The position numbers and the translations under genes were made by a program. Under the pieces are notes generated by a model. That model had not been told where the DNA came from. It saw only the letters and a list, made by a program, of their open reading frames with translations, and searched no databases. Below, piece after piece: positions 1 through 64,000 of a DNA stretch of 64,000 nt. Source of the stretch: Isoetes taiwanensis (Eukaryota; Streptophyta; Lycopodiopsida; Isoetales; Isoetaceae); assembly GCA_021234155.1 (NCBI GenBank), contig JAJEKV010000096.1, positions 1,682,010 through 1,746,009 on the forward strand, read 5' to 3'. Position 1 is the first letter of the stretch, and each line of letters begins with the position of its first letter.

Positions 1-41
1 TGAGCACATCTTATCTTCTCAGTATGCTCGTCAATGTCGTG

Positions 42-309
42 TCCGTGTACAAATACATTCATTCGCAAGTCAAGGACAACACGGTCCAATGTTAGTCCCT
101 GGCAGCTACTGAAGGTGGTCACGTATGCAAGTTGTAGTGGCAATTGACATTTGTAGATGGTCCATGGTCTATTCTCTGGTTGATAGAAGAAGTCGGTCCT
201 CGAAATTGGATATATCCAATCACTTTCGATTTGTCTTTATCGAGGCCAATACTTTTACCATTACAAACTTGTCGTGCATTGAAATGATCATGACTCTTGC
301 ATTTTTCAC
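42..309 (-). pseudogene. Helitron/PIF1-like helicase C-terminal fragment (unit 1)
   Basis: The segment reads QLPLQLAYVTT, then a degraded SQGxTLDRV and LDLRMNVF. This corresponds to the C-terminal block of Helitron Rep/helicase proteins (QFPxRLAFAMTINKSQGQTLDRVGLDLRxPVFxHG), the part of a superfamily-1 helicase around motif V. The catalytic Walker motifs and the Rep nuclease are absent. The frame is broken near 225-240. It lies just downstream of the GDSL exon on the same strand. Confidence 0.65.
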
Positions 310-494
310 GAGACCCTTTTCTGTGTCAAGTCATTTCATGGTGTGGCATATTGCTCCTACTTTGAGTCCAAGCTCATGATCAGAGATGCTAGAGTGGATG
401 ACGTTGTTAAGAAAATCCGATGTTGCATAGGGATGATCAAAGATCAAACTTATATACATATATTACAGAGTGAAAAGAAGGAGCGTTCTAGAAC

Positions 495-738
495 CTAAAA
501 AATCCCCCACAGTTCGGTCGTTGGTGAAGCGCCCTGTAGATCTGTGGAAATATGTTTCGCCATATGGTGGAAATTTTGCCACTATTGAAGAATTGGGTAC
601 ATAACTGTTGGTCCCTGCATCAAGCAGGGAGTCTCCGAACAGAAACAGAGCAGGGACTGCTTTGTGCATGGCCGTGGCAGATCGTATGACAGAGATAATA
701 ATCCAGATCATGAGATTCAAGCCTTCTAGATTTGCCAT
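495..738 (-). pseudogene. GDSL esterase/lipase, first exon (unit 1)
   Basis: GDSL (SGNH-fold) esterases hydrolyse ester bonds in lipids and cell-wall polymers and are usually secreted. The exon starts at a Met followed by a hydrophobic stretch (LNLMIWIIISVIRSATA) that looks like a signal peptide. It then reads PALFLFGDSLLDAGTNSYV, the block-I motif with the nucleophile Ser, and GRFTNDRTVGDFLG, where plant GDSL genes often end exon 1. A GT donor (TTTTTTAG/GTTCTAG) follows at 494-493. No later exon, and so no block V Asp-His pair, follows within the unit. The piece therefore cannot encode a working enzyme. Seen: motif and donor. Inferred: a captured and amplified exon. Confidence 0.85.
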
Positions 739-1890
739 TATGCCTATAAGATGGGCGCGGAGATTAAAAATATATGTATTCAAGTGCTGCTAAGTATTTT
801 GGTTCCCAGAAGAAAAGATCTGCCTTCAACTGCGGCCATAGCCAGTTAGCAAAGGATTGATCACATGGACTACTGTTGTCTTGTCTTCTTAATGATCTGT
901 TAGACTATAAAATTTCTGTTACATAACACAGGATTTGCCCTCGTGTTCACATGGAATTCTTACTGGACTTTGACTTCCTTCATTAATTTGTTGCCCGGGT
1001 ATCTTTTAGAATTTCAAACAAAATAATATAAGATGCTTTCCTCGAAATGCACAATTATACTTGTTAGAGGGGGTTGACTATTATATGGTCCCAGAAATAC
1101 TGGATTTAGTATCTATGGAGTTGACTATATGGTTCCAGAAATATGGGGTTCTGTATCTATGGGGATGACTATAAGGTTTGGGATATATGGGGTTTAATAT
1201 CTATTAGGCCAAATTTTAAATTCAGCAGGCTAGCATGAAATTAGCAAGAAATCTTCCTGCGCTAACTTACAGGTTTTCCTTCACAGTCCTTCAAAAACAG
1301 CTGGTTAGACTTCTAGATTCGCAAGTAAGTTTGACACGTAGAAAATCTTGCTTCCTACTCCAAAAAAATTCTCAAACCAATGTTGACACTACGATGTTAA
1401 GGTTATACATAAACAATCTTAATGCTAGGTTGGTTGGTACACAAAACAAAATAGAGTGATCATTTGAGTTATCCAATAAAGCTCGATGAATAATCGCATT
1501 TTAAATTATGACAAGCGACATAAGCATAGAGCCATTCCAAACCAGCAAAAGATGGTGGTAAAATTTATCAACTACAAGAAATTTATCGTGGTGGCCTTGC
1601 AAACATTTCTTTATAGTTCCAAACTCATCAAGTTGGGCCACTACTAGCATCCAACCTGTTAGTGCAATGCCTGCTTGTTAATGGGTTCATGTCTATCCTC
1701 AATGGTGCAAAGCACACTAGGTGTTTATAAAGATAACCTGCATCTCCCTGAAAGTAGAATATAGGAGATTGCATGTTCAAAATATACAAGAGTTGAACCT
1801 GCATTCTTGCCTTGTGTTCTTTTGCATGTAGGATAGATGGAGCTATAATCGACAACCATGGGATTCCCACTATTGGACCATGATCCTTAT

Positions 1891-2340
1891 CCGATAATAA
1901 TCAATGGTTTTTGGACCTGGGTGGGGGTCGCCCATAACCAATGGTTTGACCATCAAATTATCATCGTGAATGGGTGCTTTCTTTATTCCTGTTTTCCACC
2001 CGATGTTTGGCAGTAGGTTTTTTAGTCTGGCTGGGGTCGCCCGTAACCAATGGCTTCATCACTAGACGCACATTGCGATGGACGTCTTCATTCTTTTTTC
2101 TTTTCTTTTTTTCCTTTCCTTTTCGAATACTTATCCAATGACAATCAGTGGGTTTTGGGCCTAAATGGATAACTGCTTGACCACTAAATTGTCATGCGAT
2201 AGATGCTTTCTTCATTTTTTTTTTCTTTCCACCTGGATTGTTATTGGGGGGCCCATAACCAATGGCTTGAACACTAGACCTACATCGCGATGGATATGTT
2301 TCTCATTCCTTTTTTTTTTTTCTTCTTTTTTTTTTTAGTT
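1891..2340. repeat. Nested ~110-bp subrepeats with T-rich tracts inside the unit
   Basis: Three or four diverged direct repeats share the core cataaccaatggcttga, then a CATCGCGATGGAT-like stretch, then a polypyrimidine tract. Cores lie near 1,933, 2,041, about 2,170 (weaker) and 2,254. The same block recurs in units 2-7 at about +2.6-kb steps. In unit 8 the first subrepeat and the sequence before it are deleted. The T tracts differ in length in every unit. Confidence 0.75.
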
Positions 2341-2658
2341 TCACAAATCTTCTATGAGGGGAATCCCATGGTAATTGAATAGCAGGCCATCCATTGCTAC
2401 AAGCTAGAAATAAAGATACATACGTATTTTTTTAAATGACATGATATATTCTAACAAACAGAGAATTTAACATATGAGGAATGGTGCGAGAAGAGGAGCC
2501 TTTTAGGGATATAAGAGGATTTGAGGAACAAGGAAGTAAACATACCTTTTATAAGAGGAGCTCCTTGTAGACGGCGTATCCTCTACATGTTGTTGTATTA
2601 TCTAGAGATAATAGAATGAGCACATCTTATCTTCTCAAGATGCTTCGTCAATGTCGGG

Positions 2659-2927
2659 TCCGGTGGTATTAAATACATTCATTCGCAAGTCAAGGACAAC
2701 ACGGTCCAATGTTAGTCCCCGGCGAGCTACCAAGGTGGTCACGTATGCAAGTTGTAGTGGCAATTGACATCCGTAGATGGTCCATGGTCTATTCTCTCGG
2801 TTGATAGAAGAAGTCGGTCCTCGAAATTGGATATATCCAATCACTCGGATTGTGCTGTCGAGGCCAATACTTTTACCATTACAAACTTGTCGTGCATTGA
2901 AATGATCATGACTCTTGCATTTTTCAC
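2659..2927 (-). pseudogene. Helitron-like helicase fragment (unit 2)
   Basis: Reads CQLPLQLAYVTT then GLTLDRVVLDLRMNVF. The SQG residues are replaced after small indels (TLVARRGLTLDRV). Confidence 0.6.
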
Positions 2928-3113
2928 GAGACCCTTTTCTGTGTCAAGTCATTTCATGGTGTGGCATATTGCTCCTACTTTGAGTCCAAGCTCATGATCG
3001 AGATGCTAGAGTGGATGACGTTGTTAAGAAAATCCGATGTTGCATAGGGATGATCAAAGATCAAACTTATATACATATATTACACAGAGTGAAAAGAAGG
3101 AGCGTTCTAGAAC

Positions 3114-3347
3114 CTAAAAAATCCCCCACAGTTGATTCGTTGGTGAAGCCACAGAGATCCGGTGGAAATATGTTTCGCCATATGGTGGAAATTTTGCCAC
3201 TATTGAAGAATTGGGTACATAACTGTTGGTCCCTAGGGAGTCTCCGAACAGAAACAGAGCAGGGACTGCTTTGTGCATGGCCGTGGCAGATCGTATGACA
3301 GAGATAATAATCCAGATCATGAGATTCAAGCCTTCTAGATTTGCCAT
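3114..3347 (-). pseudogene. GDSL esterase first exon (unit 2)
   Basis: Same exon as in unit 1, but block I reads GDSLGTNSY. Three residues after the nucleophile region (Leu-Asp-Ala) are gone through a nine-base in-frame loss. The C-terminal segment is altered near 3,133. Confidence 0.8.
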
Positions 3348-5264
3348 TATGCCTATAAGATGGGCGGAGATTAAAAATATATGTATTCAAGTGCTGCTAA
3401 GTATTTTGGTTCCCAGAAGAAAAGATCTGCCTTCAATTGCGGCCATAGCCAGTTAGCAAAGGATTGATCACATGGACTACTGTTGTCTTGCCTTCTTAAT
3501 GATCTGTTAGACTATAAAATTTCTGTTACATAACACAGGATTTGCCCTTGTGTTCACATGGAATTCTTACTGGACTTTGACGTCCTTCATTAATTTGTTG
3601 CCCGGGTATCTTTTAGAATTTCAAACAAAATAATATAAGATGCTTTCCTCGAAATGCACAATTATACTTCTTAGAGGGGGTTGACTATTATATGGTCCCA
3701 GAAATACTGGATTTAGTATCTATGGAGTTGACTATATGGTTCCGAAAATATGGGGTTAGATCTATGGGGATGACTATAAGGTTTGGGATATATGGGGTTT
3801 AATATCTATTAGGCCAAATTTTAAATTCAGCAGGCTAGCATGAAATTAGCAAGAAATCTTCCTGCGCTAACTTACAGGTTTTCCTTCACAGTCCTTCAAA
3901 AACAGCTGGTTAGACTTCTAGATTCGCAAGTAAGTTTGACACGTAGAAAATCTTGCTTCCTACTCCAAAAAAATTCTCAAACCAATGTTGACACTACGAT
4001 GTTAAGGTTATACATAAACAATCTTAATGCTAGGTTGGTTGGTACACAAAACAAAATAGAGTGATCATTTGAGTTATCCAATAAAGCTCGATGAATAATC
4101 GCATTTTAAATTATGACAAGCGACATAAGCATAGAGCCATTCCAAACCAGCAAAAGATGGTGGTAAAATTTATCAACTACAAGAAATTTATCGTGGTGGC
4201 CTTGCAAACATTTCTTTATAGTTCCAAACTCACCAAGTTGGGCCACTACTAGCATCCAACCTGTTAGTGCAATGCCTGCTTGTTAATGGGTTCATGTCTA
4301 TCCTCAATGGTGCAAAGCACACTAGGTGTTTATAAAGATAACCTGCATCTCCCTGAAAGTAGAATATAGGAGATTGCATGTTCAAAATATACAAGAGTTG
4401 AACCTGCATTCTTGCCTTGTGTTCTTTTGCATGTAGGATAGATGGAGCTATAATCGACAACCATGGGATTCCCACTATTGGACCCTTATCCTTATCCGAT
4501 AATAATCAATGGTTTTGGACTGGGTGGGGTCCCCATAACCAATGGTTTGACCATCAAATTATCATCGTGAATGGGTGCTTTCTTTATTCCTGTTTCCCAC
4601 CCGATGTTTGGCAGTAGGTTTTTTAGTCTGGCTGGGGTCGCCCGTAACCAATGGCTTCATCACTAGACGCACATTGCGATGGACGTCTTCATTCTTTTTT
4701 CTTTTCTTTTTTTCCTTTCCCTTTCGAATACTTATCCAATGACAATCAGTGGGTTTTGGGCCTAAATGGATAACTGGTGGCTTGACCACTAAATTGTCAT
4801 GCGATAGATGCTTTCTTCATTTTTTCTTTTCTTTCCACCGGATTGTTATCGGGCCCCATAACCAATGGCTTGAACACTAGACCTACATCGCAATGGATAT
4901 GTTTCTCATTCTATTCTTTTTTTTTTCTTTTTTCTTTTTTTAGTTTCACAAATCTTCTATGAGGGGAATCCCATGGTAATTGAATAGCAAGCCATCCATT
5001 GCTACAAGCTAGAAATAAAGATACATACGTACATTTTTAAATGACATGATATATTCTAACAGCAGAGAATTTAACATATGAGGAATGGTGCAGTAAGAGG
5101 AGCCTTTTTTAGGGATATAAGAGGATTTGAGGAACAAGGAAGTAAACATACCTTTTTATAAGAGGAGCTCCTTGTAGACGACGTATCCTGTACATGTTGT
5201 TGTATTATCTAGAGATAATAGAATGAGCACATCTTATCTTCTCAGTATGCTCGTCAATGTCGTG

Positions 5265-5531
5265 TCCGTGTACAAATACATTCATTCGCAAGTCAAGGAC
5301 AACACGGTCCAATGTTAGTCCCTGGCAGCTACTGAAGGTGGTCACGTATGCAAGTTGTAGTGGCAATTGACATCTGTAGATGGTCCATGGTCTATTCTCT
5401 GGTTGATAGAAGAAGTCGGTCCTCAAAATTGGATATATCCAATCACTTTCGATTGTCTTTGCCGAGGCCAATACTTTTACCATTACAAACTTGTCGTGCA
5501 TTGAAATGATCATGACTCTTGCATTTTTCAC
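5265..5531 (-). pseudogene. Helitron-like helicase fragment, longest open copy (unit 3)
   Basis: This copy is open for 108 codons. Residues 4-22 (ARVMIISMHDKFVMVKVLA) match the helicase segment before the final domain. Residues 55-89 read QLPLQLAYVTT, SCQGLTLDRVVLDLR and NVFVHG. After HG the family sequence LYVALSR is not kept. The open frame suggests this copy is nearest to the original. Confidence 0.7.
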
Positions 5532-5715
5532 GAGACCCTTTTCTGTGTCAAGTCATTTCATGGTGTGGCATATTGCTCCTACTTTGAGTCCAAGCTCATG
5601 ATCGGAGATGCTAGAGTGGATGAAGTTGTTAAGAAAATCCGATGTTGCATAGGGATGATCAGCATCAAACTTATATACATATATTACAGAGTGAAAAGAA
5701 GGAGCGTTCTAGAAC

Positions 5716-5951
5716 CTAAAAAATCCCCCACAGTTCGGTCGTTGGTGAAGCGCCCTGTAGATCTGTGGAAATATGTTTCGCCATATGATGGAAATTTTGC
5801 CACTATTGAAGAATTGGGTACATAACTGTTGGTCCCTAGGGAGTCTCCGAACGTAAAACAGGCGGGGGATCGCTTTGTGCATGGCCGTGGCAGATCGTAT
5901 GACAGAGATAATAATCCAGATCATGAGATTCAAGCCTTCTAGATTTGCCAT
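5716..5951 (-). pseudogene. GDSL esterase first exon (unit 3)
   Basis: The signal-peptide-like start is kept. CAG/CTG-linked changes near 5,850 shift the frame around block I, so the reading jumps into FYVRRLPRDQQ. The motif is readable in the neighbouring frame. Confidence 0.75.
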
Positions 5952-7876
5952 TATGCCTATAAGATGGGCGCGGAGATTAAAAATATATGTATTCAAGTGC
6001 TGCTAAGTATTTTGGTTCCCGAAAGAAAAGATCTCGCCTTCAAGCTGCGCCATAGCCGCTAGCAAAGGATTGATCACATGGACTACCGTTGTCTTGCCTT
6101 CTTAATGATCTGTTAGACTATAAAATTTCTGTTACATAACACAGGATTTGCCCTCGTGTTCACATGGAATTCTTCTTGGACTTTGGCGTCCTTCATTAAT
6201 TTGTTGCCCGGTATCTTTTAGAATTTCAAACAAAATAATATAAGATGCTTTCCTCGAAATGCACAATTATACTTCTTAGAGGGGTTGACTATTATATGGT
6301 CCCGTAAATACCGGGATTAGTATCTATGGAGTTGACTATATGGTTCCGAAAATATGGGGTTCTCAGATCTATGGGGATGACTATAAGGTTTGGGATATAT
6401 GGGGTTTAATATCTATTAGGCCAAATTTTAAATTCAGCAGGCTAGCATGAAATTAGCAAGAAATCTTCCTGCGCTAACTTACAGGTTTTCCTTCACAGTC
6501 CTTCAAAAACAGCTGGTTAGACTTCTAGATTCGCAAGTAAGTTTGACACGTAGAAAATCTTGCTTCCTACTCCAAAAAAATTCTCAAACCAATGTTGACA
6601 CTACGATGTTAAGGTTATACATAAACAATCTTAATGCTAGGTTGGTTGGTACACAAAACAAAATAGAGTGATCGTTTGAGTTATCCAATAAAGCTCGATG
6701 AATAATCGCATTTTAAATTATGACAAGCGACATAAGCATAGAGCCATTCCAAACCAGCAAAAGATGGTGGTAAAATTTATCAACTACAAGAAATTTATCG
6801 TGGTGGCCTTGCAAACATTTCTTTATAGTTCCAAACTCATCAAGTTGGGCCACTACTAGCATCCAACCTGTTAGTGCAATGCCTGCTTGTTAATGGGTTC
6901 ATGTCTATCCTCAATGGTGCAAAGCACACTAGGTGTTTATAAAGATAACCTGCATCTCCCTGAAAGTAGAATATAGGAGATTGCATGTTCAAAATATACA
7001 AGAGTTGAACCTGCATTCTTGCCTTGTGTTCTTTTGCATGTAGGATAGATGGAGCTATAATCGACAACCATGGGATTCCCACTATTGGACCATGATCCTT
7101 ATCCGATAATAATCAATGGTTTTTGGACCTGGGTGGGGGTCGCCCATAACCAATGGTTTGACCATCAAATTATCATCGTGAATGGGTGCTTTCTTTATTC
7201 CTGTTTCCCACCCGATGTTTGGCAGTAGGTTTTTAGTCCGGGTCAAATCGCCTGTAACCAATGGCTTCATCACTAGACGCACATTCAGATGGGCGTCTTC
7301 ATTCTTTTTTCTTTTCTTTTTTTCCTTTCCTTTTCGAATACTTATCCAATGACAATCAGTGGGTTTTGGGCCTAAATGGATAACTGCTTGACCACTAAAT
7401 TGTCATGCGATAGATGCTTTCTTCATTTTTTCTTTTCTTTCCACTGGATTGTTACTGGGGGCCGCCCATAACCAATGGCTTGAACACTAGACCTACATCG
7501 CGATGGATATGTTTCTCATTCTTTTTTTTTTTTTTTTCTTTTTTTTTTTTAGTTTCACAAATCTTCTATGAGGGGAATCCCATGGTAATTGAATAGCAGG
7601 CCATCCATTGCTACAAGCTAGAAATAAAGATACATACGTACATTTTTAAATGACATGATATATTCTAACAGCAGAGAATTTAACATATGAGGAATGGTGC
7701 AGTAAGAGGAGCCTTTTTTAGGGATATAAGAGGATTTGAGGAACAAGGAAGTAAACATACCTTTTTATAAGAGGAGCTCCTTGTAGACGACGTATCCTGT
7801 ACATGTTGTTGTATTATCTAGAGATAATAGAATGAGCACATCTTATCTTCTCAAGATGCTCGTCAATGTCGTGTAG

Positions 7877-8164
7877 TCCGTGTACAAATACATTCATTCA
7901 AGTCAAAGTCAACAACACGGTCCAATGTTAGTCCCCTCGGCTCACAATGTCGGTGTCACCGGAAGGTGGTCAATGTTATCGTATGCAAGTTGTAGTGGCA
8001 ATTGACATCTGTAGATGGTCCATGGTCTATTCTCTGGTTGATAGAAGAAGTCGGTCCTCGAAATTGGATATATCCAATCACTCGGATTGTGCTGTCGAGG
8101 CCAATACTTTTACCATTACAAACTTGTCGTGCATTGAAATGATCATGACTCTTGCATTTTTCAC
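7877..8164 (-). pseudogene. Helitron-like helicase fragment (unit 4)
   Basis: Same fragment, interrupted by extra bases at 7,905-7,985 within the SQG-TLD stretch. Confidence 0.55.
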
Positions 8165-8348
8165 GAGACCCTTTTCTGTGTCAAGTCATTTCATGGTGTG
8201 GCATATTGCTCCTACTTTGAGTCCAAGCTCATGATCAGAGATGCTAGAGTGGATGACGTTGTTAAGAAAATCCGATGTTGCATAGGGATGATCAGCATCA
8301 AACTTATATACATATATTACAGAGTGAAAAGAAGGAGCGTTCTAGAAC

Positions 8349-8583
8349 CTAAAAAATCCCCCACAGTTCGGTCGTTGGTGAAGCGCCCTGTAGATCTGTG
8401 GAAATATGTTTCGCCATATGGTGGAAATTTTGCCACTATTGAAGAATTGGGTACATAACTGTTGGTCCCTAGGGAGTCTCCGAACAGAAACAGAGCAGGG
8501 ACTGCTTTGTGCATGGCCGTGGCAGATCGTATGACAGAGATAATAATCCAGATCATGAGATTCAAGCCTTCTAGATTTGCCAT
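8349..8583 (-). pseudogene. GDSL esterase first exon (unit 4)
   Basis: Open across the exon. It carries the nine-base loss (GDSLGTNSY) and ends in the same donor sequence. Confidence 0.82.
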
Positions 8584-10515
8584 TATGCCTATAAGATGGG
8601 CGCGGAGATTAAAAATATATGTATTCAAGTGCTGCTAAGTATTTTGGTTCCCAGAAGAAAAGATCTGCCTTCAATTGCGGCCATAGCCAGTTAGCAAAGG
8701 ATTGATCACATGGACTACTGTTGTCTTGCCTTCTTAATGATCTGTTAGACTATAAAATTTCTGTTACATAACACAGGATTTGCCCTCGTGTTCACATGGA
8801 ATTCTTACTGGACTTTGACGTCCTTCATTAATTTGTTGCCCGGGTATCTTTTAGAATTTCAAACAAAATAATATAAGATGCTTTCCTCGAAATGCACAAT
8901 TATACTTCTTAGAGGGGGTTGACTATTATATGGTCCCAGAAATACTGGATTTAGTATCTATGGAGTTGACTATATGGTTCCAGAAATATGGGGTTCTGTA
9001 TCTATGGGGATGACTATAAGGTTTGGGATATATGGGGTTTAATATCTATTAGGCCAAATTTTAAATTCAGCAGGCTAGCATGAAATTAGCAAGAAATCTT
9101 CCTGCGCTAACTTACAGGTTTTCCTTCACAGTCCTTCAAAAACAGCTGGTTAGACTTCTAGATTCGCAAGTAAGTTTGACACGTAGAAAATCTTGCTTCC
9201 TACTCCAAAAAAATTCTCAAACCAATGTTGACACTACGATGTTAAGGTTATACATAAACAATCTTAATGCTAGGTTGGTTGGTACACAAAACAAAATAGA
9301 GTGATCGTTTGAGTTATCCAATAAAGCTCGATGAATAATCGCATTTTAAATTATGACAAGCGACATAAGCATAGAGCCATTCCAAACCAGCAAAAGATGG
9401 TGGTAAAATTTATCAACTACAAGAAATTTATCGTGGTGGCCTTGCAAACATTTCTTTATAGTTCCAAACTCACCAAGTTGGGCCACTACTAGCATCCAAC
9501 CTGTTAGTGCAATGCCTGCTTGTTAATGGGTTCATGTCTATCCTCAATGGTGCAAAGCACACTAGGTGTTTATAAAGATAACCTGCATCTCCCTGAAAGT
9601 AGAATATAGGAGATTGCATGTTCAAAATATACAAGAGTTGAACCTGCATTCTTGCCTTGTGTTCTTTTGCATGTAGGATAGATGGAGCTATAATCGACAA
9701 CCATGGGATTCCCACTATTGGACCCTTATCCTTATCCGATAATAATCAATGGTTTTTGGACCTGGGTGGGGGTCGCCCATAACCAATGGTTTGACCATCA
9801 AATTATCATCGTGAATGGGTGCTTTCTTTATTCCTGTTTCCCACCCGATGTTTGACAGTAGGTTTTTTAGTCTGGCTGGGGTCGCCCGTAACCAATGGCT
9901 TCATCACTAGACGCACATTGCGATGGACGTCTTCATTCTTTTTTCTTTTCTTTTTTTCCTTTCCCTTTCGAATACTTATCCAATGACAATCAGTGGGTTT
10001 TGGGCCTAAATGGATAACTGGTGGCTTGACCACTAAATTGTCATGCGATAGATGCTTTCTTCATTTTTTCTTTTCTTTCCACCGGATTGTTACTGGGGGC
10101 CGCCCATAACCAATGGCTTGAACACTAGACCTACATCGCAATGGATATGTTTCTCATTCTATTCTTTTTTTTTTCTTTTTTCTTTTTTTAGTTTCACAAA
10201 TCTTCTATGAGGGGAATCCCATGGTAATTGAATAGCAAGCCATCCATTGCTACAAGCTAGAAATAAAGATACATACGTACATTTTTAAATGACATGATAT
10301 ATTCTAACAGCAGAGAATTTAACATATGAGGAATGGTGCAGTAAGAGGAGCCTTTTTTAGGGATATAAGAGGATTTGAGGAACAAGGAAGTAAACATACC
10401 TTTTTATAAGAGGAGCTCCTTGTAGACGACGTATCCTGTACATGTTGTTGTATTATCTAGAGATAATAGAATGAGCACATCTTATCTTCTCGGTAGATGC
10501 TCGCAATGTCGGTGG

Positions 10516-10780
10516 TCCGTGTACAAATACATTCATTCGCAAGTCAAGGACAACACGGTCCAATGTTAGTCCCTGGCAGCTACTGAAGGTGGTCACGTAT
10601 GCAAGTTGTAGTGGCAATTGACATCTGTAGATGGTCCATGGTCTATTCTCTGGTTGATAGAAGAAGTCGGTCCTCAAAATTGGATATATCCAATCACTCG
10701 GATTGTGCTGTCGAGGCCAATACTTTTACCATTACAAACTTGTCGTGCATTGAAATGATCATGACTCTTGCATTTTTCAC
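10516..10780 (-). pseudogene. Helitron-like helicase fragment (unit 5)
   Basis: The final 70 codons are open and contain SCQGLTLDRVVLDLRMNVF. The upstream part is cut by a TGA near 10,697. Confidence 0.6.
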
Positions 10781-10964
10781 GAGACCCTTTTCTGTGTCAA
10801 GTCATTTCATGGTGTGGCATATTGCTCCTACTTTGAGTCCAAGCTCATGATCGGAGATGCTAGAGTGGATGAAGTTGTTAAGAAAATCCGATGTTGCATA
10901 GGGATGATCAGCATCAAACTTATATACATATATTACAGAGTGAAAAGAAGGAGCGTTCTAGAAC

Positions 10965-11199
10965 CTAAAAAATCCCCCACAGTTCGGCCGTTGGTGAAGC
11001 GCCCTGTAGATCTGTGGAAATATGTTTCGCCATATGATGGAAATTTTGCCACTATTGAAGAATTGGGTACATAACTGTTGGTCCCTAGGGAGTCTCCGAA
11101 CAGAAACAGAGCAGGGACTGCTTTGTGCATGGCCGTGGCAGATCGTATGACAGAGATAATAATCCAGATCATGAGATTCAAGCCTTCTAGATTTGCCAT
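10965..11199 (-). pseudogene. GDSL esterase first exon (unit 5)
   Basis: Open across the exon with the nine-base loss. It reads FPSYGETYFHRSTGRFTNGR, where Asn-Gly matches the family consensus better than the Asn-Asp of other copies. Confidence 0.82.
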
Positions 11200-13130
11200 T
11201 ATGCCTATAAGATGGGCGCGGAGATTAAAAATATATGTATTCAAGTGCTGCTAAGTATTTTGGTTCCCAGAAGAAAAGATCTGCCTTCAACTGCGGCCAT
11301 AGCCAGTTAGCAAAGGATTGATCACATGGACTACTGTTGTCTTGCCTTCTTAATGATCTGTTAGACTATAAAATTTCTGTTACATAACACAGGATTTGCC
11401 CTCGTGTTCACATGGAATTCTTACTGGACTTTGACGTCCTTCATTAATTTGTTGCCCGGGTATCTTTTAGAATTTCAAACAAAATAATATAAGATGCTTT
11501 CCTCGAAATGCACAATTATACTTCTTAGAGGGGGTTGACTATTATATGGTCCCAGAAATACTGGATTTAGTATCTATGGAGTTGACTATATGGTTCCGAA
11601 AATATGGGGTTCTCAGATCTATGGGGATGACTATAAGGTTTGGGATATATGGGGTTTAATATCTATTAGGCCAAATTTTAAATTCAGCAGAAAGTAGCAT
11701 GAAATTAGCAAGAAATCTTCCTGCGCTAACTTACGTGTTTTTTCTTCACAAATTCTTCAAAAACAAATTGGTTAGACTTCTAGATTCGCAAGTAAGTTTG
11801 ACACGTAGAAAATCTTGCTTCCTACTCCAAAAAAATTCTCAAACCAATGTTGACACTACGATGTTAAGGTTATACATAAACAATCTTAATGCTAGGTTGG
11901 TTGGTACACAAAACAAAATAGAGTGATCATTTGAGTTATCCAATAAAGCTCGATGAATAATCACATTTTAAATTATGACAAGCGACATAAGCATAGAGCC
12001 ATTCCAAACCAGCAAAAGATGGTGGTAAAATTTATCAACTACAAGAAATTTATCGTGGTGGCCTTGCAAACATTTCTTTATAGTTCCAAACTCATCAAGT
12101 TGGGCCACTACTAGCATCCAACCTGTTAGTGCAATGCCTGCTTGTTAATGGGTTCATGTCTATCCTCAATGGTGCAAAGCACACTAGGTGTTTATAAAGA
12201 TAACCTGCATCTCCCTGAAAGTAGAATATAGGAGATTGCATGTTCAAAATATACAAGAGTTGAACCTGCATTCTTGCCTTGTGTTCTTTTGCATGTAGGA
12301 TAGATGGAGCTATAATCGACAACCATGGGATTCCCACTATTGGACCCTTATCCTTATCCGATAATAATCAATGGTTTTTGGACCTGGGTGGGGGTCGCCC
12401 ATAACCAATGGTTTGACCATCAAATTATCATCGTGAATGGGTGCTTTCTTTATTCCTGTTTCCCACCCGATGTTTGGCAGTAGGTTTTTTAGTCTGGCTG
12501 GGGTCGCCCGTAACCAATGGCTTCATCACTAGACGCACATTGCGATGGACGTCTTCATTCTTTTTTCTTTTCTTTTTTTCCTTTCCTTTTCGAATACTTA
12601 TCCAATGACAATCAGTGGGTTTTGGGCCTAAATGGATAACTGGTGGCTTGACCACTAAATTGTCATGCGATAGATGCTTTCTTCATTTTTTCTTTTCTTT
12701 CCACCGGATTGTTACTGGGGGCCGCCCATAACCAATGGCTTGAACACTAGACCTACATCGCAATGGATATGTTTCTCATTCTTTTTTTTTTTCTTCTTTT
12801 TTTTTTTAGTTTCACAAATCTTCTATGAGGGGAATCCCATGGTAATTGAATAGCAGGCCATCCATTGCTACAAGCTAGAAATAAAGATACATACGTACAT
12901 TTTTAAATGACATGATATATTCTAACAGCAGAGAATTTAACATATGAGGAATGGTGCAGTAAGAGGAGCCTTTTTTAGGGATATAAGAGGATTTGAGGAA
13001 CAAGGAAGTAAACATACCTTTTTATAAGAGGAGCTCCTTGTAGACGACGTATCCTGTACATGTTGTTGTATTATCTAGAGATAATAGAATGAGCACATCT
13101 TATCTTCTCAGTATGCTCGTCAATGTCGTG

Positions 13131-13395
13131 TCCGTGTACAAATACATTCATTCGCAAGTCAAGGACAACACGGTCCAATGTTAGTCCCTGGCAGCTACTG
13201 AAGGTGGTCACGTATGCAAGTTGTAGTGGCAATTGACATCTGTAGATGGTCCATGGTCTATTCTCTGGTTGATAGAAGAAGTCGGTCCTCGAAATTGGAT
13301 ATATCCAATCACTCGGATTGTGCTGTCGAGGCCAATACTTTTACCATTACAAACTTGTCGTGCATTGAAATGATCATGACTCTTGCATTTTTCAC
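13131..13395 (-). pseudogene. Helitron-like helicase fragment (unit 6)
   Basis: Same fragment with an in-frame TGA near 13,313; the last 60 codons follow unit 5. Confidence 0.58.
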
Positions 13396-13579
13396 GAGAC
13401 CCTTTTCTGTGTCAAGTCATTTCATGGTGTGGCATATTGCTCCTACTTTGAGTCCAAGCTCATGATCAGAGATGCTAGAGTGGATGACGTTGTTAAGAAA
13501 ATCCGATGTTGCATAGGGATGATCAGCATCAAACTTATATACATATATTACAGAGTGAAAAGAAGGAGCGTTCTAGAAC

Positions 13580-13823
13580 CTAAAAAATCCCCACGTTCGG
13601 GTAGTTGGTGAAGCATACCGTAGATCTGTGGAAATATGTTTCGCCATATGGTGGAAATTTTGCCACTATTGAAGAATTGGGTACATAATCGTTGGTCCCT
13701 CGCATCAAGCGTGGAGTCTCCTAACGTAAACAGGCGAGGGGATCGCTTTGTGCATGGCCGTGGCGCATCGTATGACGAGATAATAATCCGCATCATGAGA
13801 TTCAAGCCTTCCAGATTTGCCAT
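13580..13823 (-). pseudogene. GDSL esterase first exon (unit 6)
   Basis: Block I is distorted to GDSTLDARDQ by CAG/CTG-linked changes at 13,697-13,745. The LDA triplet is present, so the nine-base loss did not occur here. Confidence 0.75.
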
Positions 13824-15750
13824 TTGGCCTATAAGATGGGCGCGGAGATGAAAAATATATGTATTCAAGTGTTTGCTAAGTATTTTGGTTCCCGTAAGAA
13901 AAGATCTCGCCTTCAATCTGCGCCATAGCCGCTAGCAAAGGATTGATCACATGGACTACCGTTGTCTTGCCTTCTTAATGATCCGTTAGACTATAAAATT
14001 TCTGTTACATAACACAGGATTTGCCCTCGTGTTCACATGGAATTCTTACTGGACTTTGACTTCCTTCATTAATTTGTTGCCCGGGTATCTTTTAGAATTT
14101 CAAACAAAATAATATAAGATGCTTTCCTCGAAATGCACAATTATACTTCTTAGAGGGGGTTGACTATTATATGGTCCCGAAATACCGGATTTAGTATCTA
14201 TGGAGTTGACTATATGGTTCCGTAAATATGGGGTTCTCAGATCTATGGGGATGACTATAAGGTTTGGGATATATGGGGTTTAATATCTATTAGGCCAAAT
14301 TTTAAATTCAGCAGGCTAGCATGAAATTAGCAAGAAATCTTCCTGCGCTAACTTACAGGTTTTCCTTCACAGTCCTTCAAAAACAGCTGGTTAGACTTCT
14401 AGATTCGCAAGTAAGTTTGACACGTAGAAAATCTTGCTTCCTACTCCAAAAAAATTCTCAAACCAATGTTGACACTACGATGTTAAGGTTATACATAAAC
14501 AATCTTAATGCTAGGTTGGTTGGTACACAAAACAAAATAGAGTGATCATTTGAGTTATCCAATAAAGCTCGATGAATAATCGCATTTTAAATTATGACAA
14601 GCTTACATAAGCATAGAGCCATTCCAAACCAGCAAAAGATGGTGGTAAAATTTATCAACTACAAGAAATTTATCGTGGTGGCCTTGCAAACATTTCTTTA
14701 TAGTTCCAAACTCATCAAGTTGGGCCACTACTAGCATCCAACCTGTTAGTGCAATGCCTGCTTGTTAATGGGTTCATGTCTATCCTCAATGGTGCAAAGC
14801 ACACTAGGTGTTTATAAAGATAACCCATCTCCCTCGAAAGTAGAATATAGGAGATTGCATGTTCAAAATATACAAGAGTTGAACCCGCATTCTTGCCTTG
14901 TGTTCTTTGCATGTAGGATAGATGGAGCTATAATCGACAACCATGGGATTCCCACTATTGGACCATTATCCTTATCCGATAATAATCAATGGTTTTTGGA
15001 CCTGGGTGGGGGTCGCCCATAACCAATGGTTTGACCATCAAATTATCATCGTGAATGGGTGCTTTCTTTATTCCTGTTTCCCACCCGATGTTTGGCAGTA
15101 GGTTTTTTAGTCTGGCTGGGGTCGCCCGTAACCAATGGCTTCATCACTAGACGCACATTGCGATGGACGTCTTCATTCTTTTTCTTTTCTTTTTTCCTTT
15201 CCCTTTCGAATACTTATCCAATGACAATCGGGGGGGTTTTGGGCCTAAATGGATAACCGTGGCTTGACCACTAAATTGTCATCGCGATAGATGCTTTCTT
15301 CATTTTTTTTTCTTTTCTTTCCACCGGATTGTTATTGGGGGCCGCCCATAACCAATGGCTTGAACACTAGACCTACATCGCAATGGATATGTTTCTCATT
15401 CTTTTTTTTTTCTTCTTTTTTTTTTAGTTTCATAAATCTTCTATGAGGGGAATCCCATGGTAATTGAATAGCAGGCCATCCATTGCTACAAGCTAGAAAT
15501 AAAGATACATACGTACATTTTTAAATGACATGATATATTCTAACAGCAGAGAATTTAACATATGAGGAATGGTGCAGTAAGAGGAGCCTTTTTTAGGGAT
15601 ATAAGAGGATTTGAGGAACAAGGAAGTAAACATACCTTTTATAAGAGGAGCTCCTTGTAGACGGCGTATCCTCGTACATGTTGTTGTATTATCTAGAGAT
15701 AATAGAATGAGCACATCTTATCTTCTCAAGATGCTCGTCAATGTCGGGTA

Positions 15751-16017
15751 ATGCGTACAACAAATACATTCATTCGCAAGTCAAGGACAACACGGTCCAA
15801 TGTTAGTCCCCGGCAGCTCTTGAAGGTGGTCACGTATGCAAGTTGTAGTGGCAATTGACATCTGTAGATGGTCCATGGTCTATTCTCTGGTTGATAGAAG
15901 AATTCGGTCCTCGAAATTGGATATATCCAATCACTCGGATTGTGCTATCGAGGCCAATACTTTTACCATTACAAACTTGTCGTGCATTGAAATGATCATG
16001 ACTCTTGCATTTTTCAC
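15751..16017 (-). pseudogene. Helitron-like helicase fragment (unit 7)
   Basis: Same fragment. The 3' part after NVF differs (gggtaatgcgtacaa), so the HG end is lost. Confidence 0.55.
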
Positions 16018-16201
16018 GAGACCCTTTTCTGTGTCAAGTCATTTCATGGTGTGGCATATTGCTCCTACTTTGAGTCCAAGCTCATGATCAGAGATGCTAG
16101 AGTGGATGACGTTGTTAAGAAAATCCGATGTTGCATAGGGATGATCAGCATCAAACTTATATACATATATTACAGAGTGAAAAGAAGGAGCGTTCTAGAA
16201 C

Positions 16202-16445
16202 CTAAAAAATCCCCCACAGTTCGGTCGTTGGTGAAGCGCCCTGTAGATCTGTGGAAATATGTTTCGCCATATGGTGGAAATTTTGCCACTATTGAAGAAT
16301 TGGGTACATAACTGTTGGTCCCTGCATCAAGCAGGGAGTCTCCGAACAGAAACAGAGCAGGGACTGCTTTGTGCATGGCCGTGGCAGATCGTATGACAGA
16401 GATAATAATCCAGATCATGAGATTCAAGCCTTCTAGATTTGCCAT
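16202..16445 (-). pseudogene. GDSL esterase first exon (unit 7)
   Basis: Protein identical to unit 1 over the exon, with the full GDSLLDAGTN block and the same donor. Confidence 0.85.
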
Positions 16446-18020
16446 TATGCCTATAAGATGGGCGCGGAGATTAAAAATATATGTATTCAAGTGCTGCTAA
16501 GTATTTTGGTTCCCAGAAGAAAAGATCTGCCTTCAACTGCGGCCATAGCCAGTTAGCAAAGGATTGATCACATGGACTACTGTTGTCTTGCCTTCTTAAT
16601 GATCTGTTAGACTATAAAATTTCTGTTACATAACACAGGATTTGCCCTCGTGTTCACATGGAATTCTTACTGGACTTTGACGTCCTTCATTAATTTGTTG
16701 CCCGGGTATCTTTTAGAATTTCAAACAAAATAATATAAGATGCTTTCCTCGAAATGCACAATTATACTTCTTAGAGGGGGTTGACTATTATATGGTCCCA
16801 GAAATACTGGATTTAGTATCTATGGAGTTGACTATATGGTTCCAGAAATATGGGGTTCTGTATCTATGGGGATGACTATAAGGTTTGGGATATATGGGGT
16901 TTAATATCTATTAGGCCAAATTTTAAATTCAGCAGGCTAGCATGAAATTAGCAAGAAATCTTCCTGCGCTAACTTACAGGTTTTCCTTCACAGTCCTTCA
17001 AAAACAGCTGGTTAGACTTCTAGATTCGCAAGTAAGTTTGACACGTAGAAAATCTTGCTTCCTACTCCAAAAAAATTCTCAAACCAATGTTGACACTACG
17101 ATGTTAAGGTTATACATAAACAATCTTAATGCTAGGTTGGTTGGTACACAAAACAAAATAGAGTGATCATTTGAGTTATCCAATAAAGCTCGATGAATAA
17201 TCGCATTTTAAATTATGACAAGCGACATAAGCATAGAGCCATTCCAAACCAGCAAAAGATGGTGGTAAAATTTATCAACTACAAGAAATTTATCGTGGTG
17301 GCCTTGCAAACATTTCTTTATAGTTCCAAACTCATCAAGTTGGGCCACTACTAGCATCCAACCTGTTAGTGCAATGCCTGCTTGTTAATGGGTTCATGTC
17401 TATCCTCAATGGTGCAAAGCACACTAGGTGTTTATAAAGATAACCTGCATCTCCCTGAATGTAGAATATAGGAGATTGCATGTTCAAAATATACAAGAGT
17501 TGAACCTGCATTCTTGCCTTGTGTCCTTTTGCATGTAGGATAGATGGAGCTATAATCGACAACCATGGGATTCCCACTATTGGACCATGATCCTTATCCG
17601 ATAATAATCAATGGTTTTTGGACCTGGGTGGGGGTCGCCCATAACCAATGGTTTGACCATCAAATTATCATCGTGAATGGGTGCTTTCTTTATTCCTGTT
17701 TCCCACCCGATGTTTGGCAGTAGGTTTTTTAGTCTGGCTGGGGTCGCCCGTAACCAATGGCTTCATCACTAGACGCACATTGCGATGGACGTCTTCATTC
17801 TTTTTTCTTTTCTTTTTTTCCTTTCCTTTTCGAATACTTATCCAATGACAATCAGTGGGTTTTGGGCCTAAATGGATAACTGGTGGCTTGACCACTAAAT
17901 TGTCATGCGATAGATGCTTTCTTCATTTTTTCTTTTCTTTCCACCGGATTGTTACTGGGGGGCGCCCATAACCAATGGCTTGAACACTAGACCTACATCG
18001 CGATGGATATGTTTCTCATT

Positions 18021-18054
<34 letters not shown>

Positions 18055-18372
18055 CACAAATATTATATGAGGGGAAACCCATGGTAATTGAATAGCAGGC
18101 CATCCATTGCTACAAGCTAGAAATAAAGATACGTACGTACATTTTTAAATGACATGATATATTCTAACAGCAGAGAATTTAACATATGAGGAATGGTGCA
18201 GTAAGAGGAGCATTTTTTAGGGATATAAGAGGATTTGAGGAACAAGGAAGTAAACATACCTTTTTATAAGAGGAGCTCCTTGTAGACGACGTATCCTGTA
18301 CATGTTGTTGTATTATCTAGAGATAATAGAATGAGCACATCTTATCTTCTCAGTATGCTCGTCAATGTCGTG

Positions 18373-18637
18373 TCCGTGTACAAATACATTCATTCGCAAG
18401 TCAAGGACAACACGGTCCAATGTTAGTCCCTGGCAGCTACTGAAGGTGGTCACGTATGCAAGTTGTAGTGGCAATTGACATCTGTAGATGGTCCATGGTC
18501 TATTCTCTGGTTGATAGAAGAAGTCGGTCCTCAAAATTGGATATATCCAATCACTCGGATTGTGCTGTCGAGGCCAATACTTTTACCATTACAAACTTGT
18601 CGTGCATTGAAATGATCATGACTCTTGCATTTTTCAC
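18373..18637 (-). pseudogene. Helitron-like helicase fragment (unit 8)
   Basis: Same fragment as unit 5, with the final 70 codons open. Confidence 0.6.
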
Positions 18638-18821
18638 GAGACCCTTTTCTGTATCAAGTCATTTCATGGTGTGGCATATTGCTCCTACTTTGAGTCCAAG
18701 CTCATGATCGGAGATGCTAGAGTGGATGAAGTTCTTAAGAAAATCCGATGTTGCATAGGGATGATCAGCATCAAACTTATATACATATATTACAGAGTGA
18801 AAAGAAGGAGCGTTCTAGAAC

Positions 18822-19065
18822 CTAAAAAATCCCCCACAGTTCGGTCGTTGGTGAAGCGCCCTGTAGATCTGTGGAAATATGTTTCGCCATATGATGGAAA
18901 TTTTGCCACTATTGAAGAATTGGGTACATAACTGTTGGTCCCTGCATCAAGCAGGGAGTCTCCGAACAGAAACAGAGCAGGGACTGCTTTGTGCATGGCC
19001 GTGGCAGATCGTATGACAGAGATAATAATCCAGATCATGAGATTCAAGCCTTCTAGATTTGCCAT
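18822..19065 (-). pseudogene. GDSL esterase first exon (unit 8)
   Basis: Full GDSLLDAGTN block in a subtype-b copy. Differs from unit 1 by one Pro to Ser change after the block. Confidence 0.85.
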
Positions 19066-20729
19066 TATGCCTATAAGATGGGCGCGGAGATTAAAAATAT
19101 ATGTATTCAAGTGCTGCTAAGTATTTTGGTTCCCAGAAGAAAAGATCTGCCTTCAACTGCGGCCATAGCCAGTTAGCAAAGGATTGATCACATGGACTAC
19201 TGTTGTCTTGCCTTCTTAATGATCTGTTAGACTATAAAATTTCTGTTACATAACACAGGATTTGCCCTCGTGTTCACATGGAATTCTTACTGGACTTTGA
19301 CGTCCTTCATTAATTTGTTGCCCGGGTATCTTTTAGAATTTCAAACAAAATAATATAAGATGCTTTCCTCGAAATGCACAATTATACTTCTTAGAGGGGG
19401 TTGACTATTATATGGTCCCAGAAATACTGGATTTAGTATCTATGGAGTTGACTATATGGTTCCAGAAATATGGGGTTCTGTATCTATGGGGATGACTATA
19501 AGGTTTGGGATATATGGGGTTTAATATCTATTAGGCCAAATTTTAAATTCAGCAGGCTAGCATGAAATTAGCAAGAAATCTTCCTGCGCTAACTTACAGG
19601 TTTTCCTTCACAGTCCTTCAAAAACAGCTGGTTAGACTTCTAGATTCGCAAGTAAGTTTGACACGTAGAAAATCTTGCTTCCTACTCCAAAAAAAATCTC
19701 AAACCAATGTTGACACTACGATGTTAAGGTTATACATAAACAATCTTAATGCTAGGTTGGTTGGGACACAAAACAAAATAAAGCGATCATTTGAGTTATC
19801 CAATAAAGTTCGATGAATAATCCCATTTTAAATTATGACAAGCCGACACGAGCATAGAGCCATACCAAACCAGCAAAAGATGGTGGTAAAATTTATCAAC
19901 TACAAGAAATTTATCGTGGCGGCCTTCCGAACATTTCTTTATAGTTCCAAACTTGTCATATTGGGCCCACTACTAGCGTCCAACCTATTAGTGCAATGCC
20001 TGCTTGTTAATGGGTTCATGTCTATCCTCAATGGTGCAAAGCACACTAGGTGTTTATAAAGATAACCTGCATCTCCCCCGAAAGTAGAAACCAATGGCTT
20101 CACCACTAGACGCACATTGCGATGGACGTCTTCATTCTTTTTTCTTGTCTTTTTTTCTTTTCTTTTCGAATACTTATCCAATGACAATCAGTGGGTTTTG
20201 GGCCTAAGTGGATAACCACTGGCTTGACCACTAAATTGTCATCGCGATAGATGCTTTCTTCATTTTTTCTTTTCTTTCCACCGGATTGTTGTCAGTGGGT
20301 ATTGGGCCTGACTAGGGGCCGCCCATAACCAATGGCTTGACCACTAGACCTACATCGCAATGGACATGTTTCTCATTCTTTTTTCTTCTTTTTTTTTTTT
20401 AGTTTCACAAATCTTATATGAGGGGAATCCAATGGTAATTGAATAGCAGGCCATCCATCGTTACATGCTAAAAATAAAGATACATACATAAATTTAAAAT
20501 GAGATGATATATTCTAACAGCAGAGAATAACATTTGAGGAATGGCGCAGTAAGAGGAGCCTTTTTTAGGGATATAAGAGGATTTGAGGAACAAGGAAAGT
20601 AAACATACCTTTTTATAAGAGAAGCTCCTTGTAGACGACGTATCCTGTACATGTTGTTGTATTATCTGGAGATAATAGAATGAGCACATATTTCGTATTG
20701 TTGTTCTAATTTTAACACATGGAATGTTT

Positions 20730-21190
20730 ACTACAGAGGTGATGATTTTATGGATGCATTGATAGTTGCAGTCTTCCCTCCTCCTTTCACGACGAGTGCT
20801 ACCTGCCTAGAATCTCTAAAAGCTTGGATTTTTTCTATAAGATCTTCTATCCCTTGCAGCAAAACCACCCATGCCACCTGCATCCTTAGCTTTGCCTCTG
20901 CCAAATTCCTTGGGTGTAGAGCAGTATATGGCAAAATGCCTTGTGCCTCCACACTTGAAAAGATCATTAACATAAGGCAGTTAACTTTTAGATGGCCATA
21001 CATACTTTGCAAAAAACAAGACCTATTTTACATTTATTGTTGCCTTCTCCTTTTCCTCTTCCTCCTCGGCACTTCTGATATGTAGCAGCATATAGTATCT
21101 CTGTTGACTTCTCATCTTCTTCATCACCAAGCAATGTTTTTCTTTGAACTCTAATCTTATCATCTCCTTTGCTGCATCTCTGTTTTTGGT
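20730..21190 (-). pseudogene. Degenerate Ty1/copia gag with zinc knuckles
   Basis: Read on the minus strand across frame shifts, this shows AAKEMIRLEFKEKH, then ILYA. It matches the AAEEMIRTEF...VLYA region of the copia gag at 29,430-29,510. Two zinc-knuckle remnants follow: CKVC...YGHLKVNC, split by a shift near 21,000, and FKCGGTRHFAIYC, whose first Cys is lost. Gag proteins package element RNA; this one is broken several times and cannot be translated. No LTR or pol was seen beside it. Confidence 0.6.
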
Positions 21191-21199
21191 GACTCATCT

Positions 21200-22080
21200 A
21201 TGAAGATTGAAAATTCTTTAAACTAGTTAAAATTTCTAGCAATAGTAAGTCCTTGGTTCTGCTCTATATATGGTGTCAACTCCTTCCAAGCCTGAAGTTG
21301 TTGAATCGAACATTGCAAAATAAATATTCAAATCATCCTTTTTGAAATATCTTAATCTTCTTAATTCTTGTTCTAGCACGTCAAATTGAGATATAGCCAT
21401 TACGTTGCCAAATGTGTTTTACCAAGTTTTGGTTCGAAAAAAAAAGTTTTAATGGAAAATTATTTTTTGGGGTGGGCTTTGCTTTTCCAACCATTGCACA
21501 ATTTTTAGCCAAGCTAAGAATAGCAACAGATTTTCGGCCTTTTTTTTTGCAGTTGCGGGTCCAGGCGGCCCCATGGCAAAATAGTTCAGCCTGCAGCTAT
21601 GGGGTCAGCAGAAGCTGCCTATGTTATGGGCTTTCTTCCATAGAAGAGCATTCATGATTCAGGAACTCTATAGCCATTTTGTTCTTTGGATTTTCAACTC
21701 TTTAAAGCTTTAGCCAGATTTCTCAACAAGGGTATCAGCTTTCCAGAGTTGGCTCCTCTGAAACACGATTTTCTGGCAATCAAAGCTTTCAAGTAACTGC
21801 ACTGTGAAACCTTACAACTCTGGAAGCTCGAAGTCAGGAGCATCCTGAATTCATAGCCTCAGCCTTTGCTTTTGTTGACGCCTTGGCTATGACAGAAAGC
21901 GGCTTCAGAAATAATTAATCTTTTGTTTTCTGATGGTTTTACAACACCAGAATCTCAATTCTAACAAGGCAGAGAGTAGAAGCAAGCCATGAATATCAAG
22001 GAATGATTCTGCATCTTGCAAGTGTGGACGAGCTTCAAATTTTAGCTATTCAAGAAGAAACTTTTAGTCGAATCCTCAAG
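21200..22080. other. No recognisable gene
   Basis: AT-rich sequence with short ORFs only. I see no conserved motif, RNA gene or repeat structure here. Confidence 0.5.
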
Positions 22081-22094
22081 ATTGTCAAGAAATT

Positions 22095-22140
22095 AGGTAT
22101 GGCCATGGCAGCCATAGCCATAGCCATGGTAGCCATGCCC
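22095..22140. repeat. GCCATR microsatellite-like tract
   Basis: Imperfect repeats of gccata/gccatg. On the minus strand they would read His-Gly-Tyr repeats (HGHGYHGYGYGCHGH). This may be coincidental low complexity. Confidence 0.5.
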
Positions 22141-22452
22141 GTGTGAAATCAGAGCAAATCGAATTATCGCACTCAGAGCATATATTTCTGGAGTTTTCAC
22201 TCCCAAATTCAGGACTAAACAGCTGTTGGATGAAAAAAGAACATGAACAATATGAATAAACATGTATGCCATACAACATACAGTGCCCATAGCGAGAAGA
22301 CAACTCAAGTACTCCCCAAGTACACCCCAGATTTGTAATGATACACCCAGATTTTTGTACATAAGAGAACTCCCCAAGTTTTTACATCATGCTACCTTGA
22401 AAAAGGCCTAGTGCAATTGTCAAGATATTAAAACTAGCAAAAAGGCACGCCA

Positions 22453-22534
22453 GAGGCGATAGAAAATAAAAGGCGCAGGGAAATTAGAGCAAAGAGGCGA
22501 TAGAAAATTAAAGGCACAGGGAAATTAGAGCAAA
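22453..22534. repeat. 41-bp tandem duplication
   Basis: Two adjacent copies starting aggcgatagaaaat and ending agagcaaag, differing at a few positions. Confidence 0.8.
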
Positions 22535-22605
22535 GTAATAAAAACTAGATTGAACTAGATAACGAAAGATAATTGAAATGTGATTTAGGTCTTTTTCAAG
22601 CCACT

Positions 22606-22797
22606 TCAAAGCCTAACGTATGATTTGTGCTTGTCAACGTCTGTTTCCATTTTGATGTTTGGTTTTGCTTTGTGTTGTTTATACCTGGTTGATAGGCTTG
22701 TTGTTTGTCCTACGTATTTCTTGTTATTCCTAGTGCATGTTAGGCAATATATCTTTATGGTTGGGTTTTTTTTTTTTTTTTTTTTTGCATGCACCAT
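22606..22797 (-). pseudogene. GIY-YIG endonuclease fragment, Penelope type
   Basis: The segment reads IYCLTCTRNNKKYVGQTT, then LSTRYKQHK. This fits the N-terminal half of a GIY-YIG nuclease: the GIY strand degraded to IYC, the YVGQT strand, and the Arg and His of the first helix. YVGQT preceded by a Cys pair is typical of the nuclease of Penelope-like elements, which nicks DNA to prime reverse transcription. The catalytic Glu region is not present, and no reverse transcriptase was seen nearby. A run of Lys codons from a poly-A tract precedes it. Confidence 0.55.
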
Positions 22798-22799
22798 TG

Positions 22800-23950
22800 T
22801 TACTTGTGTTAGGGTTGTTTTGACATGTATATGTTTTGTTTTCTTTTTCTTTAATTTTAGTTGTGATGTGTTTATAGTAGTTAAAATAGGATTTGATATT
22901 GTGATCGAGTATTGGATTGTATTTGTATTAGGTTGAAATGTTCAGTATTTCGAATAGTTCAACATTTTGCTCATCTATTAAGATGTCTTGTGGTGTTGGG
23001 TAATTGATTTGTGCTCTTTATCTCTTCAACTTCATTTTCATTGTCATGTTTGGTGGTATTGTTGGGTGATTGATTGTGTTGTCTATTTCTATAAAAAGAA
23101 TCATTGACACATGTCATGATCTTATTGGCTCAGCAGACGATTGAAAATGGTATGGCCAGACTCTATGTATTAACTGGCAGAGAATCACTAGAGTACTAGT
23201 GGTTGCTTTTGATAAATCATTCCCTGGAACACGTAGTTATACTGAATATCAAATGAAAAAAAGTGGACTCAGATTTTTTACTCTTTTCATATTAGTTTAC
23301 ATGAAATTTGAGGACAATCCATGTTTGCGTGCTAATACAAGGCAAGGCAATATTAAATTACATTGGGCAAATTGTATATCTTTATACTTGGCTTATCCTA
23401 CTTGAAAATGCTAAACATTATGTCATTTTACAAATACGTAACATAAAGATTGGACAAGCTATGTTCATCCATCGATATTTGCCACATAGACAATTGCAAT
23501 GATGTTGAGTATAAGGTAAGCTAATAGAAATCTAGGACATTATATCTGTCTCAAGCATTTGCGCACACCAGTAGGTTGTGGTACAGGCAAAGCCAACCTT
23601 GTTACGGAGCTATGCTCTGTTGTTTGGTATGGTGATAAAATAATCTTTAGGGCGCTATGTCTAGTATGGTAATAAAATGCATCTTTATAACTAACTAATA
23701 CTTTGTTCAACGATGGCTTTTTCTTGCCAACATTCTTGATTGAACGTTTGAAAGTTGAATCATAACTAGTTTGCATGAAGCAAATCTTACAAGTTCGCAT
23801 AACCAGTTTGCATGAAGCAAATCTTACAAGTTCTTTTCCTCTGGACATCTACAACAAAAGGGTTATCTGCTTTAATGCTCACAATTTGGGCACTTTGCCA
23901 ATGAAGTATGGGTGGTATTACCAAGGTTGTTGAAAACCACAGAGATCACC
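22800..23950. other. No recognisable gene
   Basis: A T/G-rich stretch to about 23,080, then ordinary AT-rich sequence. A 28-bp segment, gtttgcatgaagcaaatcttacaag, occurs twice at 23,770-23,832. No coding motif recognised. Confidence 0.5.
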
Positions 23951-23952
23951 TA

Positions 23953-24900
23953 CGCATCATGCATTAGCAAAAATATAGTTGCCTCTGGTATTTTTGAAAG
24001 GTTCTTGGGTTGTCCATTTTGTATGATAGAAGACTGTAAATTTCGTTCTGCAGCTAGTTTGAAAACAAGAAAATAAAAAAAGGTTGGCATTATATTGTTT
24101 GGTTCTTGAAGCCACTTTGCTCAGCATTTCCATTACACATTCAATATTTGCAGCAAAACCTTGCCAACAATTATGTGCATGTAAGAATCTAAGCTGGAAA
24201 ATACATTTTAGAAAGCTGATATCGTTCATTAAAACATAAGGGATACAACAAAATTGTAGAAGAACACCCCCATCTCACTGATCCACTTTTAAAAGCTGCT
24301 TCACGAAGCTGCTTTTTGCTGCAAACAAATTGAAGGGGCTAAAAAAGAAGAAGAGGATAAGAGACATGCTTCGGCTGCCTGTTTGTGGGGGGCTAATAGA
24401 GAAAACAAGATAGTTTGAAATTGCTATCAGCTACTACTGCCTCGTCTCGCTCTGCTTCCTCCTCCATGATACCTTTAACCTGAGTAGCCAGGTCTTGTCA
24501 GTAATGGTAAACTGGACAGTATTCTACTGAGCATAAGTTGCTACCATGGTATACCAAAAAACCACATTCTTGGTTGGCATTTAACCATAGTAGTCCAAGA
24601 TACGTCATTTTGTTGGAGCATTTGTTGTTGGAAAGGTTCCTTAAACAGCCCATACTGGGCATATGCTGCAACTGAAGGAAGTCTAAGAAACTACATCCCA
24701 CTTTAACATTTGGTTGAATACTATAAGAGCTTTATCAAGATGGGTCTGATTAGCATATACAGTAATGAACACATTCGAAGATACCTAATTTGGCTGAGAC
24801 ATTCGTTTAGTAAGGGCATGTACTCTAGCAAGCTTATAAAAAGATATTAGTGCACCATGACACAACATCACAACAAACCACATGCATATCTAGATTAAAC
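23953..24900. repeat. Segmental duplication, copy A
   Basis: Two blocks, 23,953-24,410 and 24,620-24,900, reappear in the same order about 1.2 kb downstream at 25,140-25,615 and 25,828-26,130. The piece between the blocks is not shared. Copy A contains a PPR fragment on the minus strand. Confidence 0.85.
24480..24790 (-). pseudogene. Pentatricopeptide-repeat (PPR) fragment
   Basis: PPR proteins bind organellar RNA through 35-residue repeats. Minus-strand reading gives NVFITVYANQTHLDKALIVF then NQMLKWDVVS, followed in another frame by AAYAQYGLFKEPF and NDVSWTTMVK. These correspond to consecutive PLS-type repeats (...MYAKCGxLDxAxxVFxxMxxRDVVSWTxxIAAYAQxG). A TAG replaces the Trp codon of the VVSW motif, and at least one frame shift lies just after it. 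It is too short to be a gene. Confidence 0.7.
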
Positions 24901-25139
24901 TTTTAGCATCTTCAGCTCGTTCAAAGACTTGCTATCACATGAAATTGAAAATGACTAATCTTAGTAGATTACTTAGAGGTTTGAATGGATAACTTGGTCA
25001 AACATTGTTTTAATAGCTTTGCATCATGCCTTTAACAGGCTGCAGATAGAGATCTCCAACCTCACAGACCTAATGATGCACTTTCTTGAGAAAACATTGT
25101 GGAACAAGCTGGACTGTAAGCTGCTTGAAAAACTAGGAA

Positions 25140-26130
25140 GGCGCGTCATCCATTAGCAAAAATATAGTTGCCTCTGGTAAAAAGGTTCTTGGGTCAAAAC
25201 TTGGTTCATTATGTGCAGGAACGTAGCAGAGGAAGACAAGACTGCAAATTTTGTTCTGCATGCTAGTTTCAAAACAAGAAAGTATTCTTAAAGCCACTTT
25301 GCTCAGCATTTCCATCACACATTCAATATTCGCAGCAAAACCTTCCAACAATTATGTGCATGTAAGAATCTAAGCTTCCAACAATTATGTGCATGTAAGA
25401 ATCTAAGCTGGAGAATACATTTTAGCAAAGGTGATGTCGTTCATTAAAACATAAGGCATACAACAAAATTGTAGAAGAACACCCCCATCTCACTGATCCA
25501 CTTTTAAAAGCTGCTTCACGAAGCTGCTTTTTGCTGCAAACAAATTGAAGGGGGCTAAAAAGAAGAAGAGGATGAGACCCATGCTTCGGCTGCCTGTTTG
25601 TGGGGGCTAGCCACAAGGTCTCCTCTCAACTGTAATATTACATGTTAAAAAATTTGTAGTCGCATTTCATTATGTGGAGTTCCATAAAAATATCCAGAAA
25701 GGGCATATTTGGTGTAAAGGGAACATTTCCAAGGGCATATTTGGTGTAAAGGGAACATTTCCAGAAAGCTTAAACAAAGTTAGATGGTATATTTCTGGAC
25801 TGAAATCAGGCAAGACAGTGTAGCTAGAGAAAGGTTCCTTAAACAGCCCATACTGGGCATATGCTGCAACTGAAGAAGTCTAAGAAACTACATCCCACTT
25901 TGGCATTTGGTTGAATACTATAAGAGCTTTATCAAGATGGGTCTGATTTGCATATACAGTAATGAATAGATTCAAAGATACCTAATTTGGCTGAGACATT
26001 CGTTTAATAAGGGCATGTGCTCTATCAAGCTTCCTTGCTGAGCATAAAAAGATATTAGTGCATTCCATGACACAGCATCACAATAAATCACACAAATGCA
26101 TGTAGTTACATGCATATCTAGATTAAACTT
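25140..26130. repeat. Segmental duplication, copy B
   Basis: Partner of 23,953-24,900. Within it, 32 bp (ccaacaattatgtgcatgta onward) is tandemly duplicated at 25,343-25,408. About 38 bp (agggcatatttggtgtaaag onward) is duplicated at 25,699-25,762. Confidence 0.85.
25820..25990 (-). pseudogene. PPR fragment, second copy
   Basis: Reads ITVYANQTHLDKALIVFNQM then PKWDVVS, a stop, then SVAAYAQYGLFKEPF. The same stop replaces the Trp codon as in the first copy, so the gene was already broken before the duplication. The following repeat is not shared. Confidence 0.7.
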
Positions 26131-26394
26131 TTAGCACCTTCAACCCGTTGCTACAAAATATGTTGCAGATATGTTTGGGCTTGCGAAATATTGAAACCCC
26201 AAATATGAAAGCAAAGCTGGCGCACATGTGGTTCTTGCATGTCGGAATGTGAATTCCCATGTTCATGCATGTAATCATTTCCCTGCACTAGGCTGTGCAA
26301 ATCTTTGTGCTGGTCAAATATGTTCATGGATCATAAAACTCATAATATCTGTTGGACAAAGTATATCTCTTATACTGAATAGCTTGAAAGATCA

Positions 26395-26622
26395 AATTTG
26401 CACAGGGATTTGATGCTGCCACTGCCTTCGTTTCTCCACATCCTCTGTTATGGAAATTTAAAGAGAATGTTTAGCTTTAGCATAGGATCTGAAGGGAAAT
26501 TGAAGAAGGCCATCAAAGTGGTAAATGCATGTGCATCGTCTGTCATCACAAAGAGAAGGATGACAGGCAGTGAAGGGGCAATGAATTTACAGGAGAAAGT
26601 CCATGATTGTCTTTCTTAAGAG
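26395..26622 (+). pseudogene. Cytochrome P450 fragment, CYP86/CYP94-like
   Basis: Plus-strand reading gives FDAATAF, then LLWKFKEN, then in the next frame FSIGSEGKLKKAIKVVNACA and VITKRR. This resembles the stretch IWKxKRxxxIGSERxLKEAIxVVxxFAxxVIxxRR between helices F and G of plant fatty-acid omega-hydroxylase P450s. A TAG and a frame shift separate the two halves, and neither the haem-binding Cys motif nor the I-helix is present. It is a relic of a single exon piece. Confidence 0.5.
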
Positions 26623-26657
26623 CTGTAATCATATAAAATGGAAGAAAACAAGGGTAC

Positions 26658-26757
26658 CTTTCCTTGTTCTCGACCAGGTGCCAACTGCCAAGTCAGCAGA
26701 AGGTAGCTCATCATATATGGAGAACAAGATTGTTGTGCTCCATGTGGAGTTGGAAGC
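26658..26757 (-). other. Possible orphan exon
   Basis: An open stretch (STWSTTILFSIYDELPSADL) is bounded by an AG acceptor before 26,757 and a GT donor (AGGAAAG/GTACCC) after 26,658. It would join in phase to the candidate exon at 26,913-26,960. I do not recognise the protein. Splice-site-like borders occur by chance, so this is weak. Confidence 0.25.
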
Positions 26758-26912
26758 CTTAGGGGAAACGCTGTAATAAACATGTAATAAAAGTGTACAA
26801 GGTTAAAAGCAACTTTGGAACAGGAGAACAAGTCTATACATCCACAATACTGCAATGTGTGTTTTCTAATGCAGGGTATATAGGGCTATATCAGATGCAA
26901 TCATAGAATTAC

Positions 26913-26960
26913 CTTGGTTGAAATATTACGCACTTGAAGAGTAGGCTGCAGTCCTAAATT
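26913..26960 (-). other. Possible orphan exon
   Basis: 48 bases with a good acceptor (ctttcag) and donor (ACCAAG/GTAATT), reading NLGLQPTLQVRNISTK in the only stop-free frame. No family assigned. Confidence 0.25.
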
Positions 26961-27559
26961 CTGAAAGTTTGAGTGCAATAAGAATGCACAAGATTCACTG
27001 GTTAAAAGCAGACACAAAATATGTAAACATCAGATTACATTCATTTGGCATTATATCCAAACACGGTATATAGTAGATACTAGTCACACACTGTACTAGT
27101 GCTAAAGAAGCTCTCAAAAACTCTGCTTGTATTGTAATTTGAACAAGCTATATAGATGCTAGGCACAATATACTAACAAAAAAGTGCCGTACTTGCATAC
27201 TTGCTGTGCATGTGCAGCATAATATTATCTACTGCAGATAAACCATATAAGGCGTAGCATAAGAGTAAGTGGTATACTTGCTACCAAAAAGTAGACAATG
27301 CTGATTTGCAGTGACTGACAAGCTCTCAGATCAGTACCAAGCTCTGAAGAAGCAAAGAAATATGATGCCTATTGACGGTTTAGGTAAATGGCATGTAAAT
27401 CTTCATAAAGTAAAGCTTTGAGGGTTTGTTTAATCTGTTTAAATCTTCATAAAATAAAGCTCTTTGCTCTAATTTCAAAAGCTAAAATGCAAAATTTAAG
27501 AAAATCGGCAAGGAGACAGGCATTATAGGTGCACTAGAGGAAAAAAGAAAAAAGAAAAC

Positions 27560-27639
27560 CTTCTTTGATTTTCACCTTCAGGCCGCTGGATGATGTCGTT
27601 CGAATCTCCCAACACAGGCGAAGGACGTGACGTCGCCAT
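27560..27639 (-). other. Possible first coding exon
   Basis: Starts at ATG (27,639) and reads MATSRPSPVLGDSND then IIQRPEG, with a GAAG/GTGAAA donor-like site. It could be the first exon of a minus-strand gene that includes the two small candidate exons below, but the phases do not join directly and a connecting exon would be needed. Confidence 0.2.
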
Positions 27640-28661
27640 TATGACCAAGCATGCAAGATTCGTAAGGAACAAGTCCCTAATCTATAGGCAAACTATGGAA
27701 CTTTCGAGACTCTGATCCGGATAAATACAGCAGTCAAACAGGAAGGAAAACAACGAGTCAGCTTGACAAGGAAAGAAGAACGGCGGCATTCTTTTTTGGC
27801 GACCTATTCTATCTCCGTATTATTTTTTCGCCTTTTCTAATTTCGGAGGCCGTCGATGCTAGAAAAATTAGATCCAATGTTCATAAGCACTGCCACATCA
27901 TTTTTCGCTGAGGTGGAGGCGATACGTGGATAGCCTAGAATTGCAAGGAAGTTGCACGGTTGGTTAGGCTGGCGTGCTAAAAATAATAATAATAAATAAA
28001 ATTCTTCAAAAAAAAAATCTCTGTTTTGGTGTGTTATGGGAGCTATATACTGAATGGTTCATATGGTTTAACGGTTCAATGGTTTATATGTTCTTCATGG
28101 TGTTTTTTGAATTTTTATTTTTTTTCCCAACCAAAAAAACAAGATCTCCCATAACACATCAAAAATAAAATAAAGTAACCAATCTAAGGTGATGGTATGT
28201 ACCATTCCAAACTTTAACAAGAGCTCAATCTTAAAAGAGCTAGATCTATCAAGGAAATCAAGCAAGTTTAAAGAACATTTCATTTATGGATAGCCATTGA
28301 AGTGTAATGCATCTGACTATGTAGATCAGGGCTCTCTTGTTCCAGCAAATCAAGCAACTTTAAAGAACATTTTATTTCTGGTAGTTACTCACCTATTCAA
28401 ATAGGACTCAAATGAGATAATGCCAATGGAAGGATGAATTTGAATTCCTGCAAGATAACGCCAAGGGAAGGATGAGTTTGAAATAAGTAGCCGGGATAAG
28501 TGAAATGCATGGGCGAGTCATTGATTCGAACTGCCCACGATGTCTCTTAACTATCAAGCACGTGAGACAACTTATCCCAGAGGTAGGCTCGTATAATAGA
28601 ATCAGACACCGCCTTGCAAATACCATGCATTAAGATAGTCTAAGGCCCGAAGGTAAATTTA
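27640..28661. other. No recognisable gene
   Basis: Sequence upstream of the candidate ATG, with an AT-rich stretch at 27,970-28,180. A partial repeat, atcaagcaa(g/c)ttTaaagaac, occurs at 28,257 and 28,347. Nothing else recognised. Confidence 0.5.
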
Positions 28662-29055
28662 TGAGAAGCAGTGGCAGTAGGTCAAAGTCAAAGTCAAAGT
28701 CAAAGTGGCGGGCACCCCCTACCCGGGTGTTGCTGGGCTCGCTAGAAACACACAGACACCCCCTGCCCGCCACTTAGGGTTTGCGTTGACCAGTCAAAGT
28801 CAAAGTCAACTAGGGCCGAATTTTAAGGAAGGCAAGTCTATCTACTCCTGATTTTTAGGCAAGTTGAAGAACTTTCTATATGAAGGGGATGAACAATTTG
28901 ACAAGTGGATGCACCCGGATTGGAAGGAAAATATGGAGATAAATACTGGAGTAAGGCATAGACAAGAGGGCTTGCAGGTCGAAATATGAAGCAGGAGATT
29001 GTTTAAGCGCCTGATTGATCTTGTTGTCAGTGTATTGAGTTCGTATCAGTTTATT
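28662..29055 (+). repeat. 5' LTR remnant and start of gag (copia)
   Basis: This segment is repeated almost exactly at 31,867-32,254. Compared with the 3' copy it lacks about 35 bases at the 5' end, so the upstream LTR is truncated. The last 190 bases read as the beginning of gag (NFLYEGDEQFDKWMHPDW). The LTR proper is therefore short, roughly 200 bp. It contains (GTCAAA)n at 28,681-28,706 and a 10-bp perfect inverted repeat, gtggcgggca/tgcccgccac, at 28,705-28,714 and 28,764-28,773. Confidence 0.8.
28681..28812 (-). promoter_or_regulatory. Clustered W-box-like TTGAC motifs in the LTR
   Basis: On the minus strand the LTR has repeated TTTGACTTTGAC at 28,681-28,706, and further copies on both strands at 28,784-28,812 (gttgaccagtcaaagtcaaa). 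TTGAC(C/T) is the core of the W-box bound by WRKY transcription factors. Spacing is six bases. The same cluster is in the 3' LTR at 31,886-31,911 and about 31,990-32,016. Binding is inferred only. Confidence 0.45.
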
Positions 29056-29784
29056 GGTAAGGATGAAGGTGTTAAACTTCGTGAAGCATATGGTATTTTG
29101 ACCAGCAAAGTTGGGGCTTCAATTTTGCTGAAGATAAGGGGAAAGTCCCCTAGTGATATTTGGAAGTTCCTGCTCAAAAACTATGAGGAAAAAACGTCAT
29201 CTCAGATTGATGTTCTTGATAAAGCACTTAGGATGCTAAGGGTAAAAGAAGGTGATGACTTACCAAAGTTTTTCTCTAAGTTTGATAACATTGTGGCAGA
29301 CTTAGAAGGTGCTGGGGTGTTGCTGACTGAACAACAAAAATTATTGCATGTAGCAAGAGCAGTTGAGGGGAACAAGCAGTTGTCAACTCTTATTAGGAAT
29401 GTGGCCAAAACCAGAGAGGCAGCAGAAGAAATGATTCGAACAGAGTTTGAACAAAATAAGGTATTGTATGATGATGACATTGAAGATAATGTTGAAGTGT
29501 TGTATGCAGGTAAGGGCAAAGCAAAGTTTTCAGGAAAAAGTGCTAAAGATAAGAGTGAAATAGGTCCTTGTTTTCACTGCAAAGCAAAAGGGCATTTAAA
29601 GATAAGTTGTCCTAAATTGAAAGAGGTTGAGTGCTTTAACCTGTGGAGGCAGAGGTCACTTAAAACAAGTGCTCAAGCAAAGAAAATGAATAGAGGCGAC
29701 CAAGTAGAGGAAGAAATTATTCTAGAGGTCGAGGAAGAAATCCGATACACAAAGGTCCTTTGTAAATTTGGTGCAAGATATTGA
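28850..29784 (+). pseudogene. Ty1/copia gag
   Basis: Gag forms the particle that packages element RNA. Reading begins near 28,855 in the LTR-proximal repeat, is broken by a TGA near 28,988, and continues as a 261-codon frame from 28,999. Visible parts: the UBN2-like gag core (SPSDIWKFLLKNYEEKTSSQ, then LRVKEGDDLPKFFSKFDNI), AAEEMIRTEFEQNKVLYDDD, and the zinc knuckle CFHCKAKGHLKISC at 29,571-29,612. A second knuckle, CFN/CGGRGHLKTS, is split by an extra base near 29,642 and its last Cys is Ala. The retained core is similar to active elements, so it is probably not ancient. Confidence 0.85.
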
Positions 29785-30100
29785 AGAAGAATCAAGTGAA
29801 GAGGATGAAGATCTTTGAGGTAAGTAATTATGACATTTTGGTTGTTTCAAAAGAAAAATCTAATAATGATGATGAAATGTTAATATTAGATAGTGGAGCG
29901 AAAAAATCCGTGACCGTTCAGTCAAATTATTCAAGGAGGAAAAAAGAAGGAAGGATTAAGCATATCAAGTTAGGAAATGGGAAGTTGCAAGATGTTCAAT
30001 GCACGGAATGTTAGAATTGTTTGACCTTCAAGGGAAAGCAAGAAACTTGAAGGATGTTTTGTGTGTACCTTCACTAGTCGAATTTAATTTACATTTACGC
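29781..30100 (+). pseudogene. Copia aspartic protease remnant
   Basis: The frame from 29,781 contains ILDSGAKKSVT, the active-site D-S/T-G of retroelement proteases (usual form WILDSGASHH). The flap-side part continues in the next frame from 29,999 (GMLELFDLQGKARNLKDVLC, then VPSLVEFNL). The protease cuts the Gag-Pol polyprotein. One frame shift near 30,000 separates the halves. Confidence 0.75.
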
Positions 30101-30610
30101 TTAGTGGACATGGATTACACTGTTGTTTTTGACAAGTATCAATGTAAAGTGCTTTTGAATAATGAGATCAAATTTCTTGGAAGAAGATTTGGTAATTTGT
30201 TTGCATTGGATAGTGGTTGTTTGCCCAGTGTTAATTCTGTTATGATTCCAGATATGGACACTTGGCATCTGAGGTTATGTCATGTTAATCATAGCACCAT
30301 AGATACTATGATTAAACAAAAAGTAATCAAAGCAAAAAATGAAGTTGATGAGCCAAGAATCTGCCTAGGTTGCATGCTAGGAAAACATGCAAGATTGCCT
30401 TTTAAAAGGGCAAAGAGAAAAACCAAAGGGGTGTTGGAGCTAGTGCATACAGATCTCTGTGGCCCTCTTAATGTTAGAGGAATATCCGGAAAAAGGTATT
30501 TCATTACCTTTATTGATGACTTTAGTAGAAAGACAACATGCATGTGTCTTAGAACTAAAGATCAAGCCTTTGAGGCTTATAAAATGTTTGCTGCAGAAGT
30601 GGAATTAGAT
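30101..30610 (+). pseudogene. Copia integrase, N-terminal part
   Basis: The pre-integrase zinc domain is visible as WHLRLCHVN...CLGCMLGKHARLPF, an HHCC-type pattern. The catalytic core starts with LELVHTDLCGPL, containing the first catalytic Asp, and YFITFIDDFSRKT. After FAAEVEL the rest of the core is missing, including the second Asp and the Glu. The sequence jumps directly to reverse transcriptase. The element cannot integrate with its own enzyme. Confidence 0.85.
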
Positions 30611-31160
30611 CTCTACTGCTTTCTTGAATGCTGACTTGGAGGAGGATATCTTTATGATGCAACCTCCTGGCTTTGAGCAAGGGAAAGATAAAGTGTGGAA
30701 ACTTAAAAAGGCTGTATATGGGCTGAGACAGTCACCAAGACAATGGTATATTTGCATGGACTCATATTTAAGGGAACAAGGTTTTATAAAACTAAAGGAT
30801 GATGGAAATATTTATTTATTTAAGGATGGGAATGAAGTATGCTATATTGCATTATATGTGGATGACAATGTGATGGTTAGTAGCAATCTTGATGTGCTAC
30901 AAAAATGCAAAGACATTCTCAAGAATCGATTTAAAATGACAGACTTGGGCTTAACTTAAAAGTTTTTAGGAATTGAAGTCTTCAGAGATAGAGACAAACA
31001 GGTTCTTACTTTGACACAAGGTGAGAATATTGCAGGCATGCTCAAAAGATTCAATATGGAAGATTGTAAGGTGGTAAAAACTCCCATGGTTCCAGGTAAC
31101 AAACTAACCTTGAATTTGAATGATGACAGTCGAAAATGGAAAACATTCCATATCAAGAGT
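30611..31160 (+). pseudogene. Copia reverse transcriptase, 5'-deleted
   Basis: Resumes at TAFLNADLEEDIFMMQPPGF, with the first catalytic Asp codon of DVKTAFLN lost at the deletion joint near 30,620. Then come VWKLKKAVYGLRQSPRQWY and IALYVDDNVMV (the YVDD catalytic motif), KFLGIEV after a TAA, and TPMVPGNKL. The deletion relative to complete copia elements covers the rest of integrase and the first RT motifs. Confidence 0.88.
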
Positions 31161-31822
31161 TAGTTGGTCGCTTACTATATTTATCTAGTCACACAAGACC
31201 CGATATTTCATTTGCGAAAATAATATTCTAAGTAGATACTTGTCATAACTTTGAAAGGAGCACCGGCAAAAGGCCTAAGAGGGTTCTAAGATATTTGAAA
31301 GGAACCGAGATTATGGGATACAATTTAATTCGATAACATGGAGTTGCTATCATACCGTGATTCAGATTGGGGGGAGACCCCGATGAAAGAAAATCAACTT
31401 CGTGAATTATTTGCATGCTAGGAGGAGGGCCCATCTCATGGAAATGCAGGAAACAAAAGGCAATAGCACCGCCATCCGCAGAAGCGTAATATGCAAAATT
31501 TGCAACCCTTTGCCGCTAAGGAAATAGTATGGAGTGAAAGGTTGCTACAAGAAATAGGTATAGAGCAAAGAAAACCTTTGAAATTGCTTTCTCGACAAAT
31601 TTCGCCAGTTGCATAGGAATGACGAAAAAATCCAATACAACATGAAAGGACCAAGCATATCGAAATGGAGATGCATTTCATAAGGGATTTAGTGAAGAAA
31701 AGAATCATTGAACTGCAATATGTTCAAACTGAAATGCAGTTGGCAGATATTTTGACAAAGGCTTTGACAGAGTTAAAATTTAGTAGACTGAGACATATGA
31801 TCAGTTGCAAGGAAAAATAACA
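31160..31822 (+). pseudogene. Copia RNase H and pol end
   Basis: RPDISFA, KRVLRYLKGTE, DSDWGGDPDERKSTSG, AIAxSSAEAEY and the terminal LADILTKAL are all recognisable, but in several frames. RNase H removes RNA from the hybrid. The breaks sit where CTG or CAG is expected: for example, ataccgtgattcag stands where YTDSD would need a CTG, and ccccgatgaa where DPDE would need cctgatgaa. Confidence 0.8.
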
Positions 31823-32255
31823 TGAAGGGAAAGTGTTAAATGGTGTCATGTTATTTGGGAGACCTATGAGAAGCAGTGGCAGTAGGTCAAAGTCAAAGTC
31901 AAAGTCAAAGTGGCGGGCACCCCCTACCCGGGTGTTGCTGGGCTCGCTAGAAACACACAGACACCCCCTGCCCGCCACTTAGGGTTTGCGTTGACCAGTC
32001 AAAGTCAAAGTCAACTAGGGCCGAATTTTAAGGAAGGCAAGTCTATCTACTCCTGATTTTTAGGCAAGTTGAAGAACTTTCTATATGAAGGGGATGAACA
32101 ATTTGACAAGTGGATGCACCCGGATTGGAAGGAAAATATGGAGATAAATACTGGAGTAAGGCATAGACAAGAGGGCTTGCAGGTCGAAATATGAAGCAGG
32201 AGATTGTTTAAGCGCCTGATTGATCTTGTTGTCAGTGTATTGAGTATCAGTTTAT
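31823..32255 (+). repeat. Polypurine tract, 3' LTR and duplicated gag start
   Basis: A purine tract, gaagggaaag, ends at 31,831 and is followed by TGTTAAATGG, a typical LTR start. From 31,867 the sequence repeats the 5' copy, including the first 190 bases or so of gag, and ends at about 32,254. An LTR followed by gag means that a second element start lies head-to-tail here, cut off after the beginning of gag. The right flank is unrelated. Confidence 0.75.
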
Positions 32256-32930
32256 TGAATACATTATTTTCAAATTCTAACAAAATTGAATGCCATTCTA
32301 AAGGCATAAATAAAATCTTGAAGATCAGATTGTGTGTCATATATTATATACCTGTTACAAATCTTTGAGTATTACCCTGCAAGAAATTGAGACACAATTT
32401 TAAACTAGAATGTAATGCAACCAGAAGATACTTCAAGTGGCCAAATATCATGGAAACCAAGAAACTATTATAAGTAAGAGAAATGCATAGCTTTGTTTAT
32501 CTTTCTATTATAGATGACAAGAACTAATACGTGAGTGAACTGACAGGAAAATAAAGTAGTCTTTTTTTTCCTTTGTCTGACTGGATAAATAGAAGAAATA
32601 AAAATAATACTCAAAACACATTTCAATTCTCGAAATCAACAGAGGTTATTGAGAGCGAAGGGCATAGCCAGTTTGATTTTGTCCAAAGAATGCAGAATAC
32701 TCGGAGCTCAACGTACTCTAAGACTAGTGGCAGCAATCTAATGGAAACTATTTTTGCAGCCTTTGATGCAGAACTTTATATGCTTTTAAGGATGAATGAT
32801 TTACATAGATGCCAAGAGAGGCCTTCACATTCTTTTGCTGACATTAAAGTGCGGATAAACAAGGACAGATTCGAGTTTTAGAAGAATGAAAAGCAAGGTA
32901 AAAACTAAGGGCCCAACCATTGAGAGTTCA
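32256..32930. other. Unassigned sequence
   Basis: Contains a 102-codon plus-strand frame (32,573-32,881) without any domain I recognise. Composition is ordinary AT-rich intergenic. Confidence 0.4.
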
Positions 32931-32963
32931 GAATAGAATAGAATAGAATAGAATAGAATAGAA
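32931..32963. repeat. (GAATA)n 3' tail of a minus-strand LINE
   Basis: Six to seven copies of gaata. Read on the minus strand this is (TATTC)n directly after the end of the LINE (GTGGACGATAAAAACAATTC), the position of a short-repeat 3' tail. Confidence 0.85.
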
Positions 32964-34975
32964 TTGTTTTTATCGTCCACGGAGACCAATCGGCCTATGG
33001 GACCCAATACAAAAAGCGCAGCAATCCACATTACCGCCTCGATTAAAAACCCCCACCAAGGGTTTTCGAGGGAAAACCGCGGCAATAAGATCTGGCGACA
33101 ATGATTAAATGGTTGATCAGGCATATCCGAGCCCCTCAAGTCCAAAGACTTCCTGAATGTATGATCCGAAAGTGAGCGCACCGGGTCGTGCCCAAGAATA
33201 TGTGTAGCGCTCTCATCGCCTAATCAATCGAGCATAGCGGTCCGAATCTGATCATATACCGCAGCTCGGAAAGTGTGACACTCATCCTCAACAGCTCCGC
33301 CCTGCAAAGACCGACAAACCCTATCTCGCCGTGGCTCCCAATCCATCGCCCCGTCTCAATCCGGAGATGGTGGGCACCTGTCGCGAATGGAGGCGATATG
33401 CTTGCGCTTTTTCATGGGCGATATGAACGTAGGTAGCGCCAGGGGCCTCGTTCTAATGTGGGATTTATGTGTTTGCTTGTAATGTGTCGTTTTGACTTGC
33501 TCCGTGGCCCCGAATCCCAAAGCTTGCTGGAGAAACAAGCATCAAGGTAACATCTCAGTCGCCGCGACCGCCTGTTTCTACCGATGCACATGTGTGCCCT
33601 GGACATTCCATCGAAGTTAGCCATCGCACTCTTTTATCCTTCCAACAATTCTTGAGTCGTTGTGGTCCCATTGCCAACGCATAAGCCAAGTGCGGTAGAC
33701 GATCATCATCCATATTTACCACCTTCCGAAATAGACGATGTGTCTATCAAGGGCCGCCACGGGCGTGGCAGAAACCTATCTCCCCGCAACAAAATCTGAT
33801 ATGGGACCGTGGATTTCACTCCGAAAAGCCCCTGTGCTAAGAAGGCCTTCGCACTGCTTCCAAGTCGCCCAAGTAGCAAGGGACACCATCGGGCCCCGCA
33901 CTTCAATCCCCTACAAAAGAATCCGCTCTACCAATACCCTGAACAGATGTGCCTGATGTCCCCAATCATATAATTCTGCTCTGTGGTTATTGTTCTGCAT
34001 TGCATAAAGTGCTTTCCAGCCTGCTGCTACACGCAATCTTATGGAAGTATCCCAGCATAGTGTAGAAGGAAACTCCACTCCCAGATACTTGTAGGTGGGT
34101 GTCACCTCCACTTGTTGCCCTTAATAAGTAAATGAAGGAGGTCTTGGATGGCGCGAGAATGAGATTAGGACCACCTTAGTCTTGGCCAAATCGACGTTCA
34201 TGTATGTGGCCTGGCAGAATGTATCCAGAGCATCTAGGTGAGACTGCATATCCTCTGGAGTGTGAGCTAAGAGGTCAACATCGTCTGCATAGATGAGTTG
34301 CCTGAGGACCTGATGCAAAAGTTGGGTCCCGCCAACCCCATTGTCCATGAGCCAGGGTTCCAACTGGTCAATGTACAGACCAAACAATGTTGGGGAAAGA
34401 GGACATCCCTGGCGGACCCCAATACTGCTAGTGAATGGTTGTCACGTCATCCGCATCTGGCCTGAACAACTCTCGCATAACCCGGTATAATCGTGATTTT
34501 GCATATCCACGAGAAATCTCCAGCTTTCGCAATCTTTCCCATAACTTTTCCCGAGGCACAGTGTCAAAAGCCTTCGCAAAGTCAACAAAGCAACAATACA
34601 GGTCCCGCCGACGGTTTCTGCTATCCTCAACCAAAGTCCTCAATGTGAAGATATGATCAATGGTTGAATGTCGGGGTCTGAATCCTGCTTGCGTGAGAGC
34701 TCGCACACCTGTTGCTTCTGCCCACCTGGTCAACGGTTGCTCAATAATGCCAGCTAGCAGTTTGGCAAACACCGAACTGACCATGATTGTTCGGTAATTG
34801 GTTGGACTATGTGGATCTCCTGCCTTGTAAATGGGGACAACTCTGCTTGTGGTCCACTGCTGGGGGAATCCTTCCTGCAGCGCTCTGTTGAACATAGTTA
34901 CCGCAATGTCTATGTCCAGAATTTTTTGCGGAAGGATGTTTCCAGAGGCTGCTGTTAGACAAAGATTAGTTAGTG
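32964..34975 (-). pseudogene. LINE (non-LTR retrotransposon) reverse transcriptase, 5'-truncated
   Basis: Non-LTR elements copy RNA at a nicked target. Reading right to left: WTTSRVVPIYKAGDPHSPTN, then YR (motifs 0-1), QAGFRPRHSTIDHIF (motif 2), CFVDFAKAFDTVPR (motif A, catalytic Asp), SIGVRQGCPLSPTLFGLYID (motif B), QLIYADDVDLLAH (motif C, catalytic Asp pair), KTKVVLI (motif D) and YKYLGVEF (motif E). A C-terminal piece with VEDECHTF resembles the Cys/His tail of many LINEs. Frame shifts lie near 34,420 and 34,115, and stops below 33,900. The apurinic-type endonuclease is absent, so this is a 5'-truncated insertion. Clade is uncertain; the short-repeat tail is in line with RTE-like elements. 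Confidence 0.88.
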
Positions 34976-35964
34976 CAATAGCATATGAACCAGTAAATAA
35001 AATGTCGTATGTAATAATGATGCAAGAATCATGAGAGGAATCGAAGAAAAGACAGTCTGTGCTAACCTTAGCGCCAAAACTTGCTGGGGCATGGCCCAAA
35101 GAACCAATGCAAACAGAGCAATCAAACTAATGCAACAAAATGGAACAGACAGACTAACAAAGCAATGAGGAGTCAGCCAAAACAACAATATGAGCAATGG
35201 AACTGTAAAAGCAGAAGAACTACATAGATAAAGGAAAACCTAGTGACAACATGGGCTAAACAATAGAAGGCCAAAACATTAAGATAAAGACATTGAGTGA
35301 TACCTCAAGAAGGAGCTAATGGCATAAATTGAAAAGGTGATGCATAAACGAAGGACAAGGGACTCAAGATGAATTCCCAATATATCCTGAACACAATCAA
35401 AGCTGCTGAGAACTAAAAGAAACAAATGGAGCTATATGGGATAAAAGATGATTAGAACCCAACAAACTGATAAGGCAAGTGAATACTAGTGACTAGCAGG
35501 ATATAAGAACCGAACGGGGTGCAAGGAACCAAAAGGTAACATGGAAAATGATACTAACAAAGCGAGGTGATGAAAATAGGCTCTAATGGGTAGGGCAACC
35601 TGAATGAAGACAAATAAAAGGATAGGAAACCATGAAGTCTGACTCACAAAGCATATAACAAGTGAAGTTGAAGGTCAAGATGATGAGCAATAAAACTATG
35701 AACCTGACTCACAAAGCATATAACAAGTGAAGTTGAAGGTCAAGATGATGAGCAATAAAACTATGAACAAGGAAAAATGTGACAACAAAGCCAAACAAGA
35801 ATAACGAGACTAAAAGAATAAATCCAAAATAAATCAACCCAACCAACCAACTATGGAGCAAGCAGAGCAAGATGGCACAAATATAATTAAAGGCAACAAA
35901 AAACTGGCCACTAGAAAAGGAAGGTCAACTGGAAATCAGGCAATTTAAAAATTAGGGTTGAAAG
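34976..35964. other. A-rich sequence with a 65-bp tandem duplication
   Basis: Purine-rich on the plus strand, no coding motif. The segment ctgactcacaaagcatataa onward is present twice in tandem at 35,639-35,768. Confidence 0.6.
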
Positions 35965-36290
35965 ACTATGATAGAATAGAATGGAATAATAGAATAGAGT
36001 TTTTATCGTCCACAAAGACCAAAATGGCCTATGGGATTCAAAAAAATGGCGCAATAAGTGTATTATTGTCCGAGTTAAAAAACCTCTGCTCCAAAGGGTT
36101 TTTTAGGGGGAAAACTGTGACAGGGATAGGATTGCTGTCAAATTGTACAAACTAAAGAAATACGTAGACATATCAATCAAGTGCTTGAGGACCAAGCTGA
36201 TCTCGGTGATCCATGATCTCTTGAAGGAATGATCCCAACATCCGTACGAGCAAGGTAGAAAACGTAGAACTAAAGAGACCATCAACCATA
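35965..36290 (-). mobile_element. LINE 3' end, second diverged copy
   Basis: Starts with a GAATA/GAATG-type tail (35,970-35,999) and gagtttttatcgtccac, the same 3' end as the LINE at 32,931. It continues with a recognisable but diverged match: ggcctatggga, then attaaaaa-cctcc-gggtttt, then ggaaaac. Only the last 300 bases or so are present. Same orientation as the first LINE. Confidence 0.7.
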
Positions 36291-36475
36291 AAATAGGCGG
36301 AGCAAAAGGGGACAAATCGCTTACATGCAATTAAAAAAATGCCAAAATAGAAGGGTGAGAAGAACAAATCTGGCAATTGGAATACATGAACAAACTGCAA
36401 TAGAGAAGATAAAATAAAGGAAACAAGAATCCTAGGAAGAATGGAAGAAATGGGACAATTGGAACAAGTATGAAA

Positions 36476-36692
36476 ATAGATAGATAGAATTTTAACGTCA
36501 CGCCACTAGGCAGCATCCAACTAGACATGTGACCACACACCACACTACATTGCTCAGTTGGGCCTTGCCCCCAACCACTTTACATTGCGTCTGTGGGTTT
36601 TGACACCCAACAGTTCAGAGTGCGATTCTGGGTGGTCTCAAGTGAGACCTATAGTTGCAAGAACTAATATGTTACCACTAGACCAAACACCC
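36476..36692 (-). mobile_element. tRNA-derived SINE
   Basis: On the minus strand it begins GGGTGTTTGGTCTAGTGGTA. TGGTCTAGTGGT is an RNA polymerase III A-box, as in a tRNA D-arm. About 35 bases on, AGGTCTCACTTGAGACC stands where a B-box is expected, modified to a palindrome as in plant Au-type SINEs. The 217-bp element ends GTGACGTTAAAATTCTATCT, followed by a TATC-type tail, resembling the 3' end of the neighbouring LINEs. SINEs have no protein and use LINE enzymes. Confidence 0.7.
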
Positions 36693-37870
36693 AGACGCAA
36701 ACACTAAAACGACATGCAGACTAGGGACAAATGGAGCAATAATAGACAGTTGGAACTAAATGATGTGATGGTCGACATGGCGAGAAGAAAACGAATAAGG
36801 CAATGAAACAGTAAATGAGATAAAAAAAAATTAAAGGAGATACACTGGTTTTTAGTTGTAACACCAACAAGACCCATACCACATAAGAGACATGTAGAAA
36901 AACTAGGCTAGACATTATGGTAAGGCTGGGTTCACATGTAACCATCGCCGGAGAGGGACTCTATTTTGCCCTGTGCTAATTGGCAATGGCAGATGATGGT
37001 CCATGTAAAAGGGTGTGCCTTTTACACGATGGTGATGGCACCTTCACTGCATGTGAACCACCTCTAAGTGCACATGATTGGCAATGTGCATTATGTTCAT
37101 GGTTATTACAGGATTGATAACGAGTAATGTTTTGTTCTTTGAAGCATTTTGAGTTTGGTATATACTAAAACTTTAAAGGACTATAGTAATGTAGTAGAAT
37201 GCCATGTCACTATACCTGCTTTTAACAAAATTTAGGGAGGAAGGGGATTTGAACCCCAACAATTTCCAAAAATCATAAATAAATGTCCTCATCCAATTTG
37301 AGTCCTGCTATTATACCAAATTGCAAGAGTTACAAGTACAGCTTGCAAACAAAGTATGAAAAGTGACCACTTTCAATTAGACCAGTTTATACCACTTTCA
37401 ATTAGACCAGTCTATGATAAAAACGACCTTGTGAGGCATTGCAGTACTCATATGCAAGCTAGTTCCTAGTTTCCATATTGGCAGTCGCCTAATTTAAAGC
37501 CAAGAATGAGAGTAAACAGTAAGAGAATTGAGCCTTTCAAATATTAAACAAGGTGCTGCACACAAGTATTGCCTTTTGGTGGCCTGAAAATATGTTTTCA
37601 TAGTTTCTGTAGAGAGTAGCTTAGGTTTCATCATTTCATAGTTTGCTTGTTTTGTGTTGTAGAACTTAGTAGATTCTAGAATGGGGCTCGTATGAAAATG
37701 ACAAAAACCTCCCGATAGATAGGCTTCTCATTCATCTCAGCAGATTTTCTACAATGGTGGATATTGAGTAGCCGCACACATGCGAACTACCCATGAAAAA
37801 ATAAAGGAAATGTCCAATTATACAACTTGGACCTTAAAAAATACAATGCTAATAGATGTTTGGTTTGTGT
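36693..37870. other. No recognisable gene
   Basis: AT-rich. A 26-bp segment, accactttcaattagaccag onward, is tandemly duplicated at 37,367-37,415. Nothing else recognised. Confidence 0.5.
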
Positions 37871-37874
37871 ACCT

Positions 37875-37953
37875 GCCGAAAGCTTATCACCGGGATTAAA
37901 AGATCCTGCCCTTTCGGGTTTTTGAGGAAAAACCCTAGTGATAAGCCTTCGGC
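37875..37953. repeat. 16-bp inverted repeat enclosing a 47-bp loop
   Basis: Arms gccgaaagcttatcac (37,875-37,890) and gtgataagccttcggc (37,938-37,953) pair with one mismatch. The loop contains gattaaaa...gggtttttgaggaaaaacc, which resembles a stretch near the LINE 3' ends (gattaaaaacccccaccaag, then ggttttcgagggaaaacc). Function unknown. Confidence 0.7.
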
Positions 37954-38348
37954 AAGGGGCTTGGACAAATGTAAAGCCGAAAAATCGCTCCAAAAAAACC
38001 CACGAATGGAGAAGTCGAAGCTATTGTCGCTTTCCAACCTGTACCTGCACATCACCAACACTAGAACAAATGTGAAAAAACAAACCTCTCAAAGTGGAAG
38101 GGCTGATCACGCGTGCCATGTGACAACAAAAGAAAAACCTCTTCAAATAGAGGGGCGCCAAGCGACAAATACATTAAACAATTAAGGGGTGGGGAGGGTG
38201 GGTTTCAAAGAATAGAGAATAAGGTACTGCTGAGAGAGAAGAGGAAGCGCCGATGAGATAAAGATGAGGAACCTCGCCTAATATAGCAATCTCCCAACCA
38301 GAGAAAGCATGCAATGCATGCATGCGAGACATGCATGCGCGCCCTCTC

Positions 38349-38885
38349 CACTACAAAACCAAAGCCCTGTTACGACGTCTATTACGACGTCCAGACGTCG
38401 TTTGCACGTCGATGATCGACGTCGCAACGTCGATAAACGACGTCTATTTCGACGTCGGAGCGTCGATATACGACGCTTTATGCGCCGCTATACGGCGCCG
38501 CAATCGCGGCGCCTTTTAAGCGGCGACATTACATGACATCGCTCAACGCCGTTCGCAGGCATTATCGCGGTCGACCACGCGGCTCGCCGCCAGAGTGACC
38601 GCGCCAAATACGTACGGGCGGGCGTGGCGATGACCGGCAACGCCGCTCAACGATGACAAGTACACGCCATCATGTCCGGCCCAGCGTTGCCAGCGCGTTA
38701 CCGAAGGCCGGCGGGCGGCGGCGTGTGAAACGCCGCTCAACGACGCTGTCCGGGCGTATCGTCCACCGCCTGCGTGCATGGCTATCGGCTTTCTGGCTCC
38801 GGCGCCACGCTTTATTAACGCCGTTCAACGACGCCAGCCGACGGCGATGCCGCGCGCACAAACGCCGCTCAACGACGATTAAGGA
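38349..38885. mobile_element. CACTA (En/Spm-type) transposon end with subterminal repeats
   Basis: CACTACAAAACC at 38,349 is the standard plant CACTA terminal inverted repeat. It is followed by about 180 bp packed with palindromic ACGTC/GACGTC and GCGCC/GGCGCC words spaced by AT-rich 4-6-mers, then by GC-rich sequence with recurring cgccgctcaacgac. Subterminal arrays of short repeats bind the element-encoded TNPA-type protein in known CACTA elements. The CpG density is far above the surroundings. I could not find the matching opposite end (TTTTGTAGTG) in the window, so the extent is unknown. Confidence 0.7.
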
Positions 38886-39315
38886 ATTTTGATAAAAAAT
38901 ATTTATTTAATATTATTCAATATGATTTAACCACGCTTAATATTCATATGCAAAATTAACAAATATTTAATATAAATAAATATTTAGTAATATTTATTAA
39001 TATTAATATTATCAATAATATTAATAGTATTAATAAATATTAAATATGAACAAAATAAATCGAGAATAAATATTTAAAAATTTAAAAAATTCGAAAAATA
39101 GAAACAAATATTGATTAAATTATATTAATGGTAGATAAGCATTATTGTTTAATATGTAATTAAATGTTTAATAAATCTAAGAATAAAAAAAAAAGAATCG
39201 AGCATAAAATTAACATAACAAAAAATCACAAATAATAAGAACAAAGCATAAAAAATTTAAATTGAATTCAATTAATATATTTCACAATGTAATTTGCACA
39301 TTACAAAATATATTA
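38886..39315. other. AT-rich block
   Basis: Almost pure A/T with recurring aatattta words, abutting the CpG-rich block. No gene. Possibly part of the transposon interior. Confidence 0.6.
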
Positions 39316-39320
39316 AGTCT

Positions 39321-39428
39321 TTAGTTGTTGCTCTCTTCTTCTTCTTCTTCTTCATTGGCTTCGTCTTCATTTACCCTCGCATTATATTGTATCGCAACAA
39401 TTAGTTCATTGTAGTCACAAATAATTAT
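39321..39428 (-). other. Possible last exon with acidic tail
   Basis: Acceptor-like attcattag before 39,428, then 36 codons: IICDYNELIVAIQYNARVNE, then DEAN, a run of Glu, and SNN-stop. Acidic tails end many nuclear proteins, but the family is not recognised. A further open stretch (SFLWSHYALKMKRKGLQTKA) lies upstream at 39,465-39,560 and may be a preceding exon; the phases do not join cleanly. Confidence 0.25.
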
Positions 39429-39887
39429 CTAATGAATGATACACACTTCATCCCCCTTTCACGCCAAGATTGGCGTCTGATGGTCGCATGATCGCCTTTG
39501 TTTGAAGGCCCTTTCGCTTCATCTTTAGCGCGTAATGCGACCAAAGAAATGACGCCTAGTGAGAATGAGCACCAAAACTAATGTTAGTGTTCAACTCGAG
39601 AACCTACATTATAAACCAAATTTATACTTACAAATAGCTTATCCGTAAAGCCATAACCGCCGGACCAGTCTTATTGGCACTATGGTCGCCACTTGCTTCG
39701 TCGTACCTCGCGTCCAAATACGCCTTTGTTCTAGCTTCCCTTTCTTTGATAATATGTTGGCCTTCAAACACTACAATGCAATACAAGGACTTAGTCCACA
39801 TGGCATCATCTAATTATACGACTCATGGGAGAGATGATGTACTTGAAATGCCTCATTAGTCAACCCGGATAGGTCGTGCCACTTCCT

Positions 39888-40148
39888 CTATCTGAGTCCC
39901 AGAGCTTTGGCAAGAGCTTTCACCGCTTCTTCGATTACCTCTGCAAAATATAAAATAAAATATGAGTACAATGAGGTTATAATGAAGAACGAAAAGAGCC
40001 TAATACCGGTGGATTTAACATGTTTACCCCGCGCTTTGAACAAAGCTCCCTCCATGAGATCTCTCCCGACTTGAGCTCGGGATATTCTCGCTTCTAAAAT
40101 CTCCTTGATCCTCTCTTTTTCCTCATCATAGGCTCCCCGAAGTTCCAT
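39888..40148 (-). CDS. Hypothetical gene, 3' exons with a 66-bp intron
   Basis: An open stretch of charged residues (YDEEKERIKEILEARISRAQ, then VGRDLMEGALFKARGKHVKST) ends at a donor CCACCG/GTATTA at 40,007/40,006. After a T-rich 66-bp stretch an acceptor TTTTGCAG/AG stands at 39,941/39,940. The phases match, and the protein continues EVIEEAVKALAKALGLR-stop. Upstream an overlapping frame (FWKMANNVTNSVCHNVHKGE) reads well to about 40,230, so an error near 40,140 may hide a longer exon. It lies inside the presumed CACTA element and might be part of it or a captured gene. No family assigned. Confidence 0.35.
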   Translation of the reverse strand: MELRGAYDEEKERIKEILEARISRAQVGRDLMEGALFKARGKHVKSTGIRLFSFFIITSLYSYFILYFAEVIEEAVKALAKALGLR

Positions 40149-40239
40149 TCACCCTTGTGGACGTTATGGCAAACGCTATTTGTGACATTATTAGCCATCT
40201 TCCAAAAATTGTCGCCATCTGCAGGTCGTTGTGGCGCCG

Positions 40240-41220
40240 CAACTTCTTGCTACTACACTCAACATAATGACTAACATATGAATATGTGTTAGTGAACAAA
40301 AAAGGCATAATTCAAGATGAACTCACTCATATTGAAAGAGATGCCTTCGTGGAGGTGGTGCGTGGTGCACGATCTTTAACAGAGCTTGAAGAGGAATTGC
40401 GTCCCACTCCGACGCGGGACGACGGTCGGCGCCCTTCGTGGGGTTCATTCTCCTCGTGTTCTGAACGGCCCCAAGATTGAATTCTCAAGGAGTGTATGAG
40501 CTATGACGTGGAGGGTCATGGGCCGCACCTCCGCCTACTTTGTTCAACGTACCGGGCGCAATCTCATCTCCATTTCTCATGGCGACATCCCGAATTGCAA
40601 GGCATTCCACCTATCTTCGGGGTTATCGCCTCGTTGATATCTCTGAGTTCCCTCGCTTCGCCTTCCTGGCGGATGCGAGGTCCTTTTCCGCCTCTCTTCT
40701 ACGGGTGATGAGAAGAAGATCCGCCCATAACCACGCGACGGCGAACATTATGCATAGGAAAAGAAGGACGAACCGCATTTACACGCTACATTTAAAAACA
40801 TTAGAACGTTAAAATAAATGGTTAACTTACATTTTATCCTAGAAAAAAATCCATACCAAATCCACACAATGGTGGAGGTGGCGGTGGTGGCGAAGCTAAA
40901 CCCGAACGACCAACTTAAGCTCTTAAAGGCCTTTGCGGGTTTAGGGTCAAGAAGGCTACCAAGCCACGCGAGAAGTAAAGTTGTGAACAATAGATATGCC
41001 ATCGTGCGCATCCCATGGTTCTTTGGACATGTGCAAAAACTTGCAAGTTATTTATATGGAGTGCGATGAATAACATAGTAGGAAAGCAACAAATGTTAGC
41101 AACATGGGAAGTTCATTACAAAACATTGGGATTTGAATAATTAAAAGTGTCTTTATATATTTGGTTATTAGACAATTAAAAAAATTTAATACTCTTAAAC
41201 ATGGCAAGATATACAATATT
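40240..41220. other. No firm gene
   Basis: The GC-richer part (40,360-40,760) has scattered short frames on both strands, suggestive of decayed coding sequence. I cannot assign it. Confidence 0.35.
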
Positions 41221-41227
41221 GTATTCA

Positions 41228-42792
41228 TTATTTGAGTTGTGACAACAACAATTTTGACATCTCCAAGGCATCCATGCACTTCATGTGTCGTCTTTGTCTC
41301 ACAACCATGGTAGAAGATATTCCAACACTTTGTAAGGCTTCAACAACTTCAGAAGCTTTGGGTCGTGATGAGAATACGTCTTCACGTAGGCACATCATTC
41401 TTGTTTTTTGCTCCTCCAACTTGTCAAGACGTCGTTGGTACATATGGGTTGGATTAATCCATTGGGCATTGTTGTTATTATTAAACCACTCCATTCGTCG
41501 CATAGCTTGCACGAAATCCAGAAGCATCTCATAAATATATCCCAATGCATAGACATCATGAATTTCGTGTCCCCATACACGATCATCATCCTTTGATTTC
41601 TCAAACACAGTTTCCTCTAACCATGGATATTTTGCTTGTCCATCCGAAAGTAAGTACCGACACTTCAACAAGGGACGACGCTCTTTGGCGTAAAAATGAA
41701 TTGCATTGTCCCAATCACCAATGGCCACCCACACATTTTGGTACTCATCATCAAAATGTAATTTGACTCTCTTGCAATTAAGCTTTGTGTGAGTGAAGTG
41801 GCCTTTGTGGATCTCAACGACACCTTCTGCTAGGGCAAGAGCTATCTCTGGAACATACTGATATACAACTCGCATTTTGCTCCTAAGTTCAGCGCCTATG
41901 TGTTTGTCAGTTCTTCTTGGCGCTCTAGCAATTGCATTTGACCATCTTCTAAAACGTGACAAGTTATTAGGTAAATAGTCAAACAAGTGTGCAAGTGTCT
42001 CTCCATTCATGAAAGGTAGAATCACCATTGGCCCTATGGTATCCCCACTAGAGCTAGCAACTTCATATGCAAGTCCAATGGATGTAGCCAAAGCTGGATG
42101 CGGGCTCTTGAAGCGTATGTATCTTTGAGCCATCTCATACGTCTCTGCCCTATCTTTGCCCTTGAAAACCCATCCACTGTATAGCTCATCATCTTGGAAG
42201 TGTTGTGTTCCGTTGATTTTGATTTGATACGTGCGATGTGTTGGTTTCTCCTCAATAAGGTGTATCACATCCACGGCCTCTACGGGCATGGGATCAACAA
42301 AGATTGATGTGTTCATGTGATTCTCCAAAGAAAAGTGGGGCTTGCTAGGCCCTGCTCCACTAGAGCTTCCCCCCTGATGCAAAGCATTTTTAATTACCTC
42401 CAACTGACGTGCATTGAGATCCGCAATGATGTTCTTGTGATCCAAACGCCGCTTCTTTGAGGAATTCCATGAAGCTACCCATTCCTTGACACGAGCCTCG
42501 GCATTGGGACTTTTAAGCTGCACTTTGAATGCTTCAAACATGTCTTCAGTTCATCCATGGGGTTTCCAATCATTGGCTTTACATGTGTGTCAAGGAGAGA
42601 AGTCAACATTTCTTCTTGACCTGGCCATTTTTGTGCTAACTCAAATTGGCACTTCCTTTTCACATGTCTGACAAAATGGTCGACACGTTGACCAGTTTGC
42701 ATCTCCCGGTCGGGACTTTCGTTAGCACATATCTCATTTATGACCATGCGTCTAATCTCACTAATCATTAGTGTCTTCACAGTCGGGGCCAT
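41228..42792 (-). CDS. Degenerate protein kinase (pseudokinase-like)
   Basis: A 437-codon frame (42,541-41,228) plus about 80 codons in the neighbouring frame upstream, starting at MAPTVKTLMI (42,792). One base is off near a CTG at 42,555. Numbering in the 437-codon frame: a glycine-poor N-lobe, VILPFMNGETLAHLF at 173-187, catalytic-loop equivalent HFTHTKLNC at 248-256, magnesium-loop equivalent IGDWDNA at 274-280, VWGHEIHDVYALGYIYEML at 322-340, and subdomain XI SSRPKASEVVEALQ at 391-404. The HRD Asp is replaced by Lys and the following Asn by Cys, so phosphotransfer is unlikely. The N-terminal 130 residues are not recognised. It lies inside the presumed CACTA element, so it may be a captured host gene. 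Expression and intron structure are unknown. Confidence 0.65.
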
Positions 42793-43097
42793 ACCTACAA
42801 ACCAATTTAGATTCATTAATCTTGCTTTGTGACTTTTTTCAAACCTTCATTATGAATCTTTACCTACTTTCTTAAGAGTTAGTTTCCCTTTTAATTTTTT
42901 TTTTTAAAACCAACTATTTAAATTTTTTCTTGCTCTTAACCACTCCACATCAGTGTTTCTTTGACATCCCTAACATCTTTAAAAAACAACATTCTTAACT
43001 AGAAACCCTAAAAATCAATAATGCATTTTTTTTCAAAAACCCCGCCTTGTCCAATCCTCAAAGATTTCTATTTATTGATATATTAATAAAAAAAAAA

Positions 43098-43470
43098 AAA
43101 TAAACAAGAGTAGGGCGGTGAGCTTGGACCCGAACACCTAGTCTTCTCCACTCAAGGCGGGAGCCGACCATGCCCTTTGTCCAAGTCTCCCCAAATTTTT
43201 CTAAACTAAATACATTAATCAATAAAATTTCAAGAGTAAACGGTGAGCTTGGACTCGGAACACCTAGTCTTCTCCACTCAAGGCGGAGCCGACCATGCCC
43301 TTGTCCAAGTCTCCCCAATTTTTTCTAAACTAAATACATTAATCAATAAAATTACAAGAGTAAACGGTGAGCTTGGACCCGGAACACCTAGTCTTCTCCA
43401 CTCAAGGCGGAGCCGACCATGCCCTTGTCCAAGTCTCCCCAAGTTTTTTTTTAACCTAAATAAAACATTA
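43098..43470. repeat. 125-bp minisatellite, three copies
   Basis: Core ggtgagcttggacccggaac recurs with periods 125 and 124 bp (agctt at 43,121, 43,246 and 43,370). Each copy also carries aaggcggagccgaccatgcc and tttctaaactaaatacatta. The array ends about 40 bp before the start of the 7.67-kb array. Confidence 0.9.
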
Positions 43471-43511
43471 AAATTTTATTCTCCTACTCAAACTCAAATT
43501 CTTACCTAGAA

Positions 43512-46500
43512 TGACTGAAGTTGACAATGCAGCAAAAAATATGACGAAGATTATTGATAAAGAGGAGATGCTCTTTCCGATTGGTACTAACTTCTTTGAC
43601 AAAAGATGCCAGAACAACAAGGGATTGACCATCTTTGTTAAAGCACATATGGGATACAAAGATGTTGAAAGAAATTATTCTTATATCCACCGTATATGGA
43701 GAAGCTTCAGTCCATATTTCAAATGTAATTGTCAAGCATGTGCTGATACTATCACTTGGTTCGATCAAGCCGTCTGCACGCGGCTTAATCACCTTGAGCG
43801 TGTCTATCCCGTATACACAAGCTGGACGGATAGGGTCATTTATATACTTTATACAACAACATCCGAAACGACTGTCATGGCTAAACCGGTCTACATGCGT
43901 GTCGAAATGCTTATTAAAATTACGAACAAACCGGCCTCAAACCCACAATGTGATCTCAAGGCAGCCTTTGGTGACACTAAGCTAGTTGATGTATGCGGTG
44001 ATGCTAAAAGACAAGAAATTTGTGGACAAGAAGTTCAAGAACAACAATAACGAACACCGCTACTTCATATCGGACAAATAAATCCACTTATGGCGTTGAG
44101 TGTTTTCGCCACCAAGAGTAGCAAGGTCGGATGAGATCTATCCTCCAAGGCAAATGATAGCATTATCAATCTATCGATTCTATAGTGGCATGTTCCCCGG
44201 GAGAACTTCGGTGAATAAAGGGGACAAACCCGAAGGTCTACACAAGTATCCGGTGGAGAAACCGTAACGTCTTCTTTAATGACAAGATTGATTTCGGATC
44301 TCATCCGATATGACATGACATTGGTCCTTGGACTATGGCATGCTATCCCCGCCTTTAGCGGAAGACACTATCCGGGCCCACCGATTGCCCATAGTGTTCC
44401 AAAAACATGAAATTCCAAAAAAATATATCTACTTAAAATAGTCACGCTAATATCTTTGAATGATACTTTTTGGTTACGGGCATAATGTTGATTTTGATCA
44501 ATACCGTGATGATCTCTACAAACCGCTTTAAGAATGTCATGCGCAATGCTTGATAAGGCTATACAAAGTGGTTTTAGAGAAGAATCTATATTCATGATAT
44601 ATTAGTCTTAATTACGTGTGCCTACAATGTTATCACCGATATCATCGACATTTTAATCTTGAATAAGCTCCGTGTCTCGTAGCATAACAAGAGAAAATTG
44701 GTAAATGAAGGTGATCACTTCAAATACCCATGCGAGATAAGGACACGCATAAAATCACATAATGCTACAATAATTGAAGATGAACTAATGCATCTAAGAT
44801 GTGGAGATAACTTTATGAAAATAATCTGAGCAAGAAAGAAGCCGCGAGTTTAATATTACAAGCTCAAAGATAATCAGATTTGGTGATCCAATCAGGCATG
44901 AATTTTATAGTTAAATTCCAATCAATAGATTCTCGCTATGATGGAAATTAAACACATGCAAGTATAATAATAAGGAGAATGCAATCATCTCCTGCACCCA
45001 CCGGCAACGAGTCAATATCGAAATGGATATTTACGCAGATCTATGGCAGCTTGTAAGATTGGAAAGTACATAAATACATGGTTATAAGTCCTGGTCAGAA
45101 AGTTTATGCCCATGTATATGTTTAGGGCTATTCTTAACCAAAGAGGGAACATACTCCAAGATGATGCAAGAAGGAACAAGGAAACGATTTAAAGCCAATA
45201 TTGTGTCTGCATGTTTTATAGCATGTTATTTGGCTAAGAAAGAGCTTAACATTCAGACCCGGTGTTACGTGAAGGGTGTACGGTACATACTTTCTCATCA
45301 CAGTCTGCATTCAATTAAAGCTCAAGAAAACAATGAAAATCGGATTGATTATATAAATGCAATACCCGTATGTGGGATTCTCTATGCAATGCCCGCTTTG
45401 CATGTTCTTATTTTTCTGAGAACTAGCTGCAACAACGGTTCAATGCTAACCGCAGTGGCATTATGTGCGTGAGGAAGAAAAAGTGGAAAAGGTGAGAACG
45501 ATTACACGCAATTGAATGGGCACAAAGTACTATGTAATAGAAGATATGAAAAAGAAGTAAGATCGATACATTTTCGGTTTCTTTCAAAGTTGATGGATAA
45601 GATAGATATAAAGTCCATGATAAAAGAATACATGATTATAAGACTGGGAGACTATGGGGAAACTATGATGAAGGACAATTGGATTTGGATGGAAATACTC
45701 CAAGTCTCTTGTTGATTATATGTATAAGCCATATGGCATATTTGCGGTGAAGAAGTGCCTAAATGTGTCTGGCTGTGCACCGGCATGGCAAGGTTTATAG
45801 ATGCAAATGTCGGCCATGTAAGGACTATGGATATGAACATTATTAAATCTAGAGAACTACGGAATATGTTCTATAAAGGCCTAAACTTTATTCCTGACAA
45901 ACCCTTGGATATTGAGGAGTTTATGGCAGATATGGATAAAGGCCTGGAGTATATGTTTGAAAGACATGCAGGCAGAGGCAGATACTTACATCCATTGGAA
46001 AAAGAAGGGATAAAAAAAAGTGCTCGAGAATAATTAAGAAAAAAGGCCAAGACCAAATAAAAGAGCATAAGAAAACCAAATGTGCCTTTTATGATATCAA
46101 AGTCGAAAAAAACCATGGATTGGCTGGTTAAAAACCTCTATATAGCAGGAGTGGATAAAGCGGCAAACGTGCCCTCTTTTATTTGCCCATGGCACATTAG
46201 AGACATGGCGAGGCAGAGACTGCAAGGCCCTGACTTTGAAAGATCCAAAATAAAAAAGGTAGAGCTGCAAATTCAGCTAAATGGGAGCCTGCTTCAAGAG
46301 TTCAATCTGGATTGTCCGTGATAAAGATAGGCTACCCTACCTATTGGGAACCTTCAAAGCCCACAAAGGAGAATACCGGGATCACTAATGCCAACCGACT
46401 ATTTTCACACTCCCCGCTAAGCTTGTCTCTAGAGGACTTAGAGGCATTTTAGATGTTCTGCCAAAAGCTTACATGGAAAAATTGAGTAAATTAAATGTGC

Positions 46501-47540
46501 TCTTGCCAGGCAAGGTAAACCCATTTTGGATGGTAAACTCCATGTATGAAGTGATGCTAAATCTGCCTACAAAAATACATGACATTTATACGGCAGATAT
46601 TGCAAAATGCTACGAGAATATACCAATTGATGGTGAAAATGGTGTATGCAAAATCATGAGCATGATTATAGAATGGGCAGTGGCTTATATGAGCGGTAAT
46701 AGTGATAAATGTAAACTTTGGTACAAGATTGTAGATGACGAGGTAGTGGCTACATGGGGACCAAAAAGCCAGGAAGGTAATGCATGGCAAAGCATGGAAT
46801 ACTCACAATTCTATGAACTGAATGTTTGGTTGCTACAGAGATGCTATCTGATTCAAGGGGATAATGTATGGAGACAAAAATGTGGGATTCCAATGGGGTT
46901 CTCATGCTCCCCAGAATGGTGTAACATATATTTGTCATACTTTGAATTTACATTCATTGAAAAGTTAGCATATCATGGCAGATATCAGGATATAGGAAGA
47001 TTTAAAGATGCGAGGAGATTCATGGATGACTTGTTCATCCCAAATGGTGGCTGTCTGGATGAATTTTTTCAAAAAGACAGAAGTTGTAAGGACAGCTGGA
47101 ACATATACAATCTCGATGTGCTTCAAATAAAAGATGAAACCGTATATTCACAGCTTAAAGATGGATCTAAGGGTGCTGGTTTTAGAGGCAACTTTCTAAA
47201 TGTGACTTTCGAAATATTGGACCATAACACAGGACTGTTTCAGACCAGTAGATATGACAAGAGAAAGAAACTTCCCTTTCAAACTATAAAGTTCATCCAC
47301 GCAACGAGCTCTAGACCATACTTGAATGCAAGCAGGGTGATTATTTCACAAGTCCTGCCTTATGTATATGCCCATTCGAGTCCCGTGGAGGCAGCTAAGG
47401 ATATAAATGGTCTGATTGAGGACTTTACAAAGAATGGGTTCCACAGGGATGATCTGATAGAAAATGTCATAAGAATGATAAATTATGAGAAATTTCCAGG
47501 CTTGGTTTATGATGTAAAGATGATTCTAGGCTACTTGTAA
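43512..47540 (+). pseudogene. Penelope/rvt-like RT gene, copy 0, 5'-truncated
   Basis: This copy lacks exon 1, the intron and the first ~234 codons of exon 2. The remainder runs from VDNAAKNMTKIIDKEEML to the RT end. The RT catalytic part (46,473-47,540, 355 codons) is open and has all motifs: YTADIAKCYENIP, CGIPMGFSCSPEWCNIYL and RRFMDDLF. Between 43,740 and 46,400 many CAG/CTG-linked indels break the frame. In several places this copy is open where copy 1 is not: 45,161-45,472 reads 103 codons, and 44,260-44,390 continues the frame past the stop that ends copy 1's first ORF. Without a promoter or 5' part it is presumably silent. Confidence 0.85.
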
Positions 47541-47557
47541 GTAGTAAAACTTCGTGT

Positions 47558-47638
47558 GTAGGATAGTAGGACCCTTCTTTTCATAGGAAGGGTCCTGCAT
47601 CCTACTGTGCATCAATCGATGCATCCTATGAAAAGAAG
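47558..47638 (+). terminator. Stem-loop cluster after copy 0
   Basis: Same hairpin set as described at 55,230-55,310, here 18 bases after the RT stop codon. Confidence 0.6.
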
Positions 47639-48071
47639 TGTCGTACTACCCGAGGGAGGGTCGAGGCCAAGAAAGAAGAAGAAGAAGAAGAAGAAGATAG
47701 GATAACTGAGACTTTGTGAAAGACCTAAACTATGCAAGCAGAATGGGCTTATGGGAATAATATGAGCATAATTCCAAGGTTTTGTATCTTCTATACCTAG
47801 AATTATTATTTTGATGTATGGAAAGCCTATTTTATATTTTATATCTTTAAAAGTTGTTTTGACCTATGGTTTTCTTTTATAATTTGTGGGACTACTAAAT
47901 AAGTTTAAGAATTTGAATGTATTTCTCTTAAGTTAAATTTTTACTGACCCTCATAATCTTTGTGGCATAAAAAGAAGGCTGGCATATGCCTATGCTGATG
48001 ACGGATCTAAAAAGCTAAAGGGTCAAGCATTTATATACTGCGAATTTCAAGATCGATTTGTGATTTAGGGC

Positions 48072-48436
48072 ATGGTAGCAGGGATAATAAGTGAGGAGCC
48101 TCAGCCGAACTCATTAAATATGAAGACCACCGAGCAAGATACTTTTGACCACGGCATTATTTTGCCAGGCGGGAAAGCTTACGAGAAAATCGTAGACTTG
48201 AACTTAGAAGCAAAACTAACACTAAGGTTTGTTGAAGAGGAACGCTTGGCGCTGATATCTCAAAGTCTGCAATATGCCGAGGGGTGTGTATGAACGAATA
48301 CCTGGAAAGAACAAGAAAGCTCAGAATCTTTGGAAACTACCCATCAAGAAAATTTGGGAAAGCGAATTCTGGAAGCAAATTCATCAGCACAAGAGATCAA
48401 AACAAGCCAAACGGCGGAGGGAGCGCTCAAATACAG
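48072..48436 (+). CDS. Exon 1 of copy 1
   Basis: A frame starts at ATG 48,072 (good context, gggcATGG) and runs 73 codons (MVAGIISEEPQPNSLNMKTT...). It ends at a TGA that overlaps a second ATG at 48,274. The second frame (MPRGVYERIPGKNKK...) runs to a donor ATACAG/GTTCCC at 48,436 in phase 0. Either one base is off near the CTG at about 48,266 and the two form one exon of about 120 codons, or the first is an upstream ORF overlapping the true start. In this copy an extra shift (ctcagaatctttggaaac against ctccgaatgctggaaac in copy 2) breaks the second frame. Confidence 0.5.
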
Positions 48437-51400
48437 GTTCCCCTACATGTCACAGTGATTTAAAACTTAATTTAGCCTCCTGTATTTTTTTAGTACGTTT
48501 TTGAAAGTGGGCTTAAGTAGAAGACGTTGCCTTTCTTGTATGCTAGAAACACGTGGTATTTTTGTAACTTGTTTTGGTGGAAAGTCGGATCTGTGGCCGG
48601 TGCAAAAAGGAGAATAAGAGGCCATTGCTATTTGTATTCAGAGCTATCATGCCACGGTTGTTCAGAATATATAACATACTTATGCATGCATTCCTTTATC
48701 TGAACATAGGCCGCTTTAATGTCTTTCATCTATGGCGTTTTCCAAGTCAGCCATGGTTTGAACAATGTCCGCTTTAATACCTTTTTTCTATTGCTTTTTC
48801 TATGGTAGCCCTGTACATCTTTTATGTCACTACTTTTACATCTTTAAAGCCAGCTACTTTTGAAGAAAAGATCAAGGTTGCTTCTTTGAAACATACTTGC
48901 TACATGATGGCATATTATATAGTAGTTGATAGGCCTGCTACAGTTTAGTCTAGGCTGATCCAAAAAAGGTGCTTGTAACATATCGGGGAACAGGGTTTAA
49001 TCTGAGCTCTATGAATGATACATGTGTATGATTAGAGTTCTAGTTAATTCTTGAATGTCATAGTTTGATTGGCATCTTAGTTGTATACTGGCAGGTTTAA
49101 GATACAAAGGCTCATATGCCTAGGTGGATAAAGTAAAAGGTAATAGTGCTGGAAATACATTCTAGATGCATGTCTACATCTGCTACTGCATTATATTCTT
49201 GCTCATAAGATGCATGAAACTAAAATTTGGCCCCTGATATAAGGACTAGAATTTGGTCCTTGCTGATATACGGTAACATAGATTGATTTCTAAGTTATGA
49301 TTAGGGATGTAAATAATTAGTTCTTGGAATGGTTATGGTATGCTTAGGATAATTCTGTTTTGGTGGAAATATCCTAGTTTATAGCATTTAACCCAAGAGG
49401 TGAAGGGCGAAGAGCCATGTAGTTTCAATGCTTACCTGACGCCCCTTACATAGTTACCGGATGCTAACTTTTGTAATGCTTGGGTGCAGGTAACCGAAAC
49501 TACATCTCCTTGATGTTTGGTTCAAATGCTTGTATGTACAAAGCTACTTAATGATGCTGCTTTCTTGGACTGCTATGGTACAAGGACATGAAGCAGTATA
49601 TATGGTATGACCTTTCCAAAGGAAACCACAAGAACAAAGAGTTATGGAGTATTTGGTTAAGTTTGTACAAAGATAATGCAGTGTCTCTTGAAGCAGCAGT
49701 ATTTTATAAGATATAGGATTACTTATATTTGTTAGTTTAAGTTTAAAGGAGGATCAAGATAAACATTTGACTGATATACATGTAATTGAGCTGGAACAAA
49801 AATGAATGATACTATATTTAATATGACTCTTATTCCTACAAATTAGACAGCGTAAATGAAAATTTTACATGAAACAACTCTGATATAGCAGCGTGCATAA
49901 ATGGAAGTTATTTTAAACAATTAGACATGACTATTATTATAGCATCTCAGCCTTTTGACTCTTCTTCCTGTAAACCAGATTTGTTAAATATTTGTTAAAT
50001 AATTGATCATAATGTAAATCTGTCCTATATGTTCCAGATTATTAGTATAAACAATATGACTGATATATTACATCGTAGATTTATGTCTTTCTTGATTATC
50101 AAAATAGACAATAGAGGCTCAATAGAACTTATTAGTGTGGCCTGGGTAACGCCAGGATGGATATGTGTTGCGTTTTCTTTGCCATGAATGAATGCGGTAT
50201 AATATGATGTATTCACATTTAACTGTTAGTAATCCTGGCAAAGAAGTGTTGAAGAAGAAATCGAGACTTCCATTTGCTGGAGATATCCGGCATGCACACT
50301 AGTTTGGTTCTGCCTCGTAATTAATTTGAACCAAATTTGCTCAGCTGACATGGACCTGTCATTGCTGTGTTCTTCTGTTTAATTTTTAAAGGCTAATCTC
50401 TCCTGCGATTGTCTTGTTATATATTTGGATACAAAAAACGTATAATGACTCTCTGGTATCTGGTTACAGAAAAAGAATGTTTGGAATAATCAGCTGGTGG
50501 ACCTTGGATATGGAGACTTGGGAGAGGCACCAAACATGGCTGTCCAGTCAATCTTCTGTCTAATCCCCACCAGGGAGATACATGCATTTATTATTGCAAA
50601 AGTGAAAGATCTCCCTCCAAATGCATTCTCTCCCGTCAACCATCTTGGCTTTAGCACATGGATGGAGATATTTCAGAAATTGGATGATAAGAAAATGGCT
50701 GTAAATGAATGCTTAGGCATCATAGATCAAGTATTTGCGGAGACACAAGAAGTGCTGGCAGACAGAACTGATATGGACGATGTTCTGGCCCTGGAATTCA
50801 AGCTTGGTGTTACACACTTGGAAAAGGTACATGAACTTACTGATGTTACCTTTGAAGCACAGGGTGTTACTCCAAACAATACTGTTTTTGAGGGGCAGGC
50901 AACACAAGGTTTAGCTAGTTATATCCCTCAGGTGGACTTGGACTTAATGAAGAAAGAAAGTGAGGCCAATATAGAAAAGTTAAGCATGGGCGATACTATG
51001 AGGCTTACTTTGCAAAACTGTATCAGATTCCCCATTATCTCAGAAATGGCTATTGAATGGTTAGGGGAAGAATTCGCACAAGGTCTATGGCGCAGCCAGA
51101 ACTATAGCACTCTAGCCCCAATCAGTAAAAAAGCATGGATTTTTATGGCTGGTTTAACAGTGGAGGAATTGACTGAAGTTGACAATGCAGCAAAAAATAT
51201 GACGAAGATTATTGATAAAGAGGAGATGCTCTTTCCGATTGGTACTAACTTCTTTGACAAAAGATGCCAGAACAACAAGGGATTGACCATCTTTGTTAAA
51301 GCACATATGGGATACAAAGATGTTGAAAGAAATTATTCTTATATCCACCGTATATGGAGAAGCTTCAGTCCATATTTCAAATGTAATTGTCAAGCATGTG

Positions 51401-54400
51401 CTGATACTATCACTTGGTTCGATCAAGCTGTCTGGTACGTGCTTAATCACCTTGAGCAGGTCTATCCCAGGTATACACAAGCTGGACGGATAGGGTCATT
51501 TATATACTTTATACAGCAACATCTGAAACGACCTGTCATGGCGCAACTGGTCTACATGCAGGTCAGGGAAATGCTTATTAAAATTACGAACAAACTGGCC
51601 TCAAACCCACAATGTGATCTCAAGGCAGCCTTTGGTGACACTAAGCTAGTTGATGTATGCGAAGTGATGCTAAAAGACAAGAAATTTGTGGACAAGAAGT
51701 TCAAGAACAACAATAACGAACCTGCTACTTCATATCAGACAAATAAATCCACTTATGGCAGTGAGTGTTTTCTGCCACCAAGAGTAGCAAGGTCGGCAGT
51801 AGATCTATCCTCCAAGGCAAATGATAGCATTATCAATCTATCAGATTCTATAGTGGCATGTTCCCCTGGGGAGAACTCAGTGAATAAAGGGGACAAACCT
51901 GAAGGTCTACACAAGTATCTGGTGGAGAAACCAGAACGTCTTCTTTACTGACAGTACTTCAGATCTCATCTGATATGACATGACATTGGTCCTTGGACTA
52001 TGGCATGCTATCCTGCCTTAGGCGGAAGACACTATCTGGGCCCACTGATTGCCCATAGTGTTCCAAAAAACATGAAATTCCAAAAAAAAGTATATCTACT
52101 TAAAATAGTCGCTGCTAATATGCTGAATGATACTTTTTGGTTACAGGCATAATGCTGATTTTGATCAATACTGTGATGATCTCTACAAACTGTTTAAGAA
52201 TGTCATGCGCAGTACTTGATAAGGCTATACAAAGTGGTTTTTAGAGAAGAATCTATATTCATGATATATTAGTCTTAATTCTGTGCCTACAATGTTATAC
52301 CGATATCATCAGACTGTTTAATACTGAATAAGCTCTGTGTCTCAGAGCATAACAGTAGAAAATTGGTAAATGAAGGTGATCACTTCAAATACCCATGCAG
52401 TATAAGGACACGCATAAAATCACATACGTTACAATAACCGAAGATGAACTAATGCATCTAAGATGTGGAGATAACTTTATGAAAATAATCTGAGCAAGAA
52501 AGAAGCTGCAGTTTAATATTACAAGCTCAGCATAATCAGATTTGGTGATCCAATCAGGCATGAATTTTATAGTTAAATTCCAATCAATAGATTCTGCTAT
52601 GATGGAAATTAAACACATGCAAGTATAATAATAAGGAGAATGCAATCATCTCTGTACCCACCTGGCAACGAGTCAATATCAGAAATGGATATTTACGCAG
52701 TATCTATGGCAGCTTGTAAGATTGGAAAGTACATAAATACATGGTTATAAGTCTGGGCTGTAAAGTTTATGCCCATGTATATGTTTAGGGCTATTCTTAA
52801 CCAAAGAGGGAACATACTCCAGCATGATGCAAGAAGGAACAAGGAAACGATTTAAAGCCAATATTGTGTCTGCATGTTTATAGCATGTTATTTGGCTAAG
52901 AAAGAGCTTAACATTCAGACCCGGTGTTACAGGAAGGGTGTACGGTACATACTTTCTCATCACAGGTCTGCATTCAATTAAAGCTCAGTAAAACAATGAA
53001 AATCGGATTGATTATATAAATGCAATACCCGTATTTGGGATTCTCTATGCAATGCCCGCTTTGCATGTTCTTATTTTTCTGAGAACTAGCTGCAACAACG
53101 GTTCAATGCTAACTGCAGTGGCATTATGTGCAGGAGGAAGAAAAAGTGGAAAAGGTGAGAACGATTACACGCAATTCGAATGGGCACAAAGTACTATGTA
53201 ATAGAAGATATGAAAAAAGAAGTAAGATCAGGATACATTTTCAGTTTCTTTCAAAGTTGATGGATAAGATAGATATAAAGTCCATGATAAAAGAATACAT
53301 GATTATAAGACTGGGAGACTATGGGGAAACTATGATGAAGGACACTGGATTTGGATGGAAATACTCCAAGTCTCTTGTTGATTATATGTATAAGCCATAT
53401 GGCATATTTGCAGCTGAAGAAGTGCCTAAATGTGTCTGTCAGGCACCGGGCATGGCAAGGTTTATAGATGCAAATGTCGGCCATGTAAGGACTATGGATA
53501 TGAACATTATTAAATCTAGAGAACTACGGAATATGTTCTATAAAGGCCTAAACTTTATTCCTGACAAACCCTTGGATATTGAGGAGTTTATGGCAGATAT
53601 GGATAAAGGCCTGGAGTATATGTTTGAAAGACATGCAGGCAGAGGCAGATACTTACATCCATTGGAAAAAGAAGGGATAAAAAAAAGTGCTCTGAGAATA
53701 ATTAAGAAAAAGGCCGAAGACCAAATAAAAGAGCATAAGAAAACCAAATGTGCCTTTTATGATATCAAAGTCAGAAAAGCCATGGATTGGCTGGTTAAAA
53801 ACCTCTATATAGCAGGAGTGGATAAAGCGGCAAACGTGCCCTCTTTTATTTGCCCATGGCACATTAGAGACATGGCGAGGCAGAGACTGCAAGGCCCTGA
53901 CTTTGAAAGATCCAAAATAAAAAAGGTAGAGCTGCAAATTCAGCTAAATGGGAGCCCACTTCAAGAGTTCAATCTGGATTGTCCGTATAAAGATAGGCTA
54001 CCCTACCTATTGGGAACCTTCAAAGCCCACAAAGGAGAATACCGGTGGATCACTAATGCCAACCGGACTATTTTCACACTCCCCGCTAAGCTTGTCTCTA
54101 GAGGACTTAGAGGCATTTTAGATGTTCTGCCAAAAGCTTACATGGAAAAATTGAGTAAATTAAATGTGCTCTTGCCAGGCAAGGTAAACCCATTTTGGAT
54201 GGTAAACTCCATGTATGAAGTGATGCTAAATCTGCCTACAAAAATACATGACATTTATACGGCAGATATTGCAAAATGCTACGAGAATATACCAATTGAT
54301 GGTGAAAATGGTGTATGCAAAATCATGAGCATGATTATAGAATGGGCAGTGGCTTATATGAGCGGTAATAGTGATAAATGTAAACTTTGGTACAAGATTG

Positions 54401-55212
54401 TAGATGACGAGGTAGTGGCTACATGGGGACCAAAAAGCCAGGAAGGTAATGCATGGCAAAGCATGGAATACTCACAATTCTATGAACCCCAATGTTTGGT
54501 TGCTACTGAGAGATGCTATCTGATTCAAGGGGATAATGTATGGAGACAAAAATGTGGGATTCCAATGGGGTTCTCATGCTCCCCAGAATGGTGTAACATA
54601 TATTTGTCATACTTTGAATTTACATTCATTGAAAAGTTAGCATATCATGGCAGATATCAGGATATAGGAAGATTTAAAGATGCGAGGAGATTCATGGATG
54701 ACTTGTTCATCCCAAATGGTGGCTGTCTGGATGAATTTTTTCAAAAAGACAGAAGTTGTAAGGACAGCTGGAACATATACAATCTCGATGTGCTTCAAAT
54801 AAAAGATGAAACCGTATATTCACAGCTTAAAGATGGATCTAAGGGTGCTGGTTTTAGAGGCAACTTTCTAAATGTGACTTTCGAAATATTGGACCATAAC
54901 ACAGGACTGTTTCAGACCAGTAGATATGACAAGAGAAAGAAACTTCCCTTTCAAACTATAAAGTTCATCCACGCAACGAGCTGTAGACCATACTTGAATG
55001 CAAGCAGGGTGATTATTTCACAAGTCCTGCCTTATGTATATGCCCATTCGAGTCCCGTGGAGGCAGCTAAGGATATAAATGGTCTGATTGAGGACTTTAC
55101 AAAGAATGGGTTCCACAGGGATGATCTGATAGAAAATGTCATAAGAATGATAAATTATGAGAAATTTCCAGGCTTGGTTTATGATGTAAAGATGATTCTA
55201 GGCTACTTGTAA
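48072..55212 (+). CDS. Penelope/rvt-like giant RT gene, copy 1 (full length)
   Basis: Proposed model: exon 1 48,072-48,436, intron 48,437-50,469, exon 2 50,470-55,212. This would give a protein of roughly 1,700 residues: an N-terminal unknown region of more than 800 residues, then reverse transcriptase. Reverse transcriptases of this group copy RNA into DNA; Penelope-like elements prime at DNA ends or nicks. Known Penelope-like elements often retain introns, occur in head-to-tail tandem with a truncated leading copy, and may lack the GIY-YIG nuclease, all as here. The related rvt genes are cellular genes with large N-terminal extensions, so that reading is also open. Frame breaks in exon 2 (51,952-53,128) sit at CAG/CTG sites and are probably consensus errors. 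Confidence 0.7.
48437..50469 (+). other. Intron of about 2.03 kb
   Basis: Starts GTTCCCCTAC and ends ATCTGGTTACAG, with an ATAATGAC branch-point-like sequence about 30 bases before the end. Both borders are in phase 0. Inside are only short frames. The tract is AT-rich and nearly identical to the next copy (56,117-58,143), so it was duplicated with the gene. Confidence 0.55.
50470..51951 (+). CDS. Exon 2, N-terminal unknown region (copy 1)
   Basis: About 493 codons are open from the acceptor, reading KKNVWNNQLVDLGYGDLGEA onward. No domain is recognised. Visible features: a Cys cluster FKCNCQACADTITWFDQA (codon triplets near 51,376-51,430, C-x-C-x2-C), aromatic-rich helices such as RIGSFIYFIQQHLKRPVM, and a basic stretch KDKKFVDKKFKNNNNEP near 51,670-51,720. 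The last 60 residues are rich in Ser/Asn. The stop at 51,949 is preceded by CTG/CAG sites at which the three copies differ, and reading resumes in the same frame after it (DIGPWTMACYPALGGRHYLG). Confidence 0.6.
   Translation, partial: KKNVWNNQLVDLGYGDLGEAPNMAVQSIFCLIPTREIHAFIIAKVKDLPPNAFSPVNHLGFSTWMEIFQKLDDKKMAVNECLGIIDQVFAETQEVLADRTDMDDVLALEFKLGVTHLEKVHELTDVTFEAQGVTPNNTVFEGQATQGLASYIPQVDLDLMKKESEANIEKLSMGDTMRLTLQNCIRFPIISEMAIEWLGEEFAQGLWRSQNYSTLAPISKKAWIFMAGLTVEELTEVDNAAKNMTKIIDKEEMLFPIGTNFFDKRCQNNKGLTIFVKAHMGYKDVERNYSYIHRIWRSFSPYFKCNCQACADTITWFDQAVWYVLNHLEQVYPRYTQAGRIGSFIYFIQQHLKRPVMAQLVYMQVREMLIKITNKLASNPQCDLKAAFGDTKLVDVCEVMLKDKKFVDKKFKNNNNEPATSYQTNKSTYGSECFLPPRVARSAVDLSSKANDSIINLSDSIVACSPGENSVNKGDKPEGLHKYLVEKPERLLY
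51952..53127 (+). CDS. Exon 2, middle region with frame breaks (copy 1)
   Basis: Between the two long frames, protein-like stretches follow one another in changing frames: GPLIAHSVPKNMKFQKKVYL with LKIVAANMLNDTFWLQ (to about 52,145), HNADFDQYCDDLYKLFKNVM (to about 52,210), LIRLYKVVFREESIF, SSDCLILNKLCVSEHNSRKL, ITYVTITEDELMHLRCGDNF, NESISEMDIYAVSMAACKIG and LGLFLTKEGTYSSMMQEGTR. Most frame switches fall at CAG or CTG. Copies 0 and 2 carry other lengths at the same places and are open where this copy is not, for example 45,161-45,472 in copy 0. It is therefore read as one damaged-in-assembly coding region, not an intergenic gap. Confidence 0.55.
53128..55212 (+). CDS. Exon 2, reverse transcriptase region (copy 1)
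   Basis: An open frame of 694 codons. Order: VRTMDMNIIKS and YKGLNFIPDKP (120-147), the pre-RT signature of Penelope-like and rvt proteins; a basic coiled stretch (180-220); LPYLLGTFKAHKGEYRWITN (291-310, motifs 1-2); IYTADIAKCYENIP (376-389, motif A, Asp380); CGIPMGFSCSPEWCNIYL (476-493, motif B); RRFMDDLF (520-527, motif C, Asp524-Asp525); GLFQTSRYDKRKKLPF (593-608, primer-grip region); then a thumb-like segment to a clean stop. All three catalytic Asp are present. No GIY-YIG nuclease follows. The track's first codon is GTG-type and the true frame extends upstream. Confidence 0.92.
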   Translation: MQEEEKVEKVRTITRNSNGHKVLCNRRYEKRSKIRIHFQFLSKLMDKIDIKSMIKEYMIIRLGDYGETMMKDTGFGWKYSKSLVDYMYKPYGIFAAEEVPKCVCQAPGMARFIDANVGHVRTMDMNIIKSRELRNMFYKGLNFIPDKPLDIEEFMADMDKGLEYMFERHAGRGRYLHPLEKEGIKKSALRIIKKKAEDQIKEHKKTKCAFYDIKVRKAMDWLVKNLYIAGVDKAANVPSFICPWHIRDMARQRLQGPDFERSKIKKVELQIQLNGSPLQEFNLDCPYKDRLPYLLGTFKAHKGEYRWITNANRTIFTLPAKLVSRGLRGILDVLPKAYMEKLSKLNVLLPGKVNPFWMVNSMYEVMLNLPTKIHDIYTADIAKCYENIPIDGENGVCKIMSMIIEWAVAYMSGNSDKCKLWYKIVDDEVVATWGPKSQEGNAWQSMEYSQFYEPQCLVATERCYLIQGDNVWRQKCGIPMGFSCSPEWCNIYLSYFEFTFIEKLAYHGRYQDIGRFKDARRFMDDLFIPNGGCLDEFFQKDRSCKDSWNIYNLDVLQIKDETVYSQLKDGSKGAGFRGNFLNVTFEILDHNTGLFQTSRYDKRKKLPFQTIKFIHATSCRPYLNASRVIISQVLPYVYAHSSPVEAAKDINGLIEDFTKNGFHRDDLIENVIRMINYEKFPGLVYDVKMILGYL

Positions 55213-55229
55213 GTAGTAAAACTTCGTGT

Positions 55230-55310
55230 GTAGGATAGTAGGACCCTTCTTTTCATAGGAAGGGTCCTGCATCCTACTGTGCATCAATCGATGCATCCTA
55301 TGAAAAGAAG
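55230..55310 (+). terminator. Competing stem-loops just after the RT stop (copy 1)
   Basis: Hairpin I: GTAGGAT-agta-GGACCCTT pairs with AAGGGTCC-tgc-ATCCTAC (55,230-55,277). Hairpin II: CTTCTTTTCATAGGA (55,246-55,260) pairs perfectly with TCCTATGAAAAGAAG (55,296-55,310). They share bases and exclude each other. A third small palindrome, tgcatcaatcgatgca, lies in the loop. The set is 18 bases after the stop and identical in all copies. It may act in RNA 3'-end formation or template recognition; the call as terminator is a guess. Confidence 0.5.
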
Positions 55311-55340
55311 TGTCGTACTACCCGAGGGAGGGTCGTGGGC

Positions 55341-55378
55341 GAAGAAGAAGAAGAAGAAGAAGAAGAAGAAGAAGAAGA
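55341..55378. repeat. (GAA)n microsatellite
   Basis: Follows each hairpin set. Lengths differ between copies (about 47,671-47,696, 55,341-55,378 and 63,023-63,050), as expected for slippage. Confidence 0.85.
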
Positions 55379-55752
55379 TAGGATAACTGAGACTTTGTGA
55401 AAGACCTAAACTATGCAAGCAGAATGGGCTTATGGGAATAATATGAGCATAATTCCAAGGTTTTGTATCTTCTATACCTAGAATTATTATTTTGATGTAT
55501 GGAAAGCCTATTTTATATTTTATATCTTTAAAAGTTGTTTTGACCTATGGTTTTCTTTTATAATTTGTGGGACTACTAAATAAGTTTAAGAATTTGAATG
55601 TATTTCTCTTAAGTTAAATTTTTACTGACCCTCATAATCTTTGTGGCATAAAAAGAAGGCTGGCATATGCCTATGCTGATGACGGATCTAAAAAGCTAAA
55701 GGGTCAAGCATTTATATACTGCGAATTTCAAGATCGATTTGTGATTTAGGGC

Positions 55753-58700
55753 ATGGTAGCAGGGATAATAAGTGAGGAGCCTCAGCCGAACTCATTAAAT
55801 ATGAAGACCACCGAGCAAGATACTTTTGACCACGGCATTATTTTGCCAGGCGGGAAAGCTTACGAGAAAATCGTAGACTTGAACTTAGAAGCAAAACTAA
55901 CACTAAGGTTTGTTGAAGAGGAACGCTTGGCGCTGATATCTCAAAGTCTGCAATATGCCGAGGGGTGTGTATGAACGAATACCTGGAAAGAACAAGAAAG
56001 CTCCGAATGCTGGAAACTACCCATCAAGAAAATTTGGGAAAGCGAATTCTGGAAGCAAATTCATCAGCACAAGAGATCAAAACAAGCCAAACGGCGGAGG
56101 GAGCGCTCAAATACAGGTTCCCCTACATGTCACAGTGATTTAAAACTTAATTTAGCCTCCTGTATTTTTTTAGTACGTTTTTGAAAGTGGGCTTAAGTAG
56201 AAGACGTTGCCTTTCTTGTATGCTAGAAACACGTGGTATTTTTGTAACTTGTTTTGGTGGAAAGCTGGATACAGGTCGGTGCACAAAAGGAGAATAAGAG
56301 GCCATTGCTATTTGTATTCAGAGCTATCATGCCACGGTTGTTCAGAATATATAACATACTTATGCATGCATTCCTTTATCTGAACATAGGCCGCTTTAAT
56401 GTCTTTCATCTATGGCGTTTTCCAAGTCAGCCATGGTTTGAACAATGTCCGCTTTAATACCTTTTTTCTACTGCTTTTTCTATGGTAGCCTGTACATCTT
56501 TTATGTCAGCTACTTTTACATCTTTAAAGCCAGCTACTTTTGAAGAAAAGATCAAGGTTGCTTACTGAAACATACTTGCTACATGATGGCATATTATATA
56601 GTAGTTGATAGGCCTGCTACAGTTTAGTCTAGGCTGATCCAAAAAAGGTGCTTGTAACATATCGGGGAACAGGGTTTAATCTGAGCTCTATGAATGATAC
56701 ATGTGTATGATTAGAGTTCTAGTTAATTCTTGAATGTCATAGTTTGATTGGCATCTTAGTTGTATACTGGCAGGTTTAAGATACAAAGGCTCATATGCCT
56801 AGGTGGATAAAGTAAAAGGTAATAGTGCTGGAAATACATTCTAGATGCATGTCTACATCTGCTACGGCATTATATTCTTGCTCATAAGATGCATGAAACT
56901 AAAATTTGGCCCCTGATATAAGGACTAGAATTTGGTCCTTGCTGATATACGGTAACATAGATTGATTTCTAAGTTATGATTAGGGATGTAAATAATTAGT
57001 TCTTGGAATGGTTATGGTATGCTTAGGATAATTCTGTTTTGGTGGAAATATCCTAGTTTATAGCATTTAACCCAAGAGGTGAAGGGCGAAGAGCCATGTA
57101 GTTTCAATGCTTACCTGACGCCCCTTACATAGTTACCGGATGCTAACTTTTGTAATGCTTGGGTGCAGGTAACCGAAACTACATCTCCTTGATGTTTGGT
57201 TCAAATGCTTGTATGTACAAAGCTACTTAATGATGCTGCTTTCTTGGACTGCTATGGTACAAGGACATGAAGCAGTATATATGGTATGACCTTTCCAAAG
57301 GAAACCACAAGAACAAAGAGTTATGGAGTATTTGGTTAAGTTTGTACAAAGATAATGCAGTGTCTCTTGAAGCAGCAGTATTTTATAAGATATAGGATTA
57401 CTTATATTTGTTAGTTTAAGTTTAAAGGAGGATCAAGATAAACATTTGACTGATATACATGTAATTGAGCTGGAACAAAAATGAATGATACTATATTTAA
57501 TATGACTCTTATTCCTACAAATTAGACAGCGTAAATGAAAATTTTACATGAAACAACTCTGATATATCAGCGTGCATAAATGGAAGTTATTTTAAACAAT
57601 TAGACATGACTATTATTATAGCATCTCAGCCTTTTGACTCTTCTTCCTGTAAACCAGATTTGTTAAATATTTGTTAAATAATTGATCATAATGTAAATCT
57701 GTCCTATATGTTCCAGATTATTAGTATAAACAATATGACTGATATATTACATCGTAGATTTATGTCTTTCTTGATTATCAAAATAGACAATAGAGGCTCA
57801 ATAGAACTTATTAGTGTGGCCTGGGTAACGCCAGGATGGATATGTGTTGCGTTTTCTTTGCCATGAATGAATGCGGTATAATATGATGTATTCACATTTA
57901 ACTGTTAGTAATCCCGGCAAGAAGTGTTGAAGAAGAAATCGAGACTTCCATTTGCTGGAGATATCCGCATGCACACTAGTTTGGTTCTGCCTCGTAATTA
58001 ATTTGAACCAAATTTGCTCGGTGACATGGACCCATCATTCTTTGTGTTCTTCTTTAATTTTTAAAGGCTAATCTCTCCTGCGATTGTCTTGTTATATATT
58101 TGGATACAAAAACGTATAATGACTCTCTCGTATCCGGTTCTGTAAAAAGAATGTTTGGAATAATCACCGGTGGACCTTGGATATGGAGACTTGGGAGAGG
58201 CACCAAACATGGCTGTCCAAATAATCTTCTGTCTAATCCCCACCAGGAGATACATGCATTTATTATTGCAAAAGTGAAAGATCTCCCTCCAAATGCATTC
58301 TCTCCCGTCAACCATCTTGGCTTTAGCACATGGATGGAGATATTTCAAAATTGGATGATAAGAAAATGGTCAGTAAATGAATGCTTAGGCATCATAGATC
58401 AAGTATTTGCGGAGACACAAGAAGTCTTTGGCGCATTTAACCGATATGGACGATGTTCGCCCGGAATTCAAGCTTGGTGTTACACACTTGGAAAAGGTAC
58501 ATGAACTTACTGATGTTACCTTTGAAGCCGCGGGTGTTACTCCAAACAATACTGTTTTTGAGGGGCAGGCAACACAAGGTTTAGCTAGTTATATCCCTCG
58601 GTGGACTTGGACTTAATGAAGAAAGAAAGTGAGGCCAATATAGAAAAGTTAAGCATGGGCGATACTATGAGGCTTACTTTGCAAAACAGATCAGATTCCC

Positions 58701-61700
58701 CATTATCTCAGAAATGGCTATTGAATGGTTAGGGGAAGAATTCACAAGGTCTATGGCGCAGCCAGAACTATAGCACTCTAGCCCCAATCAAGTAAAAAGC
58801 ATGGATTTTTATGGCTGGTTTAACAGTGGAGGAATTGACTGAAGTTGACAATGCAGCAAAAAATATGACGAAGATTATTGATAAAGAGGAGATGCTCTTT
58901 CCGATTGGTACTAACTTCTTTGACAAAAGATGCCGAACAACAAGGGATTGACCATCTTTGTTAAAAGCACATATGGGATACAAAGATGTTGAAAGAAATT
59001 ATTCTTATATCCACCGTGATATGGAGAAGCTTCAGTCCATATTTCAAATGTAATTGTCAAGCATGTGCCGATACTATCACTTGGTTCGATCAAGTCGTCT
59101 GGTACGCGTGCTTAATCACCTTGAGCGTGGTCTATCCCAGTATACACAAGCTGGACGGATAGGGTCATTTATATACTTTATACACAGAACATCTGAAACG
59201 ACACTGTCATGGCAGCAACCTGGTCTACATGCGGTCGGGAAATGCTTATTAAAATTACGAACAAACCGGCCTCAAACCCACAATGTGATCTCAAGGCAGC
59301 CTTTGGTGACACTAAGCTAGTTGATGTATCTTGAAGTGATGCTAAAAGACAAGAAATTTGTGGACAAGAAGTTCAAGAACAACAATAACGAACCTGCTAC
59401 TTCATATCGGACAAATAAATCCACTTATGGCGTTGAGTGTTTTACGCCACCAAGAGTAGCAAGGTCGGCAAGAGATCTATCCTCCAAGGCAAATGATAGC
59501 ATTATCAATCTATCGATTCTATAGTGGCATGTTCCCCAGGGGAGAACTTCGGTGAATAAAGGGGACAAACCTGAAGGTCTACACAAGTATCCGTGGAGAA
59601 ACCAGAACGTCTTCTTTACTGACAAACTTCAGATCTCATCCGATATGACATGACATTGGTCCTTGGACTATGGCATGCTATCCCCTTAAGTAGGCGAAGA
59701 CACTATCTGGGCCCACCGATTGCCCATAGTGTTCCAAAAACATGAAATTCCAAAAAAAAAAGTATATCTACTTAAAATAGTCGCCGCTAATATCTTTGAA
59801 TGATACTTTTTGGTTACGTGCATAATGCTGATTTTGATCAATACTGTGATGATCTCTACAAACCGTTTAAGAATGTCATGCGCGATTACTTGATAAGGCT
59901 ATACAAAGTGGTTTTTAGAGAAGAATCTATATTCATGATATATTAGTCTTAATTCTATGCCTACAATGTTATACCGATATCATCGACTGTTTAATCTTGA
60001 ATAAGCTCTGTGTCTCAGAGCATAACAAAGAGAAAATTGGTAAATGAAGGTGATCACTTCAAATACCCATGCAAAGATAAGGACACGCATAAAATCACAT
60101 ACGTTACAATAACCGAAGATGAACTAATGCATCTAAGATGTGGAGATAACTTTATGAAAATAATCTGAGCAAGAAAGAAGCTGCAGTTTAATATTACAAG
60201 CTCAAAGATAATCGATTTGGTGATCCAATCAGCATGAATTTTATAGTTAAATTCCAATCAATAGATTCTGCTATGATGGAAATTAAACACATGCAAGTAT
60301 AATAATAAGGAGAATGCAATCATCTCTGTACCCACACCGCAACGAGTCAATATCGAAATGGATATTTACGCAGAGATCTATGGCAGCTTTGTAAGATTGG
60401 AAAGTACATAAATACATGGTTATAAGTCCGGGTCAGAAAGTTTATGCCCATGTATATGTTTAGGGCTATTCTTAACCAAAGAGGGAACATACTCCAAAGA
60501 TGATGCAAGAAGGAACAAGGAAACGATTTAAAGCCAATATTGTGTCTGCATGTTTATAGCATGTTATTTGGCTAAGAAAGAGCTTAACATTCAGACCGGT
60601 GTTACAGGAAGGGTGTACGGTACATACTTTCTCATCACAGTGCGCATTCAATTAAAGCTCAAGAAAACAATGAAAATCGGATTGATTATATAAATGCAAT
60701 ACCCGTATTTGGGATTCTCTATGCAATGCCCGCTTTGCATGTTCTTATTTTTCCTCGAGAACTAGCTGCAACAACGGTTCAATGCTAACTGCAGGTGGCA
60801 TTATGTGCGGGAGGAAGAAAAAGTGGAAAAGGTGAGAACGATTACACGCAATTCGAATGGGCACAAAGTACTATGTAATAGAAGATATGAAAAAGAAGTA
60901 AGATCGATACATTTTCGGTTTCTTTCAAAGTTGATGGATAAGATAGATATAAAGTCCATGATAAAAGAATACATGATTATAAGACCGAGGGAGACTATGG
61001 GGAAACTATGATGAGGACACTTGGATTTGGATGGAAATACTCCAAGTCTCTTGTTGATTATATGTATAAGCCATATGGCATATTTGCAAAAATTGAAGAA
61101 GTGCCTAAATGTGTCTCATCGGGCACCGGGCATGGCAAGGTTTATAGATGCAAATGTCGGCCATGTAAGGACTATGGATATGAACATTATTAAATCTAGA
61201 GAACTACGGAATATGTTCTATAAAGGCCTAAACTTTATTCCTGACAAACCCTTGGATATTGAGGAGTTTATGGCAGATATGGATAAAGGCCTGGAGTATA
61301 TGTTTGAAAGACATGCAGGCAGAGGCAGATACTTACATCCATTGGAAAAAGAAGGGATAAAAAAAAGTGCTCTGAGAATAATTAAGAAAAAGGCCGAAGA
61401 CCAAATAAAAGAGCATAAGAAAACCAAATGTGCCTTTTATGATATCAAAGTCAGAAAAGCCATGGATTGGCTGGTTAAAAACCTCTATATAGCAGGAGTG
61501 GATAAAGCGGCAAACGTGCCCTCTTTTATTTGCCCATGGCACATTAGAGACATGGCGAGGCAGAGACTGCAAGGCCCTGACTTTGAAAGATCCAAAATAA
61601 AAAAGGTAGAGCTGCAAATTCAGCTAAATGGGAGCCTGCTTCAAGAGTTCAATCTGGATTGTCCGTATAAAGATAGGCTACCCTACCTATTGGGAACCTT

Positions 61701-62893
61701 CAAAGCCCACAAAGGAGAATACCGGTGGATCACTAATGCCAACCGGACTATTTTCACACTCCCCGCTAAGCTTGTCTCTAGAGGACTTAGAGGCATTTTA
61801 GATGTTCTTGCCAAAAGCTTACATGGAAAAATTGAGTAAATTAAATGTGCTCTTGCCAGGCAAGGTAAACCCATTTTGGATGGTAAACTCCATGTATGAA
61901 GTGATGCTAAATCTGCCTACAAAAATACATGACATTTATACGGCAGATATTGCAAAATGCTACGAGAATATACCAATTGATGGTGAAAATGGTGTATGCA
62001 AAATCATGAGCATGATTATAGAATGGGCAGTGGCTTATATGAGCGGTAATAGTGATAAATGTAAACTTTGGTACAAGATTGTAGATGACGAGGTAGTGGC
62101 TACATGGGGACCAAAAAGCCAGGAAGGTAATGCATGGCAAAGCATGGAATACTCACAATTCTATGAACTGAATGTTTGGTTGCTACAGAGATGCTATCTG
62201 ATTCAAGGGGATAATGTATGGAGACAAAAATGTGGGATTCCAATGGGGTTCTCATGCTCCCCAGAATGGTGTAACATATATTTGTCATACTTTGAATTTA
62301 CATTCATTGAAAAGTTAGCATATCATGGCGTATATCGTGATATAGGAAGATTTAAAGATGCGAGGAGATTCATGGATGACTTGTTCATCCCAAATGGTGG
62401 TCGCCCCGGATGAATTTTTTCAAAAAAAGACGTAAGTTGTAAGGACAAATGAACATATACAATCTCGATGTGCTTCAAATAAAAGATGAAACCGTGATAT
62501 TCACAAATTAAAGATGGATCTAAGGGTGCTTGGTTTTAGAGGCAACTTTCTAAATGTGACTTTCAAATATTGGACCATAACACGACCTGTTTCGCACCCA
62601 GATAGATATGACAAGAGAAAGAAACTTCCCTTTCAAACTATAAAGTTCATCCACGCAACGAGTCAGACCATACTTGAATGCAAGCAGGTGATTATTTCAC
62701 AAGTCCCGCCTTATGTATATGCCCATTCGAAAGTCCCGTGGAGGCAAATAAGGATATAAATGGTCCGATTGAGGACTTTACAAAGAATGGGTTCCACAGG
62801 GATGATCTGATAGAAAATGTCATAAGAATGATAAATTATGAGAAATTTCCAGGCTTGGTTTATGATGTAAAGATGATTCTAGGCTACTTGTAA
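55753..62893 (+). CDS. Penelope/rvt-like giant RT gene, copy 2
   Basis: Same model as copy 1: exon 1 55,753-56,116 (the second frame, from 55,955, is open to the donor here), intron 56,117-58,143, exon 2 58,144-62,893. The acceptor reads GTTCTGT in place of GTTACAG, another CAG-site difference. Exon 2 is riddled with shifts at CAG/CTG sites at 58,350-61,130 and 62,330-62,760. The central stretch 61,021-62,400 is clean: 272 codons before, and 203 codons after, a one-base difference at 61,808 (gatgttcttgcc against gatgttctgcc). Catalytic motifs A, B and C are all present. If the shifts are sequencing artefacts the gene is as intact as copy 1. Confidence 0.65.
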
Positions 62894-62910
62894 GTAGTAA
62901 AACTTCGTGT

Positions 62911-62991
62911 GTAGGATAGTAGGACCCTTCTTTTCATAGGAAGGGTCCTGCATCCTACTGTGCATCAATCGATGCATCCTATGAAAAGAAG
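62911..62991 (+). terminator. Stem-loop cluster after copy 2
   Basis: Identical to the set at 55,230-55,310. Confidence 0.6.
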
Positions 62992-63424
62992 TGTCGTACT
63001 ACCCGAGGGAGGGTCGTAGGCGAAGAAGAAGAAGAAGAAGAAGAAGAAGATAGGATAACTGAGACTTTGTGAAAGACCTAAACTATGCAAGCAGAATGGG
63101 CTTATGGGAATAATATGAGCATAATTCCAAGGTTTTGTATCTTCTATACCTAGAATTATTATTTTGATGTATGGAAAGCCTATTTTATATTTTATATCTT
63201 TAAAAGTTGTTTTGACCTATGGTTTTCTTTTATAATTTGTGGGACTACTAAATAAGTTTAAGAATTTGAATGTATTTCTCTTAAGTTAAATTTTTACTGA
63301 CCCTCATAATCTTTGTGGCATAAAAAGAAGGCTGGCATATGCCTATGCTGATGACGGATCTAAAAAGCTAAAGGGTCAAGCATTTATATACTGCGAATTT
63401 CAAGATCGATTTGTGATTTAGGGC

Positions 63425-64000
63425 ATGGTAGCAGGGATAATAAGTGAGGAGCCTCAGCCGAACTCATTAAATATGAAGACCACCGAGCAAGATACTTTTG
63501 ACCACGGCATTATTTTGCCAGGCGGGAAAGCTTACGAGAAAATCGTAGACTTGAACTTAGAAGCAAAACTAACACTAAGGTTTGTTGAAGAGGAACGCTT
63601 GGCGCTGATATCTCAAAGTCTGCAATATGCCGAGGGGTGTGTATGAACGAATACCTGGAAAGAACAAGAAAGCTCCGAATGCTGGAAACTACCCATCAAG
63701 AAAATTTGGGAAAGCGAATTCTGGAAGCAAATTCATCAAAGACAAGAGATCAAAACAAGCCAAACGGGGGGGGAGCGCCAAATACAGGTTCCCCTACATG
63801 TCACAGTTGATTTAAAACTTAATTTAGCCTCCCGTATTTTTTTTTTAGTACGTTTTTGAAAGTGGGCTTAAGTAGAAGACGTTGCCTTTCTTGTATGCTA
63901 GAAACACGTGGTATTTTTGTAACTTGTTTTGGTGGAAAGCTGGATACAGGTCGGTGCACAAAAGGAGAATAAGAGGCCATTGCTATTTGTATTCAGAGCT
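63425..64000 (+). CDS. Penelope/rvt-like giant RT gene, copy 3 (start only)
   Basis: Exon 1 at 63,425-63,787 with the same overlapping frames, followed by the start of the intron. Changes near 63,735-63,785 (gacaagagatc, ggggggg) break the second frame. The rest lies beyond the window. Confidence 0.65.

Follow-up and report, generated by a model that had tools for sequence, protein, structure and literature searches.

A probable Penelope-type retrotransposon family of Isoetes taiwanensis without a recognisable endonuclease, inserting into GAA/TTC microsatellites

A head-to-tail array of repeated units

The window, by which we mean the whole 64,000-nt stretch of Isoetes taiwanensis DNA that was analysed (assembly GCA_021234155.1, contig JAJEKV010000096.1, positions 1,682,010 to 1,746,009, forward strand), contains an array of units that carry a terminal repeat, an open reading frame (ORF1), a reverse transcriptase (RT), a structured RNA element, and a GAA tract (Table 1). 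It was compared with 20 related loci from the same land-plant genome. The head-to-tail copies described by an earlier, sequence-only reading are present as a truncated copy, two full units, and the start of a third.

Table 1. Features of the array, in window coordinates
Feature	Position	Strand	Basis or remark
First copy, 5'-truncated, begins within ORF1	43512..47697	+	96.2% match to unit positions 3473-7672
RNA element, first copy	47554..47667	+	same element as 55226..55339
GAA tract	47675-47695	+	sequence
Full unit: terminal repeat, ORF1, RT, RNA element, GAA tract	47698..55370	+	sequence comparison
LTR-like terminal repeat (unit positions 1-2562) containing exon 1 and the larger part of intron 1	47698..50259	+	last repeat of the array stops at 2562
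Exon 1 (MPRGVYERIPGK...) of first full unit; out of frame here, phase-0 CAG|GT donor in relatives	48274..48436	+	sequence comparison
Conserved repeat-end sequence, closing in GAAGAAGAA (50251-50259)	50137..50259	+	GAAGAAGAA as putative reverse-transcription start site
Covarying hairpin with GNUA loop, directly 3' of GAAGAAGAA in internal copies	50274..50298	+	covariation
ORF1 exon of 493 codons, ending at its own conserved stop; no known domain	50470..51951	+	conserved acceptor, stop, selection
RT exon, 692 codons, phase-0 acceptor	53134..55212	+	frame, conserved acceptor, motifs
RT-exon motifs KCVC, GHVRT, KGLNFIP	53428, 53479, 53542	+	frame translation
RT motif A, TADIAKCYENIP	54259-54294	+	frame translation
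RT motif B, GIPMGFSCSPEW	54556-54591	+	frame translation
RT motif C, RRFMDDL	54685-54705	+	frame translation
Conserved structured RNA element after RT stop	55226..55339	+	conservation, covariation
(GAA)12, after the RNA element and before the next terminal repeat	55341..55376	+	sequence
Second full unit	55379..63050	+	96.9% identical
Exon 1 of next copy, in frame, 54 codons	55955..56116	+	pattern match
RNA element, third copy	62907..63020	+	same element as 55226..55339
GAA tract	63022-63048	+	sequence
Third full unit, start only	63051..64000	+	complete beyond the window, then terminal repeat

The last terminal repeat of the array, which lies past the window (L043, L044), ends at unit position 2562 and is followed by (GAA)12. 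Within the array the RT frame is uninterrupted only in copy 2, with frame breaks in copies 1 and 3. The full units in the window are 96 to 97% identical, and the terminal repeat is the most uniform part of all. Such uniformity would fit an origin of this array in unequal exchange between terminal repeats, or in replication slippage between them, rather than in new insertions, with stacking elsewhere arising by insertion, and the regular 3.1-kb arrays formed by the copies at L042 point the same way; we give this origin somewhat less than an even chance. Recombination, however, cannot yield unlike families joined at GAA tracts, as found for L024 with its upstream neighbour and in left flanks. 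The tandem amplification proposed earlier is real as an array but is just one case of a genome-wide settling in GAA tracts, those in the tails of other elements included.

ORF1, the reverse transcriptase, and the first exon

The RT lies in an open frame of 699 codons (53113-55212), in which motifs A, B, and C and the catalytic Asp residues occur where they had been reported. Against Pfam RVT_1 the window RT scored 18.8 bits, under the 29.6-bit cut-off; at E values up to 1, the model was matched by 18 of the 19 RT proteins in alignment A3 (18 plant rows and P0001), the window RT included, with a best E value of 2.8e-05. A CxC motif ahead of the RT reads CVC or CIC in 17 of the 18 plant rows and CAC in P0001 and is missing in L011, and 74 residues lead from the RWIT motif to the first catalytic Asp. 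Among 5.8 billion proteins searched, P0001 (749 aa, 30% identity, on a 4.4-kb ENA contig) was the only RT relative outside this genome, and ORF1 had none. No relative was found in viral contigs scanned with the RT, P0001, and alignments A1, A2, and A3 or in prokaryote genomes scanned with alignment A3, and a search of the RT against PDB by sequence gave no meaningful match.

The genome contains at least 64 RT matches on 35 contigs, 45 of them without a stop. For 53 of the 64, the 6 kb upstream hold an ORF1 match in the same orientation; for none is there an opposite-strand ORF1 match up to 8 kb away. ORF1 itself, about 495 codons long, is intact in 15 of the 20 related loci and missing at L023; some of its C, H, D, E, R, and K positions never vary, a CxC...C cluster among them, and it gave no match of note to Pfam, NCBIfam, or PDB sequences. 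Substitution patterns in the coding sequences show purifying selection on each protein, with dN/dS ratios of 0.05 to 0.12 both for the RT (8 of 171 pairs with measurable dS) and for ORF1 (7 of 120 pairs). Domains of LTR retrotransposons (integrase, protease, and RNase H) had no Pfam match in the ORF1 or RT proteins, and GIY-YIG had no match at E values up to 1 in 16 ORF1 and 19 RT proteins (P0001 included; exon 1 lay outside the scan). A GIY-YIG ORF at 22606-22941, elsewhere in the window and on the opposite strand, is not linked to the element.

A short, basic first exon, carried by the terminal direct repeats, was recovered by pattern at 16 of 21 loci, 13 of them with a phase-0 CAG|GT donor. 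Its conserved ATG is at 48274; comparison of seven loci shows no conservation of the start at 48072 that had been proposed. Phase-0 AG candidate acceptors precede the ORF1 exon at all 19 loci examined and the RT exon at 20 of 21, L023 having only a weak one. Because exon 1 has a phase-0 donor and both downstream exons have phase-0 acceptors, we infer a pair of proteins, ORF1 and RT, that share an N terminus and are made by splicing the common exon 1 to two ends.

The sequence-only reading had instead seen one giant gene, in which the ORF1 stop is spliced out and an N-terminal protein of more than 800 codons is joined to the RT. Both exons are in phase 0, and a GT in phase 0 follows the PPR motif in 14 of 16 ORF1 sequences, in favour of such a join; L015 and L016, however, lack that GT, whose presence elsewhere a valine codon accounts for. 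The upstream frame, of 500 codons, closes at its own stop in relatives, the tail past the GT is under selection as far as that stop (pN/pS 0.09 to 0.29 in nine pairs), and exon 1 supplies an alternative donor, all of which makes a fusion very unlikely. The acceptor of the phase-0 intron before the RT is conserved as sequence, but the join of ORF1 to the RT is not borne out; in place of the giant gene there are two proteins, each probably spliced onto the common short first exon.

Element ends, RNA elements, and GAA tracts

Direct repeats of 1.8 to 2.8 kb (2.56 kb in the window) that are 93.6 to 99.0% identical were found at 18 of 21 loci; L010 and L023 have none, and L016 has only 697 bp. At 9 of the 11 loci where the right end was seen, the repeat stops 108 to 213 bp ahead of the ORF1 acceptor, eight times in long (GAA)n and once, at L019, in a short tract; the right ends of L014 and L027 are atypical. 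Among the right ends seen, a copy ends at the GAAGAAGAA site that closes the repeat, mostly expanded to long (GAA)n. The RNA element behind the RT covaries and is followed by (GAA)n, a combination present at 238 genome sites with at most one mismatch and at none in the reversed control. The hairpin beside GAAGAAGAA did not win on all measures of covariation against shuffles (further pair types, 455/500; pairs changed on both sides, 22/500). Hammerhead ribozymes had no Rfam match in the window, nor in 43000-64000 with a permissive search; known ribozymes in general had none at gathering scores, and 43000-64000 gave only a weak antisense match (E value of 4.4) to an unrelated family.

Of the 21 loci, 17 have a tract of at least five units ahead of the repeat; all 17 tracts read GAA in the sense direction, and none of the 21 loci has such a TTC tract. 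To the left of the tract lies the repeat end of another element (seven loci), the RNA element of the preceding copy (four), or other sequence (six). Among 100 places listed, all 49 neighbour pairs no more than 60 kb apart are on the same strand; because elements sited in a GAA tract, or in the GAA tail of another element, have the GAA strand as their sense strand, their stacks run in one direction. One empty site, L047, matches 252 bp of the L019 element's right flank without a difference and has GAA tracts at the junction; in this one case, no target-site duplication was seen, and 42 bp between two GAA tracts are missing from the filled site. Two pairs of unlike elements have common flanks as far as the GAA tract. 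The length of a tract says little, since GAA tracts are also slippage sites. The idea that right flanks are the starts of known repeats was rejected, the L024 repeat start being matched in only 2 of 10 flanks, over 25 to 28 bp. A link to telomeres was also rejected: the window has single TTTAGGG words, and two or more tandem units occur neither there nor at any of 47 fetched loci, although the genome does have arrays (217 overlapping matches). Contigs longer than 1 Mb hold 18 of 20 fetched loci, contig ends not being proven chromosome ends.

A multi-copy cellular rvt gene, the other option offered by the sequence-only reading, would suit the introns, intact frames, and purifying selection. It is extremely improbable in view of the copies on many contigs, the terminal direct repeats with defined ends, the empty site, the same-direction stacks, and the existence of non-autonomous derivatives. 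Between RT motifs 2 and 3, genes of the rvt type are described as carrying a large loop 2a (PMC5718144).

With so sharp a choice of target, ORF1 could be the endonuclease of the element, a new fold that cuts GAA tracts in place of GIY-YIG, which would make this a two-protein Penelope-like element (PLE) with a separated nuclease. Its company with the RT, its conservation about equal to that of the RT, and its invariant residues with the CxC...C cluster would suit this role; the role is nevertheless unlikely, given the lack of database matches of note, an active site that cannot be named, and priming at breaks, which requires no nuclease.

Relationship to known elements and a possible mechanism

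The units probably represent an autonomous Penelope-type retrotransposon family that has no recognisable endonuclease and targets GAA/TTC microsatellites for insertion. In motifs and anatomy the element resembles Penelope elements, with an RT resembling a telomerase-type copying enzyme, and it is apparently an endonuclease-less type for which GAA microsatellites take the place of the telomeres used by known ones. A multi-copy, nuclease-less Penelope lineage with introns in a plant had been suggested from the first, and that direction was right, although no single giant gene is involved.

The Naiad/Chlamys clade of the green lineage combines an N-terminal GIY-YIG domain with a CxC motif before the RT and a bias toward microsatellites. 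The Isoetes element shares the CxC motif (as KCVC), microsatellite insertion, and pseudo-LTRs with that clade but differs in that no GIY-YIG was found, ORF1 is separate, and a common first exon appears to be spliced. HeT-A and TART are stacking telomeric elements that form head-to-tail chains of one direction. Terminons are likewise described as stacking telomeric elements (PMC12477314); the chains are like those seen here, but the Isoetes landing site is a microsatellite and not a telomere.

Tandem or partial-tandem copies with pseudo-LTRs are described for canonical PLEs (Penelope/Poseidon, PMC11167929; Adineta Penelope families, PMC3846280) and are common to the Isoetes element, as are a 5'-truncated upstream copy, a coding start within the terminal repeat, and a proposed internal start of reverse transcription. 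Canonical PLEs, as described there, carry a single ORF that includes a GIY-YIG nuclease, whereas the Isoetes element has two ORFs in which no nuclease domain was found. Poseidon of Anolis, with pseudo-LTRs and a putative internal reverse-transcription start, carries a hammerhead ribozyme (PMC11167929); the Isoetes element, in contrast, has no Rfam ribozyme match, a probable spliced first exon, and a GAA target. The nuclease domain is also absent from endonuclease-deficient PLEs (Athena and fungal, protist, and plant elements, PMC3846280; Selaginella and conifer cases, PMC9033089 and PMC12477314). For these and the Isoetes element alike, priming on a short repeat by exposed DNA ends provides a natural model. 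In these accounts such elements are tied to telomeres and sit at chromosome ends with telomeric repeats (PMC3846280), whereas the Isoetes copies examined have no telomeric arrays and lie within GAA tracts. A literature search at the level of titles and abstracts found no GAA-targeted PLE with a second ORF, which is weak evidence of absence because the key PLE papers were not covered.

In the mechanism that we favour, the unspliced transcript would serve as template, and splicing of exon 1 to either phase-0 acceptor would give the ORF1 and RT proteins a common basic N terminus; retention of the intron may be explained if the genome copy is made from unspliced RNA and the proteins from spliced RNA. 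Where a GAA tract is broken or nicked, the 3' end of the TTC strand would anneal to GAAGAAGAA inside the RNA and prime reverse transcription, an internal initiation such as is reported for the Anolis element. The other end of the cDNA would likewise be resolved at GAA, making a target duplication unnecessary. More tentatively, we propose that this element, needing no nuclease of its own, may build its own landing sites: each insertion would lengthen the GAA tract, possibly by telomerase-like repeated copying of the template, and the next element could land there.

If true, this process would parallel telomere addition, but at interstitial sites. A large family using interstitial microsatellites would show how an RT related to telomerase can spread within chromosomes with no DNA cutting of its own, and its short template, short conserved RNA elements, and defined junctions would make it a system for testing priming on repeats.

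The tandem array and its coding regions

The array in the window is made up of a 7.67-kb unit repeated head to tail from position 43512 to past the window end, and its right side was read from a further 18 kb fetched beyond the window. The truncated first copy is followed by three full units, a closing terminal repeat that ends at unit position 2562, and (GAA)12, bearing out the head-to-tail copies of the sequence-only reading. Differences among the window copies are patchy, being sparse across 1.2 kb of the repeat, with numerous insertions, deletions, and doublet changes within parts of ORF1 (the upstream frame) and of the reverse transcriptase (RT) frame. Either assembly error or decay could account for this pattern, and copy identity and frame breaks of the window array are therefore given little weight.

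Features of the window and of two other contigs of the genome (C numbers)
Feature	Position (strand)	Observation
Tandem array, spacing ~2.6 kb	1-22000	Inferred from similar 41-45-bp minisatellites at 1082, 3689, 6293, 8927, 11543, 16789, and 19409
Helicase-like peptide	5205-5552 (-)	By eye; no Pfam match
Lone open frame	22606-22941 (-)	GIY-YIG domain match above cut-off, E 2.6e-6; opposite strand to the RT elements and distant from them
Copia-type remains	28660-32257	Gag and integrase matches, flanked by two 397-bp direct repeats, 99% identical
LINE-like RT fragment	34428-35126 (-)	RVT_1, E 6.3e-10
TTC tract	39336-39353	Only one in the window; outside the array
Open frame, 440 codons	41228-42550 (-)	Near array start; kinase-like by eye; no Pfam match
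124-bp minisatellite	43104-43475	Immediately left of the truncated copy
5'-truncated copy	43512-47697	First member of the array
RT frame, copy 2	53113-55212	Motifs A, B, and C
Tandem 3.1-kb units (locus L042)	C985:9201800-9209800	RNA element without RT
Highly uniform interspersed repeat, GAA tract at its end	C1103:3933315-3933434	Also at ≥39 other places; serves as landing site

The genome is that of a land plant, judging from 66 chlorophyll a/b-binding family matches, one of them translating to an LHCB-type protein, and from its TTTAGGG arrays. The RT domain recognized earlier is present with all three motifs, and a search of the genome (1.66 Gb, 1110 contigs) returned at least 64 scored matches on 35 contigs, a lower bound because these were scored from 4579 first-look candidates. 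Of these matches, 45 were stop-free, and those off the window's contig were 52 to 75% identical to the window RT. ORF1 gave 88 matches (87 of 3382 candidates scored); 53 of the 64 RT matches have one upstream, in the same orientation and no farther than 6 kb away, whereas none of the 64 has one on the opposite strand within 8 kb. Among 5.8 billion proteins, the only relative of the RT was P0001 (30% identity; ENA contig of 4.4 kb), which has a CxC motif and an HVRT region in common with it and gave no Pfam match at E values up to 1.

Twenty RT loci (L numbers) were fetched with their flanks and compared with the window copy, giving 21 loci. ORF1 is located upstream of RT in 19 of the 20 fetched loci (it was not found in L023), is intact and full length in 15, and is shortened in L012, L019, and L027. 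The ORF1 alignment comprised 16 sequences including the window, without those four loci and L025, whose ORF1 was not anchored at the start; the RT alignment comprised 18 plant sequences and P0001, without L010 (shortened RT), L023, and L025. Values of dN/dS were 0.05 to 0.12 for ORF1 and RT alike in the pairs with measurable dS (7 of 120 for ORF1 and 8 of 171 for RT), the others being saturated.

The sequence-only reading had joined both frames into one giant protein starting at 48072. That start and its frame are not conserved among relatives; the conserved coding stretch, MPxGVYxRxPGKxxKA.., lies inside the 48072 frame but in a different one. Furthermore, ORF1 stops at its own codon (following ..LY, ..IY, ..MY, or ..LYG/N in the 13 C termini printed), and purifying selection acts on its tail beyond the PPR motif (nine pairs, pN/pS of 0.09 to 0.29), which argues against a fused product. 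The conserved stretch, exon 1, was detected by a pattern search in 16 of the 21 loci and has fewer amino acid than silent changes (pN of 0.10 to 0.26 and pS of 0.28 to 0.75 in four pairs). It ends in a phase-0 CAG|GT donor in 13 of these 16; in the other three, including window copy 2, the donor is missing owing to broken frames. Upstream of the ORF1 exon, every one of the 19 loci inspected has a candidate phase-0 AG acceptor; upstream of the RT exon, 20 of 21 have one (weak in L023; absent in L025 with the anchor used). The proposed phase-0 intron keeps its putative acceptor before the RT exon, with a candidate donor now placed at exon 1. On the simplest reading of these sequence signals, a single first exon would have two alternative splice partners, the ORF1 exon and the RT exon, each of them a last exon; the predicted products, of ~550 and ~750 residues (547 and 746 in the window), would have a common basic N terminus.

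RNA element, terminal repeats, and element ends

All 21 loci contain a conserved RNA element in the 81 to 144 bases that separate (GAA)n from the RT stop (or from the reading point taken in its place). Its 21 pairs, which RNAalifold derived as a consensus from the 23 sequences that were also tested, are formed in 96% of cells, compared with 39 to 56% in slid controls; seven pairs have changed on both sides, a number attained by 6 of 500 shuffles. The window copy has a folding z score of -6.4. In most copies, the first hairpin loop forms an extra long helix with a downstream segment, and the element thus likely contains a pseudoknot. A covariance model found three hits in the window and one in the fetched locus L043 (plus strand), together with four weaker antisense hits; since the model was partly trained on the window, these hits locate the element and do not test it.

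The stretch preceding ORF1 recurs after RT as a direct repeat of 1.8 to 2.8 kb (93.6 to 99.0% identity) in 18 of the 21 loci; at three of them (L013, L025, and the window) this pair belongs to a tandem copy. No pair was seen in L010 or L023, and that of L016 covers 697 bp only (84.5%). Between unlike elements, the same stretch aligned only in pieces of 105 to 172 bp (two pairs compared). The right repeat starts at or near the GAA tract behind RT. Its end was seen in 11 loci, 9 of which end 108 to 213 bp short of the ORF1 acceptor position (L014 ends earlier and L027 extends further). Internal copies have GAAGAAGAA, or a sequence close to it, at this point, and just 3' of it a covarying hairpin whose seven pairs are formed in 100% of cells across 11 sequences (25 to 48% in slid controls). 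Three of these pairs have changed on both sides, which 22 of 500 shuffles attain; 455 of 500 attain the number of pair types. Where insertions end on the right, the repeat-end point is occupied by 69 to 168 bases of GAA (six loci measured). The 3.1-kb units of L042 retain roughly 38 N-terminal residues of ORF1 and are non-autonomous relatives.

Insertion at GAA tracts

A tract of at least five units precedes the repeat in 17 of the 21 loci and is always GAA on the element sense strand; no TTC tract of that length was found there in any of the 21, extension included. In L009, L010, L011, and L023, the fetched piece has no such upstream tract. To the left of the tract lies another element's repeat end (seven loci), a preceding copy's RNA element (four), or other sequence (six). 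The upstream neighbor of L024 is 71% identical to L027 versus 61% to L024, indicating that unlike families stack. Genome-wide, the RNA element plus GAA occurs at 238 sites with ≤1 mismatch, and the reversed pattern occurs at none. Among 100 places listed, neighbors within 60 kb share a strand in 49 of 49 pairs versus 2 of 10 farther pairs, as do RT pairs within 60 kb (20 of 20); these counts, inflated by tandem duplication, fit an insertion rule dictated by the GAA strand.

L018 and L019 (RT 74% identical) share a left flank of 1.18 kb (95%) up to the GAA tract and diverge beyond it; L022 and L027 share 735 bp (94%). The L018/L019 flank is itself repetitive, occurring ≥40 times at 98 to 100% identity; three of these copies were fetched. 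One of them, L047, spans two GAA tracts, and on its right side 252 bp match the right flank of the L019 element exactly, placing that element between the two tracts. The other two have different sequence past the tract, one being 85% like the L022 right flank over 134 bp. In this one case, no target duplication was seen at L019 relative to the empty site, and the 42-bp spacer between the L047 tracts is missing; the spacer may have been lost at insertion or may vary between repeat copies.

Classification and proposed mechanism

In its RT motifs, CxC, and GHVRT...KGLNFIP region, as in its terminal repeats, truncated copies, and tail-like ends, the element resembles Penelope-like elements, and it is tentatively placed among them. 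Naiad/Chlamys elements carry a CxC motif, a microsatellite bias, and a GIY-YIG nuclease. The present element has the first two in common with them; however, the nuclease was not found in its ORF1 or RT proteins, and since placement is by motifs and anatomy, it is assigned to no named clade. Alternatively, ORF1, which has no known domain, may itself be a nuclease.

GAA tracts break easily. Reverse transcription of an Anolis Penelope-like element is reported to start internally, with the RNA that it requires situated downstream of that point (PMC11167929); endonuclease-deficient Penelope-like elements are said to use exposed ends for priming (PMC3846280). By analogy, the conserved block of repeat end, GAAGAAGAA, and hairpin would be the counterpart of the Anolis start site and would offer a pairing partner for the TTC 3' end left where a GAA tract has broken. 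The microsatellite would then take the telomere's place as priming site, and every insertion, by leaving GAA at both ends, would create fresh targets.
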